The notes: generated by a model not told the origin, from the sequence alone. A DNA stretch of 64,000 nt from Thiohalomonas denitrificans (GCF_016841685.1 NZ_JAENYR010000007.1:1-64000), one strand, 5' to 3'; counted from the stretch's first letter, positions 1 through 64,000 are shown. Numbers and translations: made by a program.

Positions 1-112
1 CTTCGCTCTACCGACTGCGTCCATGCAGTCGTATTCGCCTCGAAAGATCGAAAAAATCTGTCTCAAACCGGCTTCCCCTCGCTACGATCGGTCAAGTCCG
101 ACAGGCCCCTAG
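1..112 (-). repeat. Arm of MITE-like repeat, truncated by window edge
   Basis: About 110 bases are an almost exact reverse complement of 8944-9053 (roughly three differences by eye). The arm ends at AAGTCCGACAGGCCCCTAG (94-112), the same terminal sequence that bounds the complete element at 8940-9203. The rest of this copy would lie to the left of the window. It contains the recurrent core with GCAT/ATGC dyad symmetry and AGAGCGAAG. No coding potential is seen. Confidence 0.8.
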
Positions 113-175
113 CCAAAAAGAAGGTCGCGGAGTACAGCAAGCGCTGGCAAGATCCCCATGAAGGTGCAGGAGTGG

Positions 176-637
176 CTACTCCACCGACCGGATAACTCCG
201 GTGACAATGCCGAGGATCTGCACCTCTTCGTTCTTGAGGTAGATGGGCCCCATGTAGGGGTTTGCCGGTTGAAGGCGAACGCCGTCGCGTTCAACATAGA
301 ATTTCTTGAGAGTGACCTGTTCGCCGCCGATCATGGCAACTACCGACTGACCATTCTCGGCCGTTTCGCGCTTTTCGATGATGACGACATCGCCGTCCTG
401 AATATTGTCATCGATCATGGAGTGGCCGCGAACCCGCAGTGCATAGGTGTTTTTCCGCACCATGTTGTGCGGCACGGAGATACTCTGGTTATCTTCGTTT
501 AGGGTTACCGGCCGGCCGGCCGAGATCCAGCCGAGCAATGGCACTTCGACGGTATTCACCGGGGTGGCAGCCACCTTTTTCAGGTCGGGATGCCAGATAG
601 ACCTATTGGTCTTGGGGATCAGTATACTAACGGACAT
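176..637 (-). CDS. LexA/UmuD-like S24 peptidase without DNA-binding domain
   Basis: This 153-residue protein resembles the C-terminal self-cleavage domain of LexA. Seen: a candidate Ala-Gly cleavage site in GWISAGRPV (about 37-45), the catalytic Ser in GHSMIDD (about 72-78), and a Lys in GGEQVTLKKF that fits the Ser-Lys dyad. The tail LQPANPYMGPI and LGIVTGVIR is LexA-type. LexA is normally about 200 residues with an N-terminal winged helix, which is absent; the length is closer to UmuD (about 140). The ATG is supported by GAGGG about eight bases upstream. No umuC is in view; a downstream partner could lie only beyond the repeat at the window edge. It is divergent from the SCO1 gene. It may be a UmuD-like accessory or a repressor fragment acting without DNA binding. 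Confidence 0.8.
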   Translation of the reverse strand: MSVSILIPKTNRSIWHPDLKKVAATPVNTVEVPLLGWISAGRPVTLNEDNQSISVPHNMVRKNTYALRVRGHSMIDDNIQDGDVVIIEKRETAENGQSVVAMIGGEQVTLKKFYVERDGVRLQPANPYMGPIYLKNEEVQILGIVTGVIRSVE

Positions 638-740
638 TTGAACGCCCTCTGGGATTTCAAGTCAACTTACGTGCGATACCGGATGGCGTCAATGCGATGC
701 TCCGGTGCTCCGATCCATGCTTTTTGAGAGAATTGCTGCC

Positions 741-1394
741 ATGAATGGAAACCAACCGCTGAAACCCGGTGTCATCACCGCCGCGCTAATCATCATGGTA
801 GCGGTAGGTTTATTGACGTCGTGCGGGGACACTGATGTGCCTCTTACGCCCGAACTTCGCAATGCCCTCTACCCCGAACCCCGGGAACTGGGCGAATTCA
901 GTCTGACCGGCAGCGAGGGGGAACCTTTTGGTCCTGCCAGTCTCGAAGGACAGTGGTCGCTGATCTTCTTCGGCTATACCCATTGCCCGGACATCTGCCC
1001 GACCACTTTGCTGATCCTGAATCAGTTCCACAAAGGACTCGAAGCGCACCCCGGGGCACTGGCCAACACCCACATCGTGTTCATCTCGGTGGACCCCAAG
1101 CGCGACACCCCGGAGCATTTGAAGCAGTATGTCACCTACTTCCATGACGACTTTCTGGCTGCAACCGGCGAGCGTGAGCAGATCGATCGCCTGGTGGAGG
1201 CTACCGGCGCGATTTACATGTTCGAAGGGGATACTTCGAGCGATGACTACATCGTCAACCACAGTGCCGCCATCTCTCTGGTGGACCCCCAAGGCCGCCT
1301 CTACGGGCGATTTTCGCCGCCGCACGATGCCGGAGAGATGGTGCAAACCTTCCTGCAAATCCGGCGCCATTACGGCGACCTTGCGGATTCCTGA
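741..1394 (+). CDS. SCO1/SenC-family copper chaperone lipoprotein
   Basis: Predicted thioredoxin-fold protein that delivers copper or acts as thiol reductant for cytochrome oxidase assembly. From the ATG at 741 it is about 217 residues: a hydrophobic N-terminal helix ends in a lipobox (LLTSC), so it should be an exported lipoprotein. The SCO copper site is visible as CPDIC in the segment YTHCPDICPTT, and the distal His as VNHSAA. The motif FISVDPKRDTP is typical of the family. The longer reading from 705 adds 12 residues with no signal-peptide character; 741 is preferred because GAGAG precedes it and the lipoprotein signal then starts cleanly. Phosphatidylserine decarboxylase starts at the base after its stop. 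Confidence 0.9.
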   Translation: MNGNQPLKPGVITAALIIMVAVGLLTSCGDTDVPLTPELRNALYPEPRELGEFSLTGSEGEPFGPASLEGQWSLIFFGYTHCPDICPTTLLILNQFHKGLEAHPGALANTHIVFISVDPKRDTPEHLKQYVTYFHDDFLAATGEREQIDRLVEATGAIYMFEGDTSSDDYIVNHSAAISLVDPQGRLYGRFSPPHDAGEMVQTFLQIRRHYGDLADS

Positions 1395-2258
1395 GTGATA
1401 ACCGTGATGGATTATTTCAAGGCGTGGCCGCAGTATTTACTGCCGGGTCACCTGCTTTCCCGACTGATGTACGTGTTGACGCGGATACGGGTCAGCGCGT
1501 TCAAGAACTTGTTTATCGACACCTTTATCCGGCTTTACAAGGTGGATATGCAGGAGGCGATGGAGCAAAACCCGCACGCCTACGAGCATTTCAACGCGTT
1601 CTTTACACGAGCCTTGCGCCCGGAAGCACGCCCGGTGGCCGGTGAAGCCGAAGCGGTTGCCTGCCCGGTGGACGGCTCCGTCAGCCAGACTGGCGCGATT
1701 GTCGATGGCAGCATTTTCCAGGCAAAGGGCCATGCCTATACCACGGAAGAGTTGCTGGGCGGCTCGCGGGAGCGGGCGGCACCTTTCCACAACGGCGCAT
1801 TCGCAACGCTCTACCTGGCGCCGAGCAACTACCATCGCATTCACATGCCTTTCAGTGGGCGCCTTACGGAGATGGTGCATGTGCCCGGGCGGCTGTTCAG
1901 CGTCAGCCCGGCCACCGCACGCGCCATCCCACGGCTGTTCGCCCGTAACGAACGGGTGGCCGCCCTGTTCGAAACCGATATCGGCCCGATGGCGGTGGTG
2001 ATGGTAGGCGCGGTTTTCGTAGCGAGTATTGAAACGGTTTGGGCCGGCCAGGTGACACCGCCGGCCGGCCGGATCATTCGCCAATGGAACTATCCGGAAG
2101 ATGAGTCGCCCTACTTTGCCAAGGGGGAGGAGATCGGCCGCTTCAACATGGGCTCGACGGTGATCGTGCTGTTCGGTCCCGATGCGGTTGACTGGGCTTC
2201 GGAAATCGGCCATGACAGCGGGGTATGCATGGGTCAGCTGCTGGGGACGCAGCAGTAA
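1395..2258 (+). CDS. psd: Phosphatidylserine decarboxylase
   Basis: Inner-membrane enzyme that converts phosphatidylserine to phosphatidylethanolamine using a pyruvoyl group formed by self-cleavage. The 287-residue length is normal for the bacterial proenzyme. Seen: PVDGSVSQ near residue 91 (the Asp of the autocatalytic triad), the His-containing YHRIHMP near 146, and NMGST near 250, the local form of the LGST processing site whose Ser becomes the pyruvoyl group. The start used is GTG at 1395, directly after the preceding stop; an ATG at 1407 is a reasonable alternative. The zero spacing implies translational coupling with the SCO1 gene. Confidence 0.95.
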   Translation: MITVMDYFKAWPQYLLPGHLLSRLMYVLTRIRVSAFKNLFIDTFIRLYKVDMQEAMEQNPHAYEHFNAFFTRALRPEARPVAGEAEAVACPVDGSVSQTGAIVDGSIFQAKGHAYTTEELLGGSRERAAPFHNGAFATLYLAPSNYHRIHMPFSGRLTEMVHVPGRLFSVSPATARAIPRLFARNERVAALFETDIGPMAVVMVGAVFVASIETVWAGQVTPPAGRIIRQWNYPEDESPYFAKGEEIGRFNMGSTVIVLFGPDAVDWASEIGHDSGVCMGQLLGTQQ

Positions 2259-2329
2259 TGGAAGCCTTGCGATCCCCGAACGGCTTTAACCTATTCTTAG
2301 GGAGAGCCGTTTAACGCCGGGAGACGTCC

Positions 2330-2539
2330 ATGGATCCCAACAAATACAAGCGCCACGAACCCGAAGAGCCGGAACATCTCAACTGTCGCGTCTGCCTGAA
2401 AGAGATCCCCTCCTCCGCGGCCCACACGGCCGAAGGGGTGGACTATATCTACCATTTCTGCGGCGTCGAGTGCCTTGAAGAGTGGAAGCAGAAGGAGAAG
2501 CGGGATGAGGGACCGCTCAACCACCCGGAAGACGTCTAG
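2330..2539 (+). CDS. Small Cys-rich protein, DUF3330-like
   Basis: A 69-residue cytoplasmic protein with CRVC (about residues 19-22) and FCGVEC (about 44-49), a four-Cys layout that should bind one zinc, followed by the basic stretch EEWKQKEKR. The pattern CxVCxKEIP followed by YxFCGxxC matches what I recall of the DUF3330 family, small proteins often found near metal-resistance genes; the assignment rests on memory of the pattern. No function is known. It stands alone after psd, with CTTTAACCTATTCTTAGGGAG upstream carrying an AGGGAG. The stretch 2540-2642 has no gene. Confidence 0.75.
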   Translation: MDPNKYKRHEPEEPEHLNCRVCLKEIPSSAAHTAEGVDYIYHFCGVECLEEWKQKEKRDEGPLNHPEDV

Positions 2540-2642
2540 CAGGTTGATTGAAATGCTCCCTCTCCCCGATGGAGAGAGCTGGGGTGAGGGGGCTCACGTG
2601 AAAATTTGGCCTCGCTCTCCCACCTTGCTCGCTACGGACACC

Positions 2643-2663
2643 TAAGTCCGACAGGCTGCTAGG
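2643..2663 (+). repeat. Isolated terminal arm of MITE-like family
   Basis: TAAGTCCGACAGGCTGCTAG matches the right terminal inverted repeat of the element at 8940-9203. It is preceded by a loosely similar CTCGCTACGGACAC segment. Only one arm is found. The stop codon of epmA (minus strand, 2659-2661) lies inside this arm, so the repeat abuts or forms the end of the gene. Confidence 0.6.
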
Positions 2664-3618
2664 CCCGGTCGATGGGAAAGCCGATCACGTCGGCGACTGA
2701 ATCCAGCCTGAGGGTCCGCATGACCAGCCGGTCCACCCCGAGCGCGACGCCACTACAATCGGGCAGGCCATTTTCCAGTGCTTGCAAGAGGCGCTCATCG
2801 GCAGCGACATCCTCCTGACCCCCGGCACGCCGCTGCTCCCGTTCGGTGGCGAACCGAAAGCGCTGTTCCCCCGCATCGGAAAGCTCATGGAAACCATTGG
2901 CCAGTTCCACGCCCTCCACATAGAGTTCGAATCGTTCCGCCACCGGCGGGTCACCCTCCCGTACCCGGGCCAGTGCCGCCTGCGAAGCCGGGTAGTCATG
3001 GACGAAGGTAAGCCCCTCGAGGGTGGACTCCACCCGATGGCTGAACAGTAGATTGAGCCAGGCATCCCGATCGCCTCCCAGATCGGGGACGGGTCCCAGA
3101 CCGCAGGCTTTCGCACAGGCGCCGAGTTGTGCAGCATCAGCCCGGTGCGGGTCGAGTCCAAGCACCTCTTCAAAGGCCTGGGCGTAGGAAACTCGCCGGG
3201 CGGGCGCGTAATTCAGGAAGGAGCGGACCAGGGCTTCCACCTCATCCATCAGTTCCGCAATGCCGAATCCCGGCCGATACCACTCGAGCAGGGTGAATTC
3301 CGGGTTATGGAGCCGCCCCATTTCACCCTGGCGAAAGACCTTTGCCATCTGAAAGATGGGTCCGCTGCCGGCCGCGAGCAAGCGCTTCATCGGGAATTCG
3401 GGCGAGGTATGCAAGTAGAGCGGGAGACCACCGGCGGCGCCCGGCCCCTGGTAGCGAGTCGTAAAGCTGTCGATGTGCGCGTCGGTGGTCCCCGCCACCG
3501 AGAGAATAGGGGTCTCCACCTCCCATACCCCACGTGCTTCGAAAAACGCCCGTATCCGGGAGAGGACACGGGCGCGTTCCCGCAGGCTGCCGAGCGTGGC
3601 TGCAGGCCGCCAACCCAA
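2659..3618 (-). CDS. epmA: Elongation factor P--(R)-beta-lysine ligase
   Basis: Lysyl-tRNA-synthetase-like enzyme that attaches (R)-beta-lysine to a conserved Lys of EF-P. It is 319 residues from the TTG at 3618 (E. coli EpmA is about 325). Class II synthetase motifs are visible: VWEVETPILS (motif 1), FRQGEMGRLHNPEFTLLEWY (motif 2), and the C-terminal GVALGVDRLVM (motif 3). There is no anticodon-binding domain, as expected for EpmA as opposed to LysS. An ATG-started reading would run 150 bases into efp and add nonsense residues; the TTG has AAGGAG at ideal distance, and the protein then begins GWRPAATL, matching the family. It lies just downstream of efp, its substrate gene. Confidence 0.93.
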   Translation of the reverse strand: MGWRPAATLGSLRERARVLSRIRAFFEARGVWEVETPILSVAGTTDAHIDSFTTRYQGPGAAGGLPLYLHTSPEFPMKRLLAAGSGPIFQMAKVFRQGEMGRLHNPEFTLLEWYRPGFGIAELMDEVEALVRSFLNYAPARRVSYAQAFEEVLGLDPHRADAAQLGACAKACGLGPVPDLGGDRDAWLNLLFSHRVESTLEGLTFVHDYPASQAALARVREGDPPVAERFELYVEGVELANGFHELSDAGEQRFRFATEREQRRAGGQEDVAADERLLQALENGLPDCSGVALGVDRLVMRTLRLDSVADVIGFPIDRA

Positions 3619-3625
3619 GCTGCCG

Positions 3626-4195
3626 TTACTCCTTGGCGCGGGAGATGTATTGTCCCGTACGAGTATCGACCTTGAGAACGTCACCGATGTCGATAAAGAG
3701 CGGCACCTGCACGACGGCACCGCTCTCCAGCCTGGCGGGCTTGGTACCACCGGTTGCGGTATCACCGCGAATGCCGGGGTCGGTCTCGACCACCTTCAGG
3801 GTCACATGGTTGGGCGGCAACACGCTGATGGGCACGCCGTTCCAGAGGGTCACCGTGCAGACATCCTGCTCCTTCAACCACTGCTTGGCATCGCCAACTG
3901 CGGTTTCATCGGCGCCCACCTGCTCGAAGGTCTCGGTGTTCATAAAGTGCCAGTGTTCACCATCATTGTAGAGATACTGCATTTCGGTATCGAGAACGTC
4001 GGCAGCCTCGATGCTTTCACCCGATTTGAAGGTCCGCTCGATGACACGGCCCGTCTTCAGGTTGCGCAGTTTGACGCGGCTGAACGCCTGTCCCTTGCCG
4101 GGTTTGACGAATTCGTTCTCGACAATGGACGCCGGGTCGCCATCAAGCATCACCTTGAGGCCGCGTTTGAATTCGTTGGTGCTGTAAGTCGCCAT
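3626..4195 (-). CDS. efp: Translation elongation factor P
   Basis: Relieves ribosome stalling at polyproline stretches. It is 189 residues from the ATG at 4195 (family 185-190). The N-terminal KOW-like domain carries [10 protein letters not shown]; the Lys in PGKG, about residue 34, is the site of beta-lysylation in E. coli-type EF-P. The C-terminal OB domain ends [11 protein letters not shown]. The open frame continues upstream to 4660 but without family similarity. epmA follows seven bases after the stop, and epmB is divergent upstream, so the three genes of the modification pathway are together. The hydroxylase EpmC is not in the window. Confidence 0.97.
3629..3634 (-). promoter_or_regulatory. 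Shine-Dalgarno deciding the TTG start of epmA
   Basis: AAGGAG on the minus strand, overlapping the last codons of efp, 10 bases before the TTG at 3618. No ATG or GTG in frame lies between the efp stop and the conserved EpmA sequence, so this site fixes the start. Confidence 0.75.
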
Positions 4196-4433
4196 ACCTA
4201 TCCTCTTGTTTAAACCCGGACATCCACCGCAAAGAGCGGGAGCCCACCCTGCCGACAAGCCATTTGGGCCTTTGCGTCTCTGCGGTGAATCATTCGGGTC
4301 AAAGACCTGCCGTCGACGTTTCACGCCAGGACTGCAATAATCCGCCCCCGAACCTGTCCGGCGCGGGAGACTGGGCACCAAATGAACCCGAAAAAACGAA
4401 CGGTGCGGCGGAAAGCCGCCAAATAAAAGCGCA

Positions 4434-5429
4434 ATGATAACCCGAAGCGAAGACTGGAAAAATGCCCTCGCCGACGCAGTACGGGATCCGGCCGAACTCA
4501 TTGAGCTACTCGACCTGCCACGGGAGCTCGTCGAAGCGGCCCGGCGGGCGGCTATCGCTTTCCCGCTACGGGTGCCCCGGGGATTTATCGCGCGCATGGA
4601 ACCGGGTAATCCTGCAGACCCCCTGTTGCGCCAAATCCTTCCCCTGGATGCCGAAAACACGCCGCTGGCGGGTTACACCACCGATCCGGTTGGTGACCGC
4701 TCGGCCGCGGTCGTTCCCGGACTGCTGCACAAGTATCACGGCCGCGTACTGCTGGCGATCACCGGCGCCTGCGCCGTCAACTGCCGGTACTGCTTCCGGC
4801 GTCACTTCCCCTACAGCGCGGAAAACCCGGCCCGGGGGGATTGGCAGGAAGCGCTAAGCTATCTGCGGAAGCATGAAGAGGTGAATGAAGTCATCCTGAG
4901 CGGCGGCGATCCGCTGGTCTATGATGATGAACACTTGGCCGGATTGGCGCAGCGATTGGCCGACATCCCCCATTTGAAGACACTGCGCATCCATTCACGT
5001 CTCCCGATCGTTCTCCCCGAAAGGGTAAACGACGCGTTACTGGCCTGGTTGACCGGCAACCGGCTGCAACCGGTAGTGGTCGTTCATGCCAATCATCCAG
5101 CCGAACTGAACTACGAGGCGAATGCGGCCCTCGAACGGTTGAAAAGCGCGGGTATCCCCCTACTCAACCAGACCGTATTGTTGAAGGGGGTCAATGACCA
5201 TCCCGACAGCCTGGCGGAACTCAGTGGCGAGCTGTTCGCTGCCGGCGTGATGCCCTACTATCTGCACCTGCTCGACCGCGTGCAGGGAGCTGCCCACTTC
5301 GAGGTTCCCGAAGCGCATGCGATTGAACTCATTGCGATTCTGCGAGCCCGCCTCTCCGGCTATCTGGTGCCGCGCCTGGTGCGCGAGATTGCGGGCGCTC
5401 CGGGAAAGATCCCGATAACCGAGGTGTAA
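4434..5429 (+). CDS. epmB: EF-P beta-lysylation protein EpmB (lysine 2,3-aminomutase)
   Basis: Radical-SAM, PLP-dependent enzyme that makes (R)-beta-lysine for EF-P modification. It is 331 residues, close to E. coli EpmB (342) and shorter than clostridial KamA. The iron-sulfur motif [13 protein letters not shown] (CxxxCxxC) is near residue 112, followed by ILSGGDPLV, typical of the aminomutase family. The C-terminal half carries HANHPAELN and [13 protein letters not shown]. It is divergent from efp; the 240-base intergenic space should hold both promoters, though no confident boxes are seen. It contains a reversed copy of the common 'gcgtctctgcggtga' repeat near 4276. Confidence 0.95.
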
Positions 5430-5615
5430 AGGCATACCCTTGCTCCATGCTGGCGAGCGATGCACATCCAAAAAATCAAGGTCTTGCATCGCTCTTTTCA
5501 GAGCATACGGTTCGCCCGGCCGACAACCTGAAGCAGTGGAAAACGACGGACGATTCCGGTACAAGTAAGCCCCTGCCGAAACCCGGGAAGGTCAGAACAC
5601 AACGGATAGACGCCA

Positions 5616-7688
5616 GTGAAACACGAAGACATCATCTGCATCATTGTCATCGACGACTCTTCGAACGATGCCGAAACCGTTGCGAACCGGCTGCGTGATA
5701 CCGGTCGTGCGGTCCGTGCAGTGCGGGCCGAGGACGACGAAGATCTTCGTAAGCACATGGCCCAGCACCAATGGGACATGGTGCTCAGCAAGCCCGAAAT
5801 CCCCTTTTTTGGCGCCCACGATGCCCTTGACGTAATCGGCAAGATGGGAGTCGATCTGCCCGTCCTCATCATCGCCGATGACGCCTCAGAACAGACTGTT
5901 ACCGATCTGCTGGAGTCGGGCGCCCGCGATGCGGTTCTGATGGCACGTCCGCAACGACTTTTGCAAACGATGCTTCGCGAAGTGGATGATCGCCACAAAC
6001 GTCGGCAGTATCGAAATTGTGAAAGGCTGCTGCAGGAAGCCAATCAAAGGGCCCAGGGACTGGTGGAGAGCTCGCGAGATGCGATTGCTTACGTCCACGA
6101 GGGTATGCACGTCTTCGCCAATTCATCGTATCTCGACACTTTTGGCTACTCCGATGTCATCGAACTCGAAGGGCTGCCCATCATGGACATGGTTGCGCCG
6201 GAGGACCAAGGAAAGTTCAAGAACTTCCTGCGCCGTTATACCAAGGGCAACACCGAAGCTGACACTATTGAAATCCACGGTCTGAAATGCAATCAGGCCA
6301 CCTTTGACGTGACCATGGAATTCTCTCCGGCCTCTTATGAAGGTGAAAGCTGCATCCAGATCATCATTCGTGACCAATCGCTCGACAAGGCGCTGAAACA
6401 GAAGCTGGATGCGCTCTCCAAACGGGACCTGCTGACCGGCGTCTACAACCATCAATTTTTTCTCGATACCTTGAAAAAGGTTTCCGGGAAAACCGGTCAA
6501 CACGGTGCCGTACTTTACATTCGCCCGGACAATTTCAAGGAACTCCGGCAAAAAATCGGTATCGCTGCCAGCGATATGGTACTTACCGACATCGCCACGG
6601 TGATCAATAACGAACTGAAAAATGGTTCCGAGGCCGTGGCACGATTCGAATCAAACATCTTTACCGCCATCCTGCACAACGCCAAAACCGATAGGGCCGA
6701 GGCCGTCGCACGGCGAATCAGGGACGCGGTAGCCGCGCATATTTCCGATGCCGGCGGGCAATCCGTTACCACCACCTGCTGTATTGGTATCGCCTTTTAC
6801 AGTGAGTCCCTTCCCGATCCACAGGCGGTGATCACCCGGGCGGAAAAGGCCTACAGCCAAGCCACCGAGAAAGGCGGCGGCAGCATCCACATCCATAATC
6901 CGGGCACCGACGAGATGGTCGATACGGAGCGACTCACGCTTTGGGAGAAGCAACTAAAACACGCCCTGCGCAGCAACGGCTTCCGCCTTCTCTACCAACC
7001 GGTGGTCAACCTCAAGGGCAATGATAGGGAAAATTACGAACTACTGCTGCGGATGCCCGGCAAAAACGGCACCGATATCGCGCCCGGTGAATTCATTCCG
7101 GCAGCGGAGAAAACCGGGTTGATTATGGCCGTAGATCGGTGGGTAGTGGCCAATGCGGTCAAAGTGCTCTCGGAACAACGGACCGGAAAAAGCACCAATT
7201 TCTTCATCAGGCTCTCCGGGGCATCGATCCGCGATACCCGCCTCCTGCCCTGGCTGCGGGACCTGATCAAAGCCTCCCGACTGGAGGACAACACACTGAC
7301 CCTGACCATTAGCGAATCGGTGGCAAGCAGTACCATCAAGGCGCTGAAGGTTGTCGCCAAGGGCGCCAGGGAGTTGCGGCTGCAGATCGCCCTGGACCAC
7401 GTGGGGCTGGCACCAAATTGCATCAATCTGCTGAAACACTGCGATGCCGATTTCGTGAAAATCGACGGCAGCCTGATTGGCCGCATGAGCCAGGACCCGG
7501 CGGTCAAGGAGAAGGTCCTGCAGATTACTGCCAGCGCCAAAGAGACCAATAAGCAGGTGATCGCCGAATCCGTCGAAGATGCCCAGACACTCGCTAGCAT
7601 CTGGTCCTCGGGGATGGACTTCATCCAGGGTCATTTCGTGCAGCCCCCATCGTCAAAGATGGATTATGACTTCAACTCGGCCGGTTAG
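5616..7688 (+). CDS. FimX-like degenerate REC-PAS-GGDEF-EAL protein
   Basis: A 690-residue regulator with the domain order and length of Pseudomonas FimX (691), a c-di-GMP-binding protein that controls type IV pili. Receiver-like domain about 5-120 has Ser where the phospho-Asp would be (MVLSKPEI). PAS about 145-255. In the GGDEF domain (about 270-425) the signature is replaced by RFESN (344-348), so it should be inactive. In the EAL domain (about 440-685) EAL reads ELL (475-477), DDFG reads DHVG (594-597), and the metal-binding Asn position reads IRLSG; QGHFVQPP is kept. It probably binds rather than hydrolyses c-di-GMP. Start is GTG at 5616. No pilus genes are nearby, so function is inferred from architecture only. 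Confidence 0.85.
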   Translation: MKHEDIICIIVIDDSSNDAETVANRLRDTGRAVRAVRAEDDEDLRKHMAQHQWDMVLSKPEIPFFGAHDALDVIGKMGVDLPVLIIADDASEQTVTDLLESGARDAVLMARPQRLLQTMLREVDDRHKRRQYRNCERLLQEANQRAQGLVESSRDAIAYVHEGMHVFANSSYLDTFGYSDVIELEGLPIMDMVAPEDQGKFKNFLRRYTKGNTEADTIEIHGLKCNQATFDVTMEFSPASYEGESCIQIIIRDQSLDKALKQKLDALSKRDLLTGVYNHQFFLDTLKKVSGKTGQHGAVLYIRPDNFKELRQKIGIAASDMVLTDIATVINNELKNGSEAVARFESNIFTAILHNAKTDRAEAVARRIRDAVAAHISDAGGQSVTTTCCIGIAFYSESLPDPQAVITRAEKAYSQATEKGGGSIHIHNPGTDEMVDTERLTLWEKQLKHALRSNGFRLLYQPVVNLKGNDRENYELLLRMPGKNGTDIAPGEFIPAAEKTGLIMAVDRWVVANAVKVLSEQRTGKSTNFFIRLSGASIRDTRLLPWLRDLIKASRLEDNTLTLTISESVASSTIKALKVVAKGARELRLQIALDHVGLAPNCINLLKHCDADFVKIDGSLIGRMSQDPAVKEKVLQITASAKETNKQVIAESVEDAQTLASIWSSGMDFIQGHFVQPPSSKMDYDFNSAG

Positions 7689-7784
7689 TGAACCGGTTAG
7701 TGATCACCTCGTTTACTACAAGGTCCGCCGGAACAAGGGGTAACCACTGAGAAGGCGTGCGAGGATTGAAGACGCTCTCTGTCC

Positions 7785-8717
7785 TCAGTGGCTACTTTTT
7801 CCTGCGCTCCTCTCCCCCTGTTCCCCTTGGTTCAGGACCCTGGTCTTGAGTGCGGCGATACGCTCCTCCAAAGGCGGGTGGGTCATGAACAGACGCTTGA
7901 GCCCCTGGCCGATAGCGCCGTTGATGCCGAACGCAGCCATGCGATCCGGCAGATGAGGCTGACCGGCGGTCAGGCGCAGGCGCTCCAGGGCGGCAATCAT
8001 ATTGCCGCCACCGGCGAGCCGGGCGCCACCGGCATCCGCACGGAACTCACGGCGACGGCTAAACCAGAAGACAATGGCTGAAGCCAGAATGCCGAGCACG
8101 ATCTCGGCGATGATGGTGGTAATCCAGAAAGCCGGACCGTGCCCGCGCTCCACTTTGAAAACCACCCGGTCCACCAAGTGACCGATCACCCGCGAAAGGA
8201 AGATCACAAAGGTGTTCACCACCCCCTGAATCAGAGCCAGCGTCACCATATCGCCATTGGCCACATGGCTCACCTCGTGGGCCAGCACCGCCTCCGCCTC
8301 ATTGCGGCTCATGTCCTTTAGCAGACCGGAGCTTACCGCCACCAGCGCCTTGTTGCGGTTGGCTCCGGTAGCGAACGCGTTGATATCCGGGGAGTCGTAG
8401 ATGGCCACCTCCGGCATACCGATGCCGGCTTCCCGTGCGTGGCGGCGTACCGTTTCGGTCAGCCACTGTTCGGTGGCGTTCTTCGGCCGCTCAATGATTT
8501 GGGCGCCGGTCATCCGCTTGGCGGTCCACTTCGAGATGGCCAGCGAAATGAAGGCACCGCCGAAGCCGAAGAGAGCCGCGAATACCAACAGCGAACCCAA
8601 ATCGAGTCCGACCCCCTGCTCATCCAGGATTCGCTCCACCCCCAGAATCCGCAATGTAACGCTAAGCACCAGAATGATGGCGATATTCGTCGCCAGAAAG
8701 AGCATGATTCGTTTCAT
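7785..8717 (-). CDS. htpX: Membrane zinc metalloprotease HtpX
   Basis: Inner-membrane protease for quality control of misfolded membrane proteins. It is 310 residues from ATG at 8717, near the E. coli length (293). Two N-terminal membrane helices (about 5-25 and 38-60) precede the catalytic motif [14 protein letters not shown] (HEVSH near 145), two further hydrophobic segments follow (about 160-180 and 195-222), and [13 protein letters not shown] supplies the third zinc ligand. It is convergent with the FimX-like gene and monocistronic. Between its start and the next gene (9279) lie about 560 bases with a MITE-like element and no supported gene. Confidence 0.95.
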
Positions 8718-8939
8718 GTCTGACCCGCCTTTCTGTTCTTCATTGAAGAGACATTCGTCAAATCACATAACGATATTTATCGCTCCGGCGACTGGATAGC
8801 AGGTGCTTATCTCTTGGCGCCTTGAAGTATGCCGTGCTGCCGGCTGGCAGAATCCGCTGCAGCCGGATCCAATTACCGAACGATCGGGGCGATTCGCGGG
8901 GTATCCCTTCTAGCCGACGCGCCTATCGAGTATGGCACT

Positions 8940-9203
8940 CCAGGAGCCTGTCGGACTTGACCGATCGTAGCGAGGGAAAGCCGGTTTGAGACAGATTTTT
9001 CGATCTTTCGAGGCGAATACGACTGCATGGACGCAGTCGGTAGAGCGAAGCAGGATGCCCGAGCCGAGTGGGTCTATTTAATGAGAAAGATCGGAAAACC
9101 TGGCCAAATCCGGCTTTTCCGCACGACTCCATGGATGGAGGAGTCAGAGCGAAGCAGGATGCCCGAGCCGAGCAGATCAGTGTTAAGTCCGACAGGCTCC
9201 TGG
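8940..9203. mobile_element. 264-bp MITE-like element with 19-bp terminal inverted repeats
   Basis: The ends are perfect inverted repeats of 19 bases: CCAGGAGCCTGTCGGACTT at 8940-8958 and its complement at 9185-9203. Inside are two copies of a core with a CATGGATG or CATGGACG dyad followed by AGAGCGAAGCAGGATGCCC (around 9025-9065 and 9122-9170). No transposase or long frame is present, so it would be non-autonomous. Related copies: 62767-63018 (17 of 19 matching ends), 59291-59359 (internally deleted), 1-112, 2643-2663, and a decayed inverted copy at 32585-32765. No clear target-site duplication is visible (left flank CACTC, right flank TCTCC). The remaining intergenic bases 8718-8939 and 9204-9278 show nothing recognisable. 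Confidence 0.75.
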
Positions 9204-9278
9204 TCTCCTGTCGTCATCGCGGGGCATGCACAAGGGAAATCCAGGGAAACCCGAAGCTGTTAGCCAATAGTTGGCCGG

Positions 9279-11165
9279 CTATGCCGATTCCAGACTCTCC
9301 CATCGCTGGTAAGCTGTGGACAGCTCGTTCTCGAGGGCCTCCAGGCGTGCTTTAATCTCGGCAATCCGCTCGCTGTCAGCGCGGTAGAAGTCGGAACCGG
9401 CCATTTCCTGGTGAATCGCATCGATTTCGCCCTCCAGCTCCTCAATCCGCTGCGGGAGGGCGTCCAGTTGACGCTGTTCCTTGTAGCTGAGCTTGCGCGC
9501 ATCGGGCCTCTCTGGCTCCGCAGGACGCGCTTTCACGCTTGGTTCCGACCTCTTGCCGACCCGCCTGGGCGTCTTTCGCTGACGCAGCCACTCCTCATAG
9601 CCACCCACGAATTCTCCGATCTGACCATCACCTTCAAACACCAGTGTGCTGGTTACCACGTTATCCAGAAAGGCGCGATCATGGCTCACCAGCAGCAGAG
9701 TACCGGAGAACTCATAGAGCCGTTCCTCCAGCAGTTCGAGCGTCTCGACGTCCAGGTCGTTGGTGGGTTCGTCCATCACCAGCACGTTGGCCGGTTTAAG
9801 AAACAACTTGGCCAGCAACAGACGGTTGCGCTCACCCCCGGAGAGTGTGCTCACCGGGGAGCGGCAGCGCTGGGGCGCGAAGAGAAAGTCCTGGAGATAG
9901 CTCATCACATGGCGGCTCTGACCTCCCACGGTGACCATATCCCGCCCTTCGCCAACATTGTCGATGACCGTGGCGGTCTCATCCAGCTGGGCGCGATACT
10001 GGTCGAAATAGGCCACCTCCAGTCGCGTACCGGGCTTCACCTGCCCCTGGTCGGGTTGCAATTCGCCCAGCAGGATCTTGAGCAGCGTGGTCTTTCCCAC
10101 ACCGTTAGGACCGATTAGCCCGATCCGGTCGCCACGGAAAATCGTGGTCGTGAAGTCGCGGATAAGGGTATGCCCCTGATAGCCGTGGCTGACGTTATCC
10201 ACCTCGGTAACGATTTTGCCGGAGCGCTCCGCGTCGTCAAGCTGGATCCGTGCCGTACCGACCCGCTCACGCCGCCCCTGTCGCTCTTTCCTGAGTTCCT
10301 GCAGACCACGCACCCGTCCCTCGTTACGGGTGCGGCGCGCCTTGATCCCCTGCCGGATCCACGCCTCTTCCCGGGCCAGTTTTTTGTCGAAATTGGCCTG
10401 TTGACGGGCCTCCGCCTCCAGCGCCTCGGCCTTGCGGCACAGGTAGGTCGCATAGTCCCCCGGCCAGCTCGTGAGTTGACCGCGGTCCAGCTCAACGATG
10501 CGGGTAGCCAGGCGCTGCAGGAAGGCACGATCATGGGTGATGAACAGCAGAGTGCCGGAGAAGCCGGCAAGAAACTCCTCAAGCCATTTGATGGCATCGA
10601 TGTCCAGGTGGTTGGTGGGCTCGTCCAGCAACAGCAGGTCGGGCTCGGAGACCAGGGCCCGGGCGAGCATCACACGCCGCTTAAGACCACCGGAGAGCTC
10701 ACCGAAAGCGGCGTCACCGTCGAGCGACAGCTTCGACAGCGCCGTCTCTACACGCTGGTTCAGCTGCCAGCCATTTTCCGCCTCAAGCCGTTCCTGGACA
10801 CTCTCCAGGCGCTGGAGCAGGGCTTCATCGCCGCTGGTGGCGAGACGGTGGCTCACCTCGTGGTACTCCGTCAAAAGCGCGCCCTGAGCGCCCAGCCCGC
10901 CGGCCACCACGTCGAACACATCGGCCTCCACGCCCATCGGAACCTCCTGACCGAGTCGGGCCACCACCAGCCCCTGGCTGCGGACCACATCGCCCTCGTC
11001 GGGGACGAGCTCCCCGGAAAGAACATGCAACAGGGTTGACTTGCCGGTGCCATTGCGTCCGACCAGGCAGAGCCGTTCACCGGGCTCGATCTGCAGATCG
11101 ACACCATCGAGCAGCGGCGGACCGCCGAAACCGAGTTTGATTTTTCGTAGAGTAAGCAGAGGCAT
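9279..11165 (-). CDS. uup: ABC-F ATPase Uup
   Basis: Soluble ribosome-associated ABC-F protein without membrane domains. It is 628 residues from ATG at 11165 (E. coli Uup 635); the longer frame to 11291 adds residues without similarity. Two nucleotide-binding domains are visible: Walker A GRNGTGKSTLL (about 36) with signature LSGGLKRRVMLARAL and Walker B LLLLDEPTNHLD, and a second with GPNGVGKTTLLK (about 350), signature LSGGERNRLLLAKL and VLVMDEPTNDLD. The charged linker between the domains and the C-terminal coiled coil (about 560-628, rich in E/R/L heptads) are typical of Uup and not of EttA. Confidence 0.93.
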   Translation of the reverse strand: MPLLTLRKIKLGFGGPPLLDGVDLQIEPGERLCLVGRNGTGKSTLLHVLSGELVPDEGDVVRSQGLVVARLGQEVPMGVEADVFDVVAGGLGAQGALLTEYHEVSHRLATSGDEALLQRLESVQERLEAENGWQLNQRVETALSKLSLDGDAAFGELSGGLKRRVMLARALVSEPDLLLLDEPTNHLDIDAIKWLEEFLAGFSGTLLFITHDRAFLQRLATRIVELDRGQLTSWPGDYATYLCRKAEALEAEARQQANFDKKLAREEAWIRQGIKARRTRNEGRVRGLQELRKERQGRRERVGTARIQLDDAERSGKIVTEVDNVSHGYQGHTLIRDFTTTIFRGDRIGLIGPNGVGKTTLLKILLGELQPDQGQVKPGTRLEVAYFDQYRAQLDETATVIDNVGEGRDMVTVGGQSRHVMSYLQDFLFAPQRCRSPVSTLSGGERNRLLLAKLFLKPANVLVMDEPTNDLDVETLELLEERLYEFSGTLLLVSHDRAFLDNVVTSTLVFEGDGQIGEFVGGYEEWLRQRKTPRRVGKRSEPSVKARPAEPERPDARKLSYKEQRQLDALPQRIEELEGEIDAIHQEMAGSDFYRADSERIAEIKARLEALENELSTAYQRWESLESA

Positions 11166-11300
11166 GGGGCTGGTTTTCTTTTCCTTAAAACGGCAGTGAG
11201 CGCGGCAGCGACCACTCGACAACTTCGATTCGATCGCGAGCGGATAGTTTAGTTTAATGGAAAGTGTGGTTAGGAGTCTGCGCCGGCGCACCGGTTTCGC

Positions 11301-11885
11301 CTACGGAGGGTAATGGCGGGTCAGTACACCCATGGCGTGGTTGATTTCCTGGAGGCGACTGAGGTCCCCGCCCCGGTCCGGGTGATGGCGCATGGCCAAC
11401 TGGCGATAGCGGTGTTTGACGTCCGCGTACTCCACCGGCTCCTTTAGTCCCATCAGGGCTAGAGCGGTGCTCTTCTCGCCGTTGGTATCGAACCGGCCCC
11501 GGAAACCATCCAGCAGTGCCTTTACATCCTGTTCAGAGGTGCTGACCAGCTGCGAGTGATCCAGGTAATACTCGCGGAGCGGGTCGCTGGTCGCAAGCCC
11601 TCCGGTGCCGGAATGATAAGGGTCGAGCGCAATCCGCAGGACATCGATGGCCAATTCCCCCTCCCGCGCTTGCCGGTAACGGTCCCGTAACCGATAGAGA
11701 ATATGGAAAAGCAGAAAATGCTGCCGAAACAGCGCAAGGCGATCACTCGGGTGGTAACGCTCGAACTCCAGCCAGCCGGCTTTTCGCAGGCGACCGATTA
11801 ATTCAAACTCCCCGAAACCGCACGGATTGCCATGCAGCTCGTCGCGGATGGCCTGCTCCAGCCTTTCGATGCGTTCCGAATCCAT
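11301..11885 (-). CDS. DnaJ-domain protein with DnaJ-related N-terminal region
   Basis: A 194-residue protein. The C-terminal J domain (about 135-192) carries the HPD signature in YRQLAMRHHPDRGGDLSRL, so it should stimulate an Hsp70 ATPase. The first 125 residues, starting RIERLEQAIRDELHG, look like the DNAJ-related N-terminal domain known from gammaproteobacterial proteins with a C-terminal J domain; it has no glycine-rich or zinc-finger region. ATG at 11885 is used. It reads toward uup on the same strand with 135 bases between. The partner chaperone is unknown. Confidence 0.88.
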   Translation of the reverse strand: MDSERIERLEQAIRDELHGNPCGFGEFELIGRLRKAGWLEFERYHPSDRLALFRQHFLLFHILYRLRDRYRQAREGELAIDVLRIALDPYHSGTGGLATSDPLREYYLDHSQLVSTSEQDVKALLDGFRGRFDTNGEKSTALALMGLKEPVEYADVKHRYRQLAMRHHPDRGGDLSRLQEINHAMGVLTRHYPP

Positions 11886-12022
11886 GCCATGATCCTACCG
11901 GGCGGGGCGCTCCCCTGCCATGCTCGATCCGCGCTGCTGTTGCTTTTCCTATGCTGTAGGGGACGATTTCCCGACATAGCCTTCCGTTGCAGCGCTACAG
12001 CCCGAGCCCACCTGAGGAGCTA

Positions 12023-14662
12023 ATGGCAAAAGCGACACCGAAGCGGGACAGCGATACACCCTGGCATGCGCTCTCGACAGAGGACGCGACACGCCGACTC
12101 TGCGCGTCTCCCGAAAAAGGCCTGACGGCCCCGGAGGCCGACGCCCGGCGCGAGCGTGAGGGACCCAATCAACTTGAAGAGCCGCCCCGGGCCGGCCCCG
12201 TTCGACGTTTTCTCGAACAGTTCAGGGGTCTGCTGATCCAGCTGCTGCTGTTTGCTGCCGTGCTCTCCGTCGCCATCGGCCACCTGCAGGATGCCGTCGT
12301 CATCGCCGCTGTGGTGGTGATTAACGCCTTCATGGGCTTCTATCAGGAGTATCGGGCCGAGCGCGCCCTGGAGGCGTTGTCGGCGATGCTGGCGCCCGAG
12401 GCCGAGGTGCGCCGGGATGGACACCGGCAGATGCTGCCCGCATCGGAATTGGTTACCGGCGATGTGGTGCTGCTGGACGCTGGCGATCGGATTCCGGCCG
12501 ATGGCCGCATCCTTTCCGCCCACGGGCTGGAGGTGGACGAATCGGTGCTCACCGGTGAATCCGTACCGCTGGGAAAGGATGCCGAGCCGGTAGCAGCCGG
12601 GATACCGCTCACCGGGCGCCAGGACATGCTTTACATGAACACCACAGTGACCCGTGGTCGTGCCGAGATGCTGGTAACGGCCACCGGCATGCGCACCGAA
12701 ACCGGGCAGCTGGCGCAATCGCTGGCCACAGAGAAAGCCGGCCCGACGCCGATGCAGGTGGAACTCGATGTGCTCGGGCGCCGCCTGGCTGCGGTAGCAG
12801 GCGTGATCGTCGCCGCGGTGATGGTGGGCTCTCTGGTACGCGGCGCCGATCTCACCGAGACCATCATGCGTTCCATTGCCCTGGCAGTGGCGGCGGTTCC
12901 CGAGGGACTCCCTGCCGTGGTCACGGTCACCCTGGCACTGGGGGTGCACCGGATGGCGGCCCAGCACGCCATCGTCAGACGCCTGGCTTCGGTCGAAACG
13001 CTGGGCTCCACCAACGTCATCTGCACCGACAAAACCGGCACGCTGACCCAAAACCTCATGACGGCCCGCATGCTCTATTTCCGCGGACGGAAAATCGCGG
13101 TTTCCCAAGCCGGCGACGATTCGGACCTGCGCCCCATATTGGCCCCCCTGGCGCTCTGCAATGACAGCCAGATCCGGCACGAACAGATCATCGGCGATCC
13201 GATGGAGGCCGCCCTGCTTCGTCTGGCGCGGGATAAAGACTTCGAACGGGAACGACAGCTGGAGCGCTGGCCGCGGGTGGCGGAGGTGCCGTTCGATGCA
13301 GCTCACAAGTACATGGCGACCTTTCACCTGGACGCAAACCGGGTCCGTATCTTCCTCAAGGGCGCCCCCGAAGCGCTGCTCCCGCTCTGCGGAAATTACC
13401 TGGATGCAGAGGGCGAATCACCGCTGGATGAGGATGCCTTCAGGGCAATCCTGGACCTCAACACGGAATTCGCCAGTGCCGGACTCCGGGTCCTGGGGGC
13501 TGCGGAGAAGGTCATCGATGCGGGCGAATTTGATGCCGGCAACGACCTCAAGGGCTATCTGCACGGAGTGACGTTCACGGGGTTGGTCGGGCTCATGGAT
13601 CCCCCCCGCCCGGAGGCCCGGAAGGCAATCGCGCGTTGCGGTGAAGCGGGCATCGACGTCAAGATGATCACCGGCGATCAGAAGGTCACCGCTTCGGCCA
13701 TTGCCGGCGAACTGGGCATTCGGGGCGATGTGCTGACCGGAGAAGAGCTGGAGCAGCTGAGCGACGACGCCCTGGCTGAACGGATCGCGGCCATTGCCGT
13801 TTTCGCCCGCGTCAGCCCCGACCAGAAAGTCCGTATCGTCCGTGCCATCAAAAAGAGCCACCGTGTCGTCGCGATGACCGGTGACGGCGTCAACGACGCA
13901 CCGGCCTTGCGCAGTGCCGACATCGGCGTGGCCATGGGCGCCGGCGGCACCGATGTGGCCCGCGAGGCTGCCGATCTGGTGCTGACCGACGACAACTTCG
14001 CAACCATTGTCACAGCCGTGAAGGAGGGGCGAACCATCTACCAGAATATCGTCAAGTTCGTCCGTTTCCAGCTCTCCACCAACATCGGCGCCCTACTCAC
14101 TGTCGCCACCGCGCCGCTGTTCGGCCTGCCCCTCCCGTTCAATGCCATTCAGATCCTGTGGGTCAACATCATCATGGATGGTCCGCCGGCCATGGCGCTC
14201 GGGGTAGACCCGGCACGAAAAGACACCATGGCCCGACCGCCACGGGACCCGGAATCCAGCATTCTGTCGGCACGCCGACTCGGTAATCTGGCCAGCTATG
14301 GCATCACCATGGCCATCGGCACTCTGGGGGTTCTGGCCTGGGGGCTTTCAGCGCGGGAGACCACCCATGCACTCACGCTGACATTCACCACATTCGTACT
14401 GTTCCAGGTGTTCAACGCCTTCAATGCACGTGCCGAGCAGATCTCGGCCTTCGGCCGCGACTTCTTCGCCAACCGTTACCTCTGGATGGCGCTCTTTGGC
14501 GTCGTACTGCTGCAAGTCATCGCCGTCCACTGGGCGCCGGCTCGGGAGATTTTCGGGACCGTGCCGCTGACGCTGATCGATTGGGGCATCGCCACCGGGG
14601 TGGCCTCGAGCGTGCTGCTACTCGAAGAAACCCGGAAATTGATCTTGCGCTGGGTCGGCTAG
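12023..14662 (+). CDS. P2-type calcium-transporting ATPase
   Basis: Ion-pumping P-type ATPase of 879 residues. In order: N-terminal cation-ATPase domain (about 10-75), actuator motif LTGES (about 180), TM4 motif [16 protein letters not shown], phosphorylation site [11 protein letters not shown] (Asp near 338), KGAPEALL in the nucleotide domain, [11 protein letters not shown] hinge, and C-terminal transmembrane domain. TM4 PEGL and TM6 [10 protein letters not shown] (Asn and Asp kept) are like PMR1/SERCA calcium pumps, so export of Ca2+ (perhaps Mn2+) is likely. The start is ATG 12023 with GAGGAG at 12014-12019; the upstream ATG at 11987 has no comparable site. It is divergent from the DnaJ-domain gene. 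Confidence 0.92.
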
Positions 14663-14760
14663 TGGCTAGTGGCTAGTAGCTAGTAGCTAGTGGCTAGTGG
14701 CGAGGGGTGAGGGGTGAGGGGTGAGGGGCGAGTAGCGAGTAGCGAGGGGCGAGTAGCGAA
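14662..14760. repeat. Heptamer-like tandem repeat array
   Basis: Immediately after the ATPase stop come about 100 bases of degenerate 7-base units: first GGCTAGT / AGCTAGT variants, then GGGGTGA units, then GCGAGTA / GCGAGGG. The units share a G-rich 7-base phase and drift along the array, as in slippage-generated microsatellites. No coding potential is seen, and no gene lies between 14662 and 14792. Confidence 0.85.
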
Positions 14761-14791
14761 GGACGCTTGCTTGTTCTCGCCAGGAAGTGCA

Positions 14792-15760
14792 TCACGCCTT
14801 GAAGCGGTCCCGGTCTTCGCCCGCCACATGGTCGGCCGCAGTCGCACCGCGTCTTCCCCGCGGAAGGGGTTCCCCGGTGGTTGTATCCACCTCCGTCTGC
14901 ATCTCCATCTCCCTGTTCAATTCAGCGCCCAGCAGGACCACGAAGGCCGAGAGATAAAACCACATCAGCAGCACAACGATGGCCGCCATGGAGCCGTAGG
15001 TCTCGTTGTAGGAACCGAAATTGGAGACGTACCAGGAAAACAGTCCGGAGGCGATCAACCACAGCACCGTCGCGGTCAGTGCGCCGTAGTTCAGCCATCG
15101 CCATCGGGGAGGATGGCGACTGGGGGCGAAGCGGTAGAGGATCCCGATCCCGAATGCCGCCAGAAGCGCCAGGATCGGCCATCGCAGCCAATTGACCAGG
15201 CTTTCGATCACGCCTGGCAAGTTGACAAAACTCAGTATCGCCGGCACCGCCACAACCATTCCGGTGGCGAGAATGACCGCGACAATGGCCCCCAGAGTCA
15301 GTAGCAGGGCAACCCCGTTGAGGCGGAAAAAGCCGCGCTCCTCCTGCTCCTCGTAGACGATATTGAGCGCGGTCATCAGTGACTTGGTGCCCTTGGTAGC
15401 ACTCCAGAGGGCAACGAGAACGCCGATCAACAGACCGATACCCAATTGTGATCCGGCACTGTCGACCACCTGCTGCAACTGGCTGGAGACGATACTCGCC
15501 ACCTCCTGAGGCATAATGCCCTCCATGGCGCCGACCAGCCGTTCGACATCGGTCGGACTGGCTACCAGGCCATAGAGTGACACCAATGCGATAAGGGCCG
15601 GGAACAGCGCGAGGAAGGCGTAAAACGCCACGCCGGCCGATATGACGCTCAGATTATCCTGGCTAACGTCCCCCTTTACCCGTTTCCCGACCGCCCTCCA
15701 GTCTCCGGCACTCAGCTCCCTCGGGCGCGATGCGTTCATCGCCTGTTGATGATCTGCCAT
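14792..15760 (-). CDS. YihY/virulence factor BrkB family membrane protein
   Basis: A 322-residue inner-membrane protein with about six hydrophobic segments, including FYAFLALFPALIALVSLYGL (about 47-66) and several Leu/Ala/Val-rich helices between 140 and 275. VAFYAFLALFPALIALVSLY and the late SYNETYGSMAAIVVLLMWFY are typical of the YihY/BrkB family (once called ribonuclease BN, a misassignment). The tail after residue 275 is charged and likely cytoplasmic. The molecular function of the family is not settled. It starts 19 bases after the stop of the frameshifted ligase on the same strand, so it may be cotranscribed. Confidence 0.88.
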   Translation of the reverse strand: MADHQQAMNASRPRELSAGDWRAVGKRVKGDVSQDNLSVISAGVAFYAFLALFPALIALVSLYGLVASPTDVERLVGAMEGIMPQEVASIVSSQLQQVVDSAGSQLGIGLLIGVLVALWSATKGTKSLMTALNIVYEEQEERGFFRLNGVALLLTLGAIVAVILATGMVVAVPAILSFVNLPGVIESLVNWLRWPILALLAAFGIGILYRFAPSRHPPRWRWLNYGALTATVLWLIASGLFSWYVSNFGSYNETYGSMAAIVVLLMWFYLSAFVVLLGAELNREMEMQTEVDTTTGEPLPRGRRGATAADHVAGEDRDRFKA

Positions 15761-15779
15761 GGTTCCATCCTCCGGTGGG

Positions 15780-17319
15780 TCAGGCCGTCCGCTTCATGCC
15801 GGCCAGCATGTTCCTCTTGACCTTGCCGGACGGTGTCCTCGGCAACGCCTCCGAAAAGAGCAGTTCCCTGGGCAGCATGTGCGACGGCAGGTGGTGGCGA
15901 CAGAATCGGAGCATGCTATTCACGCTGGGAGTCACGTCCGGGTTCGGCACCACCACCGCCCGGACGACCTGCCCCAGCAATGCGTCCTCTATGCCGACCA
16001 CGGCAACCTCCTTGGCGTCCGGGTGCCTGGCGATGACCTCTTCAACCGCCCCCGGCGAAAAGCGGTGGCCACCACTTTTGATCATTTCGTCAGCACGCCC
16101 CACCAGGTAGAAATATCCGTCCCTATCCTGCCAGGAGAGATCACCGGTGTGCAGCCATCCGTCGCGCAACACCTCGTCAGTCGCCCTCGGGTTCCGCCAG
16201 TATCCTGCCATGACATTCTGTCCACGGGCGCAGAGCTCTCCGATACCGCCGGGCACCATACCCATGCCCTGCTCATCCCTGATGCTCAGTTCGACTCCGG
16301 GAATCGGCAAACCGATCGAGCCTCGCTTCTCGGCCCAGCGGTCCGGCGGTAACCAGGTGAGACGTGCCGTCGCCTCGGTTTGGCCATACATCACATAGAA
16401 CGCCACACTTGGCAGTTGCTCCCGGACCTGATCGACTGCATCGGCCCGCATCCCGCCACCGGCCTGCGCCAGATAACGCAGGTGCGGCAAGGGCTGTTTG
16501 AATATTCCATGCTGAAGCGCAAGGTAGTACGTGGTCGGTACACCGAAAAACCCGGTCACCGCCTGCTTCGCCAGGAGCTCTCGCACCGCATGGGGATAAG
16601 CCATTCCGTTGCCGATCACCAGGCGCGCACCGGCGGCGATATGGGTATTGAGAATGGAGGTCCCATAGGCGTAATTCAGGGGTAGCAGACAGAGCCCGAT
16701 ATCATTTTGGTGCAGATGGAGGTACCCGAGAATGGAGCGGGTATTTGCCTCAAGATTACCATTGGTGATCATGACTGCCTTCGGATTTCCGGTAGTTCCG
16801 GAGGTGCAGGCAAGAGTGGTCAATCGGCCGGGATCATTGAGAGCATCGTAATCGGGGTCCCCCGATTCAGCCGCCAGGACGGCTTCCCAGGCGAAGACCC
16901 GACCACCCGACGAAACTGATGGAGACCGTTTTCCCACCAATATCACGTCCAGGGTCGGGAGCTGATTACACGACTCCTTCCAGGAACGTTCGGTCCCTTC
17001 CGTGATTCAGCCACCTGGCTTCAACCCTGTCCGTCATCGTGGCAAGCTCGGAAACGCGCACATCGGGTCTGAGCGGCACGACCACGGCCCCCGCAGCGAT
17101 AATCCCGTAATAGGCAGCGACGTACTCGACTCCGTTGGCCAGCGCCAGGATCACCCGGTCACCGCGCTTCACTTTCGATTTTTGGAAGAACCCGCAAACC
17201 GCTCGTACCATCGACCAGAGTTCGTTGTAAGTGACGCCGGAAGCGCCGAGGCGAATAGCCTCACGATCCCCATTGGCGATTACCGACGCCTCAAGCTGAT
17301 GCACAATGCTCCTATCCAT
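15780..17319 (-). pseudogene. AMP-forming acyl ligase split by a frameshift
   Basis: Two frames together encode one adenylate-forming enzyme of about 512 residues. The N-terminal part starts at ATG 17319 (MDRSIVHQLEA) and runs to WLNHGRD before ending at 16966. The C-terminal part, in another frame, holds TSGTTGNPKAV (P-loop), YGQTEATARL, GWLHTGDLSW and PSGKVKRN (catalytic Lys). Removing one A at about 17006-17007 (minus-strand ctgaatcac to ctgatcac) joins WL to ITEGTERSWKES and restores one frame. The substrate cannot be told. It could be a real inactivating mutation or a one-base sequencing error in an AA run. The downstream half has a GTG at 16946 but would lack the N-terminal lid. Confidence 0.85.
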
Positions 17320-17530
17320 AGAGTCCACCTTCCCGAAATCAGGCCCGGAGCTGCTGCCGACGCGAGAGAGGCCAGTGTCCCCCGAGACGATTGATACTTT
17401 GGCGACTGCCTTACGGGAACCCCCTGCAAGTGCCGCTTCCGAAAAGCCCAAAGGTATCGTTGAGGATAGCCGGTTTAGCACTCTCCAAGGGATTGCCGAC
17501 AAATTCACGGAAGGCAAGCTGAACAGGACG

Positions 17531-17568
17531 CAAAAAAAACGCCGACACGGATTACCGTATCGGCGCTT
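17531..17568 (-). terminator. Rho-independent terminator after tRNA-fMet
   Basis: Read on the minus strand: CGCCGATACGG, loop TAAT, CCGTGTCGGCG, then eight T. The 11-bp stem has one wobble pair. It lies seven bases beyond the encoded CCA end of the tRNA, in the right orientation to end it. Confidence 0.9.
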
Positions 17569-17574
17569 CAAATG

Positions 17575-17651
<77 letters not shown>

Positions 17652-17903
17652 ACTGTCTGTTTCCCGGCACCCGGGAGGAGCGAAAGGTTAGTGGCTCCGG
17701 TCCGAACTTGCAACCTCTATTTTCGAAACCCTTCGCCTATTGCTCGCCAGAATCCGCATCGTTCGTTCGCGGGAGCGAAAACCAATGAACACCCGGAAAT
17801 AAAAACGGGACCGATTCATGGCCCCAAGGCGGTCGCCATACCCGAGCCGAGGAGACCCCCGAGTTCGGCCGGTACGGATATGACGATCTCGGTGTGGTGC
17901 CTA

Positions 17904-20123
17904 TCATTCTGCTCTCGTCGGGCTGAGGCGGTTTGCGACAACTAATCTCATACTCATAATCAGCGCGATGAGAATACCGATTCCTGCCGACCCTCCACCG
18001 CCACTGTTTTCGGGGAGGTCGGGGGTTGGTGCTACGAGAGCCTGCTCATCATCCAGAATCGCAACCGTGACCTCGGCAAGGACATTGTCACCCGACGCAT
18101 CCAGTAGACTGACAAGAAACGATTCATCTCCTTCGACCTCACTGTCATCTATCAGTGTGATCGGAACGGAGAGTTCGGCCTTATTGGCCTCGAAAATGAG
18201 ATTACCCTGCCGGGCAAGGAAATCCTTCCCGGCTTTGGCCAGTCCGTCCAGGGTTCGAAACCTGACCTCCAGTGGCTGGGAAGCATCACCCATGCGCCTG
18301 AAAACGACATTGGCGAGCGGTGCGTTCTCCCCGACCTCGATTTGCGAAATCGCCGATATGGCACTTTCCGTCCCGCTGTCATCGTCGAGAACCGAAATCT
18401 CTGCCGTCGCGGGTCCACTGATGGGAGCACCGCTCAGTTCCAGCAAAAAAGCTTGCCGGGGTTCCGCTACACCATCATCAATGATGGGAACCGAAACGGT
18501 GTGCTGTTCCGACGCCCCTGAAAAGCGAAGTTCGCCGGCTACCGCTTGATAGTCGCTGCCGGCCACTGCCGTTCCGTCCCGTGTCGCGTATCCCACCGCC
18601 AGCTCCCTCTCCCCACCGGTGCGGTATACGGTGACATTGACCGAACCGGCCCCTTCGGAGACAGCCGGGGAGACGTTGAGGATCTTGACAACACCGACAG
18701 ACGCGGTTTCATCATCAAGAATCGTGATGCCGGTTGTGGCTGTATCGATTAGCGCATTGATGGGGTTAGAGAGCTGCAGAGTAAAGTGCTCCTCCCCTTC
18801 CAATTCCGTATCGTCCGTGACCGCGATGAGCACGGTCTGCAGGGAAATGCCTGCAGGGAATTCGAGGGCTCCCCGGGTTGCCACGTAGTCGGACCCCTCC
18901 AGGGCCGTTCCGGGGGCGGTGGCATACTCCACGCGGCTGTCTGTCGTAGTCCTATCCCGCTGTATCGTCACCGCCAGCGATGGGTCGGTTTCATTCACCT
19001 GGTAGGTCTGCTGTGAGAAGCTCAGAATCGGAGGAGGCGTGCTTCCCGGCTCCTGCAGGGATACCGCAAGCACTGCCGTTTCCCCGTAGCCACGACAGCC
19101 TGTGATAACGTCGGGATAGCCGTCGCCATTCAGGTCAGCGACGGCTACCGGGCCGGGCTCGATGCAGTTGACTATACCCTCCCACATTCCTCCTGGACCC
19201 GACCACTCGATTAATCCAATGGTATTGTTTGCGCGATCAGTACCCACCAGTTCGGCGCGTCCGTTTCCATCCATATCCGCTCCAGCCAGCCCCCAGGGGG
19301 AAGGAGCGGCAACCGAACCCACGAAAGCCGGCGGCTCGTTTGCAGCGGTAATCTTCCATATGTCGACGCCTTCCGACGTGCCTACCGCAGCCTCGGGATG
19401 ACCATCGCCATCAATGTCGGCGGCGATAATAGCCGTCGAACCGCCGAGCAGGGCCATTTCCGAAAAGCCCCCGGCACCATCCGACCTGAGAATGCCCTGG
19501 GGAAGCGCGAGCTCGGGTCGGCCGTCACCATCGAAATCGGCGCTCGTTCCGTCCGTTGCCTGCCAACGCAGGGCGTCGGCGATGGCATGGCCCGTAGCGA
19601 ACCCGCCTCCGCCGTCGCCAGGGAAAAGAGTCACCCCGGCACCCACCGCAGCGATGACCGCCAGGTCCGGGGACCCGTCACCCGTGAAGTCCCGAGCGAC
19701 AATGTCAGCGGGAAAAGCACCTGCTCCGTCCAAGATGCCCGACGGCGAAAAGCCGCCTGTCCCGTCGCCCCTGAATAGGTGGACGAGCCCCTTGTCATCG
19801 CCTTCGGTCACCGCCAAATCGACTCGCGCATCGCCGTCCCAATCGCCTGCGGCGAGACCGTAGGGTTTGAACGCTACGGCCAGCGGGTGATCGGTCAAGA
19901 CACCGTCGCCTCCGTTCAGATGGACGCTGAGCTTGCCGTCGCCGCTACTGAGCCCGTACATCGCTACCGCCACGTCAACAGCACCATCGCCGTTGAAGTC
20001 GGCGACCTCGATATCCGTAGGGTCAGTCCCGGACAGCTCGTATTCAACGGGCGGGCCGAAGACGGCAGGGCTGCTCAGGGGCCACAAGGCCAATCCCAGC
20101 AGAACAAAACGACGGTATCCCAT
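17904..20123 (-). CDS. Secreted FG-GAP/Calx-beta protein with GlyGly-CTERM-like tail
   Basis: About 739 residues from ATG 20123. Signal peptide (RRFVLLGLALWPLSSPAVF), then about seven FG-GAP/VCBS-type repeats with calcium-loop motifs such as DFNGDGAVDVAV and DWDGDARVDLAV (about 30-350), which should form a beta-propeller. Three Calx-beta domains follow (about 360-465, 470-580, 590-690), each ending ILDDE or VLDDD. The C-terminus is a Gly run (SGGGGS), a hydrophobic helix and Arg residues, the layout of GlyGly-CTERM surface-sorting tails handled by rhombosortase. Its ATG overlaps the upstream protease stop as TAATG, so the two are translationally coupled. Likely a surface adhesin or scaffold; ligand unknown. 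Confidence 0.85.
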   Translation of the reverse strand: MGYRRFVLLGLALWPLSSPAVFGPPVEYELSGTDPTDIEVADFNGDGAVDVAVAMYGLSSGDGKLSVHLNGGDGVLTDHPLAVAFKPYGLAAGDWDGDARVDLAVTEGDDKGLVHLFRGDGTGGFSPSGILDGAGAFPADIVARDFTGDGSPDLAVIAAVGAGVTLFPGDGGGGFATGHAIADALRWQATDGTSADFDGDGRPELALPQGILRSDGAGGFSEMALLGGSTAIIAADIDGDGHPEAAVGTSEGVDIWKITAANEPPAFVGSVAAPSPWGLAGADMDGNGRAELVGTDRANNTIGLIEWSGPGGMWEGIVNCIEPGPVAVADLNGDGYPDVITGCRGYGETAVLAVSLQEPGSTPPPILSFSQQTYQVNETDPSLAVTIQRDRTTTDSRVEYATAPGTALEGSDYVATRGALEFPAGISLQTVLIAVTDDTELEGEEHFTLQLSNPINALIDTATTGITILDDETASVGVVKILNVSPAVSEGAGSVNVTVYRTGGERELAVGYATRDGTAVAGSDYQAVAGELRFSGASEQHTVSVPIIDDGVAEPRQAFLLELSGAPISGPATAEISVLDDDSGTESAISAISQIEVGENAPLANVVFRRMGDASQPLEVRFRTLDGLAKAGKDFLARQGNLIFEANKAELSVPITLIDDSEVEGDESFLVSLLDASGDNVLAEVTVAILDDEQALVAPTPDLPENSGGGGSAGIGILIALIMSMRLVVANRLSPTRAE

Positions 20124-21835
20124 TACCTTATGGCCGTTTCGGCGGGTACGGCGCCTTCCGGTCCGCTCACAGTCACCGTGCCGGGATCGCCGCCGATACC
20201 GCGGGCGGTCAACTCCCAAGACAAATCCTTCTTGCGCCAACGCATGTCACCGAAGCCCTCCACCCGCAGCACCGCATCCGGCCCCAATTCGCTGGTGGCG
20301 GCAACCGTCAGGGTGTCCCTGCGTGCGGTGTACATCGTCTCGGTTACGACGATAGTCAGGTCGTAGCCGTTGCAGTCCTGGTCGATACCGTCGCCGACTA
20401 TCTCCTCGGCTCCGGGATAAATGGATGCATCGTTGTCGTTGCAGTCCTCTGCCGCGGAATAGCCGTCGCCGTCCGCATCGTCGGGGGCGGTGCCGGCCAG
20501 AGCATCGTAGGCCGCGGTTAACCGGGGCAGGCCGTTACCGTAGGCGTTGTCCGCACCGGCCGGCCCGAGGTCGGCGGCCGAACCTGCGAGCGCCGCCTCC
20601 AGCTCAGCGACGCTGGAAGTGGGATAGGCGTCACGCATCAGAGCAAAAGCGCCCGCCAAATGGGCCGCGGCAATGGAGGTGCCGCTGACCGACACATAAC
20701 TGTCCGGAAACAGACCGCCGTAGGTTAGGTCGGCGGTGTAGACCTCCACCCCCGGCGCGCTCAACTCGGGGTAGATGCCCCCATCGCAGGCAGAGGGGCC
20801 ACGCCCGCTGAAGTCGGCCACGGAATACGAACTGTCCACTGCACCGGCTGCAAAGGCATTACCGTAGTTTCCCGGGCTCACGCTGCTGCCGCCATCCGGA
20901 CCGCTGTTGCCACCGGAAAAGGCGACAGCAATTTCGGCCAACTTGAGCAGTTGCACATCTTCCAGAAATTCCGTATCGCAGGTCCCGACGCTGTTGAGCA
21001 ACGCCCATGCCGCCACCACGACTTCCGGCGAATCGTCCACATCCGGATTACCATCGGGGTCCAGCGCCCACTGAAAGCCCTGGTGGATGCCGCTCAGGGT
21101 GGCCCGACCGCTGTCGTCGAACACTTTGGCGGCAATCCATTGCGTCCGCGGCGCAACGCCGATGGGAGAGCCGCTATTGCTGCCCCCCACAGCGACGCCG
21201 AGCACCTGGGTGCCGTGCCCGCTGGCATCATACGGCGTGACGTGTTCCCCGTACGGATCGAACCAGTCACTATCGCCGCCGCGCCATCGGGGGCCGAGGT
21301 CGGGGTGTCCGGTATCAACCCCACTATCCAGCGAAGCGACGGTAACACCGTTGCCGTCATACCCTGATGCCCATAGCGCGTCGGCCTCGATGCTTTGCAG
21401 ATTCCACCCGGGCATTGCCGAAGCTCCAACTTCATTCGCCGTCAGAGTCACCTCCGCATCGAAGATAATCCGCCGAATCCCGGACCGTCTCGCCAATACC
21501 GTTATTTCACTCGCCGGCAGCTCGGCAGCCAGGGCGTTAATGTGCCACAGCTGCACGGGCTGCCCGAAAGGCCGTAGCTCCCGCAGCAGGCCGGCCTGAC
21601 TTTGCTTCGCGGTATTCCGGAGCCGCACGAGCAGTTCGGCCCGGCGCTCCGAACGTTCAAAGCCCGCAAGGTCATCGGTCCGGGCTTGTGCGCTGAACTC
21701 GAGAATAACCGGAATCCGCTCCTCCGGCGATGCCGACGCCAGATGCTCTTGAAGACGCTCACCGGTCGTCCCGGCCTGGGCATGCAGTGAAAAGACAAAC
21801 CCCCATCCATACAGCAGCAGCTTTCGCGCATCCAT
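20123..21835 (-). CDS. Secreted subtilisin-like S8 protease with MopE-like motif
   Basis: About 570 residues from ATG 21835 (an upstream ATG at 21874 would bury the signal peptide). Signal peptide ending LHAQA, an inhibitor-like propeptide (about 25-120), then a subtilase domain with the full triad: Asp in VASLDSGVDTGHPD, His in ASGHGTQVLG, Ser in SGTSIAAAHLAG, and oxyanion-hole Asn in FSGGNSGPDGG. After the protease domain comes DADGDGYSAAEDCNDNDASI followed by YPGAEEIVGDGIDQDCNGYD, a Cys-paired acidic segment of the MopE metal-binding type, named after the copper-binding protein of Methylococcus. It is sixth in the secreted operon and may process or mature the others. Confidence 0.9.
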   Translation of the reverse strand: MDARKLLLYGWGFVFSLHAQAGTTGERLQEHLASASPEERIPVILEFSAQARTDDLAGFERSERRAELLVRLRNTAKQSQAGLLRELRPFGQPVQLWHINALAAELPASEITVLARRSGIRRIIFDAEVTLTANEVGASAMPGWNLQSIEADALWASGYDGNGVTVASLDSGVDTGHPDLGPRWRGGDSDWFDPYGEHVTPYDASGHGTQVLGVAVGGSNSGSPIGVAPRTQWIAAKVFDDSGRATLSGIHQGFQWALDPDGNPDVDDSPEVVVAAWALLNSVGTCDTEFLEDVQLLKLAEIAVAFSGGNSGPDGGSSVSPGNYGNAFAAGAVDSSYSVADFSGRGPSACDGGIYPELSAPGVEVYTADLTYGGLFPDSYVSVSGTSIAAAHLAGAFALMRDAYPTSSVAELEAALAGSAADLGPAGADNAYGNGLPRLTAAYDALAGTAPDDADGDGYSAAEDCNDNDASIYPGAEEIVGDGIDQDCNGYDLTIVVTETMYTARRDTLTVAATSELGPDAVLRVEGFGDMRWRKKDLSWELTARGIGGDPGTVTVSGPEGAVPAETAIR

Positions 21836-22033
21836 GCCTGACTCCCTGTCATCTCTCCCGTCGTCAGCCCGCATTTTTCACCACAGAGGACCAAATTCAT
21901 CAATACTCTCAGTTGGACTACCTGAGTTTCCGAGCGGTGTCTCGGTATGGCCGCCTCTGTGATCGGTGTGGTTGTTCATGAAACCGGAGATTAGCCCTAA
22001 CAGCTAACACCGGCTTCTGAGACGCTTACGGCG

Positions 22034-22501
22034 TCACTGAATGGGCACCCCTTCCACGTGCACTCCATCCAGGGAGACCGTAACCCTGTCGCCGTGTCCG
22101 AGGCTGCGGCCGGGATTGGCGAAGAGCACGAAATAGATTAGGCCCTCCTCCAGCTTCTCCGGCGATTGGCGCAGCGCCCCCACCTTGGCAAAGGAGGGCG
22201 TGGAGAGTTTTCGGCCGCTGCTCTCATCCACCAGATACGGCTTCCACTGCGCCATCAGCGGTTCGGCCTTGTCGCTATCGGTTACCTGGTAACGCAGATC
22301 CAGCATGTGCCCCGCTGCTGACAACCGCAGCGCCTGCAACTCGATGCCGAAGCGTTCGGAAAGCTCGGCGGAAGGCACGTTGATCGGTTCCCCTCCCTCT
22401 TCGGGAACGGGAGAGTTGGAAGCGGGATAGGCCGCTCCGCTCGCCAGGAGCAGTCCCAGGGATGACCACGCTACTAACCGAAACGCGGACAAAGTTTTCA
22501 T
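22034..22501 (-). CDS. Small secreted protein of unknown function
   Basis: A 155-residue protein with a clear signal peptide (hydrophobic 8-27, Ala-x-Ala type end near AAYPAS). The mature part is about 125 residues without Cys or His clusters; LDLRYQVTDSDKAEPLM and LIYFVLFANPGRSLGHGDRV suggest a small beta-rich domain. I do not recognise the family. It sits 51 bases after the third oxidase-like gene and 198 bases before the protease, on the same strand, so it is probably part of the secreted operon. The ATG at 22501 has GAGGA about 10 bases upstream. Confidence 0.8.
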   Translation of the reverse strand: MKTLSAFRLVAWSSLGLLLASGAAYPASNSPVPEEGGEPINVPSAELSERFGIELQALRLSAAGHMLDLRYQVTDSDKAEPLMAQWKPYLVDESSGRKLSTPSFAKVGALRQSPEKLEEGLIYFVLFANPGRSLGHGDRVTVSLDGVHVEGVPIQ

Positions 22502-22552
22502 CGATTTCCTCCTTGACCGTGGCGGGCGCCAAAGCGCCCGCTCATTTTCATG

Positions 22553-24403
22553 TTATTTAATGACATCCACGCGAACCGTGGCTTCGTTGGAGAGCGCGCC
22601 TTCGGTATCGGCAACCGTGTACCCGAATGCATCACTGCCCCGGAAGCCCGGCGACGGGGTGTAGGTGATGGTGCCGTCGGCGTTGGCAATGGCGGAACCG
22701 TGCAGCGGTTGTGTCACCACAGTTACGCTGGCCGGTTCGAGGTCGCCGTCGGGATCGCTATCATTGCTGAGCACGTTGATGGTGACCGGCTCCCTGAACG
22801 GTGTGGTGGCCTGGTCGTCGCTGGCCATCGGTGCAATGTTGGCGGCTGCTTGGACGGTCAGGCTCACGAGGACTTCAGCATGGCTGACGGTGCCGTCACT
22901 CACCGTGTAGGTGAAGCTGTCCGGGCCCGTATAGCCGGCATCAGGGGTATAGGCGAATCCGCCATCCGACTCCAGCGCAAGGGTGCCGTGGTCCGGCAAA
23001 GCGGCCGTCGCCGCAGTGAGGGTATCTCCGTCCGGATCACTGTCGTTGGACAGTACGCCGGGGGCGGCTACCGTCAGGGTGGTGTCCTCGTTCACCGCAT
23101 AGCTATCGGCGGTGCCGACCGGCGCATCGTTGGTCGGGTTGACGATCAACGTGACCGTCGCCGGTGCACTCTGGAGCGTGCCGTCATCGGCCCGGTAGCT
23201 GAACACTGCACTGCCGCTGAAGTCCGGCGGCGGCGTGTAGGTGAAGGAGCCGTCAGGCTCCAGATTCAGCGACCCGGCACTGACTGGATCGTCCAGCGTT
23301 GCCGTCAGCGTCCCGTCGGCAGATTCGTCGTTCCCCAGAACGCCGGGCGCGGCCACCGCAAGCGGCTGGTCCTCATCCGTGGCATAGCCATCGTCGACGG
23401 CGATCGGCGTGCCGACCACCGTACCCACTTGCAATCCGGAAAGCATACCGCCGCCGGGCCGGCCGGCATCGGTCAGATTCAGTCGCCGGTCATAAATCGG
23501 GTACACCCCCTCCTTTTGCGGCGTAAAAACAGCATCCCGGGTCTTGGCGGGCGACAGGGTCACTGAATACTGCTGTCGCAGGTAGGGATAAGCAAAGCCA
23601 TCCTCGGCCACGACCTGAAGATGGCTGCCCTGCAGCACGGGCACATGGGTGTTCAATCCCATATTGAACAGCCTCAGCAGGGTTGGCTCGCCGACCGCGC
23701 CGGCGGCGATCGGGGTCGAAACGCCTGACTGGTAGGGCTCTCCGTTGATGAGAAAGTATTTCGGACTGTAATCGACGGAACTGGGGTAAGCCGCCGTGCC
23801 GTATTCGCCGCTGGTGATCGCGGCGTTCAGTGCCGGATCGATCTCGCTGAAAAACAGCAGGGCTTCAGTGGTGGCAGCGACGCCCGGATAGGGCTCGCCG
23901 GCAGCCGCATCCTTGGTGATACCGCCATAGAGGCCCATCGGCACCTGCATCTGCGGTGAGGTCGCGCTGTGATAAACGTGACTGCCGGCGGAGAGTGACG
24001 GCCAACTGTAGGTTCCGGTTCCACCCGGTGCCGTCTCATGGGTCAATGAGCGGGCCCGGCGACGCCCCTGCGCATCGGTGGTGAACACCGGATCACCGCC
24101 CGAGGCCTCGCCGGGGATGATAAGGGATACCGGGGCCGACAGGGTATTGTGCAGGGTGATGGTCAGCCCCGGATCCTCCGGCGGGATGTCGATGATCGGA
24201 CCGGGCGACGTAGACGTTTCGGTCCCGTCCAGTACGCCGTTGGCGTTGAGGTCTTCGGCGAATCCCCACTGCGTCAACTGCACGCCGTCGGGCATGATCT
24301 TCGTCAAGGGCGCAGCGATGAGGTGCACCTCCTTGGCCCCCGCCGAACCGCCGGCAAGCACCAGCGCCGCGCATAGAGCACTCCTTGTCCTGGTTACTTT
24401 CAT
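22553..24403 (-). CDS. Cupredoxin protein with lost copper sites and three Ig-like repeats
   Basis: 616 residues with signal peptide (ALVLAGGSAGA). The first 330 residues are two cupredoxin domains like those of the next two genes, but the copper motifs are nearly gone: the domain-1 loop reads HVYHSATSPQMQVPMGL (Ser where a type-1 Cys would be), there is no HxHG, the domain-2 motif keeps one His (NTHVPV) and the last motif is PIYDRRLN. After residue 335 come three Ig-like tandem repeats of about 90 residues, each opening DDxYAxxED and containing GVLxNDxDxDGD and FxYTPxxxFxGxDxFxY. It is likely a structural or surface-attached partner of the other two cupredoxin proteins. Confidence 0.87.
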   Translation of the reverse strand: MKVTRTRSALCAALVLAGGSAGAKEVHLIAAPLTKIMPDGVQLTQWGFAEDLNANGVLDGTETSTSPGPIIDIPPEDPGLTITLHNTLSAPVSLIIPGEASGGDPVFTTDAQGRRRARSLTHETAPGGTGTYSWPSLSAGSHVYHSATSPQMQVPMGLYGGITKDAAAGEPYPGVAATTEALLFFSEIDPALNAAITSGEYGTAAYPSSVDYSPKYFLINGEPYQSGVSTPIAAGAVGEPTLLRLFNMGLNTHVPVLQGSHLQVVAEDGFAYPYLRQQYSVTLSPAKTRDAVFTPQKEGVYPIYDRRLNLTDAGRPGGGMLSGLQVGTVVGTPIAVDDGYATDEDQPLAVAAPGVLGNDESADGTLTATLDDPVSAGSLNLEPDGSFTYTPPPDFSGSAVFSYRADDGTLQSAPATVTLIVNPTNDAPVGTADSYAVNEDTTLTVAAPGVLSNDSDPDGDTLTAATAALPDHGTLALESDGGFAYTPDAGYTGPDSFTYTVSDGTVSHAEVLVSLTVQAAANIAPMASDDQATTPFREPVTINVLSNDSDPDGDLEPASVTVVTQPLHGSAIANADGTITYTPSPGFRGSDAFGYTVADTEGALSNEATVRVDVIK

Positions 24404-24439
24404 AGTCCTAGTCCTTTGTCCGGGAATCCTTGGTTGACA

Positions 24440-25732
24440 TTACGGAATTGGCGTGCCGGGCGGCTCGACCACCATCATGGTCATCATGCCGCCGGGGAAC
24501 ACGTCGAAGTTGGTCATCTCCTTTTCGACATGGGAGTGCCACATAAAGAAGAAGCCGCCGTACTCGTTAAGGCCGCCCTCACCCGGAGGCAGGCTGCCCT
24601 CGGTCCCCAGGAACGGGCTGCCGCTGTATTGACCGCCGAAGGCCAGCTCCTGTGCTTCCGGCAACTGCACCGGAAACGGCTCGCCATGGTCCGGGCAGTA
24701 TTCCCAGGTGCTGTCATCGAAGTCATCGCCGTCACCGTCATTACACTCGTGTGGCGCGTCTCCGTAGATGTCCCAGCCCATCTTTCTGCCGGTCCAGTGG
24801 AACAGGGCGTCATAGGTGGCGCCGGGCACCGTCTTGATCGTGAACTCAGAGTAGGCAAGGTCCGCCCCCGCCCCCGGTGCGCTCTGCAGCAGACGCCCGT
24901 CCCTGGCGATAACCCGAGTGTTATTGCCGTGGTGGTGAAAGGGGTGCAGATCCCGACCTGCGCCGACAATGCGCATCAGCATGGTATCCCCCGGCCGCGT
25001 CCGGATCATTGCGTTGTAGGGCTGGGTCGGCAGCCATGAGGCGCCCGCCGGCGCCATGGTATCGGGCGCGGCCCGGCCGTTGATGAACCAGTACATGGGG
25101 TAGTAGGCACTGGTATCGACGCCATCCAGATTGCCGGCGGCCACCTGCTCGTGGAGGGCCGGATCCATTTCCGTTAACAGAAACAGATATTCATGGTCGA
25201 ACCGGGAGTCAGCGTGGTTGTAGGCCAGGCCGGCACCCTGACTCGGCCGGACGATAAGGGCGCCTAACAACCCCATTTCCACCTGCAGGTCGGGGCGGGT
25301 TCCGCTGTGGTACATATAGGTGCCGGGCCGCCGCGCAACGAAACTGTAGGTAACCGGATCGTCCGGGCCGGTGCTCTCGCGCGTCAGCAACCCCTCGCTT
25401 CCGCCGCTGGCTGTCACCCCCGTCTGACCGGGAAAGAGCATCGAAGTGGGAACCGGCGTACCGTTGACGGCAATTTCGCTGCTGAGGGCTACCGTCACCG
25501 TGTCGCCCTGGTTGACGATCAGGGTCGGCCCGGGGTACTGACTGCGGCTGCCTTCAGGGCCGTAGCCCCAAACCGGGACGCTGCCGCCGTCAGGCATGGA
25601 GATGGTGTCCGCTGCGGCCGTCAGGTTGAAGGTGGGTCCGGGGATACCATCTATAGCCGCCCCCGCCGATGGGACTGCCAGCGTCAGCCAGCAGAATCCG
25701 GCAATCCAATTGCATATCCTTGTCCATTTCAT
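24440..25732 (-). CDS. Two-domain multicopper-oxidase-like protein, domain-2 ligands only
   Basis: 430 residues with a signal peptide (WIAGFCWLTLAVPSAGAA). Domain 1 (about 30-165) lacks the HxHG motif, and its loop reads MYHSGTRPDLQVEMGL, with Ser at the type-1 Cys position. Domain 2 (about 225-425) has HPFHHHG (His 263, 266, 268) and WHSHVEKEMTN (His 399, 401), which correspond to the third and fourth trinuclear-centre motifs, again without Cys. The insert GDAPHECNDGDGDDFDDST looks acidic and may bind calcium. Start ATG 25732 lies 16 bases after the upstream gene. The protein has half of a trinuclear copper site and no blue copper of its own. Confidence 0.88.
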   Translation of the reverse strand: MKWTRICNWIAGFCWLTLAVPSAGAAIDGIPGPTFNLTAAADTISMPDGGSVPVWGYGPEGSRSQYPGPTLIVNQGDTVTVALSSEIAVNGTPVPTSMLFPGQTGVTASGGSEGLLTRESTGPDDPVTYSFVARRPGTYMYHSGTRPDLQVEMGLLGALIVRPSQGAGLAYNHADSRFDHEYLFLLTEMDPALHEQVAAGNLDGVDTSAYYPMYWFINGRAAPDTMAPAGASWLPTQPYNAMIRTRPGDTMLMRIVGAGRDLHPFHHHGNNTRVIARDGRLLQSAPGAGADLAYSEFTIKTVPGATYDALFHWTGRKMGWDIYGDAPHECNDGDGDDFDDSTWEYCPDHGEPFPVQLPEAQELAFGGQYSGSPFLGTEGSLPPGEGGLNEYGGFFFMWHSHVEKEMTNFDVFPGGMMTMMVVEPPGTPIP

Positions 25733-25748
25733 GGCTGCCCCGCTCTCC

Positions 25749-27011
25749 TCAGTTGATCACGATTTCGGTCATCATGCCGCCCACATCGGCACCGTTATTG
25801 GTCAGGTACTGAAAATTGGTGGTATAGAGAAAGTACGTTCCCGGCTGGATGCCGGTGGTATCGAGGAGCACGTCCGCCGCCTCCCCGCCGCCAAGCGTCA
25901 CTGAACTGGTCCGGTAGTACAGGTCCCTGCCATCGGGGGTGCCGCCCCCTCGAAGGATTCGCGCACCGCGGCCGATCACCTGCATCGGGATCCCCTGGGA
26001 GCTGACGGTGTAGAAATTGGTGACGTTCAGGTTGGAGAGCCTCAGCAGTATCCGTTCACCCTGCTGCGCCTCAATCAAAGAGTCCAGCGGCTGCGATTCG
26101 ATACCGCCGTTTTCGGCCGGTGCTTGCGGCGGGGTGGAACTGACCGTGTCCGGATAGCCCCGTCCGTTCAGCATCGCGTAGCGATCTTCCATATAGGCGA
26201 ACGGCAGCGGCTGAGTGGTTTCGCTGGCGTCGTGGAAGGCCGGGTCGAAGGAGCCGAGCTGTATGGCGTAATCCACGTCGTAGCGGGTGGAGCCGTCGCC
26301 GTCGTTGTAGGCGTAGGTATCGCCCACGGTAGGGTCATCGTCGTTCCGGTCGGCGTTGTAATCGGGGTTGCTATGGACGTGCGTCCCGAGTGCGGTGCCG
26401 TCCGGCAGCCGGTTTTGGATCGGCCGGATATAGAGGTTGCCGAGCATCCCCATCTGCATGTGCTCCGTCGCCTCCACGTGGCAGTGGTACATATAGGTGC
26501 CCGGCTCCACCAGGTTGTAGTAATAGGTGAGGCTCGATCCCATGTTGATGGAAACCGAGGCCTCGGGAACCCCGTCAAAAATCGAGGACGCCTCGGGGAA
26601 GCCGTGGTAGTGCACGGTGTGAGGGTCGAAGAGGTCGGGCCGCACCGCCATGCCGACATTGGTCAGCGTCAGGTAGAGCTCATCCCCCTCGTCGGCCACA
26701 ATGGTCGGTGCCGGGAAGGTAGCGGCCAGCATGCCGGTATCCATCGCCTTCTTCTCCGAAATTCCCGTGAGGTCGGAGAAGCCGAACATGTACAGGGGAC
26801 GCCCGTCCGCCATGCGCACATAGCCATCGCCGGCCCCCAAATGCACACAGCGGGCATTGGGATGGTCCGGGTCACCCCTGCCATCGGAGATCGCATCACC
26901 GTTCTGATCACCGGGACACTGGACCGTGACGCCGGCCAGGGCCGTACCGGATGCGCCGGCGGCGATTGCCACGGCGAGAGCGGTCCGACATGGCCATAGA
27001 ATCCTTTCCAT
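25749..27011 (-). CDS. Two-domain multicopper oxidase, type-1 copper in domain 1
   Basis: 420 residues with a signal peptide (ALAVAIAAGASGTALA). Domain 1 carries VHYHGFPE (His 134 and 136, trinuclear motif 1) and MYHCHVEATEHMQMGML (His 176, Cys 177, His 178, His 184, Met 189), which combines the trinuclear His pair with a full type-1 copper set. This is the layout of type-C two-domain oxidases such as the Nitrosomonas blue copper oxidase. Domain 2 (about 310-420) has lost its ligands: NFYTVSSQG stands where HPFHxH should be, and YTTNFQYLTNN where HxH should be. Alone it cannot form a trinuclear centre. It follows the giant gene by 87 bases with GGAGGAA before ATG 27011. Confidence 0.9.
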   Translation of the reverse strand: MERILWPCRTALAVAIAAGASGTALAGVTVQCPGDQNGDAISDGRGDPDHPNARCVHLGAGDGYVRMADGRPLYMFGFSDLTGISEKKAMDTGMLAATFPAPTIVADEGDELYLTLTNVGMAVRPDLFDPHTVHYHGFPEASSIFDGVPEASVSINMGSSLTYYYNLVEPGTYMYHCHVEATEHMQMGMLGNLYIRPIQNRLPDGTALGTHVHSNPDYNADRNDDDPTVGDTYAYNDGDGSTRYDVDYAIQLGSFDPAFHDASETTQPLPFAYMEDRYAMLNGRGYPDTVSSTPPQAPAENGGIESQPLDSLIEAQQGERILLRLSNLNVTNFYTVSSQGIPMQVIGRGARILRGGGTPDGRDLYYRTSSVTLGGGEAADVLLDTTGIQPGTYFLYTTNFQYLTNNGADVGGMMTEIVIN

Positions 27012-27098
27012 TGTTCATTCCTCCTTGAATGTGGCAGCCTCTTAAGCCGTTTCAGCGGTGCCTGGTAAATCCGGCACCGGCGAAACGGCCCGGTCCCT

Positions 27099-30000
27099 TT
27101 ACGGCATCTGTTCATCGGCCCCGGCGTCATACCCGAGACCTGCGGGGCGGGCATTTCCGTCATAGTCCACGGTCACCCCGGCGTCCGTTGCGAAGTCCAG
27201 TGCCACCGAGCCACTACCAATGTGATAGTCGCCGTTGGACAGGCCAAGCGGACCGTAGTGCACGTCGATGAAGTTGCCGCCCTCGTCGAACGCGGGCATC
27301 ACCGCGAGTGTGGTCTTCGGCTCGGGATAGATGACTCCCGGAGGCCCTTGGTTGAGGTACTCGGCCAGGAAGGCGGGGTCGCCCTCGACATTGCTGCCAT
27401 CGTATCCGGCTGCGTCGGTCAACACGCTGTAGAGCGGATTGAGACTATCAGCCGGATCCCCGGTCCCCAGTACGGCCAGGTCCCAATACTCCGGCGCCTC
27501 GCCGACATCCAGGTTCGGGGACAGACCGAACGGCGGGTCCTGATTGGGGTCCATCACGAAGCTGAAGGAGCGGTTGTGCCAGATGATGTTGTTCTCCAGC
27601 CCCGGGCTCGAGAACAGCGGCTCCCGCATTCGTTCAGCCGTTGCCGCCAATGCCGGGCTGTGGGCGTGACCCACAATACCCGCGGGCTGGGGGACGGACT
27701 GGTTGGGCTGCCCCGGCGCGAAGGCCGCTCCGGCCGTGGCGGTACTGTCGTTATTGGCGATGGTGTTGTGCAGCACCGTCACGTTGCCCGCGTCCTGCAG
27801 CGAGATCCCGCCGCCGGCCAGACCGGAGACGTTGTTGACCACGAAATTGTTGATGATCTCCACTGCATACCAGGTTCTCTTGGAACCGTGCTCCATGTCG
27901 AGCCCGTTCACCGACTCCAGGCGCATGCCGCCGCCATGGCCGGCTCCGGCATGGTTACCCTGGACCCGGTTGGAGAGGATCCGCACCAGCCCGGCGCCGG
28001 GGCTCAGCAGTCCGCCACCCACCGGTGCGACGCCGCCGATGAAGATGCCGCCGCCGGATACCGTGAGACCCTGATTGAACGACTGGTTGAAGGCGATGAT
28101 GTTGCCCTCAATCAGCCCGTCGTTGCTCAGACCCAGGTGGCCGACACCGGCCCCGTTGCCCTGCGTGAAGTTGCCGCACACCAGGTTGTCGGTCACACGG
28201 TAGGCATCGGAACCGGTATAGAGACTGATACCCCCGCCCGCACCGCCACTGGCGCCATTCGTGTACACATGGTTATGGTGGATTGCGATACGGTCGTTGT
28301 ACGCATCCTGGTACTCGAGCCCCTGGTTGGTCTCCAGAACCAATTCGGGGTGGCCCAGCCGGATGCCGCCGCCGTAGATGCCGTGATTGCCGAACACCCG
28401 GTTGTTGGCAATCGCCATGTCGTTGGCGTAGCCGTTGACGACGATTCCGCCGGCATGGTCGGCACCGGTGATGGCGAAGCCGTCGACCCAGGCCAGGGGC
28501 AGACCGTCCCTGTCCCGGCCAAACCCGCCCTTGTTGGGCATTTCATCCTTCGCAAGGACAATGACCCCCGGCCCCTCCTCGGTAAAGAGTGTGGCCGGTT
28601 CGGGCAAGCCGAAGCCCAGCTCCTGTGCCGGGAGCAAGTCCACCTCACCTGCGGTGATCAGCCCCTCGACCTTGTCTCGCCACGCCTGGAGCTTGTTGCC
28701 CGGCGCCTTCAGCGCGTCGATGACCGTGTTGGCGCCGAAGCCCTGCAGGCGGATCGGCTTCCACATGATCACCAACTCCTCGTACCGGCCGGGATGGACC
28801 AGGACCATGTCGCCGGGCTCCGCCTGGTCGATGGCATCCTGGATGGGCGTGGCGTTCGTATCAGCCGCTGGCCACACCTCGTGGACCGCCGCTTCCGCCC
28901 GACCGTTGGCGGAGAGCAGCGAGCCGACGACGATGGTGCTGCTGACACCCGCCTCCGCTCCGGTATCCGCGCGGACGATCTCCAGTTGGCCCGTAGCGGC
29001 ATCCGCCGGCACGGTCCCGCTGATCAGGGTGTCGCTCCGGGCGATGCCCTCCAGCGGTGTGCCGCCGATGGTCACGCTGCCATCCGTACCAAACCCGGAA
29101 CCGGCGATCTCAATCGCCTCACCCGGCTGCACATAGGGGCTGGAAACCGAATCGACCGCGGGCGTTCCCGCCGGATAATCGCAATCCAGAGTGGCCTGAT
29201 TGGGTCCGGCGAACGCCGATACCGGGACCACCGGGGTATCCAGGTAGGTGGTAGTGCCCGGCATGTACTGGAAGGTGTAACAGAACTGGCTGTACTGCGG
29301 GTTATGCCGCGGGTCGTTGGCCGAGTTCATGCAGGTGATGAGCATGTTCGGCGACATGCCGCTGGGCATCGGCAGATTCGCCGTGTAGGTGGACGGGACC
29401 AGGGCGTTGTAGCGTCCCCAGCGATCGGAATAGGTGCGGGCGATCTCGTTGCCCGTCCAGTCGCGAATGGAGACCGGCAGTCCCGGCGGCGAGTATTTCT
29501 CGCCGAAGTTCGGCGCGGCCGGATCGAACTCGTTGGAGAGGTCGTCCAGGATGAAGCCGACCACGTGACCGGCCGGCGGGACCTGGGTAAACATGAAGAA
29601 TTCAGCCGCCGCATTTCTCCCGTCGGACAGCGTCACCTGCTTACGGTTACAGAGGGGCCGCTGGTCACCGGCGAACGGCGCCGCGATGAACTGCTCGGCC
29701 GACCCAACCGGATTGCCGTCGCCATCGGTCTGGAAGCTCATATAGTCCGGCACCGTACGCAGCTCACCGACACAGGCCGGCGGAAGGAGCTGCGGCACAT
29801 AGGTATCGCCGAAGTCGACGTTACGATCCTCCTCCTTGACCGTCTGGTAGACCGGGTGTTCGCCGGTGCCGACAATATACTCGCCGGCAGGCAGGCCCGC
29901 GACTTCGGCACCGCCCGAGACGATGCCGTCCGGGTGGTAGCTGTCAAAGGCGTAGCCACCGTCGAACACCGCCGGACGCGCCTGATTGAAGTTGCGAAGC

Positions 30001-32051
30001 CCGTCATAGCAATCGGTGGGGTAGAGACCGTCAACATAGAAGACTTCCCCCTGACAGCCCGTAGGCAGGCTGTCGTCCCAACTGTCGGTGGTGGTGATCT
30101 GAATGGCGTCACCGGCATCGAACAGACCATTGTCGTTGTAGTCGATGTCCTCCGGCCCGGCCGTTCCACCGTCGCGCCACCCGAAGGGGTGGTTGTCCAC
30201 GTCGGCTACGGTCTCCTCGCCATCACCGTCCAGGTCGTCAATCACTCCGTCGCTGTCGCTGTCCTGATACAGGGCCACCTGAATGCGCGGAATGCCGGGC
30301 TCCCAGGGTTCGGCAGCGGCATAACGCGGGTCATTCTCCGCGCGGGTGGTGGCGTAGAAGACCATGCCGGACATTCCACCGTTCTCGCCCGGTTCGTAGG
30401 CCTTCTTGCCCCACTGGATGACGTTGGTCTGTCCTAGGAAGCCCTGGAAACCCTGCGTCAGGACCGGGCCGGTTTCGGTGCGGTAGGGCAAATAGTCATT
30501 CTCAGACTGCGGCTGCGGATTCAGGACACCGCCGAATCCCCAGGGGCCATTGTCTACCGGCCCGCCGTCATCGGCGACGATGGTGGCACCGGTGGCTTTG
30601 AGCCGGCCGAAATCCACCTCGGCCACCAGCCAGCTAAAAAAGGGGAATACCTCGTCATAAGGCGCGGCGCCCTCCATGTCGGTGGGCATGCTCTGGTAGA
30701 GCGAGCCGTCCCGGAAGCGGAGATTGGTCACCACCTCGGGAATGGGGGCCTCGCCCGGGTCCCAGAACCCGTTTTCGTTCTCGTCGTTGAAGACGTAGTT
30801 TTCCAACCGCGCGAACCAGGAGAACACAGGCACATCGAGCAGGTTGCAGCCCGGGGTGCTGTTACAGTTGCCCTGGGTATCCACGCTCACATTGGTCGAG
30901 CCGAAGATAACATCCAGGTTGGCATCCCAGATGGCAAGCTGGTAGTCGCCGGGCGGGACATTGGAGATATTGAAGCTGCTGTCGGCGCTGCACGGTGCCG
31001 CGAAGACACCCCGGCCAATGCCGACGGACATATCATTCAAACCGATCCAGCAGTCCGGGACCGGAGCCCCGGTATAGAAGGCAAAATCCGGCGGCCGCGA
31101 ATTGTGCACCTGCCGCACCTGTCCCGTGACCGTGGTACGGGTCGTCCCCGGCAGCGAGGCCAGGTTATCAAAGGATTGGACAAAGCCGATAAACACGTGG
31201 GGACCAGGGGGTCCGAACTCCGTGAAATAGGACGGCTCGTCCGCCTTCACCCACGCGTCTACAGTCTTGGTGCCCTCGATGGTACTGGTTTGAACCCAAC
31301 CCTGGCCCGCTGGCGGGATCACCTCCACCCCGTACTTTCCGGGGGCAAGATTCTTGATAGCAGCATACCCGTCCGGGCCAGTCAGGATGGTCCCATTCCC
31401 CATCGCGGCAACAGTGCCGTCTTCGTTGTAGGTGGTCCCCAGGGCATTGCCGAACGCGTCCTGCATCATCTGGCCCCCGGAGGCCCCGTAGCGTCCGCCG
31501 GCATCGGAGAGTTTGATCTGGAATCCGGCCAGCCCTTCTTCCTCCGGCGTATCCGGCGCATTGTTGATCGGATAGTCGTCATGAAAGACGAAGATCCGGA
31601 TCTGGGCCGTGGGCAACGGCAGGCGATTGACCTTCACCTGCACCTGCCCCTGTCCGGGCTCGATGGGTGCCGCCCCGATGGTGGCCCCGCCGTCAGTTCC
31701 CGCATCTGCCGGAAGGATAGAGAGATAGTAATGCTTGTTTGGATCGAGGTCCGGAAGGGAACCCCCGGCCCAGCCCTCGGCAACCGGAGGCATGTGGCTC
31801 CGATGAAAATCGACGGATAGGCAGTTATCCAGACGCCCTTCTTCACACGTCGCAGGGGGGCCGGGGTTTATATGGTGCGTAACGTCCTCTTCGATCAGCC
31901 ACCGATAACTGGTAATGGCCGACGTCCCGTCGGTTACCGATAGTTCTGGTATCTGCGCTTGGGAAATCCCGGGGAAGAATCCTAACATGAAAAAAATGAC
32001 AAAAACGAACCCCAGACCGGGGCCGCCAAGCCCTCCGTTGCCTCGCTTCAT
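27099..32051 (-). CDS. Giant secreted modular protein with parallel beta-helix
   Basis: 1650 residues. Signal peptide (FVFVIFFMLGFFPGISQA). The N-terminal 800 residues hold several SdrD/Cna-B-like or carboxypeptidase-regulatory-like beta domains, e.g. YVFNDENENGFWDPGEAPIP (about 420) and ALYQDSDSDGVIDDLDGDGE (about 610), the latter a calcium-type Asp ladder. An IPT/TIG domain follows (about 1000-1080). A right-handed beta-helix (about 1105-1480) opens with PIQDAIDQAEPGDMVLVHPG and has NosD/pectate-lyase-like turns such as NNRVFGNHGIYGGGIRLG. The end, DYDGNARPAGLGYDAGADEQ, matches a choice-of-anchor Q type tail. First gene of the operon; probably an extracellular scaffold or polysaccharide-binding protein. 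Catalysis is not established. Confidence 0.87.
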   Translation of the reverse strand: MKRGNGGLGGPGLGFVFVIFFMLGFFPGISQAQIPELSVTDGTSAITSYRWLIEEDVTHHINPGPPATCEEGRLDNCLSVDFHRSHMPPVAEGWAGGSLPDLDPNKHYYLSILPADAGTDGGATIGAAPIEPGQGQVQVKVNRLPLPTAQIRIFVFHDDYPINNAPDTPEEEGLAGFQIKLSDAGGRYGASGGQMMQDAFGNALGTTYNEDGTVAAMGNGTILTGPDGYAAIKNLAPGKYGVEVIPPAGQGWVQTSTIEGTKTVDAWVKADEPSYFTEFGPPGPHVFIGFVQSFDNLASLPGTTRTTVTGQVRQVHNSRPPDFAFYTGAPVPDCWIGLNDMSVGIGRGVFAAPCSADSSFNISNVPPGDYQLAIWDANLDVIFGSTNVSVDTQGNCNSTPGCNLLDVPVFSWFARLENYVFNDENENGFWDPGEAPIPEVVTNLRFRDGSLYQSMPTDMEGAAPYDEVFPFFSWLVAEVDFGRLKATGATIVADDGGPVDNGPWGFGGVLNPQPQSENDYLPYRTETGPVLTQGFQGFLGQTNVIQWGKKAYEPGENGGMSGMVFYATTRAENDPRYAAAEPWEPGIPRIQVALYQDSDSDGVIDDLDGDGEETVADVDNHPFGWRDGGTAGPEDIDYNDNGLFDAGDAIQITTTDSWDDSLPTGCQGEVFYVDGLYPTDCYDGLRNFNQARPAVFDGGYAFDSYHPDGIVSGGAEVAGLPAGEYIVGTGEHPVYQTVKEEDRNVDFGDTYVPQLLPPACVGELRTVPDYMSFQTDGDGNPVGSAEQFIAAPFAGDQRPLCNRKQVTLSDGRNAAAEFFMFTQVPPAGHVVGFILDDLSNEFDPAAPNFGEKYSPPGLPVSIRDWTGNEIARTYSDRWGRYNALVPSTYTANLPMPSGMSPNMLITCMNSANDPRHNPQYSQFCYTFQYMPGTTTYLDTPVVPVSAFAGPNQATLDCDYPAGTPAVDSVSSPYVQPGEAIEIAGSGFGTDGSVTIGGTPLEGIARSDTLISGTVPADAATGQLEIVRADTGAEAGVSSTIVVGSLLSANGRAEAAVHEVWPAADTNATPIQDAIDQAEPGDMVLVHPGRYEELVIMWKPIRLQGFGANTVIDALKAPGNKLQAWRDKVEGLITAGEVDLLPAQELGFGLPEPATLFTEEGPGVIVLAKDEMPNKGGFGRDRDGLPLAWVDGFAITGADHAGGIVVNGYANDMAIANNRVFGNHGIYGGGIRLGHPELVLETNQGLEYQDAYNDRIAIHHNHVYTNGASGGAGGGISLYTGSDAYRVTDNLVCGNFTQGNGAGVGHLGLSNDGLIEGNIIAFNQSFNQGLTVSGGGIFIGGVAPVGGGLLSPGAGLVRILSNRVQGNHAGAGHGGGMRLESVNGLDMEHGSKRTWYAVEIINNFVVNNVSGLAGGGISLQDAGNVTVLHNTIANNDSTATAGAAFAPGQPNQSVPQPAGIVGHAHSPALAATAERMREPLFSSPGLENNIIWHNRSFSFVMDPNQDPPFGLSPNLDVGEAPEYWDLAVLGTGDPADSLNPLYSVLTDAAGYDGSNVEGDPAFLAEYLNQGPPGVIYPEPKTTLAVMPAFDEGGNFIDVHYGPLGLSNGDYHIGSGSVALDFATDAGVTVDYDGNARPAGLGYDAGADEQMP

Positions 32052-32215
32052 GATGCACTCCCTTGCTGAGTTTCCGTCGGTTATTCACCGCGACTTGGGT
32101 AATCTTTTTTCTGTTATGAAATAGATAGGCGAGGATCAGCTGAACGGCAATGCCCATCGTCAAAAAAAACTTTGTAACTGCTCGCCCAGGTGATCGCCCA
32201 CGGCCCCGGAAATCC

Positions 32216-32350
32216 GTCATCCCGCGTAGGCGGGGATCCAGCAGTCGAACTCAGAATACATCCTGGCCAAGAACCGTCATCCCCGCGTAGGCGGGGATCC
32301 ATTTTGGGCCATGCTTTTGTTCTCTGGATTCCCGCCTACGCGGGAATGAC
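32216..32350. repeat. Three REP-like palindromes
   Basis: Units at 32216-32240, 32276-32300 and, inverted, 32324-32350, each with the palindromic core CCCGCGTAGGCGGGGATCC or its variant. They match the common proteobacterial intergenic pattern 'GTCAT(T)CCCGCG...CGCGGGAATCC'. They lie 165-300 bases upstream of the giant gene, so they are in or beyond its promoter region. Spacing (about 35 and 23) and orientation are irregular. Confidence 0.8.
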
Positions 32351-32584
32351 GGAGGGGGTGAGTAGTTATAACTTTTTGTGAGCACCACCCCGAGCGAGTG
32401 CACGGCATCGGAGCGGAGCACTGTGCGTCGGGGTCACTGCGGGTGATGGCCAATGAGCGACGGGTAGCTCATTCAAGAGCTATCGCTCACACTCTACGTC
32501 GCCTATTGCGCACCGACAATCGACGCAGCCGCCGAGCGCAGCATCGCCCTCTTCTTTGACGACGTCGATGGTAACCACTAGGAA

Positions 32585-32765
32585 TCTCTCCGAGAATCGC
32601 TGACCTACTCGGCTCGGACATCCTCGAGAATAGGTTCCAGACATTCTCTACTACCGCCATCCATGACGGCATGCTGCGCTCTAACTGCTCCACCCATGGA
32701 GTCGTGCGGCCAAGCCCGACTGGCCAGATTTCCCGCTCATTTTCGTTAAATAGAACCTTCCGGAG
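32585..32765 (-). repeat. Decayed MITE-like copy in gene-free region
   Basis: Read on the minus strand, TCTATTTAACGAAAATGAGC and GGGAAATCTGGCCA, a CACGACTCCATGG segment, and GTCCGAGCCGAGTAGGTCAG match the element at 62767-63018. The end CGATTCTCGGA is recognisable as the terminal repeat; the other end is degraded. The gene-free stretch 32052-32880 contains otherwise the REP-like units, a short hairpin near 32455-32488 (GAGCGA...TCGCTC), and nothing else that I can support. Confidence 0.65.
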
Positions 32766-32880
32766 GGCTGCGACCAATAAGGGTGGGTACAAAACCGAGC
32801 CGATGCGTTAGCGATACTTCAAACGCCAACTACCGACGGTGGTGCAAAATCGTCTCCAATCCCTCCGAAATAGAGGGCAT

Positions 32881-32917
32881 AAAAAAAGCCCCCGGGTTCA
32901 CGCCGCGGGGGCTTTTT
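32881..32917 (-). terminator. Strong hairpin terminator after tRNA-Lys
   Basis: AAAAAAAGCCCCCG and CGGGGGCTTTTT flank a short loop, so the hairpin has A on one side and T on the other and could work in both directions. It lies about 60 bases beyond the 3' end of tRNA-Lys, in position to end that transcript. Confidence 0.88.
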
Positions 32918-32978
32918 ACGCACCAGGTTTTGTTGCTTTTTGTCGCGGAATCCGCCGAGCCTGAGTGCCAGTTTAAAG

Positions 32979-33051
32979 TGGGCCGTGTTGGAATCGAACC
33001 AACGACCACCTGATTAAAAGTCAGATGCTCTACCAACTGAGCTAACGGCCC
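32979..33051 (-). tRNA. tRNA-Lys (UUU)
   Basis: Read on the minus strand: acceptor GGGCCGT pairs with ACGGCCC, D-arm GCTCAGTTGGTAGAGC, anticodon stem-loop CTGACTTTTAATCAG giving UUU, variable loop GTGGTC, T-arm GTTGGTTCGATTCCAAC. The CCA end is not encoded (ACTT follows), unlike the initiator tRNA in this window. It lies 65 bases after the yeeE-type gene on the same strand. Confidence 0.96.
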
Positions 33052-33116
33052 GTGAGAGGCGGCATATAGTACCGGACTCGCCAAAAAAGGCAAGCCCGGC
33101 ACCAACCGTTTATCGC

Positions 33117-34418
33117 CTAGATGGCCTCGAGTTTGCGCATGGCATTGGGGACCAGGCGCATGTCGGCCAGAGCGGTTATCAATGCCTTCGGGAAAGTCGC
33201 TTCTTCCTCGTAGACCATTTGGTAGTACTGGATTTTCATGGTCAGTGCACTCCCAAAAACGATGGAGGCCAAAGCCATCATGGAACCGACCGCCAGCGTG
33301 GAGAAGCCGGTGATGCCTTGTCCGATGGTGCACCCCATGGCCAGTACGCCACCAAACCCCATCAGAATGGCGCCGATGAAGTGGTTCATGAAATCACGAA
33401 CCGAGGCAAACCACTCGAACCGGAAACCGCCGCTGAGAATGGCCCAGATGAACGAGCCGGCGACCACACCCAGAACAGCGACCACGCCGAACGTCAGCGC
33501 GGTCTTGGCGAACCCGCCGGCAGCATAACCGAGAGACTGCCCCATGGGGTTGATGAAGGTGTAGGATTGGGGATTGAAATCCGAGCTGGCGGGCTTGGCG
33601 TCCCAGCCCTCGTGAATACCCTCATTCATGTCCCAGTGGGTTTGAGCGGGATCGAGAAATTCACTGACCGAGACGGTCATTTCACCTTCGAACGAGTCCT
33701 CGAAGGTGAGCCCGATGTTGGAGCTCACATACCAGGCCCCGAGGATCGCTACACCGACTACGAGTCCGCCGAGTACGTTGTCGAAACTGCCGCGGAAATC
33801 GGCGGATTTAAAGACGAAGCCGAGCAGCAGCAGACCCAGACCGGTGCCGATCCACAGACGGGCACTCCCCGCGCCCTCGGAGCCGGCGAAGATAGTACCC
33901 AGGTCCTGTTGACCGCCGTCCAGGCTGACCGCCAGTGGCCTAATCCAGTCCAGGAACAGCAGCGACATCAGCGTCTGGTCACTGCCGGGAAACGGATTGA
34001 TCATGAAATAGGCGATTACACCGATGACGCCGAACACCACAATCGATTTCAGATTGCCGCCGCCAATGCGGATTAACGTCTTGTTGCCACAACCCGAGGC
34101 CAGGGTCATCCCAATTCCGAACAGCAACCCGCCAAGGATGTTTTCGGCCCAAATCAGGTTACCCGATCGGTACGGAGGAAAGGAACCATCAGCCTGAACC
34201 AGACCGACCGCTTCGAGTCCGGTGACACCGAGCAGTGCAATGGCAATGGCGAACATCCAGGCGCGCATGCGGCCCCAGTCGCCCATATTGACCGCATCGG
34301 AGACGGCACCCATGGTGCAGAAATTCGTCTTGTTGACGACAGCGCCCATGATAAGTGCGATACCGAAGGCTCCCAAAAGCAGCGCCTGATGCGCCTGGGA
34401 AAAGCTTTCAAATAACAA
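33117..34418 (-). CDS. YeeE/YedE-family sulfur transport protein
   Basis: A 433-residue membrane protein with about nine to ten hydrophobic helices, related to YeeE/TsuA, which imports thiosulfate. Family Cys motifs are visible: NKTNFCTMGAVSD (about 31-43), TLASGCGNKTLIRIGGGN in the first half and AMGCTIGQGITGFSTLA in the second half, so it is the double-length form with two repeats. A loop of about 90 hydrophilic residues (about 220-310) separates them. Start TTG at 34418 is chosen because GGAGG lies eight bases upstream; the ATG at 34466 adds 16 unlikely residues and no binding site. Fits a sulfur-using organism; the actual substrate is inferred. Confidence 0.85.
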   Translation of the reverse strand: MLFESFSQAHQALLLGAFGIALIMGAVVNKTNFCTMGAVSDAVNMGDWGRMRAWMFAIAIALLGVTGLEAVGLVQADGSFPPYRSGNLIWAENILGGLLFGIGMTLASGCGNKTLIRIGGGNLKSIVVFGVIGVIAYFMINPFPGSDQTLMSLLFLDWIRPLAVSLDGGQQDLGTIFAGSEGAGSARLWIGTGLGLLLLGFVFKSADFRGSFDNVLGGLVVGVAILGAWYVSSNIGLTFEDSFEGEMTVSVSEFLDPAQTHWDMNEGIHEGWDAKPASSDFNPQSYTFINPMGQSLGYAAGGFAKTALTFGVVAVLGVVAGSFIWAILSGGFRFEWFASVRDFMNHFIGAILMGFGGVLAMGCTIGQGITGFSTLAVGSMMALASIVFGSALTMKIQYYQMVYEEEATFPKALITALADMRLVPNAMRKLEAI

Positions 34419-34426
34419 TGTTCTCT

Positions 34427-34431
34427 CCTCC
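34427..34431 (-). promoter_or_regulatory. Shine-Dalgarno deciding TTG start of yeeE-type gene
   Basis: GGAGG on the minus strand, eight bases before TTG 34418, within GGAGGAGAGAACATTG. It falls inside the longer ATG-started reading, which makes the latter unlikely. Confidence 0.75.
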
Positions 34432-34492
34432 AGTGGTGTTCCTTGACATCTTCGGGAGCCTTGCACATCCGCACAATAGCCCGATGGGAATA

Positions 34493-35179
34493 TTATTGGG
34501 TTTTGTAAGGCGTCGGGTCGGGAACGCCCGCCTCGCGGAAACCGGCCGCACGTAGCCGACAGGAATCACAAACACCGCAAGCCCTTCCGCTGGAATCCGG
34601 ATCATAACAGGACAGCGTCAGTCCATAATCTACACCCAGCCTATGGCCGGTGGCGATGATTTGCGCCTTCGTCATATGAATAAGCGGTGCGTGAATGGAA
34701 AAGTGTTGGCCCTCCACCCCGGCTTTGGTGGCCAGATTTGCGGTCTTTTCAAAGGCGTCGATGAATTCCGGGCGACAATCCGGGTACCCCGAATAATCGA
34801 CGGCATTGACGCCGATAAAGAGGTCCAGAGCACCCAGCACCTCGGCCCAACCCAGCGCCAGAGAAAGGAAAATGGTATTGCGTGCAGGGACATAGGTGGC
34901 CGGTATCCCCTCTGACGGGCCCTGTGGCACATCGATGCTGTCATCAGTCAGGGCGGATCCCCCGAACTGCCGCAAGTCGAGGGTGAAGACACGGTGCTCC
35001 CGCACCCCCAGGCTCTCGGCCACCCGCCGGGAGGCCTCCAGTTCAATCCGGTGCCGCTGCCCGTAGTCGAAGCTGAGGGCGTAGCACTCAAATCCCCGGT
35101 CGCGGGCCATCGCCAGCGAGGTGGCGGAGTCCAGCCCGCCGGAAACAAGGGCAACCGCCTTCTTCGTGAGGTTATTCAT
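34493..35179 (-). CDS. queC: 7-cyano-7-deazaguanine synthase
   Basis: Converts 7-carboxy-7-deazaguanine to preQ0 with ATP and ammonia in queuosine biosynthesis. 228 residues (normal). The PP-loop ATP-binding motif [12 protein letters not shown] is at about 11-22, and the zinc-binding Cys cluster [21 protein letters not shown] at the C-terminus (four Cys) is complete. [11 protein letters not shown] and [17 protein letters not shown] are family signatures. ATG 35179. It lies 154 bases downstream of queE on the same strand, so both are probably one unit. Confidence 0.96.
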
Positions 35180-35333
35180 AGCTTACCGCGACCCGATTCA
35201 CCGAAGAGCGCAAGATGATATTGCCTCTCAAAGATACGGCGTGCGTCGAGTTTCCCAATGGTTTTGACGGGAGACGAGTTCCTATCCATCCAGCGGTTCC
35301 TGATCAGCGGACCTTTGCGATAGGTCTTTAATC

Positions 35334-36011
35334 TTAGCGGCCCGGTTCGTCGCCCCACAACAGTTTATGCAGCTGCATCTGGAATCGGACCGGAAGGCGA
35401 TCTTCAATAATCCAGTCCGCCAGCTGGCGCGGTTCGATCCGGCCGAATACGGGCGAAAACAGAACCTCGCAACGATCAGCGATTCGATAGCGCTTGATCA
35501 CCGCACGAGCCCATTCGTAATCATTACGGTCGGCGATCACGAGTTTTACCTGGTCCCTGCCGGTAAGAACTTCCAGGTTCTCCCAGCGGTTTTTGGTCTG
35601 CTCGCCGGACCCCGGGGTCTTGAGGTCCATCACCCGCACCACCCGCACATCAACATTGGACACATCCAGAGCGCCGCTGGTTTCCAGTGAAACCTGATAA
35701 TCGGCATCACAGAGTCTGACGAGGAGCTCCCGACAGCCCCGTTGGGCGAGCGGTTCACCCCCGGTGACACAGACATGCCGCACCTCACCATATCCCCGTG
35801 AAGCTGCGACCTGCTTCACCTCTTCCATGATGGCATCCAGGGTCATGGTATGGCCACCGGTAAATGCATAGGAGGTATCACAGTACGTGCAACGCAGCGG
35901 GCAGCCGGTCAGACGCACGAACAGGGTGGGCCAGCCCGCGTCACGGGCCTCACCCTGCAGGGACAGAAATATCTCGGTGATCCGCAGCATAGTGCGGGAG
36001 GCCCCTGCCAT
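35334..36011 (-). CDS. queE: 7-carboxy-7-deazaguanine synthase
   Basis: Radical SAM enzyme that forms the 7-deazapurine ring of queuosine precursors. 225 residues. The cluster motif is CPLRCTYCDT (CxxxCxxC with the short insert of this family) near residue 37, and CVTGGEPLAQ near 80. SLQGEARDAGWPTLFVRL is the substrate-binding N-terminus. The start could be ATG 36011 or the internal ATG 35990 (MLRITEIF), which fits most homologues better; neither has a strong Shine-Dalgarno. It begins eight bases after the cpoB stop, so it is attached to the tol-pal operon. Confidence 0.95.
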   Translation of the reverse strand: MAGASRTMLRITEIFLSLQGEARDAGWPTLFVRLTGCPLRCTYCDTSYAFTGGHTMTLDAIMEEVKQVAASRGYGEVRHVCVTGGEPLAQRGCRELLVRLCDADYQVSLETSGALDVSNVDVRVVRVMDLKTPGSGEQTKNRWENLEVLTGRDQVKLVIADRNDYEWARAVIKRYRIADRCEVLFSPVFGRIEPRQLADWIIEDRLPVRFQMQLHKLLWGDEPGR

Positions 36012-36019
36012 TAAGGTGA

Positions 36020-36775
36020 TCAGCCGCCCTGCTTGCCCAAACGTTTCAGCAGGTTCTGCGCCTGGTCCGCCTCGGTGGTGCCCGGATGCTCCCTGACCAG
36101 CTGATCCAGCACCGGCCGGGCCTTCCCGTCCTGCTTCAGCTCATGATAGCTATAGCCGATCTTCAAAAGGGCCTCTGCCACCTTGGGGCTATTGGCATGG
36201 TTATCCACCAGGGCGCGATAAGCGGCGATGGCCTTGCCGAAATCGCGCCGGGCGTAACTGGCCTCTCCGAGCCAGTACTGGGCGATATGCGCGTAGCGAC
36301 CATCCGGATACTCCTCGAGAAAGTTCTCGAAGGCCTTGATCGCCTGCTCATAACGCAACTCCCGGAGGATGTCGAAGGCCTGTTGATAAGCCTGGCGCTC
36401 GGCAACCAGATCAGCGGTACCCGGGCTCTCCACGCCCGGCTTCTCCTGTGCCATATCGGGCCCGGTTTGCGCCCCGGCGGCAGGCGCCACACCTTCCCGC
36501 TCCAGACGCGACAGCCGCCGGTCGGTATCCAGATAGAGGTCGCGCTGGCGTTTTTTGAGTGAATCGAGCTCGTGGCTCACCTCTTCCAGCTCACCACGGA
36601 TCACGGCAAGCTCACGCTGCTGGCTGTCGATCCGGGTCAGCATCTCCATTAGCGATTGGCTCTCCATCAATCTCTCGAGCCGCTGAACCCGGTCTTGCAA
36701 ATCGTTTCGCTCGGCCGCCTGAACCGGTACGGCGGTGAGCAGCACGAAGGGGATCAGGTAGCGCAGCTTGGTCAT
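36020..36775 (-). CDS. cpoB: Cell division coordinator CpoB (YbgF)
   Basis: Periplasmic protein that links Tol-Pal with peptidoglycan synthesis at the septum. 251 residues: signal peptide ending VPVQA, an N-terminal coiled coil (about 22-85, e.g. RLERLMESQSLMEML), and a C-terminal TPR region (about 125-245) with YQQAFDILRELRYEQAIKAF and YWLGEASYARRDFGKAIAAY. This matches the trimeric coiled coil plus TPR plan of E. coli CpoB. It starts one base after the pal stop. Confidence 0.95.
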   Translation of the reverse strand: MTKLRYLIPFVLLTAVPVQAAERNDLQDRVQRLERLMESQSLMEMLTRIDSQQRELAVIRGELEEVSHELDSLKKRQRDLYLDTDRRLSRLEREGVAPAAGAQTGPDMAQEKPGVESPGTADLVAERQAYQQAFDILRELRYEQAIKAFENFLEEYPDGRYAHIAQYWLGEASYARRDFGKAIAAYRALVDNHANSPKVAEALLKIGYSYHELKQDGKARPVLDQLVREHPGTTEADQAQNLLKRLGKQGG

Positions 36776-36776
36776 A

Positions 36777-37319
36777 TCAATATCCCGAATAGAGCAATTC
36801 GACCCGGCGATTCAGGGACCAGGCTCCTTCATCGTGCCCCATGGCGGCCGGGCTCTCCTCGCCGAAACTGATCACCTGCAGCTGGTCTTCAGCCGCCGCC
36901 TGTAAAGACAGGAGCCGCTCCACTGCCTGAGCGCGCCGCTCCCCCAGCGCCAAGTTGTATTCGCGGGTACCCCGCTCGTCGGTATGCCCCTCCACTGCTA
37001 CGGAAACGTCGGGATTGGAGGCCAGAAAGCGACCGTGGGCAACCAGAGCCTCCCGATCGTTTTCGGACAATTCGCTGCTGTCGAAATCAAAGTAGAACAC
37101 CCGTTGCGATAATGGGCTTTCCGGGTCGTCCAGCGGACTGCCTTCGAACTTACCGTCCATTCGTGCACCCGCGGCCCGGGCATCGCCCGCCACAGCCCGG
37201 TCGTCAATATCTTCGATGACAACGTCTTCACCGGCTCCGTCTCGTTCGGCCACGCCGGCACAGCCGGAGACCATGACGCTTGTGGCCAGCACTCCCCAAA
37301 ACAACCAAACCTGTTTCAT
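36777..37319 (-). CDS. pal: Peptidoglycan-associated lipoprotein Pal
   Basis: Outer-membrane lipoprotein that binds peptidoglycan and TolB. 180 residues from ATG 37319; the longer frame to 37370 places 17 extra residues before a good signal peptide. The lipobox is MVSGC. The OmpA-like domain (about 70-178) carries YFDFDSSELSENDRE, VEGHTDERGTREYNLALGER (peptidoglycan diaminopimelate-binding Asp and Arg) and RRVELLYSGY at the end. It lies 10 bases after tolB. Confidence 0.96.
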   Translation of the reverse strand: MKQVWLFWGVLATSVMVSGCAGVAERDGAGEDVVIEDIDDRAVAGDARAAGARMDGKFEGSPLDDPESPLSQRVFYFDFDSSELSENDREALVAHGRFLASNPDVSVAVEGHTDERGTREYNLALGERRAQAVERLLSLQAAAEDQLQVISFGEESPAAMGHDEGAWSLNRRVELLYSGY

Positions 37320-37329
37320 TTCAAACCCT

Positions 37330-38634
37330 CTATTCTGCAAAGAAAGGTGACCAAGCCGGTTCCCTGACATCGAATCCGGTCAGGTCAAGACGCTGGCCGG
37401 CGCTACCATCGACCGCGATCGCCTCCAGCACGCCACGTCCTCTCCTTTCGGTGGCGAAAATAATCATCCGGCCATTGGGTGCGAAGCTGGGCGACTCGTC
37501 CAGTCGGGAATCGGTCAAAATCCGGAGATTCCCGGTCTCCAGGTTCTGCACGGCAATCTGAAAGCCGCTGCGGGACTGGTGGACCATGGCCAGATGGTGG
37601 CCATCCGGCGAGACGCTGGGCCGCGCATTGTAACGGCCCTCGAAACTGAGCCGCTGCGGGCGTCCCACGGCCCCTCGCGGCCCCGTATCGACCCTATAGA
37701 TCTGCGGCTTCCCGCCGCGGTCGGAGGTAAACACCAGCCCGTTCCCGTCCGGCATCCAGGCCGGCTCGGTGTCGATTGCCGAGTGTCGGGTGATACGCCT
37801 CAGCGCACGGGTACGGAGATCGAGAACATAGATTTCCGGGTTGCCATCTTTCGACAGGGTAAGTGCCAGACTCCGCCCGTCGGGACTCCAGGCCGGGGCC
37901 GAATTGATACCCTCATACTCGGCCACCTTTTCGCGCTTGCCACTGATGACGTTCTGTACATAGACCACCGAGCGGCGGGCCTCGAAGGAAACATAGGCCA
38001 GCTGCTTGCCATCGGGTGACCAGGCCGGAGACATGAGCGGCTGTTTGGAAGTAAGGATGGTCTGTTCGTTGAAGCCGTCGGCATCCGCCACCGCCAGCCG
38101 GAAACGGCGCTCGCCCTCGGCGACATCCTCCACGGTGACGTAGGTGATATGGGTATTGAAGGCGCCGCGCTCGCCGGTGAGCTCCTCGTACACGAGATCG
38201 CTGATTTGATGGGCGGTGCGACGCAGCAGCGGTGCGCGCGTGGGCATTGCGTAACCCGCCAGCTGCTTCGCCCTGAGGACATCAAAGAGCTGGAACCGGA
38301 CTTGATAACGTCCGTTGCTATTTTTGACCCGTCCGACCAGCAGCGTTTCCACTCCCGCCGCCCGCCAAGCCGCAAAATCGATGGCACCGCCGTGATCCGG
38401 CTGCCCCACCAGCTGCTTACCCGAGAGCGGGGCGAAACGGCCGCTAGCGGCGAGATCCGCCTTGATGATGGCGGCGATGTCCTCGCTAAGTGGCTCCTCA
38501 CCTTCCCAGCCGAACGGTAAGATAGCGATAGGCAATGCCCCTTCCGCACCGCCGGTGACGGTGACCTCGAGCCGCGCCTGAACCAGCGCCGGCATAACCA
38601 GCAGCAGCAACAAAATGAAACGTTTTGCCAACAA
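37330..38634 (-). CDS. tolB: Tol-Pal translocation protein TolB
   Basis: Periplasmic protein with a short N-terminal domain and a six-bladed beta-propeller. 434 residues, close to the E. coli length (430). Signal peptide ILLLLLVMPALVQA. Propeller repeats are visible as LMSPAWSPDGKQLAYVSF, SAPAWSPDGRSLALTL, TEPAWMPDGNGLVFTSDRGG, ARPSVSPDGHHLAMVHQ and ESPSFAPNGRMIIFAT. The start is TTG 38634, two bases after the tolA stop, with GAGGGG upstream; the first in-frame ATG would lie inside the signal peptide. Confidence 0.96.
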   Translation of the reverse strand: MLAKRFILLLLLVMPALVQARLEVTVTGGAEGALPIAILPFGWEGEEPLSEDIAAIIKADLAASGRFAPLSGKQLVGQPDHGGAIDFAAWRAAGVETLLVGRVKNSNGRYQVRFQLFDVLRAKQLAGYAMPTRAPLLRRTAHQISDLVYEELTGERGAFNTHITYVTVEDVAEGERRFRLAVADADGFNEQTILTSKQPLMSPAWSPDGKQLAYVSFEARRSVVYVQNVISGKREKVAEYEGINSAPAWSPDGRSLALTLSKDGNPEIYVLDLRTRALRRITRHSAIDTEPAWMPDGNGLVFTSDRGGKPQIYRVDTGPRGAVGRPQRLSFEGRYNARPSVSPDGHHLAMVHQSRSGFQIAVQNLETGNLRILTDSRLDESPSFAPNGRMIIFATERRGRGVLEAIAVDGSAGQRLDLTGFDVREPAWSPFFAE

Positions 38635-38636
38635 CT

Positions 38637-39581
38637 TTATCCCCTCGGTTTGAAGGTAAATACGATTTCGCGATCAAAAACGTCCGGGTCCGGCGGCTCG
38701 GGCAGCGGGGAGGCCTTCCTGACCGCTGCCTCTACCGAGCGATCCAGGGCAGAGCTGCCGCAACTCTCCACGACTTGCGCCTCGACCACCTCGCCGCCGG
38801 GGATCTGATGGACCATGACCTTACAGGAAAAGTCATCAGGCGTATCGGAGGGCCGTAGCCATTTTCGACCGACTTTTTCGGCAATCCAGCCGACATACAC
38901 GGCCTCGGCGGTTTGGAGCTGGCGGGTGCGATCCGCCTGCAACTGTTCCTCCGCGGCCGCCATCTTCTGCTTGAGTGCCTCTTCCGCCTTTCTCCGGCGC
39001 TCCTCGGCCCGGCGCTTCTCCGCCTCCTGGCGCTCACGCTCCTTGGCCGCCTTGCGGGCCGCCTCTTCCTCGCGGCGGCGTTTTTCGGCCTCGATTTTAC
39101 GTTGCTCCTCCAGCTCGGCCAAGCGCTGCTGCTCCTTGCGTTTTGCTTCGGCCAGCGCCTTCTGCTCCGCCTTTTGCTTTTCAAGGCGCTCCTGTTCCGC
39201 CTGGCGCTGGCGCTGCGCCTCGGCACGCTGGCGCTCCAGGGCGGCTTGATGCTCCTGCTCCTCCTGGGCGCGCTGGCGCTTCAGGGCAGCCAGTTTCTCC
39301 TCTTCCTTTTTGCGGGCCGCCTCCGCCTGACGTTTCTCTTCCGCCAACTGGCGGCGCTGCGCCTCTTCCTGCGCTTTGCGCTGACGTTCGCCGTCGCGAA
39401 GGCGGTCCAGTTCCGCCTCCACCTGTCCGGCATCAACGGCGACCGCCTCCATCGGCTGTACCTTCGGGGTAGTCGCAGCAGGAGGTGGTGGCGATTGCAG
39501 CATGTTGATGCCAAGTAGCCCCACCAAGGCCAAATGGACGGCGATGGAAAAACTGTAAGCGGGCAGCCACTCTCTCGACAT
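38637..39581 (-). CDS. tolA: Tol-Pal protein TolA
   Basis: Inner-membrane protein that spans the periplasm to connect TolQR with Pal/TolB. 314 residues: one N-terminal transmembrane helix (YSFSIAVHLALVGLLGINML), a long charged helix rich in Glu, Arg, Lys, Ala and Gln (about 55-225), and a C-terminal domain (about 228-314) with VGWIAEKVGRKWLRP and SCGSSALDRSVEAAVRKASP, typical of the TolA/TonB fold. The repeat-like helix is the cause of long spurious frames on the opposite strand. Two bases separate it from tolR. Confidence 0.96.
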   Translation of the reverse strand: MSREWLPAYSFSIAVHLALVGLLGINMLQSPPPPAATTPKVQPMEAVAVDAGQVEAELDRLRDGERQRKAQEEAQRRQLAEEKRQAEAARKKEEEKLAALKRQRAQEEQEHQAALERQRAEAQRQRQAEQERLEKQKAEQKALAEAKRKEQQRLAELEEQRKIEAEKRRREEEAARKAAKERERQEAEKRRAEERRRKAEEALKQKMAAAEEQLQADRTRQLQTAEAVYVGWIAEKVGRKWLRPSDTPDDFSCKVMVHQIPGGEVVEAQVVESCGSSALDRSVEAAVRKASPLPEPPDPDVFDREIVFTFKPRG

Positions 39582-39583
39582 AA

Positions 39584-40000
39584 TCAGTCGTCCGATTCGG
39601 TCAGCAGACCCACGCTGGAGGCACCGGCCTTCTGGAGCAGGACCATGGCGTAAACGACTTTCCCGTAGCCCACACGCTCGTCACCTTTCACGTAAACGGG
39701 GGTTTTCGGCTTCAGACGAAGGATGGCGGCCACCCGCACAGAGAGCTGTTCGGCATCGAGATCACGACTGATGGAGGTGTCGTGTTCCAGGTGATAGGCG
39801 CCCCGGGCATCGACGGCGACCACCAGCGGGGCGTCACTTTGGCCCTCGACCGGTTCGGCATCCGCACGCGGCAAATCCACCTTCACCCCCTGGGTGAGCA
39901 TGGGTGCGGTGATCATGAAGATCACCAGCAGGACCAGCATCACATCGATGTACGGGACGACGTTGATCTCCGCCATTCGCTTGCGTCGCTGTCGAGGCAT
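39584..40000 (-). CDS. tolR: Tol-Pal protein TolR (ExbD family)
   Basis: Part of the TolQR proton-driven motor. 138 residues with the single helix EINVVPYIDVMLVLLVIFMI, which includes the proton-relay Asp (about residue 19), then a periplasmic domain ending in LLQKAGASSVGLLTE. Start ATG 40000, six bases after tolQ. The N-terminus MPRQRRKRMAEI is basic, consistent with an inside orientation. Confidence 0.96.
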   Translation of the reverse strand: MPRQRRKRMAEINVVPYIDVMLVLLVIFMITAPMLTQGVKVDLPRADAEPVEGQSDAPLVVAVDARGAYHLEHDTSISRDLDAEQLSVRVAAILRLKPKTPVYVKGDERVGYGKVVYAMVLLQKAGASSVGLLTESDD

Positions 40001-40006
40001 ACGCTA

Positions 40007-40687
40007 TCAGCCTCCGCGGTTATGCGCCTGGCGCTGCAACAGGGTGGTAAATTCCTCCTGAAAGGAGTCGAAACGGCTATCGAGCCGATCCAGGTCGTTG
40101 CTGTAGCGGTTATAGGCGATTACAGCCGGAATGGCGGCGAACAGCCCCATGGCGGTTGCGATCAGCGCCTCGGCGATCCCCGGCGCCACCATCGACAGTG
40201 TCGCATGCTGGGCCGTTCCCAGGGCGCGAAATGAATTCATAATCCCCCAGACGGTCCCGAAAAGGCCCACATAGGGACTGGTGGAGCCCACGGTGGCGAG
40301 AAAGGCCAGATTGCCTTCCAGGCGGTCCATCTCGCGACGCAGGGCCACCCGCATGGCCCGCTGTGCACCCTCGACGATGAACTCGGGTTCGATCCCCTGC
40401 TTGCGCAACCGGGCAAACTCGGCAAAACCCGCCTCGAACAGGGCCGATGCGCCGCTCAGCTCATCACGCCGTTTGGCAATCTGCTTGTAGAGTTCGACCA
40501 GATCGATACCGGACCAGAAGCGTTTTTCAAAGCTCGCCGCCTCCGCCTGTGCCCCCCGCAGTACCTGCCATTTCCGGTAGATAACGGCCCAGGACATGAC
40601 CGAGGCGATCAACAGCAGCAGCATCACCAGCTGCACCAGCACGCTGGCCTCTGCAAACAGGCTGATAAGGGACATTTCAGAGTTCAT
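40007..40687 (-). CDS. tolQ: Tol-Pal protein TolQ (MotA/ExbB family)
   Basis: Pentameric channel subunit of the Tol motor. 226 residues with three membrane helices: LVQLVMLLLLIASVMSWAVI (about 17-36), FLATVGSTSPYVGLFGTVWG region (about 128-150), and IAEALIATAMGLFAAIPAVI (about 170-190). The motif GSTSPYVGLFGTVWGIM is the classic TolQ/ExbB signature. It starts 33 bases after ybgC. Confidence 0.96.
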   Translation of the reverse strand: MNSEMSLISLFAEASVLVQLVMLLLLIASVMSWAVIYRKWQVLRGAQAEAASFEKRFWSGIDLVELYKQIAKRRDELSGASALFEAGFAEFARLRKQGIEPEFIVEGAQRAMRVALRREMDRLEGNLAFLATVGSTSPYVGLFGTVWGIMNSFRALGTAQHATLSMVAPGIAEALIATAMGLFAAIPAVIAYNRYSNDLDRLDSRFDSFQEEFTTLLQRQAHNRGG

Positions 40688-40720
40688 ATTCGGGTTTCGT
40701 CCGGTCTTTTCTTTCCAGCT

Positions 40721-41149
40721 CTAAGAATTGTTTTCAGTCGCTAATGCCAGGCGCTCCATTACGGTCCGCGGGATCCGTCGTGGTCTCATTGTGCGGGCAT
40801 CGATGCTCACGATGGTCACATGGCCCCGGCACAGAACCTCGTCAGCGCGCCTGGCCTCCTGGTAAAACGTCAGGGATACGCCCCGTTGTCCCACGACCTT
40901 GGCGCTCACGGCCAACTGGTCATTGAAAATTGCCGGCCGCAGGTAGTCCACCTGCACGGAGCGCACCGCAAACAGAATGCCTTCTTCATCCCGCAACGCA
41001 TCCTGTTCAAACCCCAATTCGCGAAGCCACTCGGTACGCGACCGCTCCATGAATTTCAAGTAGTTGGCGTAATACACCACACCACCGGCATCGGTGTCCT
41101 CGTAATAGATCCGTATCGGCAAAACAGACTCACTCACCGCCCGATTCAC
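40721..41149 (-). CDS. ybgC: Acyl-CoA thioesterase YbgC
   Basis: Hot-dog-fold thioesterase that accompanies the tol operon. 142 residues. The YbgC motif is [20 protein letters not shown], with the catalytic Asp in the EDTDAGG loop, followed by [14 protein letters not shown]. Start GTG 41149 overlaps the ruvB stop region by 20 bases; another GTG at 41137 is possible. First gene of the tol segment but coupled to ruvB. Confidence 0.95.
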
Positions 41150-42197
41150 CCTGCCCGAACAGATCCATATCCCGTTGGCGCTGCATTTCGGCAGCCTGCG
41201 GCGGCGTCAGCCCGAAGTGCAGATAGGCGCTGGAGGTAGCCAGGCGCCCGCGCGGCGTACGCATCAGAAAGCCCTGCTGAATCAGGAAGGGCTCCAGCAC
41301 ATCCTCGATGGTCCCCCGCTCCTCGCCGATGGCCGCCGCCACGTTATCCAGCCCCACCGGGCCGCCATCGAACTTGTCGATAATAGCCAACAGCAGCTTG
41401 CGATCCAGCATGTCGAAACCGTTGACGTCTACGTCCAGCATGTCCAGCGCACGAGTGGCAACCTCGTCGGTAATCCTGCCGTCCGACTTCACCTCCGCAT
41501 AGTCACGCACCCGCCGCAGCAGCCGATTCGCAATGCGTGGAGTACCGCGGGAGCGACGCGCAATTTCCAGGGCACCGCTGCCATCGATGGTGACCCCCAG
41601 GATCTCCGCCGAACGCGACACGATGGTTTCAAGCTCCCCTGCATTGTAAAACTCGAGCCGCTGCACGATACCGAACCGGTCACGAAGTGGAGATGTTAGG
41701 AGACCGGCGCGAGTGGTTGCCCCAATCAGGGTAAAGGGCGGCAGATCGAGTTTGATGGAGCGTGCAGCCGGCCCCTCTCCAATCATGATATCGATCTGGT
41801 AATCCTCCATCGCCGGATAGAGGACCTCCTCCACTACCGGCGAAAGCCTGTGGATTTCATCCACGAAGAGGACGTCGTGCGGCTCCAGATTGGTCAGCAG
41901 GGCCGCCACGTCACCGGGTTTCTCCAGCACCGGTCCGGACGTCTGACGCAGGCTGACACCCAGTTCGTTGGCGATGATGTGCGCCAGTGTAGTCTTGCCA
42001 AGACCCGGAGGTCCGAACAGCAAGACGTGATCCAGCGCCTCGTTTCGTCCCTTGGCAGCATGGATGAAGATCGCCATCTGATCCCGAACGGTCTGCTGGC
42101 CGACATACTCCGCCAACTGCCGGGGCCGAATGGCCCGGTCCTGGACCTCTTCCTCCACCTGCGGAGCGCCTGCAATCAACCGGTCGGTTTCAATCAT
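41130..42197 (-). CDS. ruvB: Holliday junction branch-migration helicase RuvB
   Basis: Hexameric AAA+ motor for branch migration. 355 residues from ATG 42197 ([12 protein letters not shown]). The longer frame to 42239 runs into a repeat. Walker [20 protein letters not shown] (about 63), Walker [11 protein letters not shown]-type sequence (here [20 protein letters not shown]), sensor 1 [19 protein letters not shown], and the winged-helix end with [19 protein letters not shown]. The 308 bases to ruvA are unusual, since the two genes are normally adjacent. Confidence 0.97.
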
Positions 42198-42412
42198 TAA
42201 ATAGAGACTCACCGCAAACGCGCAAAGAGCGCAAGACAAAAAATCACTTCCAACCCCGACAAACTACAAGTTCTGCGCCTGCATGCCCAGCCACGCTAAG
42301 GTACACCCAACCACATACGTCGAAGCGCACGGGCGTGAACTCTTGAGATCTGGCCGTCGGCCGTCGGACTGCATGGCGGGGATTGCTCCCGGTACTCCTC
42401 CCGCATTCCCCC

Positions 42413-42456
42413 GTCCCTGGAGGTAGAGCAACCCATGGAAGTGGCCACCGTCGAGC
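42413..42456 (+). repeat. Dispersed core repeat between ruvA and ruvB
   Basis: TGGAGGTAGAGCAACCCATGG followed by CCACCGTCGAG is a variant of the core seen at 50738, 54176 and 62516. The stretch 42198-42505 has no gene. It also contains a fragment of the common 'caccgcaaacgcgcaaagagcg' repeat at 42211-42232. The pieces separate ruvA from ruvB by 308 bases, which suggests repeat insertion into a once-contiguous operon. Confidence 0.6.
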
Positions 42457-42505
42457 CAGAGATGTGTTTACAGCATTCTTGATATCAAGGAGTTACCATC
42501 CCGGA

Positions 42506-43117
42506 CTATCGGCTGACCGCCTGTTTCAAGGCCGCACGGATGAGGGCCTCGGAGTCGAGGCCTTCGGTCCCGACCTTCGAAATCAGCCGGCTGGCCTCCT
42601 GAGGTTTATAGCCGAGGGAGACCAGGGCGGCAATGGCATCCTTGACGCCGCCGCCGGTCGAAGCCGGGTCGGCATCCGCCGCCGCTTTGATGTGGATGCC
42701 ATCCGATATCTGCCAGTCGCTGAGACGGTCCCGCATCTCGACAATGAGCCGCTCGGCGGTTTTTTTTCCGACACCGGGCAACCGCACCAGCGAGGCGGTG
42801 TCGTCGTCCCGGATACAGCGGGCGAATTCGTCGGCACTGATACCGGAGAGGATAGTCAGGGCCAGCTTGGCCCCCACGCCGTTGACCTTGATAAGGGCCC
42901 GGAACAGTCGCCGCTCCGTCTCGGAGGCAAACCCGAACAGCAGGTGGGCGTCATCGCGCACTACCAGATGGGTGTAGAGCACGATCTCTTTACCCAAAGC
43001 CGGGAGCTGATAGAAGGTACTCATGGGCGCTTCGACTTCGTAGCCCACGCCGTTCACGTCCATCAGCAACCGGGGTGGCTGTTTCTCGGCCAGCAGGCCA
43101 CGCAGGCGTCCGATCAT
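42506..43117 (-). CDS. ruvA: Holliday junction protein RuvA
   Basis: Tetrameric DNA-binding partner of RuvB. 203 residues from ATG 43117. N-terminal OB domain (MIGRLRGLL to about 62), two helix-hairpin-helix motifs ([19 protein letters not shown] and [19 protein letters not shown]), and a C-terminal RuvB-binding domain starting [16 protein letters not shown]. The ATG overlaps the ruvC stop as ATGA, so the two are translationally coupled. Confidence 0.97.
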
Positions 43118-43629
43118 CGCCGCCGTCCTCCGGTCTGTACCGCCCGACTGCTGATTCGCCCCAGAGTCTGGTCGGTATGCAGATGACAAAGTGCCACCGC
43201 CAACGCATCGGCAGCGTCCTCCTGAGGAATGCCGGGCAATTTCAGTAGCGCCTGTACCATGTGCTGGATCTGGGCCTTGGCGGCATTGCCTTTGCCAACG
43301 GTCGCCTGCTTGATTTCGGCGGGTGTATATTCGCTCACTTTCAGCCCTTCCATCATCAGCGCGCAGAGCGCCGCCCCGCGGGCCTGGCCCAACTTAAGCG
43401 CCGAATCGGGGTTTTTGTGCATGAAAACCCGCTCCACCGCCACTTGCTCGGGCCGATAGATGGCAACCACATCGCGTACCGAGTCGAAAATCGTCTTGAG
43501 CCGCTCGGCAAATTCACCATTACCGGCTCGAATACAGCCGCTTTCCACATAGGCCACCCGACTCCCCACCCGCTCGATGATACCGAAGCCGGTGATGCGC
43601 GAGCCGGGATCGATCCCCAAGATTCGCAT
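43114..43629 (-). CDS. ruvC: Holliday junction resolvase RuvC
   Basis: Dimeric endonuclease that cuts Holliday junctions. 171 residues. Acidic active-site residues are visible: Asp in [15 protein letters not shown] (about 7), Glu in VAVERVFMH (about 68), and Asp in [15 protein letters not shown] (about 138-141). Start ATG 43629, 46 bases after the yebC stop. Confidence 0.97.
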
Positions 43630-43675
43630 TTCTTTCCCAGCCCACTTTTATTTGCCACAGTAACCCGTGGTTCGG

Positions 43676-44422
43676 TTAGCCCAACTGCTCGATTACTTCA
43701 TCGGAGAAATCAGCATTGCTGTAGACGTTCTGCACGTCATCGAGGTCTTCGAGGGCGTCCACCAGCCGGACGACCTTTTCCGCATCATCCAGCTCGAGAT
43801 CGACGGTGGTCGAGGGTTGCTGCGTCACTTCGGCGATCTGCGGCTCCAGCCCTGTCTGGACCATGGCCTCTTTGACGTTCAGAAAATTCTCGGGGGTGGT
43901 TACAACATCAATGGAGCCATCCTCGTTGGTGGCGATATCCTCCGCCCCGGCCTCCAGGGCCGCATCCATCACCGCCTCTTCATCGGTCCCTTGCGGATAG
44001 GTAAGAATACCCTGTTTGGTGAACAGATAGGCCACGGAGCCGTCCGTCCCCAGGTTGCCACCAGCCTTGGTGAAGGCGTGACGCACCTCGGAAACTGTAC
44101 GGTTACGGTTATCCGTCAGACAGTCGACCATGATCGCCACCCCGTTGGGGCCATAGCCCTCGTAACGGATTTCCTCGTAGTTTTCCCCTTCCATGCCCCC
44201 CGAGCCGCGCTTGATGGCCCGGTCGATGGTATCCTTGGTCATGTTGTTGGACAGGGCGTTGTCGATGGCAGCCCGCAGGCGCGGATTGGCATCCGGATCA
44301 CCGCCGCCCGTCTTTGCCGAGACCGTAATTTCGCGAATCAGCTTGGTGAAGATCTTGCCGCGCTTGGCATCCTGGGCCGCCTTGCGGTGTTTGATATTGG
44401 CCCACTTGCTGTGTCCGGCCAT
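43676..44422 (-). CDS. yebC: YebC/PmpR family protein
   Basis: 248 residues from ATG 44422 ([20 protein letters not shown]), the invariant family start; the frame continues upstream to 44560 without similarity. Further signatures: [40 protein letters not shown] and [11 protein letters not shown]. The family acts as transcription regulator and, in recent work, as a translation factor that relieves ribosome stalling, including at prolines, which would complement EF-P at 3626. It is upstream of ruvC as in many gammaproteobacteria. Confidence 0.96.
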
Positions 44423-44508
44423 GGCTACCTCGCATTGTGGAAATACCGGGAGTTTACCACTGCGGGCGATCGACGCGGAAGCGGGCCTCAAGTGAGGGTG
44501 CAGTTTGT

Positions 44509-44618
44509 AACCACGGGGAGCACGGGGAAACAGCTTTTTCTGTCGGCAATGGTCAACCACCGGATCCGGGGGGGGCAGAACCTTATATTCGGTTCAAATC
44601 CCCGTGTCCCCCGTGGTT
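44509..44618. repeat. Inverted-repeat element, 19-20 nt arms
   Basis: AACCACGGGGAGCACGGGG (from 44509) faces CCCCGTGTCCCCCGTGGTT (44600-44618). The arms differ at only one or two places and enclose about 70 bases. The same arm sequences recur at 56271 and 56390. It occupies the gap between yebC and the FHA gene. Nothing coding is visible. Confidence 0.7.
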
Positions 44619-44622
44619 GACT

Positions 44623-44997
44623 TCAGTCCTCGACATCGGGGATCAGGATCACGGTTTGGTCCATCCCCCCCTCTTCCTGATAGAGCATTTCGTGTGCGCC
44701 GATGCGGATCCGGTCACCGGGAATAAGGCGGTAACGATCGATGCGACTGCCGTTGACGGTCGTCCCGTTGGTGCTGCCGAGGTCGATCAGATACGGCTCA
44801 CGGTAGCCCTCGAGAAACGGGCTCTGTTCAAGGATCACCTCTGCGTGGACACCGCTCACTGCGGAGTCGTCCAGTTGCAGCTGGTTATCGGAGCGGCGGC
44901 CAATGGTCAGGCGCATGTTTTCCAGGGGGTACTCGCGCACGGTGACCTCTGCCAGCCGGACCACCAGGCTGCGCCGCGGCTCGGGAATCAGGTTCAT
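44623..44997 (-). CDS. FHA-domain protein
   Basis: A 124-residue cytoplasmic protein that is almost wholly one forkhead-associated domain, which binds phosphothreonine peptides. Key residues are in LTIGRRSDNQLQLDD (Gly-Arg), VSGVHAEVI (Ser and His of the SxxH motif) and LGSTNGTTVNGSRI (STNGTxVNG). It is last of four overlapping genes: its ATG overlaps the stop of the previous FHA gene as ATGA. Likely a reader of phosphorylation by the kinase encoded upstream. Confidence 0.93.
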   Translation of the reverse strand: MNLIPEPRRSLVVRLAEVTVREYPLENMRLTIGRRSDNQLQLDDSAVSGVHAEVILEQSPFLEGYREPYLIDLGSTNGTTVNGSRIDRYRLIPGDRIRIGAHEMLYQEEGGMDQTVILIPDVED

Positions 44998-45593
44998 GCC
45001 GGCACCTCCTGGAACCGCATCCGGGTACCGGCAATGGTGATCTCGTCACCCTGCTTGAGTACCGCACCTTCGCCCCCAACCTGCACCCCGTTGACCTTTA
45101 CTTTTCCCGTCCCCTTGCCCATCGGCAGCAGGCGGTGCTGGTCGGCCTCTCGCATCACGACGGCCACCTGGCCGCCCGGTTTACCAATGGTCGCCCGCCC
45201 CCGGCTGATGTCGAGTACGGTACCGGCCTTCCCGCCGCTGATCACCTCCAGCTGCGCCCTGCCGGGTGCCGAAGCGGGAAGCACGACGGTAGCGGTATAA
45301 TCCTGGGCCTGTTCGTCGATGTATTTCAATTCGTGCTGGCCGATGCGAATGGCGTCACCATGCTTCAGGAGGTGTTTGCTCACCTGAACGCCGTTAACAA
45401 AGGTGCCGTTAGTACTCTCCAGGTCGGTGACCGCCGGTTCGCCGGCCATCGACACCGCCGCATGTTCGGAACTGACGGTCTGGTCATCGAGAGGGATATC
45501 ATTGTCTGGACGACGCCCGATGGTGTGGCGCTGGGTCGTCAGTGCATACTCCCGGAGACCGACTCCGTCCAACGTAATCACGAGTTTCGGCAT
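44994..45593 (-). CDS. Protein with two FHA-type domains
   Basis: 199 residues. The first FHA domain (about 1-92) is complete: HTIGRRPDNDIPLDDQTVSS, SSEHAAV, LESTNGTFVNGVQV. The second (about 108-197) starts LEVISGGKAGTVLDISRGRA and has VKVNGVQVG but lacks the SxxH motif, so its phosphothreonine binding may be lost. A Thr-rich linker QDYTATVVLPAS could be a phosphorylation site. Its ATG overlaps the phosphatase gene end by 16 bases. Confidence 0.92.
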   Translation of the reverse strand: MPKLVITLDGVGLREYALTTQRHTIGRRPDNDIPLDDQTVSSEHAAVSMAGEPAVTDLESTNGTFVNGVQVSKHLLKHGDAIRIGQHELKYIDEQAQDYTATVVLPASAPGRAQLEVISGGKAGTVLDISRGRATIGKPGGQVAVVMREADQHRLLPMGKGTGKVKVNGVQVGGEGAVLKQGDEITIAGTRMRFQEVPA

Positions 45594-46342
45594 TGCTCGC
45601 TCCTGACTCCTATTGAAAAAGAGGGTTGGATGTCGGCCACCAGGGCCGCAATGTTATCGTTACCACCCGCCTGATTGGCGAGCTCCATCAGCGCGTTTGC
45701 GACATTTTCAGGAGGGGCCGCACTATCCAGGCAGGCAGCGAGGCCATCATCATTGACCAGGTCGGTAAGCCCGTCGGAGCACAGCAAAATACGATCACCC
45801 GGCCGGCTGTGGTGACTGATGACTTCCACCTCGACCGTGCGCTGGTGCCCCACGGCCCGGGTGATCACGTTACGATGGGGCGAGTGGCGCGCCTCTTCAG
45901 CAGTGAGCATGCCGTCGTCTACCAGTTCCTGCACCAGCGAGTGGTCACGGGTAAGCTGCACCAGATCGCCCTCGCGCAGACGGTAGAGACGGGAGTCTCC
46001 GACGTGCGCCACCACCAGACGTCGCGGTGTGAAGCGCGCCAGGACGACCGTGGCTCCCATCCCCCGGTGGTGCTCATCCACTGTAGCCCTGACGTGGATC
46101 CGGCGGTTGGCCTCGGTCACGGCCCGGCGCAGCAGCCGTTTTATGTCATGCGACGAACGCCCATCGAGCAGTTCCCTGGCCGTCGCCACCACCAGTTCAC
46201 TGGCCACTTCACCCGCCTGGTGCCCACCCATACCGTCGGCTACTAACGCCCATCCCTGCTCCGTGCTCCACGCGACCGCATCCTCATTGCGTTCGCGGCA
46301 GAGGCCCGGGTCGGTCGTACCCCACATCCGCACTCCGTTCAC
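45578..46342 (-). CDS. PP2C-type protein Ser/Thr phosphatase
   Basis: 254 residues, the full PPM catalytic domain. Metal-binding residues are visible in DPGLCRERNEDAVAW, ALVADGMGGHQAGEVAS (DGMGG), VAHVGDSRLYRLREGDLVQL, ILLCSDGLTDLV (SDGL) and NQAGGNDNIAALV (GxDN). It should reverse phosphorylation by the adjacent kinase. Start GTG 46342 overlaps the kinase stop in GTGA, so kinase and phosphatase are made together. Confidence 0.95.
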   Translation of the reverse strand: MNGVRMWGTTDPGLCRERNEDAVAWSTEQGWALVADGMGGHQAGEVASELVVATARELLDGRSSHDIKRLLRRAVTEANRRIHVRATVDEHHRGMGATVVLARFTPRRLVVAHVGDSRLYRLREGDLVQLTRDHSLVQELVDDGMLTAEEARHSPHRNVITRAVGHQRTVEVEVISHHSRPGDRILLCSDGLTDLVNDDGLAACLDSAAPPENVANALMELANQAGGNDNIAALVADIQPSFSIGVRSEQCRNS

Positions 46343-48651
46343 GCCGCCGCCTCCATCGCTTCGTGCCGACAGCGGCGCAGCGCCTCCGCCATGGTTCTGC
46401 CGCTCTGGTAGCGGCGTCCGACCTCCTTGTGCAGCGCCTTGTTGATGAGACGACTGACGCAGGCCGGCAAATCGCGGTAGCTGCGGATATCCGCATGACG
46501 CTCTTTGGCGATCAGGTACATCAGGCTGGGCAGCGAGTCCGACTTGAACGGCAGATCGCCGCTGAGCAACTGGAACAGGGTGGCCCCGAGGGAAAACAGA
46601 TCGGAGCGGCCATCCAGGCGCTTTCCCACCACCTGCTCGGGCGACATATAGGAGGGGCTGCCGAGCACGGTACCGGTGCGCGTCTTGCTGGAGTCGGTTA
46701 GGCAGGCAACGCCGAAGTCCGTCACCTTGGCCACCGTCTCATCACGGTCGTAGATGATGTTGGCCGGCTTGATGTCCCGGTGGATGACACCCTGTTCATG
46801 GGCATAATCGAGCGCCTCCGCCACCTGAATGCCGATGGCCATTACCTCGTCCAGCGACAGCAGGTTATCGGGTCGGCACCAGTTGGCCAGACTCTCGCCC
46901 TTGAGATAGTCCATGGCGATGTAGGCCAGCTCCTGCTCCTCACCGACATCATAGATGGTGACGATATGGCGATGTTCGAGCCGTCCGGCGGTCTCTGCCT
47001 CCCGAAAAAAACGCTCACGCACCGTAACCAGATCCGACCCTTCAAACTCCTGGGACAGGGCCATGGTCTTGATTGCCACGGCCCGTCCGATGCGAGGGTC
47101 ACGACCGAGATAGACCATGCCCATGGCACCCCTGCCCAGCTCCCGCTCCAGTTCATAGCGCCCGAGGGTGGGCCGGGCCAGACCGGCCGATTCGAGGATC
47201 ACGGTGCCCGACGCGGTGGTTGAACCGCCCTTCCCAAGCGTGCGCTGCTCCGCCTCCCGATTGCGCTGCAGCCGCTCCTCCACGTCCCGAAAACGGGGGA
47301 AAGTGGCAGCGATCTGTTTGAATACCGCTCCGGCCTTGGTGAAATGACGTCGCCGCTCGAAGTCCACGCCGAGCCCATAGAGCCGGTCGAGAACATCATC
47401 ATCCGGCGCACAGCGCCGATAACGCTCGAAGGCGGCATCGAGCTGCCCCTGGGCCTGATAGGACTCGGCCAGCAGCCGATTGGTATGGCTCAGGTCGGAC
47501 CGCAGGGCGCCAACCCGGGCTTCACCACGGGTCTTGAGCCATAGCAGTGGAGCGCCCGCGAGCACCGCGATGCCGGGCACCAGCAGCGGCGTGTAGATCC
47601 CCTTTAGGATCAGGAGCCCGAATTCCGTCGTTAACACCATGACGCCCCACAGCGCCAGCAGGATCGACCCGGATGTGATGCCCAGGCGCGGCAGCACGAT
47701 CATCAGCAACACGCCTGCCAGTGCAAAAGTACCCAGATGGGCCCACCAGGACCAGGGTGGCAGCGTCCAGTAGTGACCCTCCAGCAGCGCCGCCACCAGC
47801 CGCGCCTCGGCCTCCAGCGGTGAAATGCGCTGGCCGCCCGGCAGCAGTACCGGCTCGGTCACGTCGGGCGCCATCGAGCCAATCAGTACCACCCGGTCCC
47901 GCACGTCGATGTTTCCATCCAGCACTTCGGCGGCCGTGTACTGCGCCACCCGCACTTGCGGCAGGCGGGGATGGATGCGGTAGGCCATGTCGGTTTCGAT
48001 GGTGCCGTTGTCGAGTTGAATGGACGAACGCCCCAAGGGTGTAGCGTTCGGGTCCACACCAAGCACCTCCATGGCCAGTCGCAGTGCAAATCCGGGCAGC
48101 AGGTCATCCCCATAGGCATGCACCAGTGGGACCCGGCCCGAAGAGGCACCCGCGGGGAAGTCGGCTGGGGCAGCGGCGGCACTGTGGACGACGAATAGAG
48201 ATGCGTCCAGCCAGGCGATGGTCGGTGGTCGGCCCGTGAGCAGTCCCGGAACCCAGGCCAGCCATACCGGTGCCGGTGCTTCCGCGACACTCCAGCTCAC
48301 GATACCTTCGGGAAGCGATGGGGGTTCACGTGCGGAGCGAGAGAGGAAGCCACGGGCATACACCAGCGGAAGGTCGCTGCCGGCATGGGGCAGCGCGAGC
48401 GGCTCTATGACGCCTATCGCCTTTGAGTCGGTCAACTGTTCCAGTAGACGCCTGCGCTCCGCCGGCGCCAGGCCGTCGGCATCCACCACCATGACTTTGG
48501 TATTTTTCGGTGGCGTCGCGAAATCCCCGGCAAACGCCAGCAGGCGCGCCTCCAGCGTTACTGCCAGCGGGGTGGCGGTCAACAGCCAAAAGCCGATCAA
48601 CGTCAGCAGACCGGGAAGCCAGCTACGTGTTCGCTCGGGGCCTTCGCCCAT
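46339..48651 (-). CDS. CHASE2-domain membrane Ser/Thr protein kinase
   Basis: 770 residues from ATG 48651 (an ATG at 48699 is possible). N-terminal helix LPGLLTLIGFWLLTATPLAV, an extracytoplasmic CHASE2 sensor (about 35-320, with DRVVLIGSMAPDVTEPVLLP), three membrane helices (about 325-400), a cytoplasmic linker, and a Hanks-type kinase domain (about 498-765). Kinase motifs: LGRGAMGMVYLG (glycine loop), AVAIKTMAL (Lys), VIHRDIKPANI (catalytic loop), VTDFGVA and GSPSYMSPEQV. It heads the kinase / PP2C / FHA / FHA run, a closed signalling module whose input is unknown. No type VI secretion genes are in the window. Confidence 0.93.
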   Translation of the reverse strand: MGEGPERTRSWLPGLLTLIGFWLLTATPLAVTLEARLLAFAGDFATPPKNTKVMVVDADGLAPAERRRLLEQLTDSKAIGVIEPLALPHAGSDLPLVYARGFLSRSAREPPSLPEGIVSWSVAEAPAPVWLAWVPGLLTGRPPTIAWLDASLFVVHSAAAAPADFPAGASSGRVPLVHAYGDDLLPGFALRLAMEVLGVDPNATPLGRSSIQLDNGTIETDMAYRIHPRLPQVRVAQYTAAEVLDGNIDVRDRVVLIGSMAPDVTEPVLLPGGQRISPLEAEARLVAALLEGHYWTLPPWSWWAHLGTFALAGVLLMIVLPRLGITSGSILLALWGVMVLTTEFGLLILKGIYTPLLVPGIAVLAGAPLLWLKTRGEARVGALRSDLSHTNRLLAESYQAQGQLDAAFERYRRCAPDDDVLDRLYGLGVDFERRRHFTKAGAVFKQIAATFPRFRDVEERLQRNREAEQRTLGKGGSTTASGTVILESAGLARPTLGRYELERELGRGAMGMVYLGRDPRIGRAVAIKTMALSQEFEGSDLVTVRERFFREAETAGRLEHRHIVTIYDVGEEQELAYIAMDYLKGESLANWCRPDNLLSLDEVMAIGIQVAEALDYAHEQGVIHRDIKPANIIYDRDETVAKVTDFGVACLTDSSKTRTGTVLGSPSYMSPEQVVGKRLDGRSDLFSLGATLFQLLSGDLPFKSDSLPSLMYLIAKERHADIRSYRDLPACVSRLINKALHKEVGRRYQSGRTMAEALRRCRHEAMEAAA

Positions 48652-48718
48652 GAAGTCGTCCGTGTTTGGAAGCCTAGCCTCTTGTACACGACACGTCATG
48701 ATCAAACCATGACGTGGT

Positions 48719-49369
48719 TCAAGAAATGCTGGATTGACTCCGAGAAAAATGACCGTACCGAAGGAAGTGACAGGTCTCCGCCGCAACGCTTGCAGCGAAA
48801 ACCAGACCCATGTGGGAGACCGGCAGATCGATCCGTTCGCTGGCGTTCTCCAACGATGTCTCCTCTACGGCGACTACGCCATCGTTGCTGGGCAGACGGA
48901 CCAGGAAGCGGCCCATGCCGAGAGCGCGGGTGCCGGCAATCACCCCCAGCTCCCGAACACCATCCCATGGTTCCAGTTCATCACAGAGAGCTTCCGCACT
49001 GCGCCCCAGCAGTAACCGGCCGAAACGGAGTTGTCGCAGGTGCCTGGCCACTGCGCTGGTGTTGTGGGGGGTTCCGAGGGTGACGATGCGCCCCGGGCGC
49101 TGTTGGGGAAAATGCTGGAACAGTTTCCGGATCACCAGTCCGCCAAGGCTATGACCCACGAGATGGACCGTGTCGCCCGGCACAGTTGCGAGGAATCGGT
49201 GAAGGCGGTGTGCATTTGCCGACAGATCCCGGCGCAACGAACGGTAGCGAAACTGGTGCGTCTGATACCCGCAACGCGACAGACGCCGACGCAAGAGCGC
49301 CATCTCGGCTCCCGTCATCCAGAGACCGTGAACCAGGACCACCGATTCCTTCATCTCCGTGTGCCCCAC
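48719..49369 (-). CDS. Alpha/beta hydrolase, lipase-like
   Basis: 216 residues of the alpha/beta hydrolase fold. It starts SVVLVHGLWMTGAEM (oxyanion-hole HG), the nucleophile elbow is VHLVGHSLGGLVIRKL (Ser about 94), LPSNDGVVAVEET supplies a plausible Asp and LPVSHMGLVF the His. This resembles the PGAP1/lipase-type proteins often called 'alpha/beta fold hydrolase' in Proteobacteria. The substrate is unknown. Start GTG 49369 or ATG 49354; neither has a good ribosome site. It lies 67 bases before the kinase gene on the same strand. No signal peptide. Confidence 0.87.
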   Translation of the reverse strand: MGHTEMKESVVLVHGLWMTGAEMALLRRRLSRCGYQTHQFRYRSLRRDLSANAHRLHRFLATVPGDTVHLVGHSLGGLVIRKLFQHFPQQRPGRIVTLGTPHNTSAVARHLRQLRFGRLLLGRSAEALCDELEPWDGVRELGVIAGTRALGMGRFLVRLPSNDGVVAVEETSLENASERIDLPVSHMGLVFAASVAAETCHFLRYGHFSRSQSSIS

Positions 49370-49556
49370 CTAGAGAAAAACAGAGTTACGGCAAAGATGC
49401 CAAGGAGGGCCACTGTTCCATCGCAGAGGCGCAGAACTCGCAAAGGATCGAGGAGTCCTTGATCCCGTGTCCCACCCGGAAAGCAGCCCTCCCCTTTTGC
49501 CGCTGAAAATACCCTGCTTAGCGAGCTTGGCACCTTACGGTAAAAAGGAATGACAG

Positions 49557-50651
49557 CTACGGAGAGACTTCCAACATGCGCTCCAGGGCGAGCCGGGCCT
49601 GCTCGGCTTCGGCTTCGGGCACTTTGATTTGGTTAACCACGTTGCCATCCGCCAGATTTTCGAGCGTCCAGGCCAAGTGTTGCGGGTCGATACGAAACAT
49701 GGTCGAGCACATGCAGACGGTGGGCGACATGAAGTGCACACTCTTGCCTTCGTGCTGTAGCTGCTCGTGCAGTCGATTCACCAGATTCAGTTCCGTACCG
49801 ACCAGCCAGCGGGTACCCGGCTCGGAGTCGCGGATCGTCCGGATGATCACCTCGGTGGAGCCGACGTAATCCGATTTCTGGCATACCTCAAACGAGCTTT
49901 CCGGATGCGAGATGACCTTTGCCTCGGGGAAGCGCTCCTTGAAGCGATCGATATGTTCGGGCTTGAACATCTGATGGACCGAACAGAAGCCTTTCCAGAG
50001 GATGACCCTGGCTTTCCTGATCTGCTCCGGTGTCAAACCACCCTTGGGCTGGTCGAAATCCCACTCCACCATCTCGTCCAGGGGAATCCCCATGTCGTAG
50101 CCGGTGTTGCGGCCCAAATGCTGGTCCGGGAAGAACAGCACCTTTTCGCGCCGGCAGAAAGACCAGTCCAGTACCCGTTGGGCATTGGATGAGGTGCAGA
50201 CGATTCCCCCATGGCGGCCACAGAAAGCCTTCAGATCAGCAGCGGAGTTGATGTAGGTAACCGGCGTCACCTGCTCGTCCGGCTCCAGCACCTCTGACAA
50301 CTCCCGCCAGGCGCGCTCGACGTTGGCCAGGTTGGCCATATCCGCCATGGAGCAGCCGGCACCCAGGTCCGGTAGGATAGAGATCTGTTCGGGTCGCGAA
50401 AGGATATCCGCCACTTCAGCCATGAAGTGAACACCGCAAAACACGATGTACTCGGCACTGGAGTCCGCAGCCTGACGTGACAGCTTCAGGGAGTCGCCGG
50501 AGAAATCGGCAAACTGAAAGACCTCCTGGCGCTGATAATGGTGACCGAGAATCACCAGACGGTCGCCGAGTTGCTCCCTGGCCGCGGCGATGCGCGCCTC
50601 GGCCTCGGTATCGTCAAGCAGGGTGTAATCCTGAATAGGCAGTGCAGTCAT
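49557..50651 (-). CDS. nadA: Quinolinate synthase
   Basis: Iron-sulfur enzyme that condenses iminoaspartate with dihydroxyacetone phosphate in NAD synthesis. 364 residues from ATG 50651 with AGAAGAG just before it; the frame extends upstream to 50771 into a dispersed repeat and is not coding there. The three cluster Cys are in FCGVHFMAEVA, GFCSVHQMF and VCMCSTM. ILGHHYQR and SSNAQRVLDW are family signatures. Unlike the usual gammaproteobacterial place, it stands between aspS and the kinase cluster. Confidence 0.96.
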   Translation of the reverse strand: MTALPIQDYTLLDDTEAEARIAAAREQLGDRLVILGHHYQRQEVFQFADFSGDSLKLSRQAADSSAEYIVFCGVHFMAEVADILSRPEQISILPDLGAGCSMADMANLANVERAWRELSEVLEPDEQVTPVTYINSAADLKAFCGRHGGIVCTSSNAQRVLDWSFCRREKVLFFPDQHLGRNTGYDMGIPLDEMVEWDFDQPKGGLTPEQIRKARVILWKGFCSVHQMFKPEHIDRFKERFPEAKVISHPESSFEVCQKSDYVGSTEVIIRTIRDSEPGTRWLVGTELNLVNRLHEQLQHEGKSVHFMSPTVCMCSTMFRIDPQHLAWTLENLADGNVVNQIKVPEAEAEQARLALERMLEVSP

Positions 50652-50737
50652 TCTCTTCTGTCCAACCTCTTTCAGTGGGTTAGAGCCCCCACGCTTCCCG
50701 TTTGTTCGTTTTTGGTCAATCAACCACAGAGGGCACA

Positions 50738-50786
50738 CGACTGCATGGATGCAGGAGGTAGAGCAACGCATGGAGCAGTTGCCGAG
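50738..50786 (+). repeat. Dispersed core repeat nested in a palindromic element
   Basis: CGACTGCATGGATGCAGGAG then GTAGAGCAACGCATGGAGCA. The same core is at 62516-62563 and in variant form at 54176, 42413, 59220 and within the MITE-like elements. Here it interrupts a CCACAGAGGGCACA ... AGAACACAGAGAACACAGAG repeat, so it appears to have been inserted into another repeat. Confidence 0.65.
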
Positions 50787-50929
50787 AGAACACAGAGAAC
50801 ACAGAGACCTATAGAATATCAGTCGGGCCGTTTGGTGCCCGGTGTAGGAGCGGCGAAAGCCGCGATAGACCTTTCGCGGCTTTCGCCGCTCCTACGGCGC
50901 TTTCCCGCTTTTCTCTGTGTACTCTGTGG
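50784..50929. repeat. Nested palindrome with 22-nt perfect REP-like hairpin
   Basis: The outer arms are GAGAACACAGAGAACACAGAG (from 50786) and TCTCTGTGTACTCTGTGG (50912-50929). Inside is a perfect hairpin: 22-base arms at 50843-50864 and 50874-50895 with a nine-base loop. The arm begins GTAGGAGCGGCGAAAGCCGC, the form of Pseudomonas/Xanthomonas-type REP sequences. It lies between the aspS stop (50940) and nadA and may act as a transcript-stabilising or attenuating hairpin; it lacks a T run. Confidence 0.8.
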
Positions 50930-50939
50930 CAATAACCAA

Positions 50940-52730
50940 TCAGCCCTTTTTCTTTTCCTCGGCCTTCTTGTGGTAGCGGATGCCCAGTTCCACCAACTGC
51001 TCCGGGGGCACCTCCGAGGGCGCCTCGGTCATCAGGTCGGCCGCGCTCTGGGTCTTTGGAAAGGCCATTACATCCCGAATGGAGCGGGCACCAGACATCA
51101 GCATGACCAGCCGATCGAGTCCGAAGGCGATGCCGCCGTGGGGCGGACAACCGTACTTGAGAGCGGTGAGCAGGAAGCCGAACTTGGCCTGCGCCTCCTC
51201 ATCACCGATCCCCAGTGCCTTGAGCACCCGTTTCTGCACCTCGGAACGATAGATGCGCATGGAGCCGCCGCCGATTTCGGTGCCGTTCAACACCATATCG
51301 TAGGCCCGGGAGTAACACTTCTCCGGCTCGGAATCGAGCAGGTCGATGTGCTCCTCCTTGGGGGAGGTGAAGGGGTGGTGCATGGAGTACCAGCGATTGT
51401 CCTTTTCATCCCACTCGAACATGGGGAAGTCCACCACCCAGCACGGTCTCCAGCCCTGCTCGACCATGTCGAGATCGTGACCGATCTTGACGCGCAGGGC
51501 CCCGAGGGCCTCATTCACAACCTTGGCCTTGTCGGCGCCGAAGAACACCAGGTCACCATCTTTGGCCCCGGTACGGGTCATGATCTGCTCCACCACCTCA
51601 TCCGGCAGGAACTTGAGGATTGGTGACTGCAGACCCTCGCGGCCGGCGGCCAGGTCATTGACCTTGATATAGGCGAGCCCCCTTGCGCCATAGATAGCAA
51701 CGAACTTGGTGTATTCGTCGATTGCCTTGCGGGAGAGTTCGCCACCGCCCGGCACATGCAGAGCCGCAAGACGGGAGTTCGGATCATTGGCCGGACCCGA
51801 GAAGACCTTGAATTCCACGTCCTTCATCAGGTCGTCCACGTCCACCAGTTCGAGCGGAATACGCAGGTCCGGCTTGTCGGAGGCGAAACGGCGCATGGCC
51901 TCCGCATAGGTCAGACGCGGGAACTCCGGCAGTTCCACGCCCTGCACCCGCGTGAACAGATCCGCCACCATGCCCTCCATCAGCTCCATGATCTCCTCCT
52001 CGTCCATGAACGAGGTTTCGATATCGAGCTGGGTGAACTCGGGCTGGCGGTCGGCGCGCAGGTCCTCGTCACGGAAACAGCGCACGATTTGGTAGTAGCG
52101 ATCCACACCGGAGACCATCAGCAGCTGCTTAAACAGCTGCGGCGATTGAGGCAGGGCGAAAAAGTGACCCTGATGGGTACGGCTCGGCACCAGGTAGTCG
52201 CGGGCACCCTCGGGCGTGGCCCGGGTCAGCATCGGCGTTTCCACGTCCAGAAAGGCGTGGTGGTCCAGGTAGTTGCGCAGCACCTGAGTGGCCTGCGAGC
52301 GCAGTTTCAGGCGCTTGAACATGTCGGGACGGCGCAGGTCGACATAGCGATAACGCAGCCGGTGCTCCTCGGAAACCTCATCATCCTCGATATCCAGCAT
52401 GAAGGGAGGGGTCTCGGAACGGTTGAGGATATTCAGCTCAAGGCCCAGTACCTCGACCTGGCCGGTGGGCAGATCCGGATTGACAGTACCCTCCGGGCGA
52501 CGCCGGACACGGCCTTTCACCTCCAGCACAAATTCGTTACGTACCCGCTCGGCAGCGGCGAAGATCTCCGGATCGTCCGGGTCGATGACTACCTGTACGA
52601 GACCTTCCCGGTCACGCAGATCGATGAAGATGACCCCGCCGTGGTCGCGGCGGCGATGGACCCACCCGTAAAGGTGGACGTCCTGGTCAAGATGTGTCTC
52701 GTGGAGATGACCGCAGTAATGGCTGCGCAT
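50940..52730 (-). CDS. aspS: Aspartyl-tRNA synthetase
   Basis: 596 residues, the bacterial length with the GAD insertion. N-terminal OB anticodon-binding domain ([20 protein letters not shown]), class II motif 2 ([20 protein letters not shown], exactly the arginine loop), the GAD domain (about 290-420) and motif 3 ([15 protein letters not shown]). ATG 52730. It is third in the fmdB-DUF502-aspS order common in gammaproteobacteria. Whether it is discriminating for tRNA-Asp cannot be judged here. Confidence 0.97.
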
Positions 52731-52883
52731 ACCGATAAATCCCTACTCAATTCGTTGAAAACTGGCCGGAAAGGTAAAGGCGGAAATGTTACGTGGCGCG
52801 CGGTCGGTTGGCAACTGAGAAGCCCGGAATCAGCCACGCATGGGGCCTTTAGAGAACTATGAGGAACGAAACTCCCCGTGCGG

Positions 52884-52946
52884 GCCGGCCTTCAGGCCGG
52901 CAAGGGGAAACAGAGAGCTTTCCAGGATGCTGGGCTGAAGCCCGGC
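52884..52946. repeat. Two short palindromes between aspS and DUF502 gene
   Basis: GCCGGCCTTCAGGCCGGC (52884-52901) is a perfect inverted repeat, and GCTGGGCTGAAGCCCGGC (52929-52946) an imperfect one, directly followed by the DUF502 stop. Both resemble REP-type intergenic palindromes. There is no T run, so they are not clear terminators. Confidence 0.7.
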
Positions 52947-53591
52947 CTACACTACGGCCGCTGGCTGCTTTTCCCTGACCGGCTCATCGCGCTCGGGGGG
53001 GACAACCGCACCCATGGAAATGAGCATCTTCAGGCCCTCATCGACGCTCATGTCCAGTTCCACGATGTCCTCGCGGGGCACCATGATGAAATAGCCGCCG
53101 GTGGGATTGGGCGTGGTCGGCACGTAGAGATTGACCACTTCACGCGAGGTCCTGCGTTGGGCCTCCCCTATTGCCGTGCCGGTCAGGAAAGCCACGGTCC
53201 ACACATCCTTGCGCGGGAACTCCACCAGGACCACCTTGCGGAAGGATTGTCCGGTCGAGGAGAAGAGCGTTTCGGCCAATTGCTTGGCGCCGCCATAGAC
53301 GGAACGCACCAACGGGATCCGCGCCAACACCGCTTCCCAGATCGACACGACCTTGCGGCCAAAAAGATTGGCGACTGCGGCGCCGGTAATCACCACCACG
53401 GCTGCGGCGAACAGCAGCCCGAGACCGGGGACGGAAAACCCCAGATAGGCCTCGGGCTGATAGGTCTCGGGCAGCAGCAGCAGGATTCGATCCATGAACC
53501 CCACCAGGAGTTTGACCACCAGCACGGTAGCTCCCAGAGGGAGCCACACCAGAAGGCCCGCGATCAGGTAGCGGCGCAAAGCCAAAAACAT
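52947..53591 (-). CDS. DUF502 family membrane protein
   Basis: 214 residues with two N-terminal membrane helices (YLIAGLLVWLPLGATVLVVK and VPGLGLLFAAAVVVITGAAV) and a soluble C-terminal domain. RIPLVRSVYGGAKQLAETLF, VVLVEFPRKDVWTVAFLTG and VYVPTTPNPTGG-like sequence (here LYVPTTPNPTGGYFIMVP) are the conserved core of DUF502. Function unknown. It lies between fmdB and aspS with 11 bases to the FmdB stop, an order conserved in many Proteobacteria. Confidence 0.92.
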   Translation of the reverse strand: MFLALRRYLIAGLLVWLPLGATVLVVKLLVGFMDRILLLLPETYQPEAYLGFSVPGLGLLFAAAVVVITGAAVANLFGRKVVSIWEAVLARIPLVRSVYGGAKQLAETLFSSTGQSFRKVVLVEFPRKDVWTVAFLTGTAIGEAQRRTSREVVNLYVPTTPNPTGGYFIMVPREDIVELDMSVDEGLKMLISMGAVVPPERDEPVREKQPAAVV

Positions 53592-53602
53592 AAATAGCCT
53601 GC

Positions 53603-53860
53603 TCAGTCGCAGGCGCAGCCGCCGCCACAGGCCGGCGCCGGCGCCTTGCTCTCCGATTCGGCAACGTTTTTCTTACTGCCGCCCTTGAAATCGGTCTCAT
53701 ACCAGCCGCTACCCTTGAGACGGAAGCCGGCCGCCGAGATCAGCTTGCTAAGTTCGCTCTTGCCGCAGGAGGGGCACTCGGTCAACGGTGCATCGCTCAT
53801 TTTCTGCATCGCCTCCATGTGGTGGCTGCAGGCTGTACATTCGTATTCGTAGATGGGCAT
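53603..53860 (-). CDS. FmdB-type zinc-ribbon protein
   Basis: 85 residues. The start MPIYEYECTACSHHMEAMQK and the second knuckle ECPSCGKSELSKLISAAGF give four Cys for one zinc, the FmdB/CxxC_CXXC_SSSS type. The tail APACGGGCACD adds four Cys of uncertain role, as in many homologues. Family function is uncertain (the FmdB name comes from a putative regulator of formamidase). First gene of the fmdB-DUF502-aspS unit. Confidence 0.92.
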   Translation of the reverse strand: MPIYEYECTACSHHMEAMQKMSDAPLTECPSCGKSELSKLISAAGFRLKGSGWYETDFKGGSKKNVAESESKAPAPACGGGCACD

Positions 53861-54139
53861 CGTTCGAATAACCTCAGAATCTTACAGGGTCTGTTCCCCC
53901 CGGAAACAGATTGGGCCGATCGGGGGGAAATCAAGGGAATGGAATTGAATCATTGTAACCTACTTTTGCGCCCGAGGGAGCTCCCTCGAAAACCCTGCGC
54001 AAAGGCATCAAAGACGCAATCAACCTACACCTAAACCTATTGCTGCAACATGAGCTGTGGATTAGTCAAAAACCGCAACGAGTTGGGCACTTCTATTTAA
54101 TCCAACGCGGATTCTGTCGGAGTAATAAAGTGCCTTATG

Positions 54140-54330
54140 ACAGTCCTCAATATCAGGTTGTCGGCCGCACCACGGTATGGATGCAGGGGTAGAATAACGC
54201 AAGGAGCCGTCATCGAGGGGCGCGGCCGTCGAGGATGCAGGGAAGTATTCACAGCGCACCTGCAAGGATTTATGTCGTTCGCCAACTCGCGATATATGAC
54301 GGTGGAGCACCTGTTCGGACAAGCACCGGC
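54140..54330 (+). repeat. Dispersed ~190-bp repeat in gene-free region
   Basis: CGGCCGCACCACGGTATGGA and ACGCAAGGAGCCGTCATCGA, then a palindromic GCCGTCGAGGATGCAGGGA and GTATTCACAGCGCACCTGC, resemble 62490-62660 in the same order, although diverged. The region 53861-54388 contains no other recognisable feature; frames through it that join the ABC transporter gene have no family similarity. Confidence 0.6.
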
Positions 54331-54388
54331 TGGCCGGTGGAGTTACTATCGGGATTTGCGATTGTGTCCATTTTCAGCGAATACTTAT

Positions 54389-56218
54389 ATGGTCATGCGT
54401 GTCCATCATACCGAAGCCCCCAGCACCCAGCGAAACGATTGGCGTACCGTCCGTTCCCTGCTGCCGTACCTGTGGGCCTACCGGGGACGGGCGACGATGG
54501 CGATCGGCTTTTTGATCCTGAGCAAACTGGCCAACGTCGGCGTTCCGGTCGCCCTCAAGGGGATTGTCGATGCCCTCGACACCCCCGAAGGGCGGCAGGT
54601 TGCGCTTCCGATCGCCCTGCTGGTGGCCTACGGCGTGCTGCGTCTGGGCAGTTCGTCGTTCAACGAACTCCGCGACATGGTGTTTGCCCGTGTTCGCCAC
54701 GGGGTCATGCGGCGCCTCTCTCTCATGGTACTGGGCCACCTGCACCGGCTGGGCCTGCGGTATCACCTCGAACGCAAGACCGGCGCCATCTCCCGGGACC
54801 TGGAGCGCGGCACCAAGGCCGCCTCCTCGATGATGAACTACATGCTGTTCAGCATCCTCCCCACCTTCATCGAGGTGACGCTGATCGCCGGCATTCTGCT
54901 CATCAACTACAGCGCCTGGTTTGCCGTTGTCACCTTTGTCACGGTGCTGCTCTATGTGGGCTTTACCTTCAAGGTCACTGAATGGCGCATGCGGTTTCGA
55001 CACCGGATGAATGCCCTGGACTCCGAGGCGAATTCCCAGGCCGTGGACAGTCTTCTCAATTTCGAAACGGTCAAATATTTCAATAATGAAGAGTTCGAAC
55101 ATCGCCGCTACAGCCACACCCTGGGGGGCTGGGAAGAGGCGGCGGTAAAGACCCAGACCTCAATGTCGGGCCTCAATATGGGTCAGGGAATGATTATCGC
55201 CATCGGTGTCACGGCCATCATGACCATGGCGGCCCGGGGGGTGATGGCCGGCACCATGAGCCTGGGCGATCTGGTGATGGTTAATGCCTTCATGCTGCAG
55301 ATGTTCATCCCGTTGAATTTCCTGGGCGTGGTCTACAGCCAGCTCAAGCATGCACTCGCGGACATGGACCAGATGTTTCGACTGCTGGGCGAAAAACCCG
55401 AGATCGGGGATGCACCCGATGCCGGAACGCTCGAGGTGAATGACGGGTCGGTGCGCTTCGAGCACGTGGATTTCAGCTACAGCAGCGACCGGGAGATCCT
55501 CCACGATGTGGACTTCGAGATCCCGCCAGGGCAAAAAGTGGCGGTAGTCGGCCACTCGGGGGCCGGAAAATCCACCCTGTCGCGCCTGCTGTTCCGATTT
55601 TATGATGCGACCGGAGGGCGGGTCCTGGTCAATGGGCAGGATGTCCGCGACGTCAGCCAGACCAGCTTGCGCGATGCCATCGGCATCGTCCCCCAGGATA
55701 CCGTTCTGTTCAATGACAGCATCTACTACAACATCGCCTACGGTGACCCGAACGCCTCCCAAGAGGCCATCGTCCGCGCCGCCAGACTCGCCCAGATCCA
55801 CGACTTCATCGAGAGCCTGCCGGAGGGCTACGATACCCTGGTAGGCGAGCGCGGCCTGAAACTGTCCGGAGGCGAAAAGCAGCGTGTTGCCATCGCCCGC
55901 ACCATGGTCAAGGACCCGAAGATCCTGGTTTTCGACGAGGCTACCTCTTCGCTGGACTCCGCTTCCGAGCAGGCCATTCTCGAGGCCCTCCACCGGGTCG
56001 CCGCCGACCGCACCACCCTGGTTATCGCCCATCGGCTCTCCACCGTCGTCGACGCCGACCAGATTCTGGTCATGGACCAGGGACGCATCATCGAACGGGG
56101 CTCTCACCGCCAGCTATTGGAGTGGAATGGGCAATACGCCCACATGTGGACACTGCAGCTCAAGCAACAGAAGGAGAAAGCCGAGTGGCACGAAGAGCCC
56201 TCGGCGGCAACTCGGTGA
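54389..56218 (+). CDS. Atm1-type ABC half-transporter
   Basis: 609 residues from ATG 54389 (or 54395). An N-terminal six-helix exporter domain (about 25-330) with RDLERGTKAASSMMNYMLFS and ETVKYFNNEEFEHRRYSHTL is characteristic of Atm1/HMT1 heavy-metal and glutathione-conjugate exporters. The ATPase domain (about 360-600) has Walker A GHSGAGKSTLSRLLFRFYD, signature LSGGEKQRVAIARTM and Walker B ILVFDEATSSLD, plus H-loop IAHRLSTV. It would work as a homodimer exporting a glutathione- or persulfide-bound metal or thiol. The frame from 54137 crosses a repeat and is rejected as start. It stands alone. Confidence 0.93.
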   Translation: MVMRVHHTEAPSTQRNDWRTVRSLLPYLWAYRGRATMAIGFLILSKLANVGVPVALKGIVDALDTPEGRQVALPIALLVAYGVLRLGSSSFNELRDMVFARVRHGVMRRLSLMVLGHLHRLGLRYHLERKTGAISRDLERGTKAASSMMNYMLFSILPTFIEVTLIAGILLINYSAWFAVVTFVTVLLYVGFTFKVTEWRMRFRHRMNALDSEANSQAVDSLLNFETVKYFNNEEFEHRRYSHTLGGWEEAAVKTQTSMSGLNMGQGMIIAIGVTAIMTMAARGVMAGTMSLGDLVMVNAFMLQMFIPLNFLGVVYSQLKHALADMDQMFRLLGEKPEIGDAPDAGTLEVNDGSVRFEHVDFSYSSDREILHDVDFEIPPGQKVAVVGHSGAGKSTLSRLLFRFYDATGGRVLVNGQDVRDVSQTSLRDAIGIVPQDTVLFNDSIYYNIAYGDPNASQEAIVRAARLAQIHDFIESLPEGYDTLVGERGLKLSGGEKQRVAIARTMVKDPKILVFDEATSSLDSASEQAILEALHRVAADRTTLVIAHRLSTVVDADQILVMDQGRIIERGSHRQLLEWNGQYAHMWTLQLKQQKEKAEWHEEPSAATR

Positions 56219-56229
56219 ACATTCAAGTC

Positions 56230-56449
56230 GCACCGCAGAGGCGCAGAGTACGCGGAGATATTATGGATTCAACCACGGGGGACACGGGGAGCACGGGGTA
56301 TTTACGATGGCGGGAAGAGCCGGATACCGTACTCGGAGTCGCGTCCTGAACCGCTTTCAAGCTCGGGATCCTCAGCGGCCAATCTACCGCCCCGTGTTGC
56401 CCGTGGTTCCTCTTTTCTAACCTCCGCGTACTCTGCGCCTCTGCGGTGC
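56230..56449. repeat. Nested inverted repeat with 28-bp perfect ends
   Basis: Ends 56230-56257 and 56422-56449 are exact reverse complements over 28 bases; the arm begins GCACCGCAGAGGCGCAGAGT. A second inverted pair lies inside: AACCACGGGGGACACGGGG at 56271 against CCCCGTGTTGCCCGTGGTT at 56390-56408. The whole could fold into a long two-step hairpin. It fills the 308 bases between the ABC transporter and the phosphorylase; no gene is there. Confidence 0.85.
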
Positions 56450-56526
56450 AAATTGCCCTTCTTCGTCTTTGCGGTTATTTTGCATTCTGAATCCACTCAC
56501 GAACCTACTCGGGCCCGCAAACCAGC

Positions 56527-58083
56527 ATGATCGCCGTAAAGCCTGTACGCCCCGACGAGACCCTGATACTGCGCCGCGTCGCCATCGACACCTACCGCGA
56601 AAACGTGGCCTACATGCACCGGGAGTGCGATTTCTATCGCGCGGAGGGCTTTCAGGCGTTGACCAAGGTGGAAGTCAGGGCCAACGATTACACGATCTAT
56701 GCGGTGCTGAATGTCGTGGACGATGAACACATTGTAGGGACCGATGAACTTGGACTCTCCGAGCAGGCTTTCGCACAGCTCGATATGGACCAGGGTGAGG
56801 CGGTGCGGGTGGCGCAGGCGGAGCAGCCGGCCTCGATGGAGGCGGTACGGCGCAAGATCCTTGGGGAACGATTAACGCAGGAGGATTTCCGGTCCATTAC
56901 CCGCGAGATCACCGACAATCGCTATTCCAAAATGGAGATGGCAGCATTTCTCGTCGCCTCCGGACAGACGGGACTGGATCGGGAGGAGATCCTCTACCTC
57001 ACCCGCGCCATGACCGAATCGGGGGAACAGCTCGACTGGCATGAACCGCTGGTGGCGGATAAACACTGCATCGGTGGCATTCCCGGGAACCGCACCTCCA
57101 TGGTCGTGGTACCTATCGTTGCGGCCCACGGCATTCTGATGCCCAAGACCTCCAGCCGTGCCATCACCTCCCCGTCCGGGACCGCTGACACCATGGAGTG
57201 TCTGGCCAGCGTCGAGCTCAGTCCCAAGGCGCTGCACGACGTGGTACGGAAGACGCGCGCCTGCCTCGCCTGGGGCGGGACGGCCCGGCTGGCGCCGGCC
57301 GATGATATCCTCATTTCGGTGGAGCGCCCCCTGGGCATCGACTCCCAGGGACAGATGATCGGCTCAATCCTGTCAAAGAAGCTGGCTGCCGGCTCCACCC
57401 ACCTGCTCATCGACATCCCCGTAGGTCCCACGGCCAAAGTGCGCCACATGCGCGAAGCCCTGCAGCTGCGCAAGCTGTTCGAATACATCGGTGACCACAT
57501 GGGCATTCACCTGGAGGTGATCATCACCGACGGCGCCGAGCCCGTCGGGGGCGGGATCGGTCCGGTACTGGAGGCCCGTGATGTGATGCAGGTGCTGCGA
57601 TGCGATCAGGAAGCCCCTTCGGACCTGCGTCAGAAAGCGCTGCGTCTGGCCGGGCGCATCATCGAGTTCGACCCGGATGTTCGCGGCGGCTATGGTTATT
57701 CCCTGGCGCGCGACATCCTTGATTCGGGCAGGGCGTTTCGAAAAATGGAGGCGATCATACGGGCCCAGGGTGCGACACCGGATCCGGGACAGCCGGGACC
57801 ACTGACTTTCGAAATAACCGCCGAACGGGACGGCTTCGTAACCGCGGTGGATAATTACTGCCTGGCCAAATTGGCTCGACTGGCGGGGGCCCCCATGGAC
57901 AAGCAGGCCGGAGTAGACCTCCTGAAGAAGCTTGGCGATCCGGTGACTACCGGCGAGCCGTTATACCGTGTGCATGCCGAGCACAAATCCGATTTCAATT
58001 TTGCCCGCGCATTTTCAGAAAAGAACAGTGGCTACACTGTGGGAGCCGAGGCGGAAATCTCAAAGACCTACTGGGAATTCTGA
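56527..58083 (+). CDS. AMP/thymidine phosphorylase, archaeal type
   Basis: 518 residues: longer than E. coli DeoA (about 440) and like archaeal AMP phosphorylase (about 500), with an extra N-terminal barrel domain (about 1-95). Core motifs: [40 protein letters not shown] (phosphate binding), [19 protein letters not shown] (Lys/Ser phosphate loop), and [20 protein letters not shown]. The reaction is phosphorolysis of a nucleoside or of AMP, yielding (deoxy)ribose 1-phosphate or ribose 1,5-bisphosphate. The PRPP-synthetase-like gene 79 bases downstream suggests a joint role in ribose-phosphate salvage. The substrate cannot be decided from sequence alone. Confidence 0.88.
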
Positions 58084-58162
58084 ACACCTCTCCGGCCGTG
58101 GCCAAGACCATGATGATTCCGCGACGCGATAGCTGGGGAGCATCCCGGCATCTACTGATAAA

Positions 58163-59047
58163 ATGAACACCGCCATGATTCTCGGATTTTCTGACTACGA
58201 AGCTCAGGGGCGGCGCCTAGCCGAACAGCTCGAGCGAACGTTTCAACCGATCGATATCCATCGCTTCCCCGACGGGGAAAGCAAGGTGACGGTACCGGCT
58301 GAACTGCCCGAGCGGGTTATCCTCTGCCGGAGCCTCGACCGGCCCAATGACAAACTGATAGAGCTGATGCTCGCCGCCCGCACGGCCAGGGCAAACGGTG
58401 CGGGGCATCTGACGCTGGTGGCCCCCTACCTGTGCTATATGCGCCAGGACATCGCCTTTTCTCCCGGCGAAGCGGTGAGTCAGCGGATCGTCGGACAATT
58501 TCTTGCCGAGCTTTTCGATGCGGTGATTACGGTCGACCCTCACCTGCACCGCATTGAACGGTTGGAGCAGGCAATCCCCACCGGGGCCGCTATCAGCCTG
58601 TCGGCCGCTCCGGCCCTGAGCGCTTTTCTTGCCGAGAATGAGGCCGATCCGTTGCTGTTGGGACCGGACGAAGAGGCGCGGCAATGGGTGCGGGCCGTCG
58701 CGGAACCGGCCGGCCTTGAATACGCGGTGGCACACAAGGAGCGCCGGGGTGATCGGGATGTGCGGGTGGTGCTACCGAAGCATGATTTTGCCGGACGGAC
58801 GGTGGTACTGGTGGATGACATGATTAGTACGGGTCGAACCCTGATAACGGTCGCCAGGGCCTTGAAGGAGACCGGAGTCGGCTCGATCCGCTGCCTGGTG
58901 ACCCATCCCCTATTCGCCGACGACGCCACCCGGCACTTGCAGGAAGCCGGTGTGCAGAAGCTCTGGAGCAGTGACAGCATCACCCACCCGAGCAATGCGG
59001 TGGTGCTGGACCAGACACTGGCCGAGGCGATCAGGAGACTGGAATAG
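58163..59047 (+). CDS. Ribose-phosphate pyrophosphokinase-like protein
   Basis: 294 residues, slightly shorter than the usual bacterial Prs (about 315). Motifs: FPDGESKVTVP, ATP flexible loop area ARTARANGAGHLTLVAPYLC, YMRQDIAFSPGEAVSQR, DPHLHRIERLEQA, and the PRPP-binding VVLVDDMISTGRTLITVARA. The sequence fits the less common branch that travels with the archaeal-type phosphorylase, so this is probably not the housekeeping prs. It might form PRPP from ribose 5-phosphate made by the phosphorylase pathway. ATG 58163; ATG 58175 also possible. Confidence 0.9.
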   Translation: MNTAMILGFSDYEAQGRRLAEQLERTFQPIDIHRFPDGESKVTVPAELPERVILCRSLDRPNDKLIELMLAARTARANGAGHLTLVAPYLCYMRQDIAFSPGEAVSQRIVGQFLAELFDAVITVDPHLHRIERLEQAIPTGAAISLSAAPALSAFLAENEADPLLLGPDEEARQWVRAVAEPAGLEYAVAHKERRGDRDVRVVLPKHDFAGRTVVLVDDMISTGRTLITVARALKETGVGSIRCLVTHPLFADDATRHLQEAGVQKLWSSDSITHPSNAVVLDQTLAEAIRRLE

Positions 59048-59219
59048 GACACCCACGCGACTCCTTTGACGTAGGCGCTTGCCCTACTGTTCTAGCTCAG
59101 ATGAATCACCGCAAAGATACAATGCATCTTGCATTATCGCCTCGGTTCTGCCGTTTCCGTTGTTTTTCGGTTATGTATACCGATAAGCAATTGAATTCTT
59201 TGCGCTCTTGGCGTCTTCG

Positions 59220-59260
59220 CCTACATGGATGTAGGTGACGGGCGTGAGCAGGAGCGGAAG
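59220..59260 (+). repeat. Dispersed core repeat inside a 'gcgtcttcg' repeat
   Basis: CTACATGGATGTAGGTGACG and GGGCGTGAGCAGGAGCGGAA is a variant of the core (dyad around ATGGAT followed by AGCAGGAGC). It is flanked by TTTGCGCTCTTGGCGTCTTCG on the left and CTTGCGGTGAATTC on the right, which together are halves of the common proteobacterial repeat, as if the core had been inserted into it. The stretch 59048-59383 has no gene. Confidence 0.55.
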
Positions 59261-59290
59261 CCTTGCGGTGAATTCGTGAATTTTCCGGGC

Positions 59291-59359
59291 TAGGAGCTCG
59301 GACTTAACACTGAATCTACTGCGGAAAAGCTACGATCGGTCAAGTCCGACAGGCTTCTA
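59291..59359. mobile_element. 69-bp internally deleted MITE-like derivative
   Basis: TAGGAGCTCGGACTT (59291-59305) and AAGTCCGACAGGCTTCTA (59342-59359) match the two terminal repeats of the element at 8940-9203, the left one with a four-base loss. Between them GCTACGATCGGTC is also shared with that element. It ends 24 bases before the start codon of the DUF1614 gene, so it probably lies in the untranslated leader. Confidence 0.65.
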
Positions 59360-59383
59360 AAACGATCGAGAGTTCCTGTTGTA

Positions 59384-60037
59384 ATGACGCCTTCGAGCAT
59401 CATTTTTTTCATCTTTGCGCTCACCTTCCTGGTGGCATTCATCCAGGTGGGCCTGCTGACGATCGCCTTCGAAAAACTGGGCCTCTCACAGGAGTCGGCC
59501 TTTCTACTGCTGTTCAGCTCGCTGATGGGAAGCATGGTCAACCTGCCGCTGTTCCGGATGCGTTCGGACCCGCCATCTCGAGCGCAGAATTACCCCATCA
59601 TGCCCCGCTGGCTGCAGCCGAAGCTTGAATATAACGGCCGCACGCTGATCGCCGTCAACGTGGGGGGCGGGGTAATCCCGATCCTGTTTTCCCTCTATCT
59701 GATGCAACACAACCCGATCGGTCTGCTGGAGATACTGCTCGGTGTCGGCGGAGTGGGGACGATAAGCTATCTCTTCAGCCGGCCAATACCGGGGGTTGGC
59801 ATCGGCATGCCCATCCTGATCGCTCCATTGGCCGCTGCCCTGGTGGCGCTTGTCCTCAATCCGGAGCAGAGCGCCCCACTCGCCTATATCAGTGGAACCC
59901 TCGGCGTGCTAATCGGCGCGGATCTGATGCGATTTTCGGACATCCGCCGCCTGGGTGCACCACTGGCGTCGATTGGCGGCGCCGGCACCTTCGACGGCAT
60001 CTTCATCACCGGCATCGTGGCCGTGTTGCTGGCCTAA
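59384..60037 (+). CDS. DUF1614 family membrane protein
   Basis: 217 residues with about six hydrophobic segments. FEKLGLSQESAFLLLFSSLM, GSMVNLPLF, AVNVGGGVIPILFSLYLM, and GGAGTFDGIFITGIVAVLLA are typical of DUF1614, a family of putative archaeal and bacterial membrane proteins. Function unknown. ATG 59384 without a clear ribosome site; a MITE-like remnant lies immediately upstream. Confidence 0.87.
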   Translation: MTPSSIIFFIFALTFLVAFIQVGLLTIAFEKLGLSQESAFLLLFSSLMGSMVNLPLFRMRSDPPSRAQNYPIMPRWLQPKLEYNGRTLIAVNVGGGVIPILFSLYLMQHNPIGLLEILLGVGGVGTISYLFSRPIPGVGIGMPILIAPLAAALVALVLNPEQSAPLAYISGTLGVLIGADLMRFSDIRRLGAPLASIGGAGTFDGIFITGIVAVLLA

Positions 60038-60071
60038 AGTAGTTCGAAAGCCGGGAGGGAAGGTGCTTGCT

Positions 60072-60149
60072 CCTGCACAATCTTCACTTCCTAGCCTGAC
60101 ATCAAAAACGTACATCGCTCGCCAGCACAGAAGTATGTGAGTATGCGTT
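60072..60149 (+). repeat. Diverged repeat shared with 62604-62708
   Basis: CCTGCACAATCTTCACTTCC at 60072 matches CCTGCATCATCTTCACTTCC at 62604, and TATGTGAGTATGCGTT (60134-60149) matches the end at about 62693-62708; CATCGCTCGCC is shared between them. It occupies the gap between the DUF1614 gene and the dehydrogenase. Confidence 0.65.
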
Positions 60150-60233
60150 ATATACCTACGACTAGCCCCCAATTCTTCCTCCCTTCAGGAAGCGGTGTTA
60201 GGGTAGCGGCGAATTCGCCACTCCCACACGAGC

Positions 60234-61088
60234 ATGGAAACCGATTACACCCGCAGCATACTCATTACCGGCTGCTCCAGCGGTATCGGCCGCTGTGTGG
60301 CCGAAGGGCTGGCAAAGCGCGGCTATCGGGTATTTGCGACCGCCCGCAGAGGGGAGGATGTCACGGAACTGGGTAAAATGGGCCTGGAGACGCTGCAACT
60401 CGATCTGGATGATCCGGATTCCATTGCTCAGGCCCTGGATGCGGTGCTGGAACGGACCGGCGGAAATCTTTACGCGCTATTCAACAACGGCGCCTACGGA
60501 CAGCCCGGGGCCGTGGAAGACCTGAGCCGCGCAGTGCTGCGCGCACAGTTCGAGACCAACCTTTTCGGCACCCACGATCTGACCCGGCGGGTCATTCCGG
60601 TCATGCGCCGGCAGGGATACGGCCGCATCATTCAGAACAGCTCGGTACTGGGATTGGTCAGCCTTCCCTTTCGCGGCGCCTACAATGCCAGCAAGTTCGC
60701 ACTGGAGGGTCTGACCGATACGCTGCGCCTGGAGCTTGCCGGTACCGGAATCCATGTTTCGCTGGTGGAGCCGGGGCCGATAACCAGCCGCTTCCGGGCC
60801 AACGCCTTCGCCAAATACCGGGAAAACATCGACGTCCACTCCAGCGCATTCCAGGAAATCTACCGTCGCATGGAAAACCGTCTCACCAAAAAAGGCCCCG
60901 CAGCGCCCTTCACCCTGCCCCCCGAAGCGGTGCTGAACAAGGTACTGCACGCACTGGAATCACCACACCCGAAGGTGCGTTATTACGTCACCTTCCCCAC
61001 CTACCTGTTTGCGACCCTTCGCCGTTTGCTGCCGCACGCAATACTCGATCGCGTACTTACGCGCATCGGTTCACGGGAAAACCGGTAG
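60234..61088 (+). CDS. Short-chain dehydrogenase/reductase
   Basis: 284 residues, classical SDR plus a C-terminal extension. Rossmann motif ILITGCSSGIGRCVAEGL (about 8-25), LFNNGAYGQPGAVEDL (NNAG-like), catalytic Ser in IIQNSSVLGLVS and the pair Tyr/Lys in AYNASKFALEGLTDTLRLEL. EPGPITSRFRANA follows. Charged residues after the glycine motif (RGYRVFATARRGED) suggest NADP preference. The hydrophobic C-terminus (YVTFPTYLFATLRRLLPHAI) may touch the membrane. Substrate unknown. Confidence 0.92.
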   Translation: METDYTRSILITGCSSGIGRCVAEGLAKRGYRVFATARRGEDVTELGKMGLETLQLDLDDPDSIAQALDAVLERTGGNLYALFNNGAYGQPGAVEDLSRAVLRAQFETNLFGTHDLTRRVIPVMRRQGYGRIIQNSSVLGLVSLPFRGAYNASKFALEGLTDTLRLELAGTGIHVSLVEPGPITSRFRANAFAKYRENIDVHSSAFQEIYRRMENRLTKKGPAAPFTLPPEAVLNKVLHALESPHPKVRYYVTFPTYLFATLRRLLPHAILDRVLTRIGSRENR

Positions 61089-61201
61089 CAGGGCACAGTT
61101 CGGCACCATGCGGTGAACGGTGTGAGCCCGTTCACGGCTGTTTGTCGAGAGGCCGTGGCAAGGTGATTGCCGAATCGATAGGCAACCGGATGATTGTAGA
61201 A

Positions 61202-61711
61202 ATGGCCTTGAAAAAACTGCTCGCCGTTGGAGTGTCCCTCGCACTGGCTCCGGTGGCATTCGGCGGGGAATATGACGCCACCATTCCGATGATGGACAGA
61301 GGGTCGATCAGCTATTACGTATCGGGGCACATCGATGGTGCGGGAGATACAGAATTCATGGTCGATACCGGTTCCAGCTATATGACCATCAACGAAGAGA
61401 CGCTGGCGGCCCTGAAAAAGGAAGACAAGGCCCGCTATGTACGCAAACTGCGCGGCCGTCTCGCCAATGGCGCCGAACTGGAGGTGCCGGTCTATGCCGT
61501 CAAGACGGTACGGATCGGTAGCGGCTGCCATTTCCGTGACGTCGAAGCAGCGGTCTTCCCGGGTCGAACCCGGCAGATCCTCGGCTTGTCGGCCCTCTCC
61601 GAAGCCGCACCTTTTGTCTTCTCCATGGACCCGCCATCGCTCGTTTTGAGCCACTGCACAGAAGGTCCAGGGCAGGAACTCGCCGCGGCGGAGTTGCAGC
61701 GTCTTCGGTAG
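61202..61711 (+). CDS. Retroviral-type aspartic protease, secreted
   Basis: About 169 residues from ATG 61202; the frame opens upstream at 61142 and an ATG at 61190 is possible, but 61202 gives a clean signal peptide (LLAVGVSLALAPVAFGG). The catalytic loop is FMVDTGSSYMTIN (DTGSS), the flap area RGRLANGAELEVPVYAVKTV and the second psi-loop ILGLSALSEAAPF. This is the 'clan AA aspartic protease' type of Proteobacteria, which works as a homodimer, likely in the periplasm. Substrate unknown. Confidence 0.88.
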   Translation: MALKKLLAVGVSLALAPVAFGGEYDATIPMMDRGSISYYVSGHIDGAGDTEFMVDTGSSYMTINEETLAALKKEDKARYVRKLRGRLANGAELEVPVYAVKTVRIGSGCHFRDVEAAVFPGRTRQILGLSALSEAAPFVFSMDPPSLVLSHCTEGPGQELAAAELQRLR

Positions 61712-61749
61712 GCTTCCGGACCTGCCCCGCGCCACTGCTTTTTAATGGG

Positions 61750-61898
61750 CTCTCGCCAAGGCGCCAAGATCGCCAAGGAACCAATCAGCCTCTTCGCGGC
61801 GACGATTGACTGATGGAGTTCTATCGCAACGTCAACGATGAGCCTTCCGATTCCGTCCTCTTTTCCGTTCCTTGGCGTGCTTGGCGTCTTGGCGAGAG
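61750..61898. repeat. Inverted-repeat element with 32-nt arms
   Basis: Arms 61750-61781 (CTCTCGCCAAGGCGCCAAGA...) and 61867-61898 are reverse complements with about four mismatches, enclosing 85 bases. The arm is a variant of the widespread 'gccaagacgccaagg' repeat. The gap 61712-61973 has no gene. Confidence 0.78.
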
Positions 61899-61973
61899 TA
61901 CAAAATGGGTTCCGGAAAAATCTTTTAATAAAACCTCCGTCTCGGCCGGTGCTGTTCTGTGCCGTTCCCCCAA

Positions 61974-62435
61974 CTATGGCGGGGAAAACCCGTAATCCTC
62001 CAGTAGCCGCTCCAGGCAACCAGCGATTTCGCGATAATCGTGAGGCACGGCGTGCCGTCCATCGCCCACTTCGATGGCAAGGATGACCAAGTGTGCGGGC
62101 AGGTCATCGAGCGCCTCGGCCATGGCCAGTGCTTCGGAGACCCCGAAACCGTGAGTGGAGAGGCCGGCTCCATCATCAATCAACGCAGCGACATCCAGGA
62201 TTCGTGGCTGCCCCGGCACGCCTCCGAGAACCGCATCGACAATAACGACCAGGTCCATGCCGGTGAACCACTCGATCAAGCCGGGGCCCGGACGGTCCAG
62301 TACCTGCCAATCGAGGCGCGGAAAACGCTCGGGAAAGCCGGCCGTTTGCAGATACTCGATCACTCGCCATCCGGCGCAGTCCGCGCCGAAAGGCGATCCC
62401 ACACCAATGATGCGTCCGCGGGGCGTCAAACTCAT
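61974..62435 (-). CDS. Hydrogenase-maturation-type protease, variant site
   Basis: 153 residues from ATG 62435; the frame upstream enters a dispersed repeat. The fold is that of M52 hydrogenase maturation proteases: IIGVGSPFGADCAGWRVIEYL at the start, LVVIVDAVLGG (metal-binding Asp) and LSTHGFGVSEALAMAEALDD (His) later. The first metal position, Glu or Asp in the family (GxGNxxxxDD/E), reads Asp-Cys here, so nickel sensing may be altered. No hydrogenase or hyp gene is in the window. It may serve a hydrogenase encoded elsewhere or have another role. Confidence 0.83.
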   Translation of the reverse strand: MSLTPRGRIIGVGSPFGADCAGWRVIEYLQTAGFPERFPRLDWQVLDRPGPGLIEWFTGMDLVVIVDAVLGGVPGQPRILDVAALIDDGAGLSTHGFGVSEALAMAEALDDLPAHLVILAIEVGDGRHAVPHDYREIAGCLERLLEDYGFSPP

Positions 62436-62515
62436 CCGATGTTTCGTCCTGGGTTCGGGTTTATCGATGCCACTATCCGGGGATGGCAACCTTATGGTCC
62501 CGGCATCGGCAGCAC

Positions 62516-62708
62516 GACTGCATGGATGCAGGAGGTAGAACAACGCAGGAGCCGTTGTCGAGGAATGCTGCCGCCGAGCCTACAGGGATGAAAGATGATG
62601 GCGCCTGCATCATCTTCACTTCCTACATCCCTGTAGGTCGTATTCACGACGTACCTGATATCAAGCACTCGCATCGCTCGCCGACACCAAAAATGTGAGT
62701 ATGCGTTT
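62516..62708 (+). repeat. Dispersed ~190-bp repeat with core and palindromes
   Basis: Core CGACTGCATGGATGCAGGAG at 62516, then GCCTACAGGGATGAAAGATG and CATCTTCACTTCCTACATCC with CCTACATCCCTGTAGG as dyad, then ACCTGATATCAAGCACTCGC and ATGTGAGTATGCGTTT at the end. Parts are shared with 54140-54330 and 60072-60149. The gene-free stretch 62436-63083 holds this and the MITE-like element that follows. Confidence 0.7.
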
Positions 62709-62766
62709 ACCCCGGGGCCCATGGCAGAATACTTTCACCCACCAGAAGGATGAATTACCCTCACTA

Positions 62767-63018
62767 GGAGCCTGTCCGAGAATAGCGACCTCACGAGGGC
62801 AAGAACTGATTGAGTCATCTTTTTCGGTCATTTGAGGCGCATAGTGTTCTATTTAACGAAAATGAGCGGGAAATCTGGCCAATCAGGCTTTCACGACTCC
62901 AAGGATGGAGGAGTCAGAGCGAAGCAGGATGCCCGAGCCGACGAGTGCAGGGAAGCACTCGGTAGAGCGAAGCAGGATGCCCGAGCCGAGTAGGTCAGCC
63001 TATTCCCGGACAGACTCC
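62767..63018. mobile_element. 252-bp MITE-like element
   Basis: Ends GGAGCCTGTCCGAGAATAG (62767-62785) and CTATTCCCGGACAGACTCC (63000-63018) are inverted repeats with 17 of 19 bases matching. The interior has TCTATTTAACGAAAATGAGC and two copies of AGAGCGAAGCAGGATGCCCG, as in 8940-9203. No open frame for a transposase. It lies 65 bases before the ATPase-like genes. Confidence 0.72.
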
Positions 63019-63083
63019 GGGGCTGCCCCTGGCAGAGAGTACAACTCTAATTCTTTCCAGGATTATGGACCAAGCTGTACGAC

Positions 63084-63449
63084 ATGGCTCAAGAAAAAGA
63101 AAACTCCGTCCTCACCTCGGAAGAGGCCATGAACCGGGCACTGATGGCCGAACAGGAAGCGGCGGAGGCGATTCGGCAGTGCGAGGCAGAAGCCGAGCAG
63201 CGGATCACCGATGCGCGGATACAGGCCCGGCGTATCGCCGAGCGCACCGATAACCGCATCAGCCGACTGCAGGAGCACTGCACAATGGCAACCCGGCAGA
63301 AGGCCGCTGCGCTTCTGTTTGAACATGAGCGTCTCAAGACGTCGTACTCGCCTGAACACCGGAGCAAACTGCTGAAACAGGCACTCCGACAGCTTGCCGA
63401 ACAGCTGACCACGGCCGAGCGGAAGGAGCAGGATAGCGATACACCATGA
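63084..63449 (+). CDS. Coiled-coil protein, possible V/A-ATPase peripheral stalk subunit
   Basis: 121 residues, almost wholly helical and rich in Ala, Glu, Gln and Arg; EEAMNRALMAEQEAAEAIRQ and EAEAEQRITDARIQARRIAE give regular heptads like subunit G/H of V/A-type ATPases. No membrane segment. Its stop overlaps the next ATG as ATGA. The assignment is inferred from composition, and from the next gene; the decisive genes (subunits I, K, A, B, D) would be right of the window. Confidence 0.6.
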   Translation: MAQEKENSVLTSEEAMNRALMAEQEAAEAIRQCEAEAEQRITDARIQARRIAERTDNRISRLQEHCTMATRQKAAALLFEHERLKTSYSPEHRSKLLKQALRQLAEQLTTAERKEQDSDTP

Positions 63450-64000
63450 GTCGACTCCATCGCTTCGCCTATGCCCAGACCCGTCTCCAGGCCAGCCACG
63501 CCTGTTTCCCGGGCGAAGCCGAATGGCAGCGCCTGGAGGCCATTACCCACACGGAACATCTGCTCGACCGATTGCGGACCAGCCCTATGCGCCCCTGGGT
63601 AAGCAGCCTGAACGCCCAGATGGATGCCCATCGTATGGAGCAGACACTTCGACTTCTGTTCAGGGACTATATCGATGCCGTGGCACTCTGGCAGCCGCCG
63701 GAGTGGCAAGCCGCGGTGCAATGGACAAAACGGCTAGCGGATGTTGCTGCCCTCCAGCATCTCCTGGAGCACTCTGTCACGGCCGAATGGATACGAAGCG
63801 ACCCGGCGTTGCGAACCTTCGCACTCGACGACCCCAACCGACGGGTCCGGGCTCTCCGGGAATCGGCGTATGCCCCGATGATTGAGGCATGGCGCAATGA
63901 ACCGCAACGCCTCGTCAGTGGCTGGGACCGGCACTGGCAGACCCTCTGGCCCCGCACCTCCACCGCCGAACGTCGGGCACTGGAGTGGCTGGCCGGCCAG
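63446..64000 (+). CDS. Possible V/A-ATPase subunit C/d-like protein, cut by window
   Basis: At least 185 residues; the frame is open to the window edge. It starts MSRLHRFAYAQTRLQASHAC, and continues with helical, Arg/Leu/Trp-rich sequence such as LFRDYIDAVALWQPPEWQAA. The FAYAQTRLQA start reminds of V0D/AC39-type subunits that link the rotor to the ring, and its tight coupling to a subunit-G-like gene supports this. No signature decides it. It could also be an unrelated helical protein. Confidence 0.5.
   Translation, partial: MSRLHRFAYAQTRLQASHACFPGEAEWQRLEAITHTEHLLDRLRTSPMRPWVSSLNAQMDAHRMEQTLRLLFRDYIDAVALWQPPEWQAAVQWTKRLADVAALQHLLEHSVTAEWIRSDPALRTFALDDPNRRVRALRESAYAPMIEAWRNEPQRLVSGWDRHWQTLWPRTSTAERRALEWLAGQ

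Follow-up and report, generated by a model that had tools for sequence, protein, structure and literature searches.

The window analysed here, a 64,000-nucleotide stretch of the Thiohalomonas denitrificans genome, contains three head-to-tail genes for cupredoxin proteins, denoted A, B and C, which are embedded among genes for surface and exported proteins (Table 1). The three ORFs of the preliminary description were recovered with exactly the coordinates, strand and lengths listed in the table, and Pfam searches detected multicopper oxidase (MCO) domains in all of them. In C, two cupredoxin domains (residues about 25-335) are followed at the C-terminal end by the three adhesin-type domains. 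The end of the subtilase gene is overlapped by an ORF for an FG-GAP/Calx-beta surface protein, and further along, two adjacent ORFs that cover successive parts of one Pfam model make up an AMP-binding gene split by either a frameshift or an assembly error.

Table 1. Features of the oxidase locus and its surroundings, with positions counted from the first nucleotide of the window
Feature	Position	Strand	Description
Giant surface protein	27099..32051	minus	1650 aa; SdrD_B, PL4 domain II-like, TIG, right-handed beta-helix/NosD-like
A	25749..27011	minus	Two-domain cupredoxin, 420 aa; Sec-type N-terminus
B	24440..25732	minus	Two-domain cupredoxin, 430 aa
C	22553..24403	minus	616 aa; two cupredoxin domains and three Big_9/tandem-95 adhesin-type domains
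P155	22034..22501	minus	155 aa; exported, no Pfam family; position downstream of C conserved
S8 subtilase	20123..21874	minus	MopE-type putative copper-binding motif
FG-GAP/Calx-beta ORF	17904-20240		Surface protein; true start uncertain
AMP-binding ORF, one part	16966-17571	minus	Acyl-CoA synthetase type
AMP-binding ORF, other part	15780-16946	minus	Acyl-CoA synthetase type

In two-domain MCOs, the trinuclear copper centre sits at the interface that domain 1 of one chain forms with domain 2 of its neighbour, and in the type-C enzymes, the blue copper is located in domain 1. The closest solved structures by sequence include type-C oxidases, 3g5w being the top match for A and C, and 2zwn for B. 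Domain 1 of A contains the motifs HTVHYHG (His131/134/136) and HCHVEATEHMQMGM (176-189), and in the printed alignment, the domain-1 ligands of 3g5w fall on HYHG and on the latter motif. Alignment with 3g5w and 2zwn, together with textbook motifs, assigns His131-Cys177-His184-Met189 to the type-1 copper site, and sequence comparison assigns His134, His136, His176 and His178 to the trinuclear centre. The equivalent places in domain 2 of A are occupied by NFYTVSSQG and YFLYTTN and are ligand-free. The layout of B is the reverse: its domain 1, with PTSMLFPG and YHSGT, is devoid of ligands, and its domain 2 contains LHPFHHHG (His263/266/268) and MWHSH (His399/401), with LHPFHHHG and MWHSHVEKE aligning with the domain-2 ligands VHAIHTHG and IHDHVD of 3g5w. 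By the same alignment and motifs, the expected trinuclear ligands of B are His266/268/399/401, and His263 sits at the position of a type-1 histidine; the cysteine is replaced by Ser400, leaving B without a type-1 Cys. Hence, of the two facing histidine sets listed in the preliminary description, His134/136/176/178 of A and His266/268/399/401 of B stand, but His263 drops out. Motif inspection of C yielded no ligand set in either cupredoxin domain, in agreement with the near-absence of ligands claimed earlier for this protein.

We examined the ligand columns in orthologues drawn from about ten phyla (94 of A, 89 of B and 74 of C). In A, each of His131/134/136/176/178/184, Cys177 and Met189 is present in 94/94 sequences, so that the earlier description of A, with HYHG and HCH...H...M in domain 1 and a ligand-free domain 2, extends to every orthologue. 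His263/266/268 of B are likewise retained throughout (89/89), as are His399/401 and Ser400 in all 81 sequences that cover these positions; the earlier reading of B, namely, no ligands in domain 1 and HPFHHHG plus WHSH in domain 2, is thus borne out. Across these 94, 89 and 74 sequences, no ligand set is kept by domain 2 of A, by domain 1 of B or by C. Glu180 of A, in the motif HCHVE, is kept in 90/94 sequences and presumably occupies the position of the proton-relay acid of other MCOs. As judged from these sequences, the complementary split of the ligands between A and B is essentially invariant, beyond what chance would give. Between its two ligand motifs, domain 2 of B also carries an insertion of about 80 aa (residues about 310-395), a candidate substrate or metal site, in which a Cys is largely conserved and which also contains an EYC-DH motif and a run of acidic residues.

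In a fixed sample of 369 genomes of the class, the orthologues of A, of B and of C are confined to one and the same set of 10 genomes, always as neighbours; weaker matches of B (in G101 and G141) and weak matches of C (in G054, G101 and G255) belong to a second family described below. Scanning GTDB genomes turned up 131 relatives of A, and 80 loci were retained. According to the record titles, these loci come from Pseudomonadota, deltaproteobacterial lineages, Myxococcota, Acidobacteria, Planctomycetota, Nitrospirae, Bdellovibrionales, Bacteroidales, Hydrogenedentes, CSSED10-310 and Dehalococcoidia; the host records are mostly MAGs, and single odd taxa may reflect binning errors. Among the hosts of A-B-C are the typically anaerobic Desulfobulbus, Desulfovibrio and Thermodesulfovibrio. 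The order A-B-C is held in loci from about ten phyla, with A and B separated by about -20 to +70 bp, and the whole block from the giant protein through A, B, C and P155 to the S8 subtilase recurs across loci in unchanged orientation. The automatic table listed A without B at five loci, three of which (L059, L079 and L106) are cut by a contig edge, and two (L117 and L118) are short windows for which B appears in the fuller regions L128 and L127. Thus, A without B was not observed on any contig long enough to show B, and the co-occurrence proposed earlier as a check on the pairing holds for all three genes. No relative was found among viral contigs.

The gene for the giant surface protein, upstream of A, accompanies the oxidase genes in almost every locus. 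In five loci (L067, L073, L082, L099 and L104), it forms a single ORF with A, and in six others (L071, L100, L105, L124, L125 and L127), with C. A further fusion with A, suggested by ORF length in L114 of genome G328, was not counted, given that A and the giant protein lie in different frames (L129). That the giant protein has become fused independently to A and, in other lineages, to C suggests that all these proteins belong to one assembly, and the A-B-C complex is probably anchored to the giant protein. The S8 subtilase, conserved downstream of P155 in many loci, is a possible processing protease for the complex.

For structure prediction, AlphaFold2 (AF2) was run on natural read-through chains, namely, A-B-C from L056, where the three genes share one frame, and A-B from L002, a locus in a genome of the window's family where A and B are in one frame. 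The stop codons of A and B were read as Gly and the signal peptides served as linkers, purely as a modelling device with no claim about translation; the folding alignments, consisting mostly of similar in-frame read-through rows, were checked block by block. The A-B model (822 aa) has a pLDDT of 89.6 and a pTM of 0.88, and the A-B-C model (1169 aa) reaches 83.8 and 0.87, respectively, with very low confidence confined to the linkers and the last ten residues. In the A-B model, single chains superpose on type-C oxidases, A matching 3g5w with a Z score of 31.0 (274 residues, 1.9 Å). For B, the superposition on 2zwn/3g5w has a Z score of about 30. The multicopper oxidase 6vow (409 residues) matches the A-B model over 375 residues (Z 26.6, rmsd 2.6 Å). 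The match covers the model range 37-816; given that A ends at about 393 and B starts at about 429, it runs from A domain 1 to B domain 2, and, considering the size of 6vow, must include three domains. In Foldseek, the three-domain laccase 2xu9 gave TMt values of 0.71 against the A-B model and 0.70 against the A-B-C model. From the 6vow and 2xu9 matches, it follows that the contact between A domain 1 and B domain 2 in the model corresponds to that between domains 1 and 3 of laccases, the contact that builds the trinuclear centre. The two domains are therefore predicted to meet like the trinuclear pair of ordinary laccases, and the geometry anticipated in the preliminary description is reproduced by the model, with the caveat that MCO and NirK trimers are known to AF2, so that a familiar interface could be imposed. 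The six-domain ceruloplasmin superposed poorly on the A-B-C model (TM 0.21, rmsd about 34 Å); because Foldseek aligns domains in chain order, this superposition of the A-B-C chain is uninformative as such. The mismatch argues against a ring in the order A-B-C and is expected for, without proving, a ring in the order B-A-C. We infer the ring position of C from the pTM of the model and this failed sequential superposition.

By both sequence and fold, the best PDB matches are the type-C MCOs 3g5w (Nitrosomonas europaea blue copper oxidase) and 2zwn (a metagenomic laccase), and the type-C label used in the preliminary description is apt. Like A and B, these enzymes consist of two cupredoxin domains; they share with A (94/94), but not with B or C, the type-1 copper in domain 1. 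The trinuclear histidines contributed by domain 1 and domain 2 of different chains are a further common property, which for A and B exists in the predicted model only. However, type-C MCOs are homotrimers in which each chain carries both ligand halves, whereas the A, B and C chains carry one half or none, and on sequence grounds, the A/B pair is a variant of the type-C MCOs rather than a plain member. Ceruloplasmin (1kcw, 4enz) resembles the A:B:C arrangement proposed from the model in having six cupredoxin domains and one trinuclear centre, but is one polypeptide with several type-1 sites, whereas A:B:C would be three polypeptides with one such site. Also among the fold matches is the Bacillus Mnx manganese oxidase (MnxEFG, 9bxa), a multi-subunit bacterial MCO of metals; MnxG holds the whole MCO core in one chain, and MnxE and MnxF are not cupredoxin paralogues. 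We considered and rejected identity with NirK, a homotrimer with type-1 and mononuclear type-2 copper only: A and B together supply eight trinuclear histidines, and the match to NirK is at the level of the fold.

In a maximum-likelihood tree of 57 sequences, {B, C, B'} form one side, and {A, A', complete type-C and other two-domain enzymes} the other, with support of 98/85. B is joined to C with support of 100/98, and A to A' with 91/83; the grouping on the A side could be biased by ligand residues that its members have in common. Here, A' and B' denote a second split family, represented in the same genome (G000, contig C54), outside the window, by an adjacent gene pair (L133:10462-11532 for B' and 11569-12597 for A'). 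B' (356 aa) carries ligands in domain 2 only, and A' (342 aa) in domain 1 only. Relatives of B' were found in 23 of the 340 genomes of the class, with A' adjoining B' in nearly every window; in the wider phylum sample, the family was detected at E <= 1e-30 in its own genome only. The ligands of A' are invariant (25/25), and the trinuclear histidines of B' are kept in 26-27 of the 27 sequences. A Tat motif is present in 21/27 B' proteins and in none of the 25 A' proteins, which mostly lack any signal peptide, suggesting that A' may be exported by hitchhiking on B', which would require prior assembly of the two; three loci (L149, L158 and L160) have a Sec-like N-terminus on B' and a hydrophobic N-terminus on A'. 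The tree fits an origin in which a complete type-C oxidase was duplicated once and the two copies then lost complementary ligand halves; C would be a later copy of B that has lost the second half as well.

A comparable cluster is known from Sideroxydans lithotrophicus ES-1, in which three tandem MCO genes have been noted (He et al. 2017, PMC5566968). The passages drawn on from a later study describe the ES-1 cupredoxin cluster as Slit_1812-1818, with two cupredoxins carrying typical MCO motifs and one without, all three being higher on magnetite compared to Fe(II)-citrate in proteomics (Keffer et al. 2025, PMC12016527). The cluster comprises three cupredoxin genes, the large third one joined to adhesin/PL domains, then genes for small proteins, SCO1/SenC and a cytochrome. 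In our set, the loci L124+L165 and L127+L164 have the order A, B, C fused to the giant protein, P155, a LolA-like protein, SCO1/SenC and cytochrome c, which matches the published order from Slit_1818 to Slit_1812. The window differs from the ES-1 cluster, as described in these passages, in that C and the giant protein are unfused and the S8 subtilase stands in place of SCO1 and the cytochrome. No shared active site is proposed for the ES-1 proteins in the passages concerned (PMC12016527, PMC5566968).

Taken together, the ligand split, the strict co-occurrence and the fusions with the giant protein, all evident in the sequences, make it likely that a single extracellular multicopper oxidase, descended from a type-C two-domain MCO, requires A, B and C alike as its subunits. 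In the enzyme envisaged, electrons from the substrate would enter at the blue copper in domain 1 of A and travel over the Cys177-His176/His178 bridge to reach a trinuclear cluster formed by the four histidines of A domain 1 and the four of B domain 2 across the predicted A-B interface, and oxygen would be reduced at this cluster. An oxygen-reducing role is not certain, considering that some of the hosts are typically anaerobes. C, the ligand-free paralogue of B, would most likely take the third place in a NirK/type-C-like ring (B-A-C), resulting in one active site per heterotrimer, as in ceruloplasmin, compared to three per homotrimer. The complex, probably held by the giant beta-helix/adhesin protein, may oxidize a metal or mineral outside the cell. 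The proposal of the preliminary description that A and B form a hetero-oligomer with a complete type-C site thus gains support from co-occurrence and the modelled geometry, and its view of C as a structural subunit also appears likely, as C is a paralogue of B in the tree, is placed confidently with A and B and is fused to the giant protein in several genomes. Given that C is always present and is a paralogue of B, we prefer an A:B:C trimer, as the more economical arrangement, to the A3B3 hexamer, which had been suggested as well. Whether the full picture applies, namely, a three-gene bacterial counterpart of ceruloplasmin with a six-domain A:B:C ring, a single trinuclear site common to two subunits, tethering to the giant protein and oxidation of minerals, all stemming from one type-C duplication that also founded the second, Tat-hitchhiking two-subunit family, is in our estimate evenly balanced.

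In the open-access literature searched, we found no paper on a heteromeric MCO with a split trinuclear site. The parts are known, from the type-C oxidases and the ES-1 cluster; what appears new is that paralogues inherited together divide one active site between them. Models of MCO evolution start with homotrimeric two-domain enzymes and arrive, through fusion, at single chains of three or six domains. A heteromeric MCO of wide distribution, whose duplicated subunits each keep one half of the site, would add an evolutionary route that we did not find in that literature. Motif-based annotation treats A and B as distinct oxidases and C as lacking enzyme function, so that attempts to express any one of the three genes by itself would fail. 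The magnetite-induced ES-1 proteins, in turn, would become a concrete, testable enzyme.

The role of C is the point on which a different assembly could be envisaged: A and B alone might constitute the enzyme, as an A-B heterodimer, an A3B3 ring or an A2B/AB2 trimer, with C as a separate structural or adhesin protein whose part is only to dock it to the surface. The second family, with the same split and no C gene next to the B'/A' pairs in the retrieved windows, and the pTM of 0.88 attained by the A-B chain by itself speak for this arrangement. However, C accompanies A and B in 10/10 genomes, has two cupredoxin domains of its own, groups as the sister of B in the tree, and is placed confidently together with both (pTM 0.87), so we regard an enzyme without C as unlikely. 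Far less credible is the notion of separate homotrimers, in which A would carry electrons by its blue copper, B would be a bystander or a nitrite reductase-like protein, and the leftover histidines would be relics. It draws on the homotrimeric nature of the related NirK and type-C enzymes, on which each single chain superposes, but relics would be expected to decay, whereas none of the trinuclear histidines varies in domain 1 of A (94/94) or in domain 2 of B (all 81-89 covering sequences), with the complementary positions varying freely; the lack of a type-1 Cys in B and the strict co-occurrence of the three genes also run counter to it.

With A, B and C as subunits of one oxidase, the complex might still do a different job: it could detoxify copper, scavenge oxygen or oxidize phenolics. 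Genes for SCO1-type copper chaperones, which lie near 20 of the 64 long loci and also speak for the shared oxidase as such, and MopE-like copper proteins among the neighbours are compatible with such roles, as is the presence of the genes in the typically anaerobic hosts named above. On the other hand, the ES-1 cluster of the same gene order rises, according to the passages cited, on magnetite and not on dissolved Fe(II) (PMC12016527), multihaem cytochrome genes lie near 11 of the 64 long loci, and many hosts belong to Fe/S redox lineages. We therefore hold these other functions to be a serious but less probable option, and surface oxidation of a metal or mineral remains our best guess.

Two observations from individual loci may be added. 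Multihaem cytochrome ORFs with 21-38 CxxCH motifs are located less than 10 kb from the oxidase genes in L040 (3-2582), L051 (2-1762) and L075 (19751-21196). The locus L024 contains two tandem cupredoxin genes (1-1015 and 1021-2031), both of which encode the domain-1 ligand set only.
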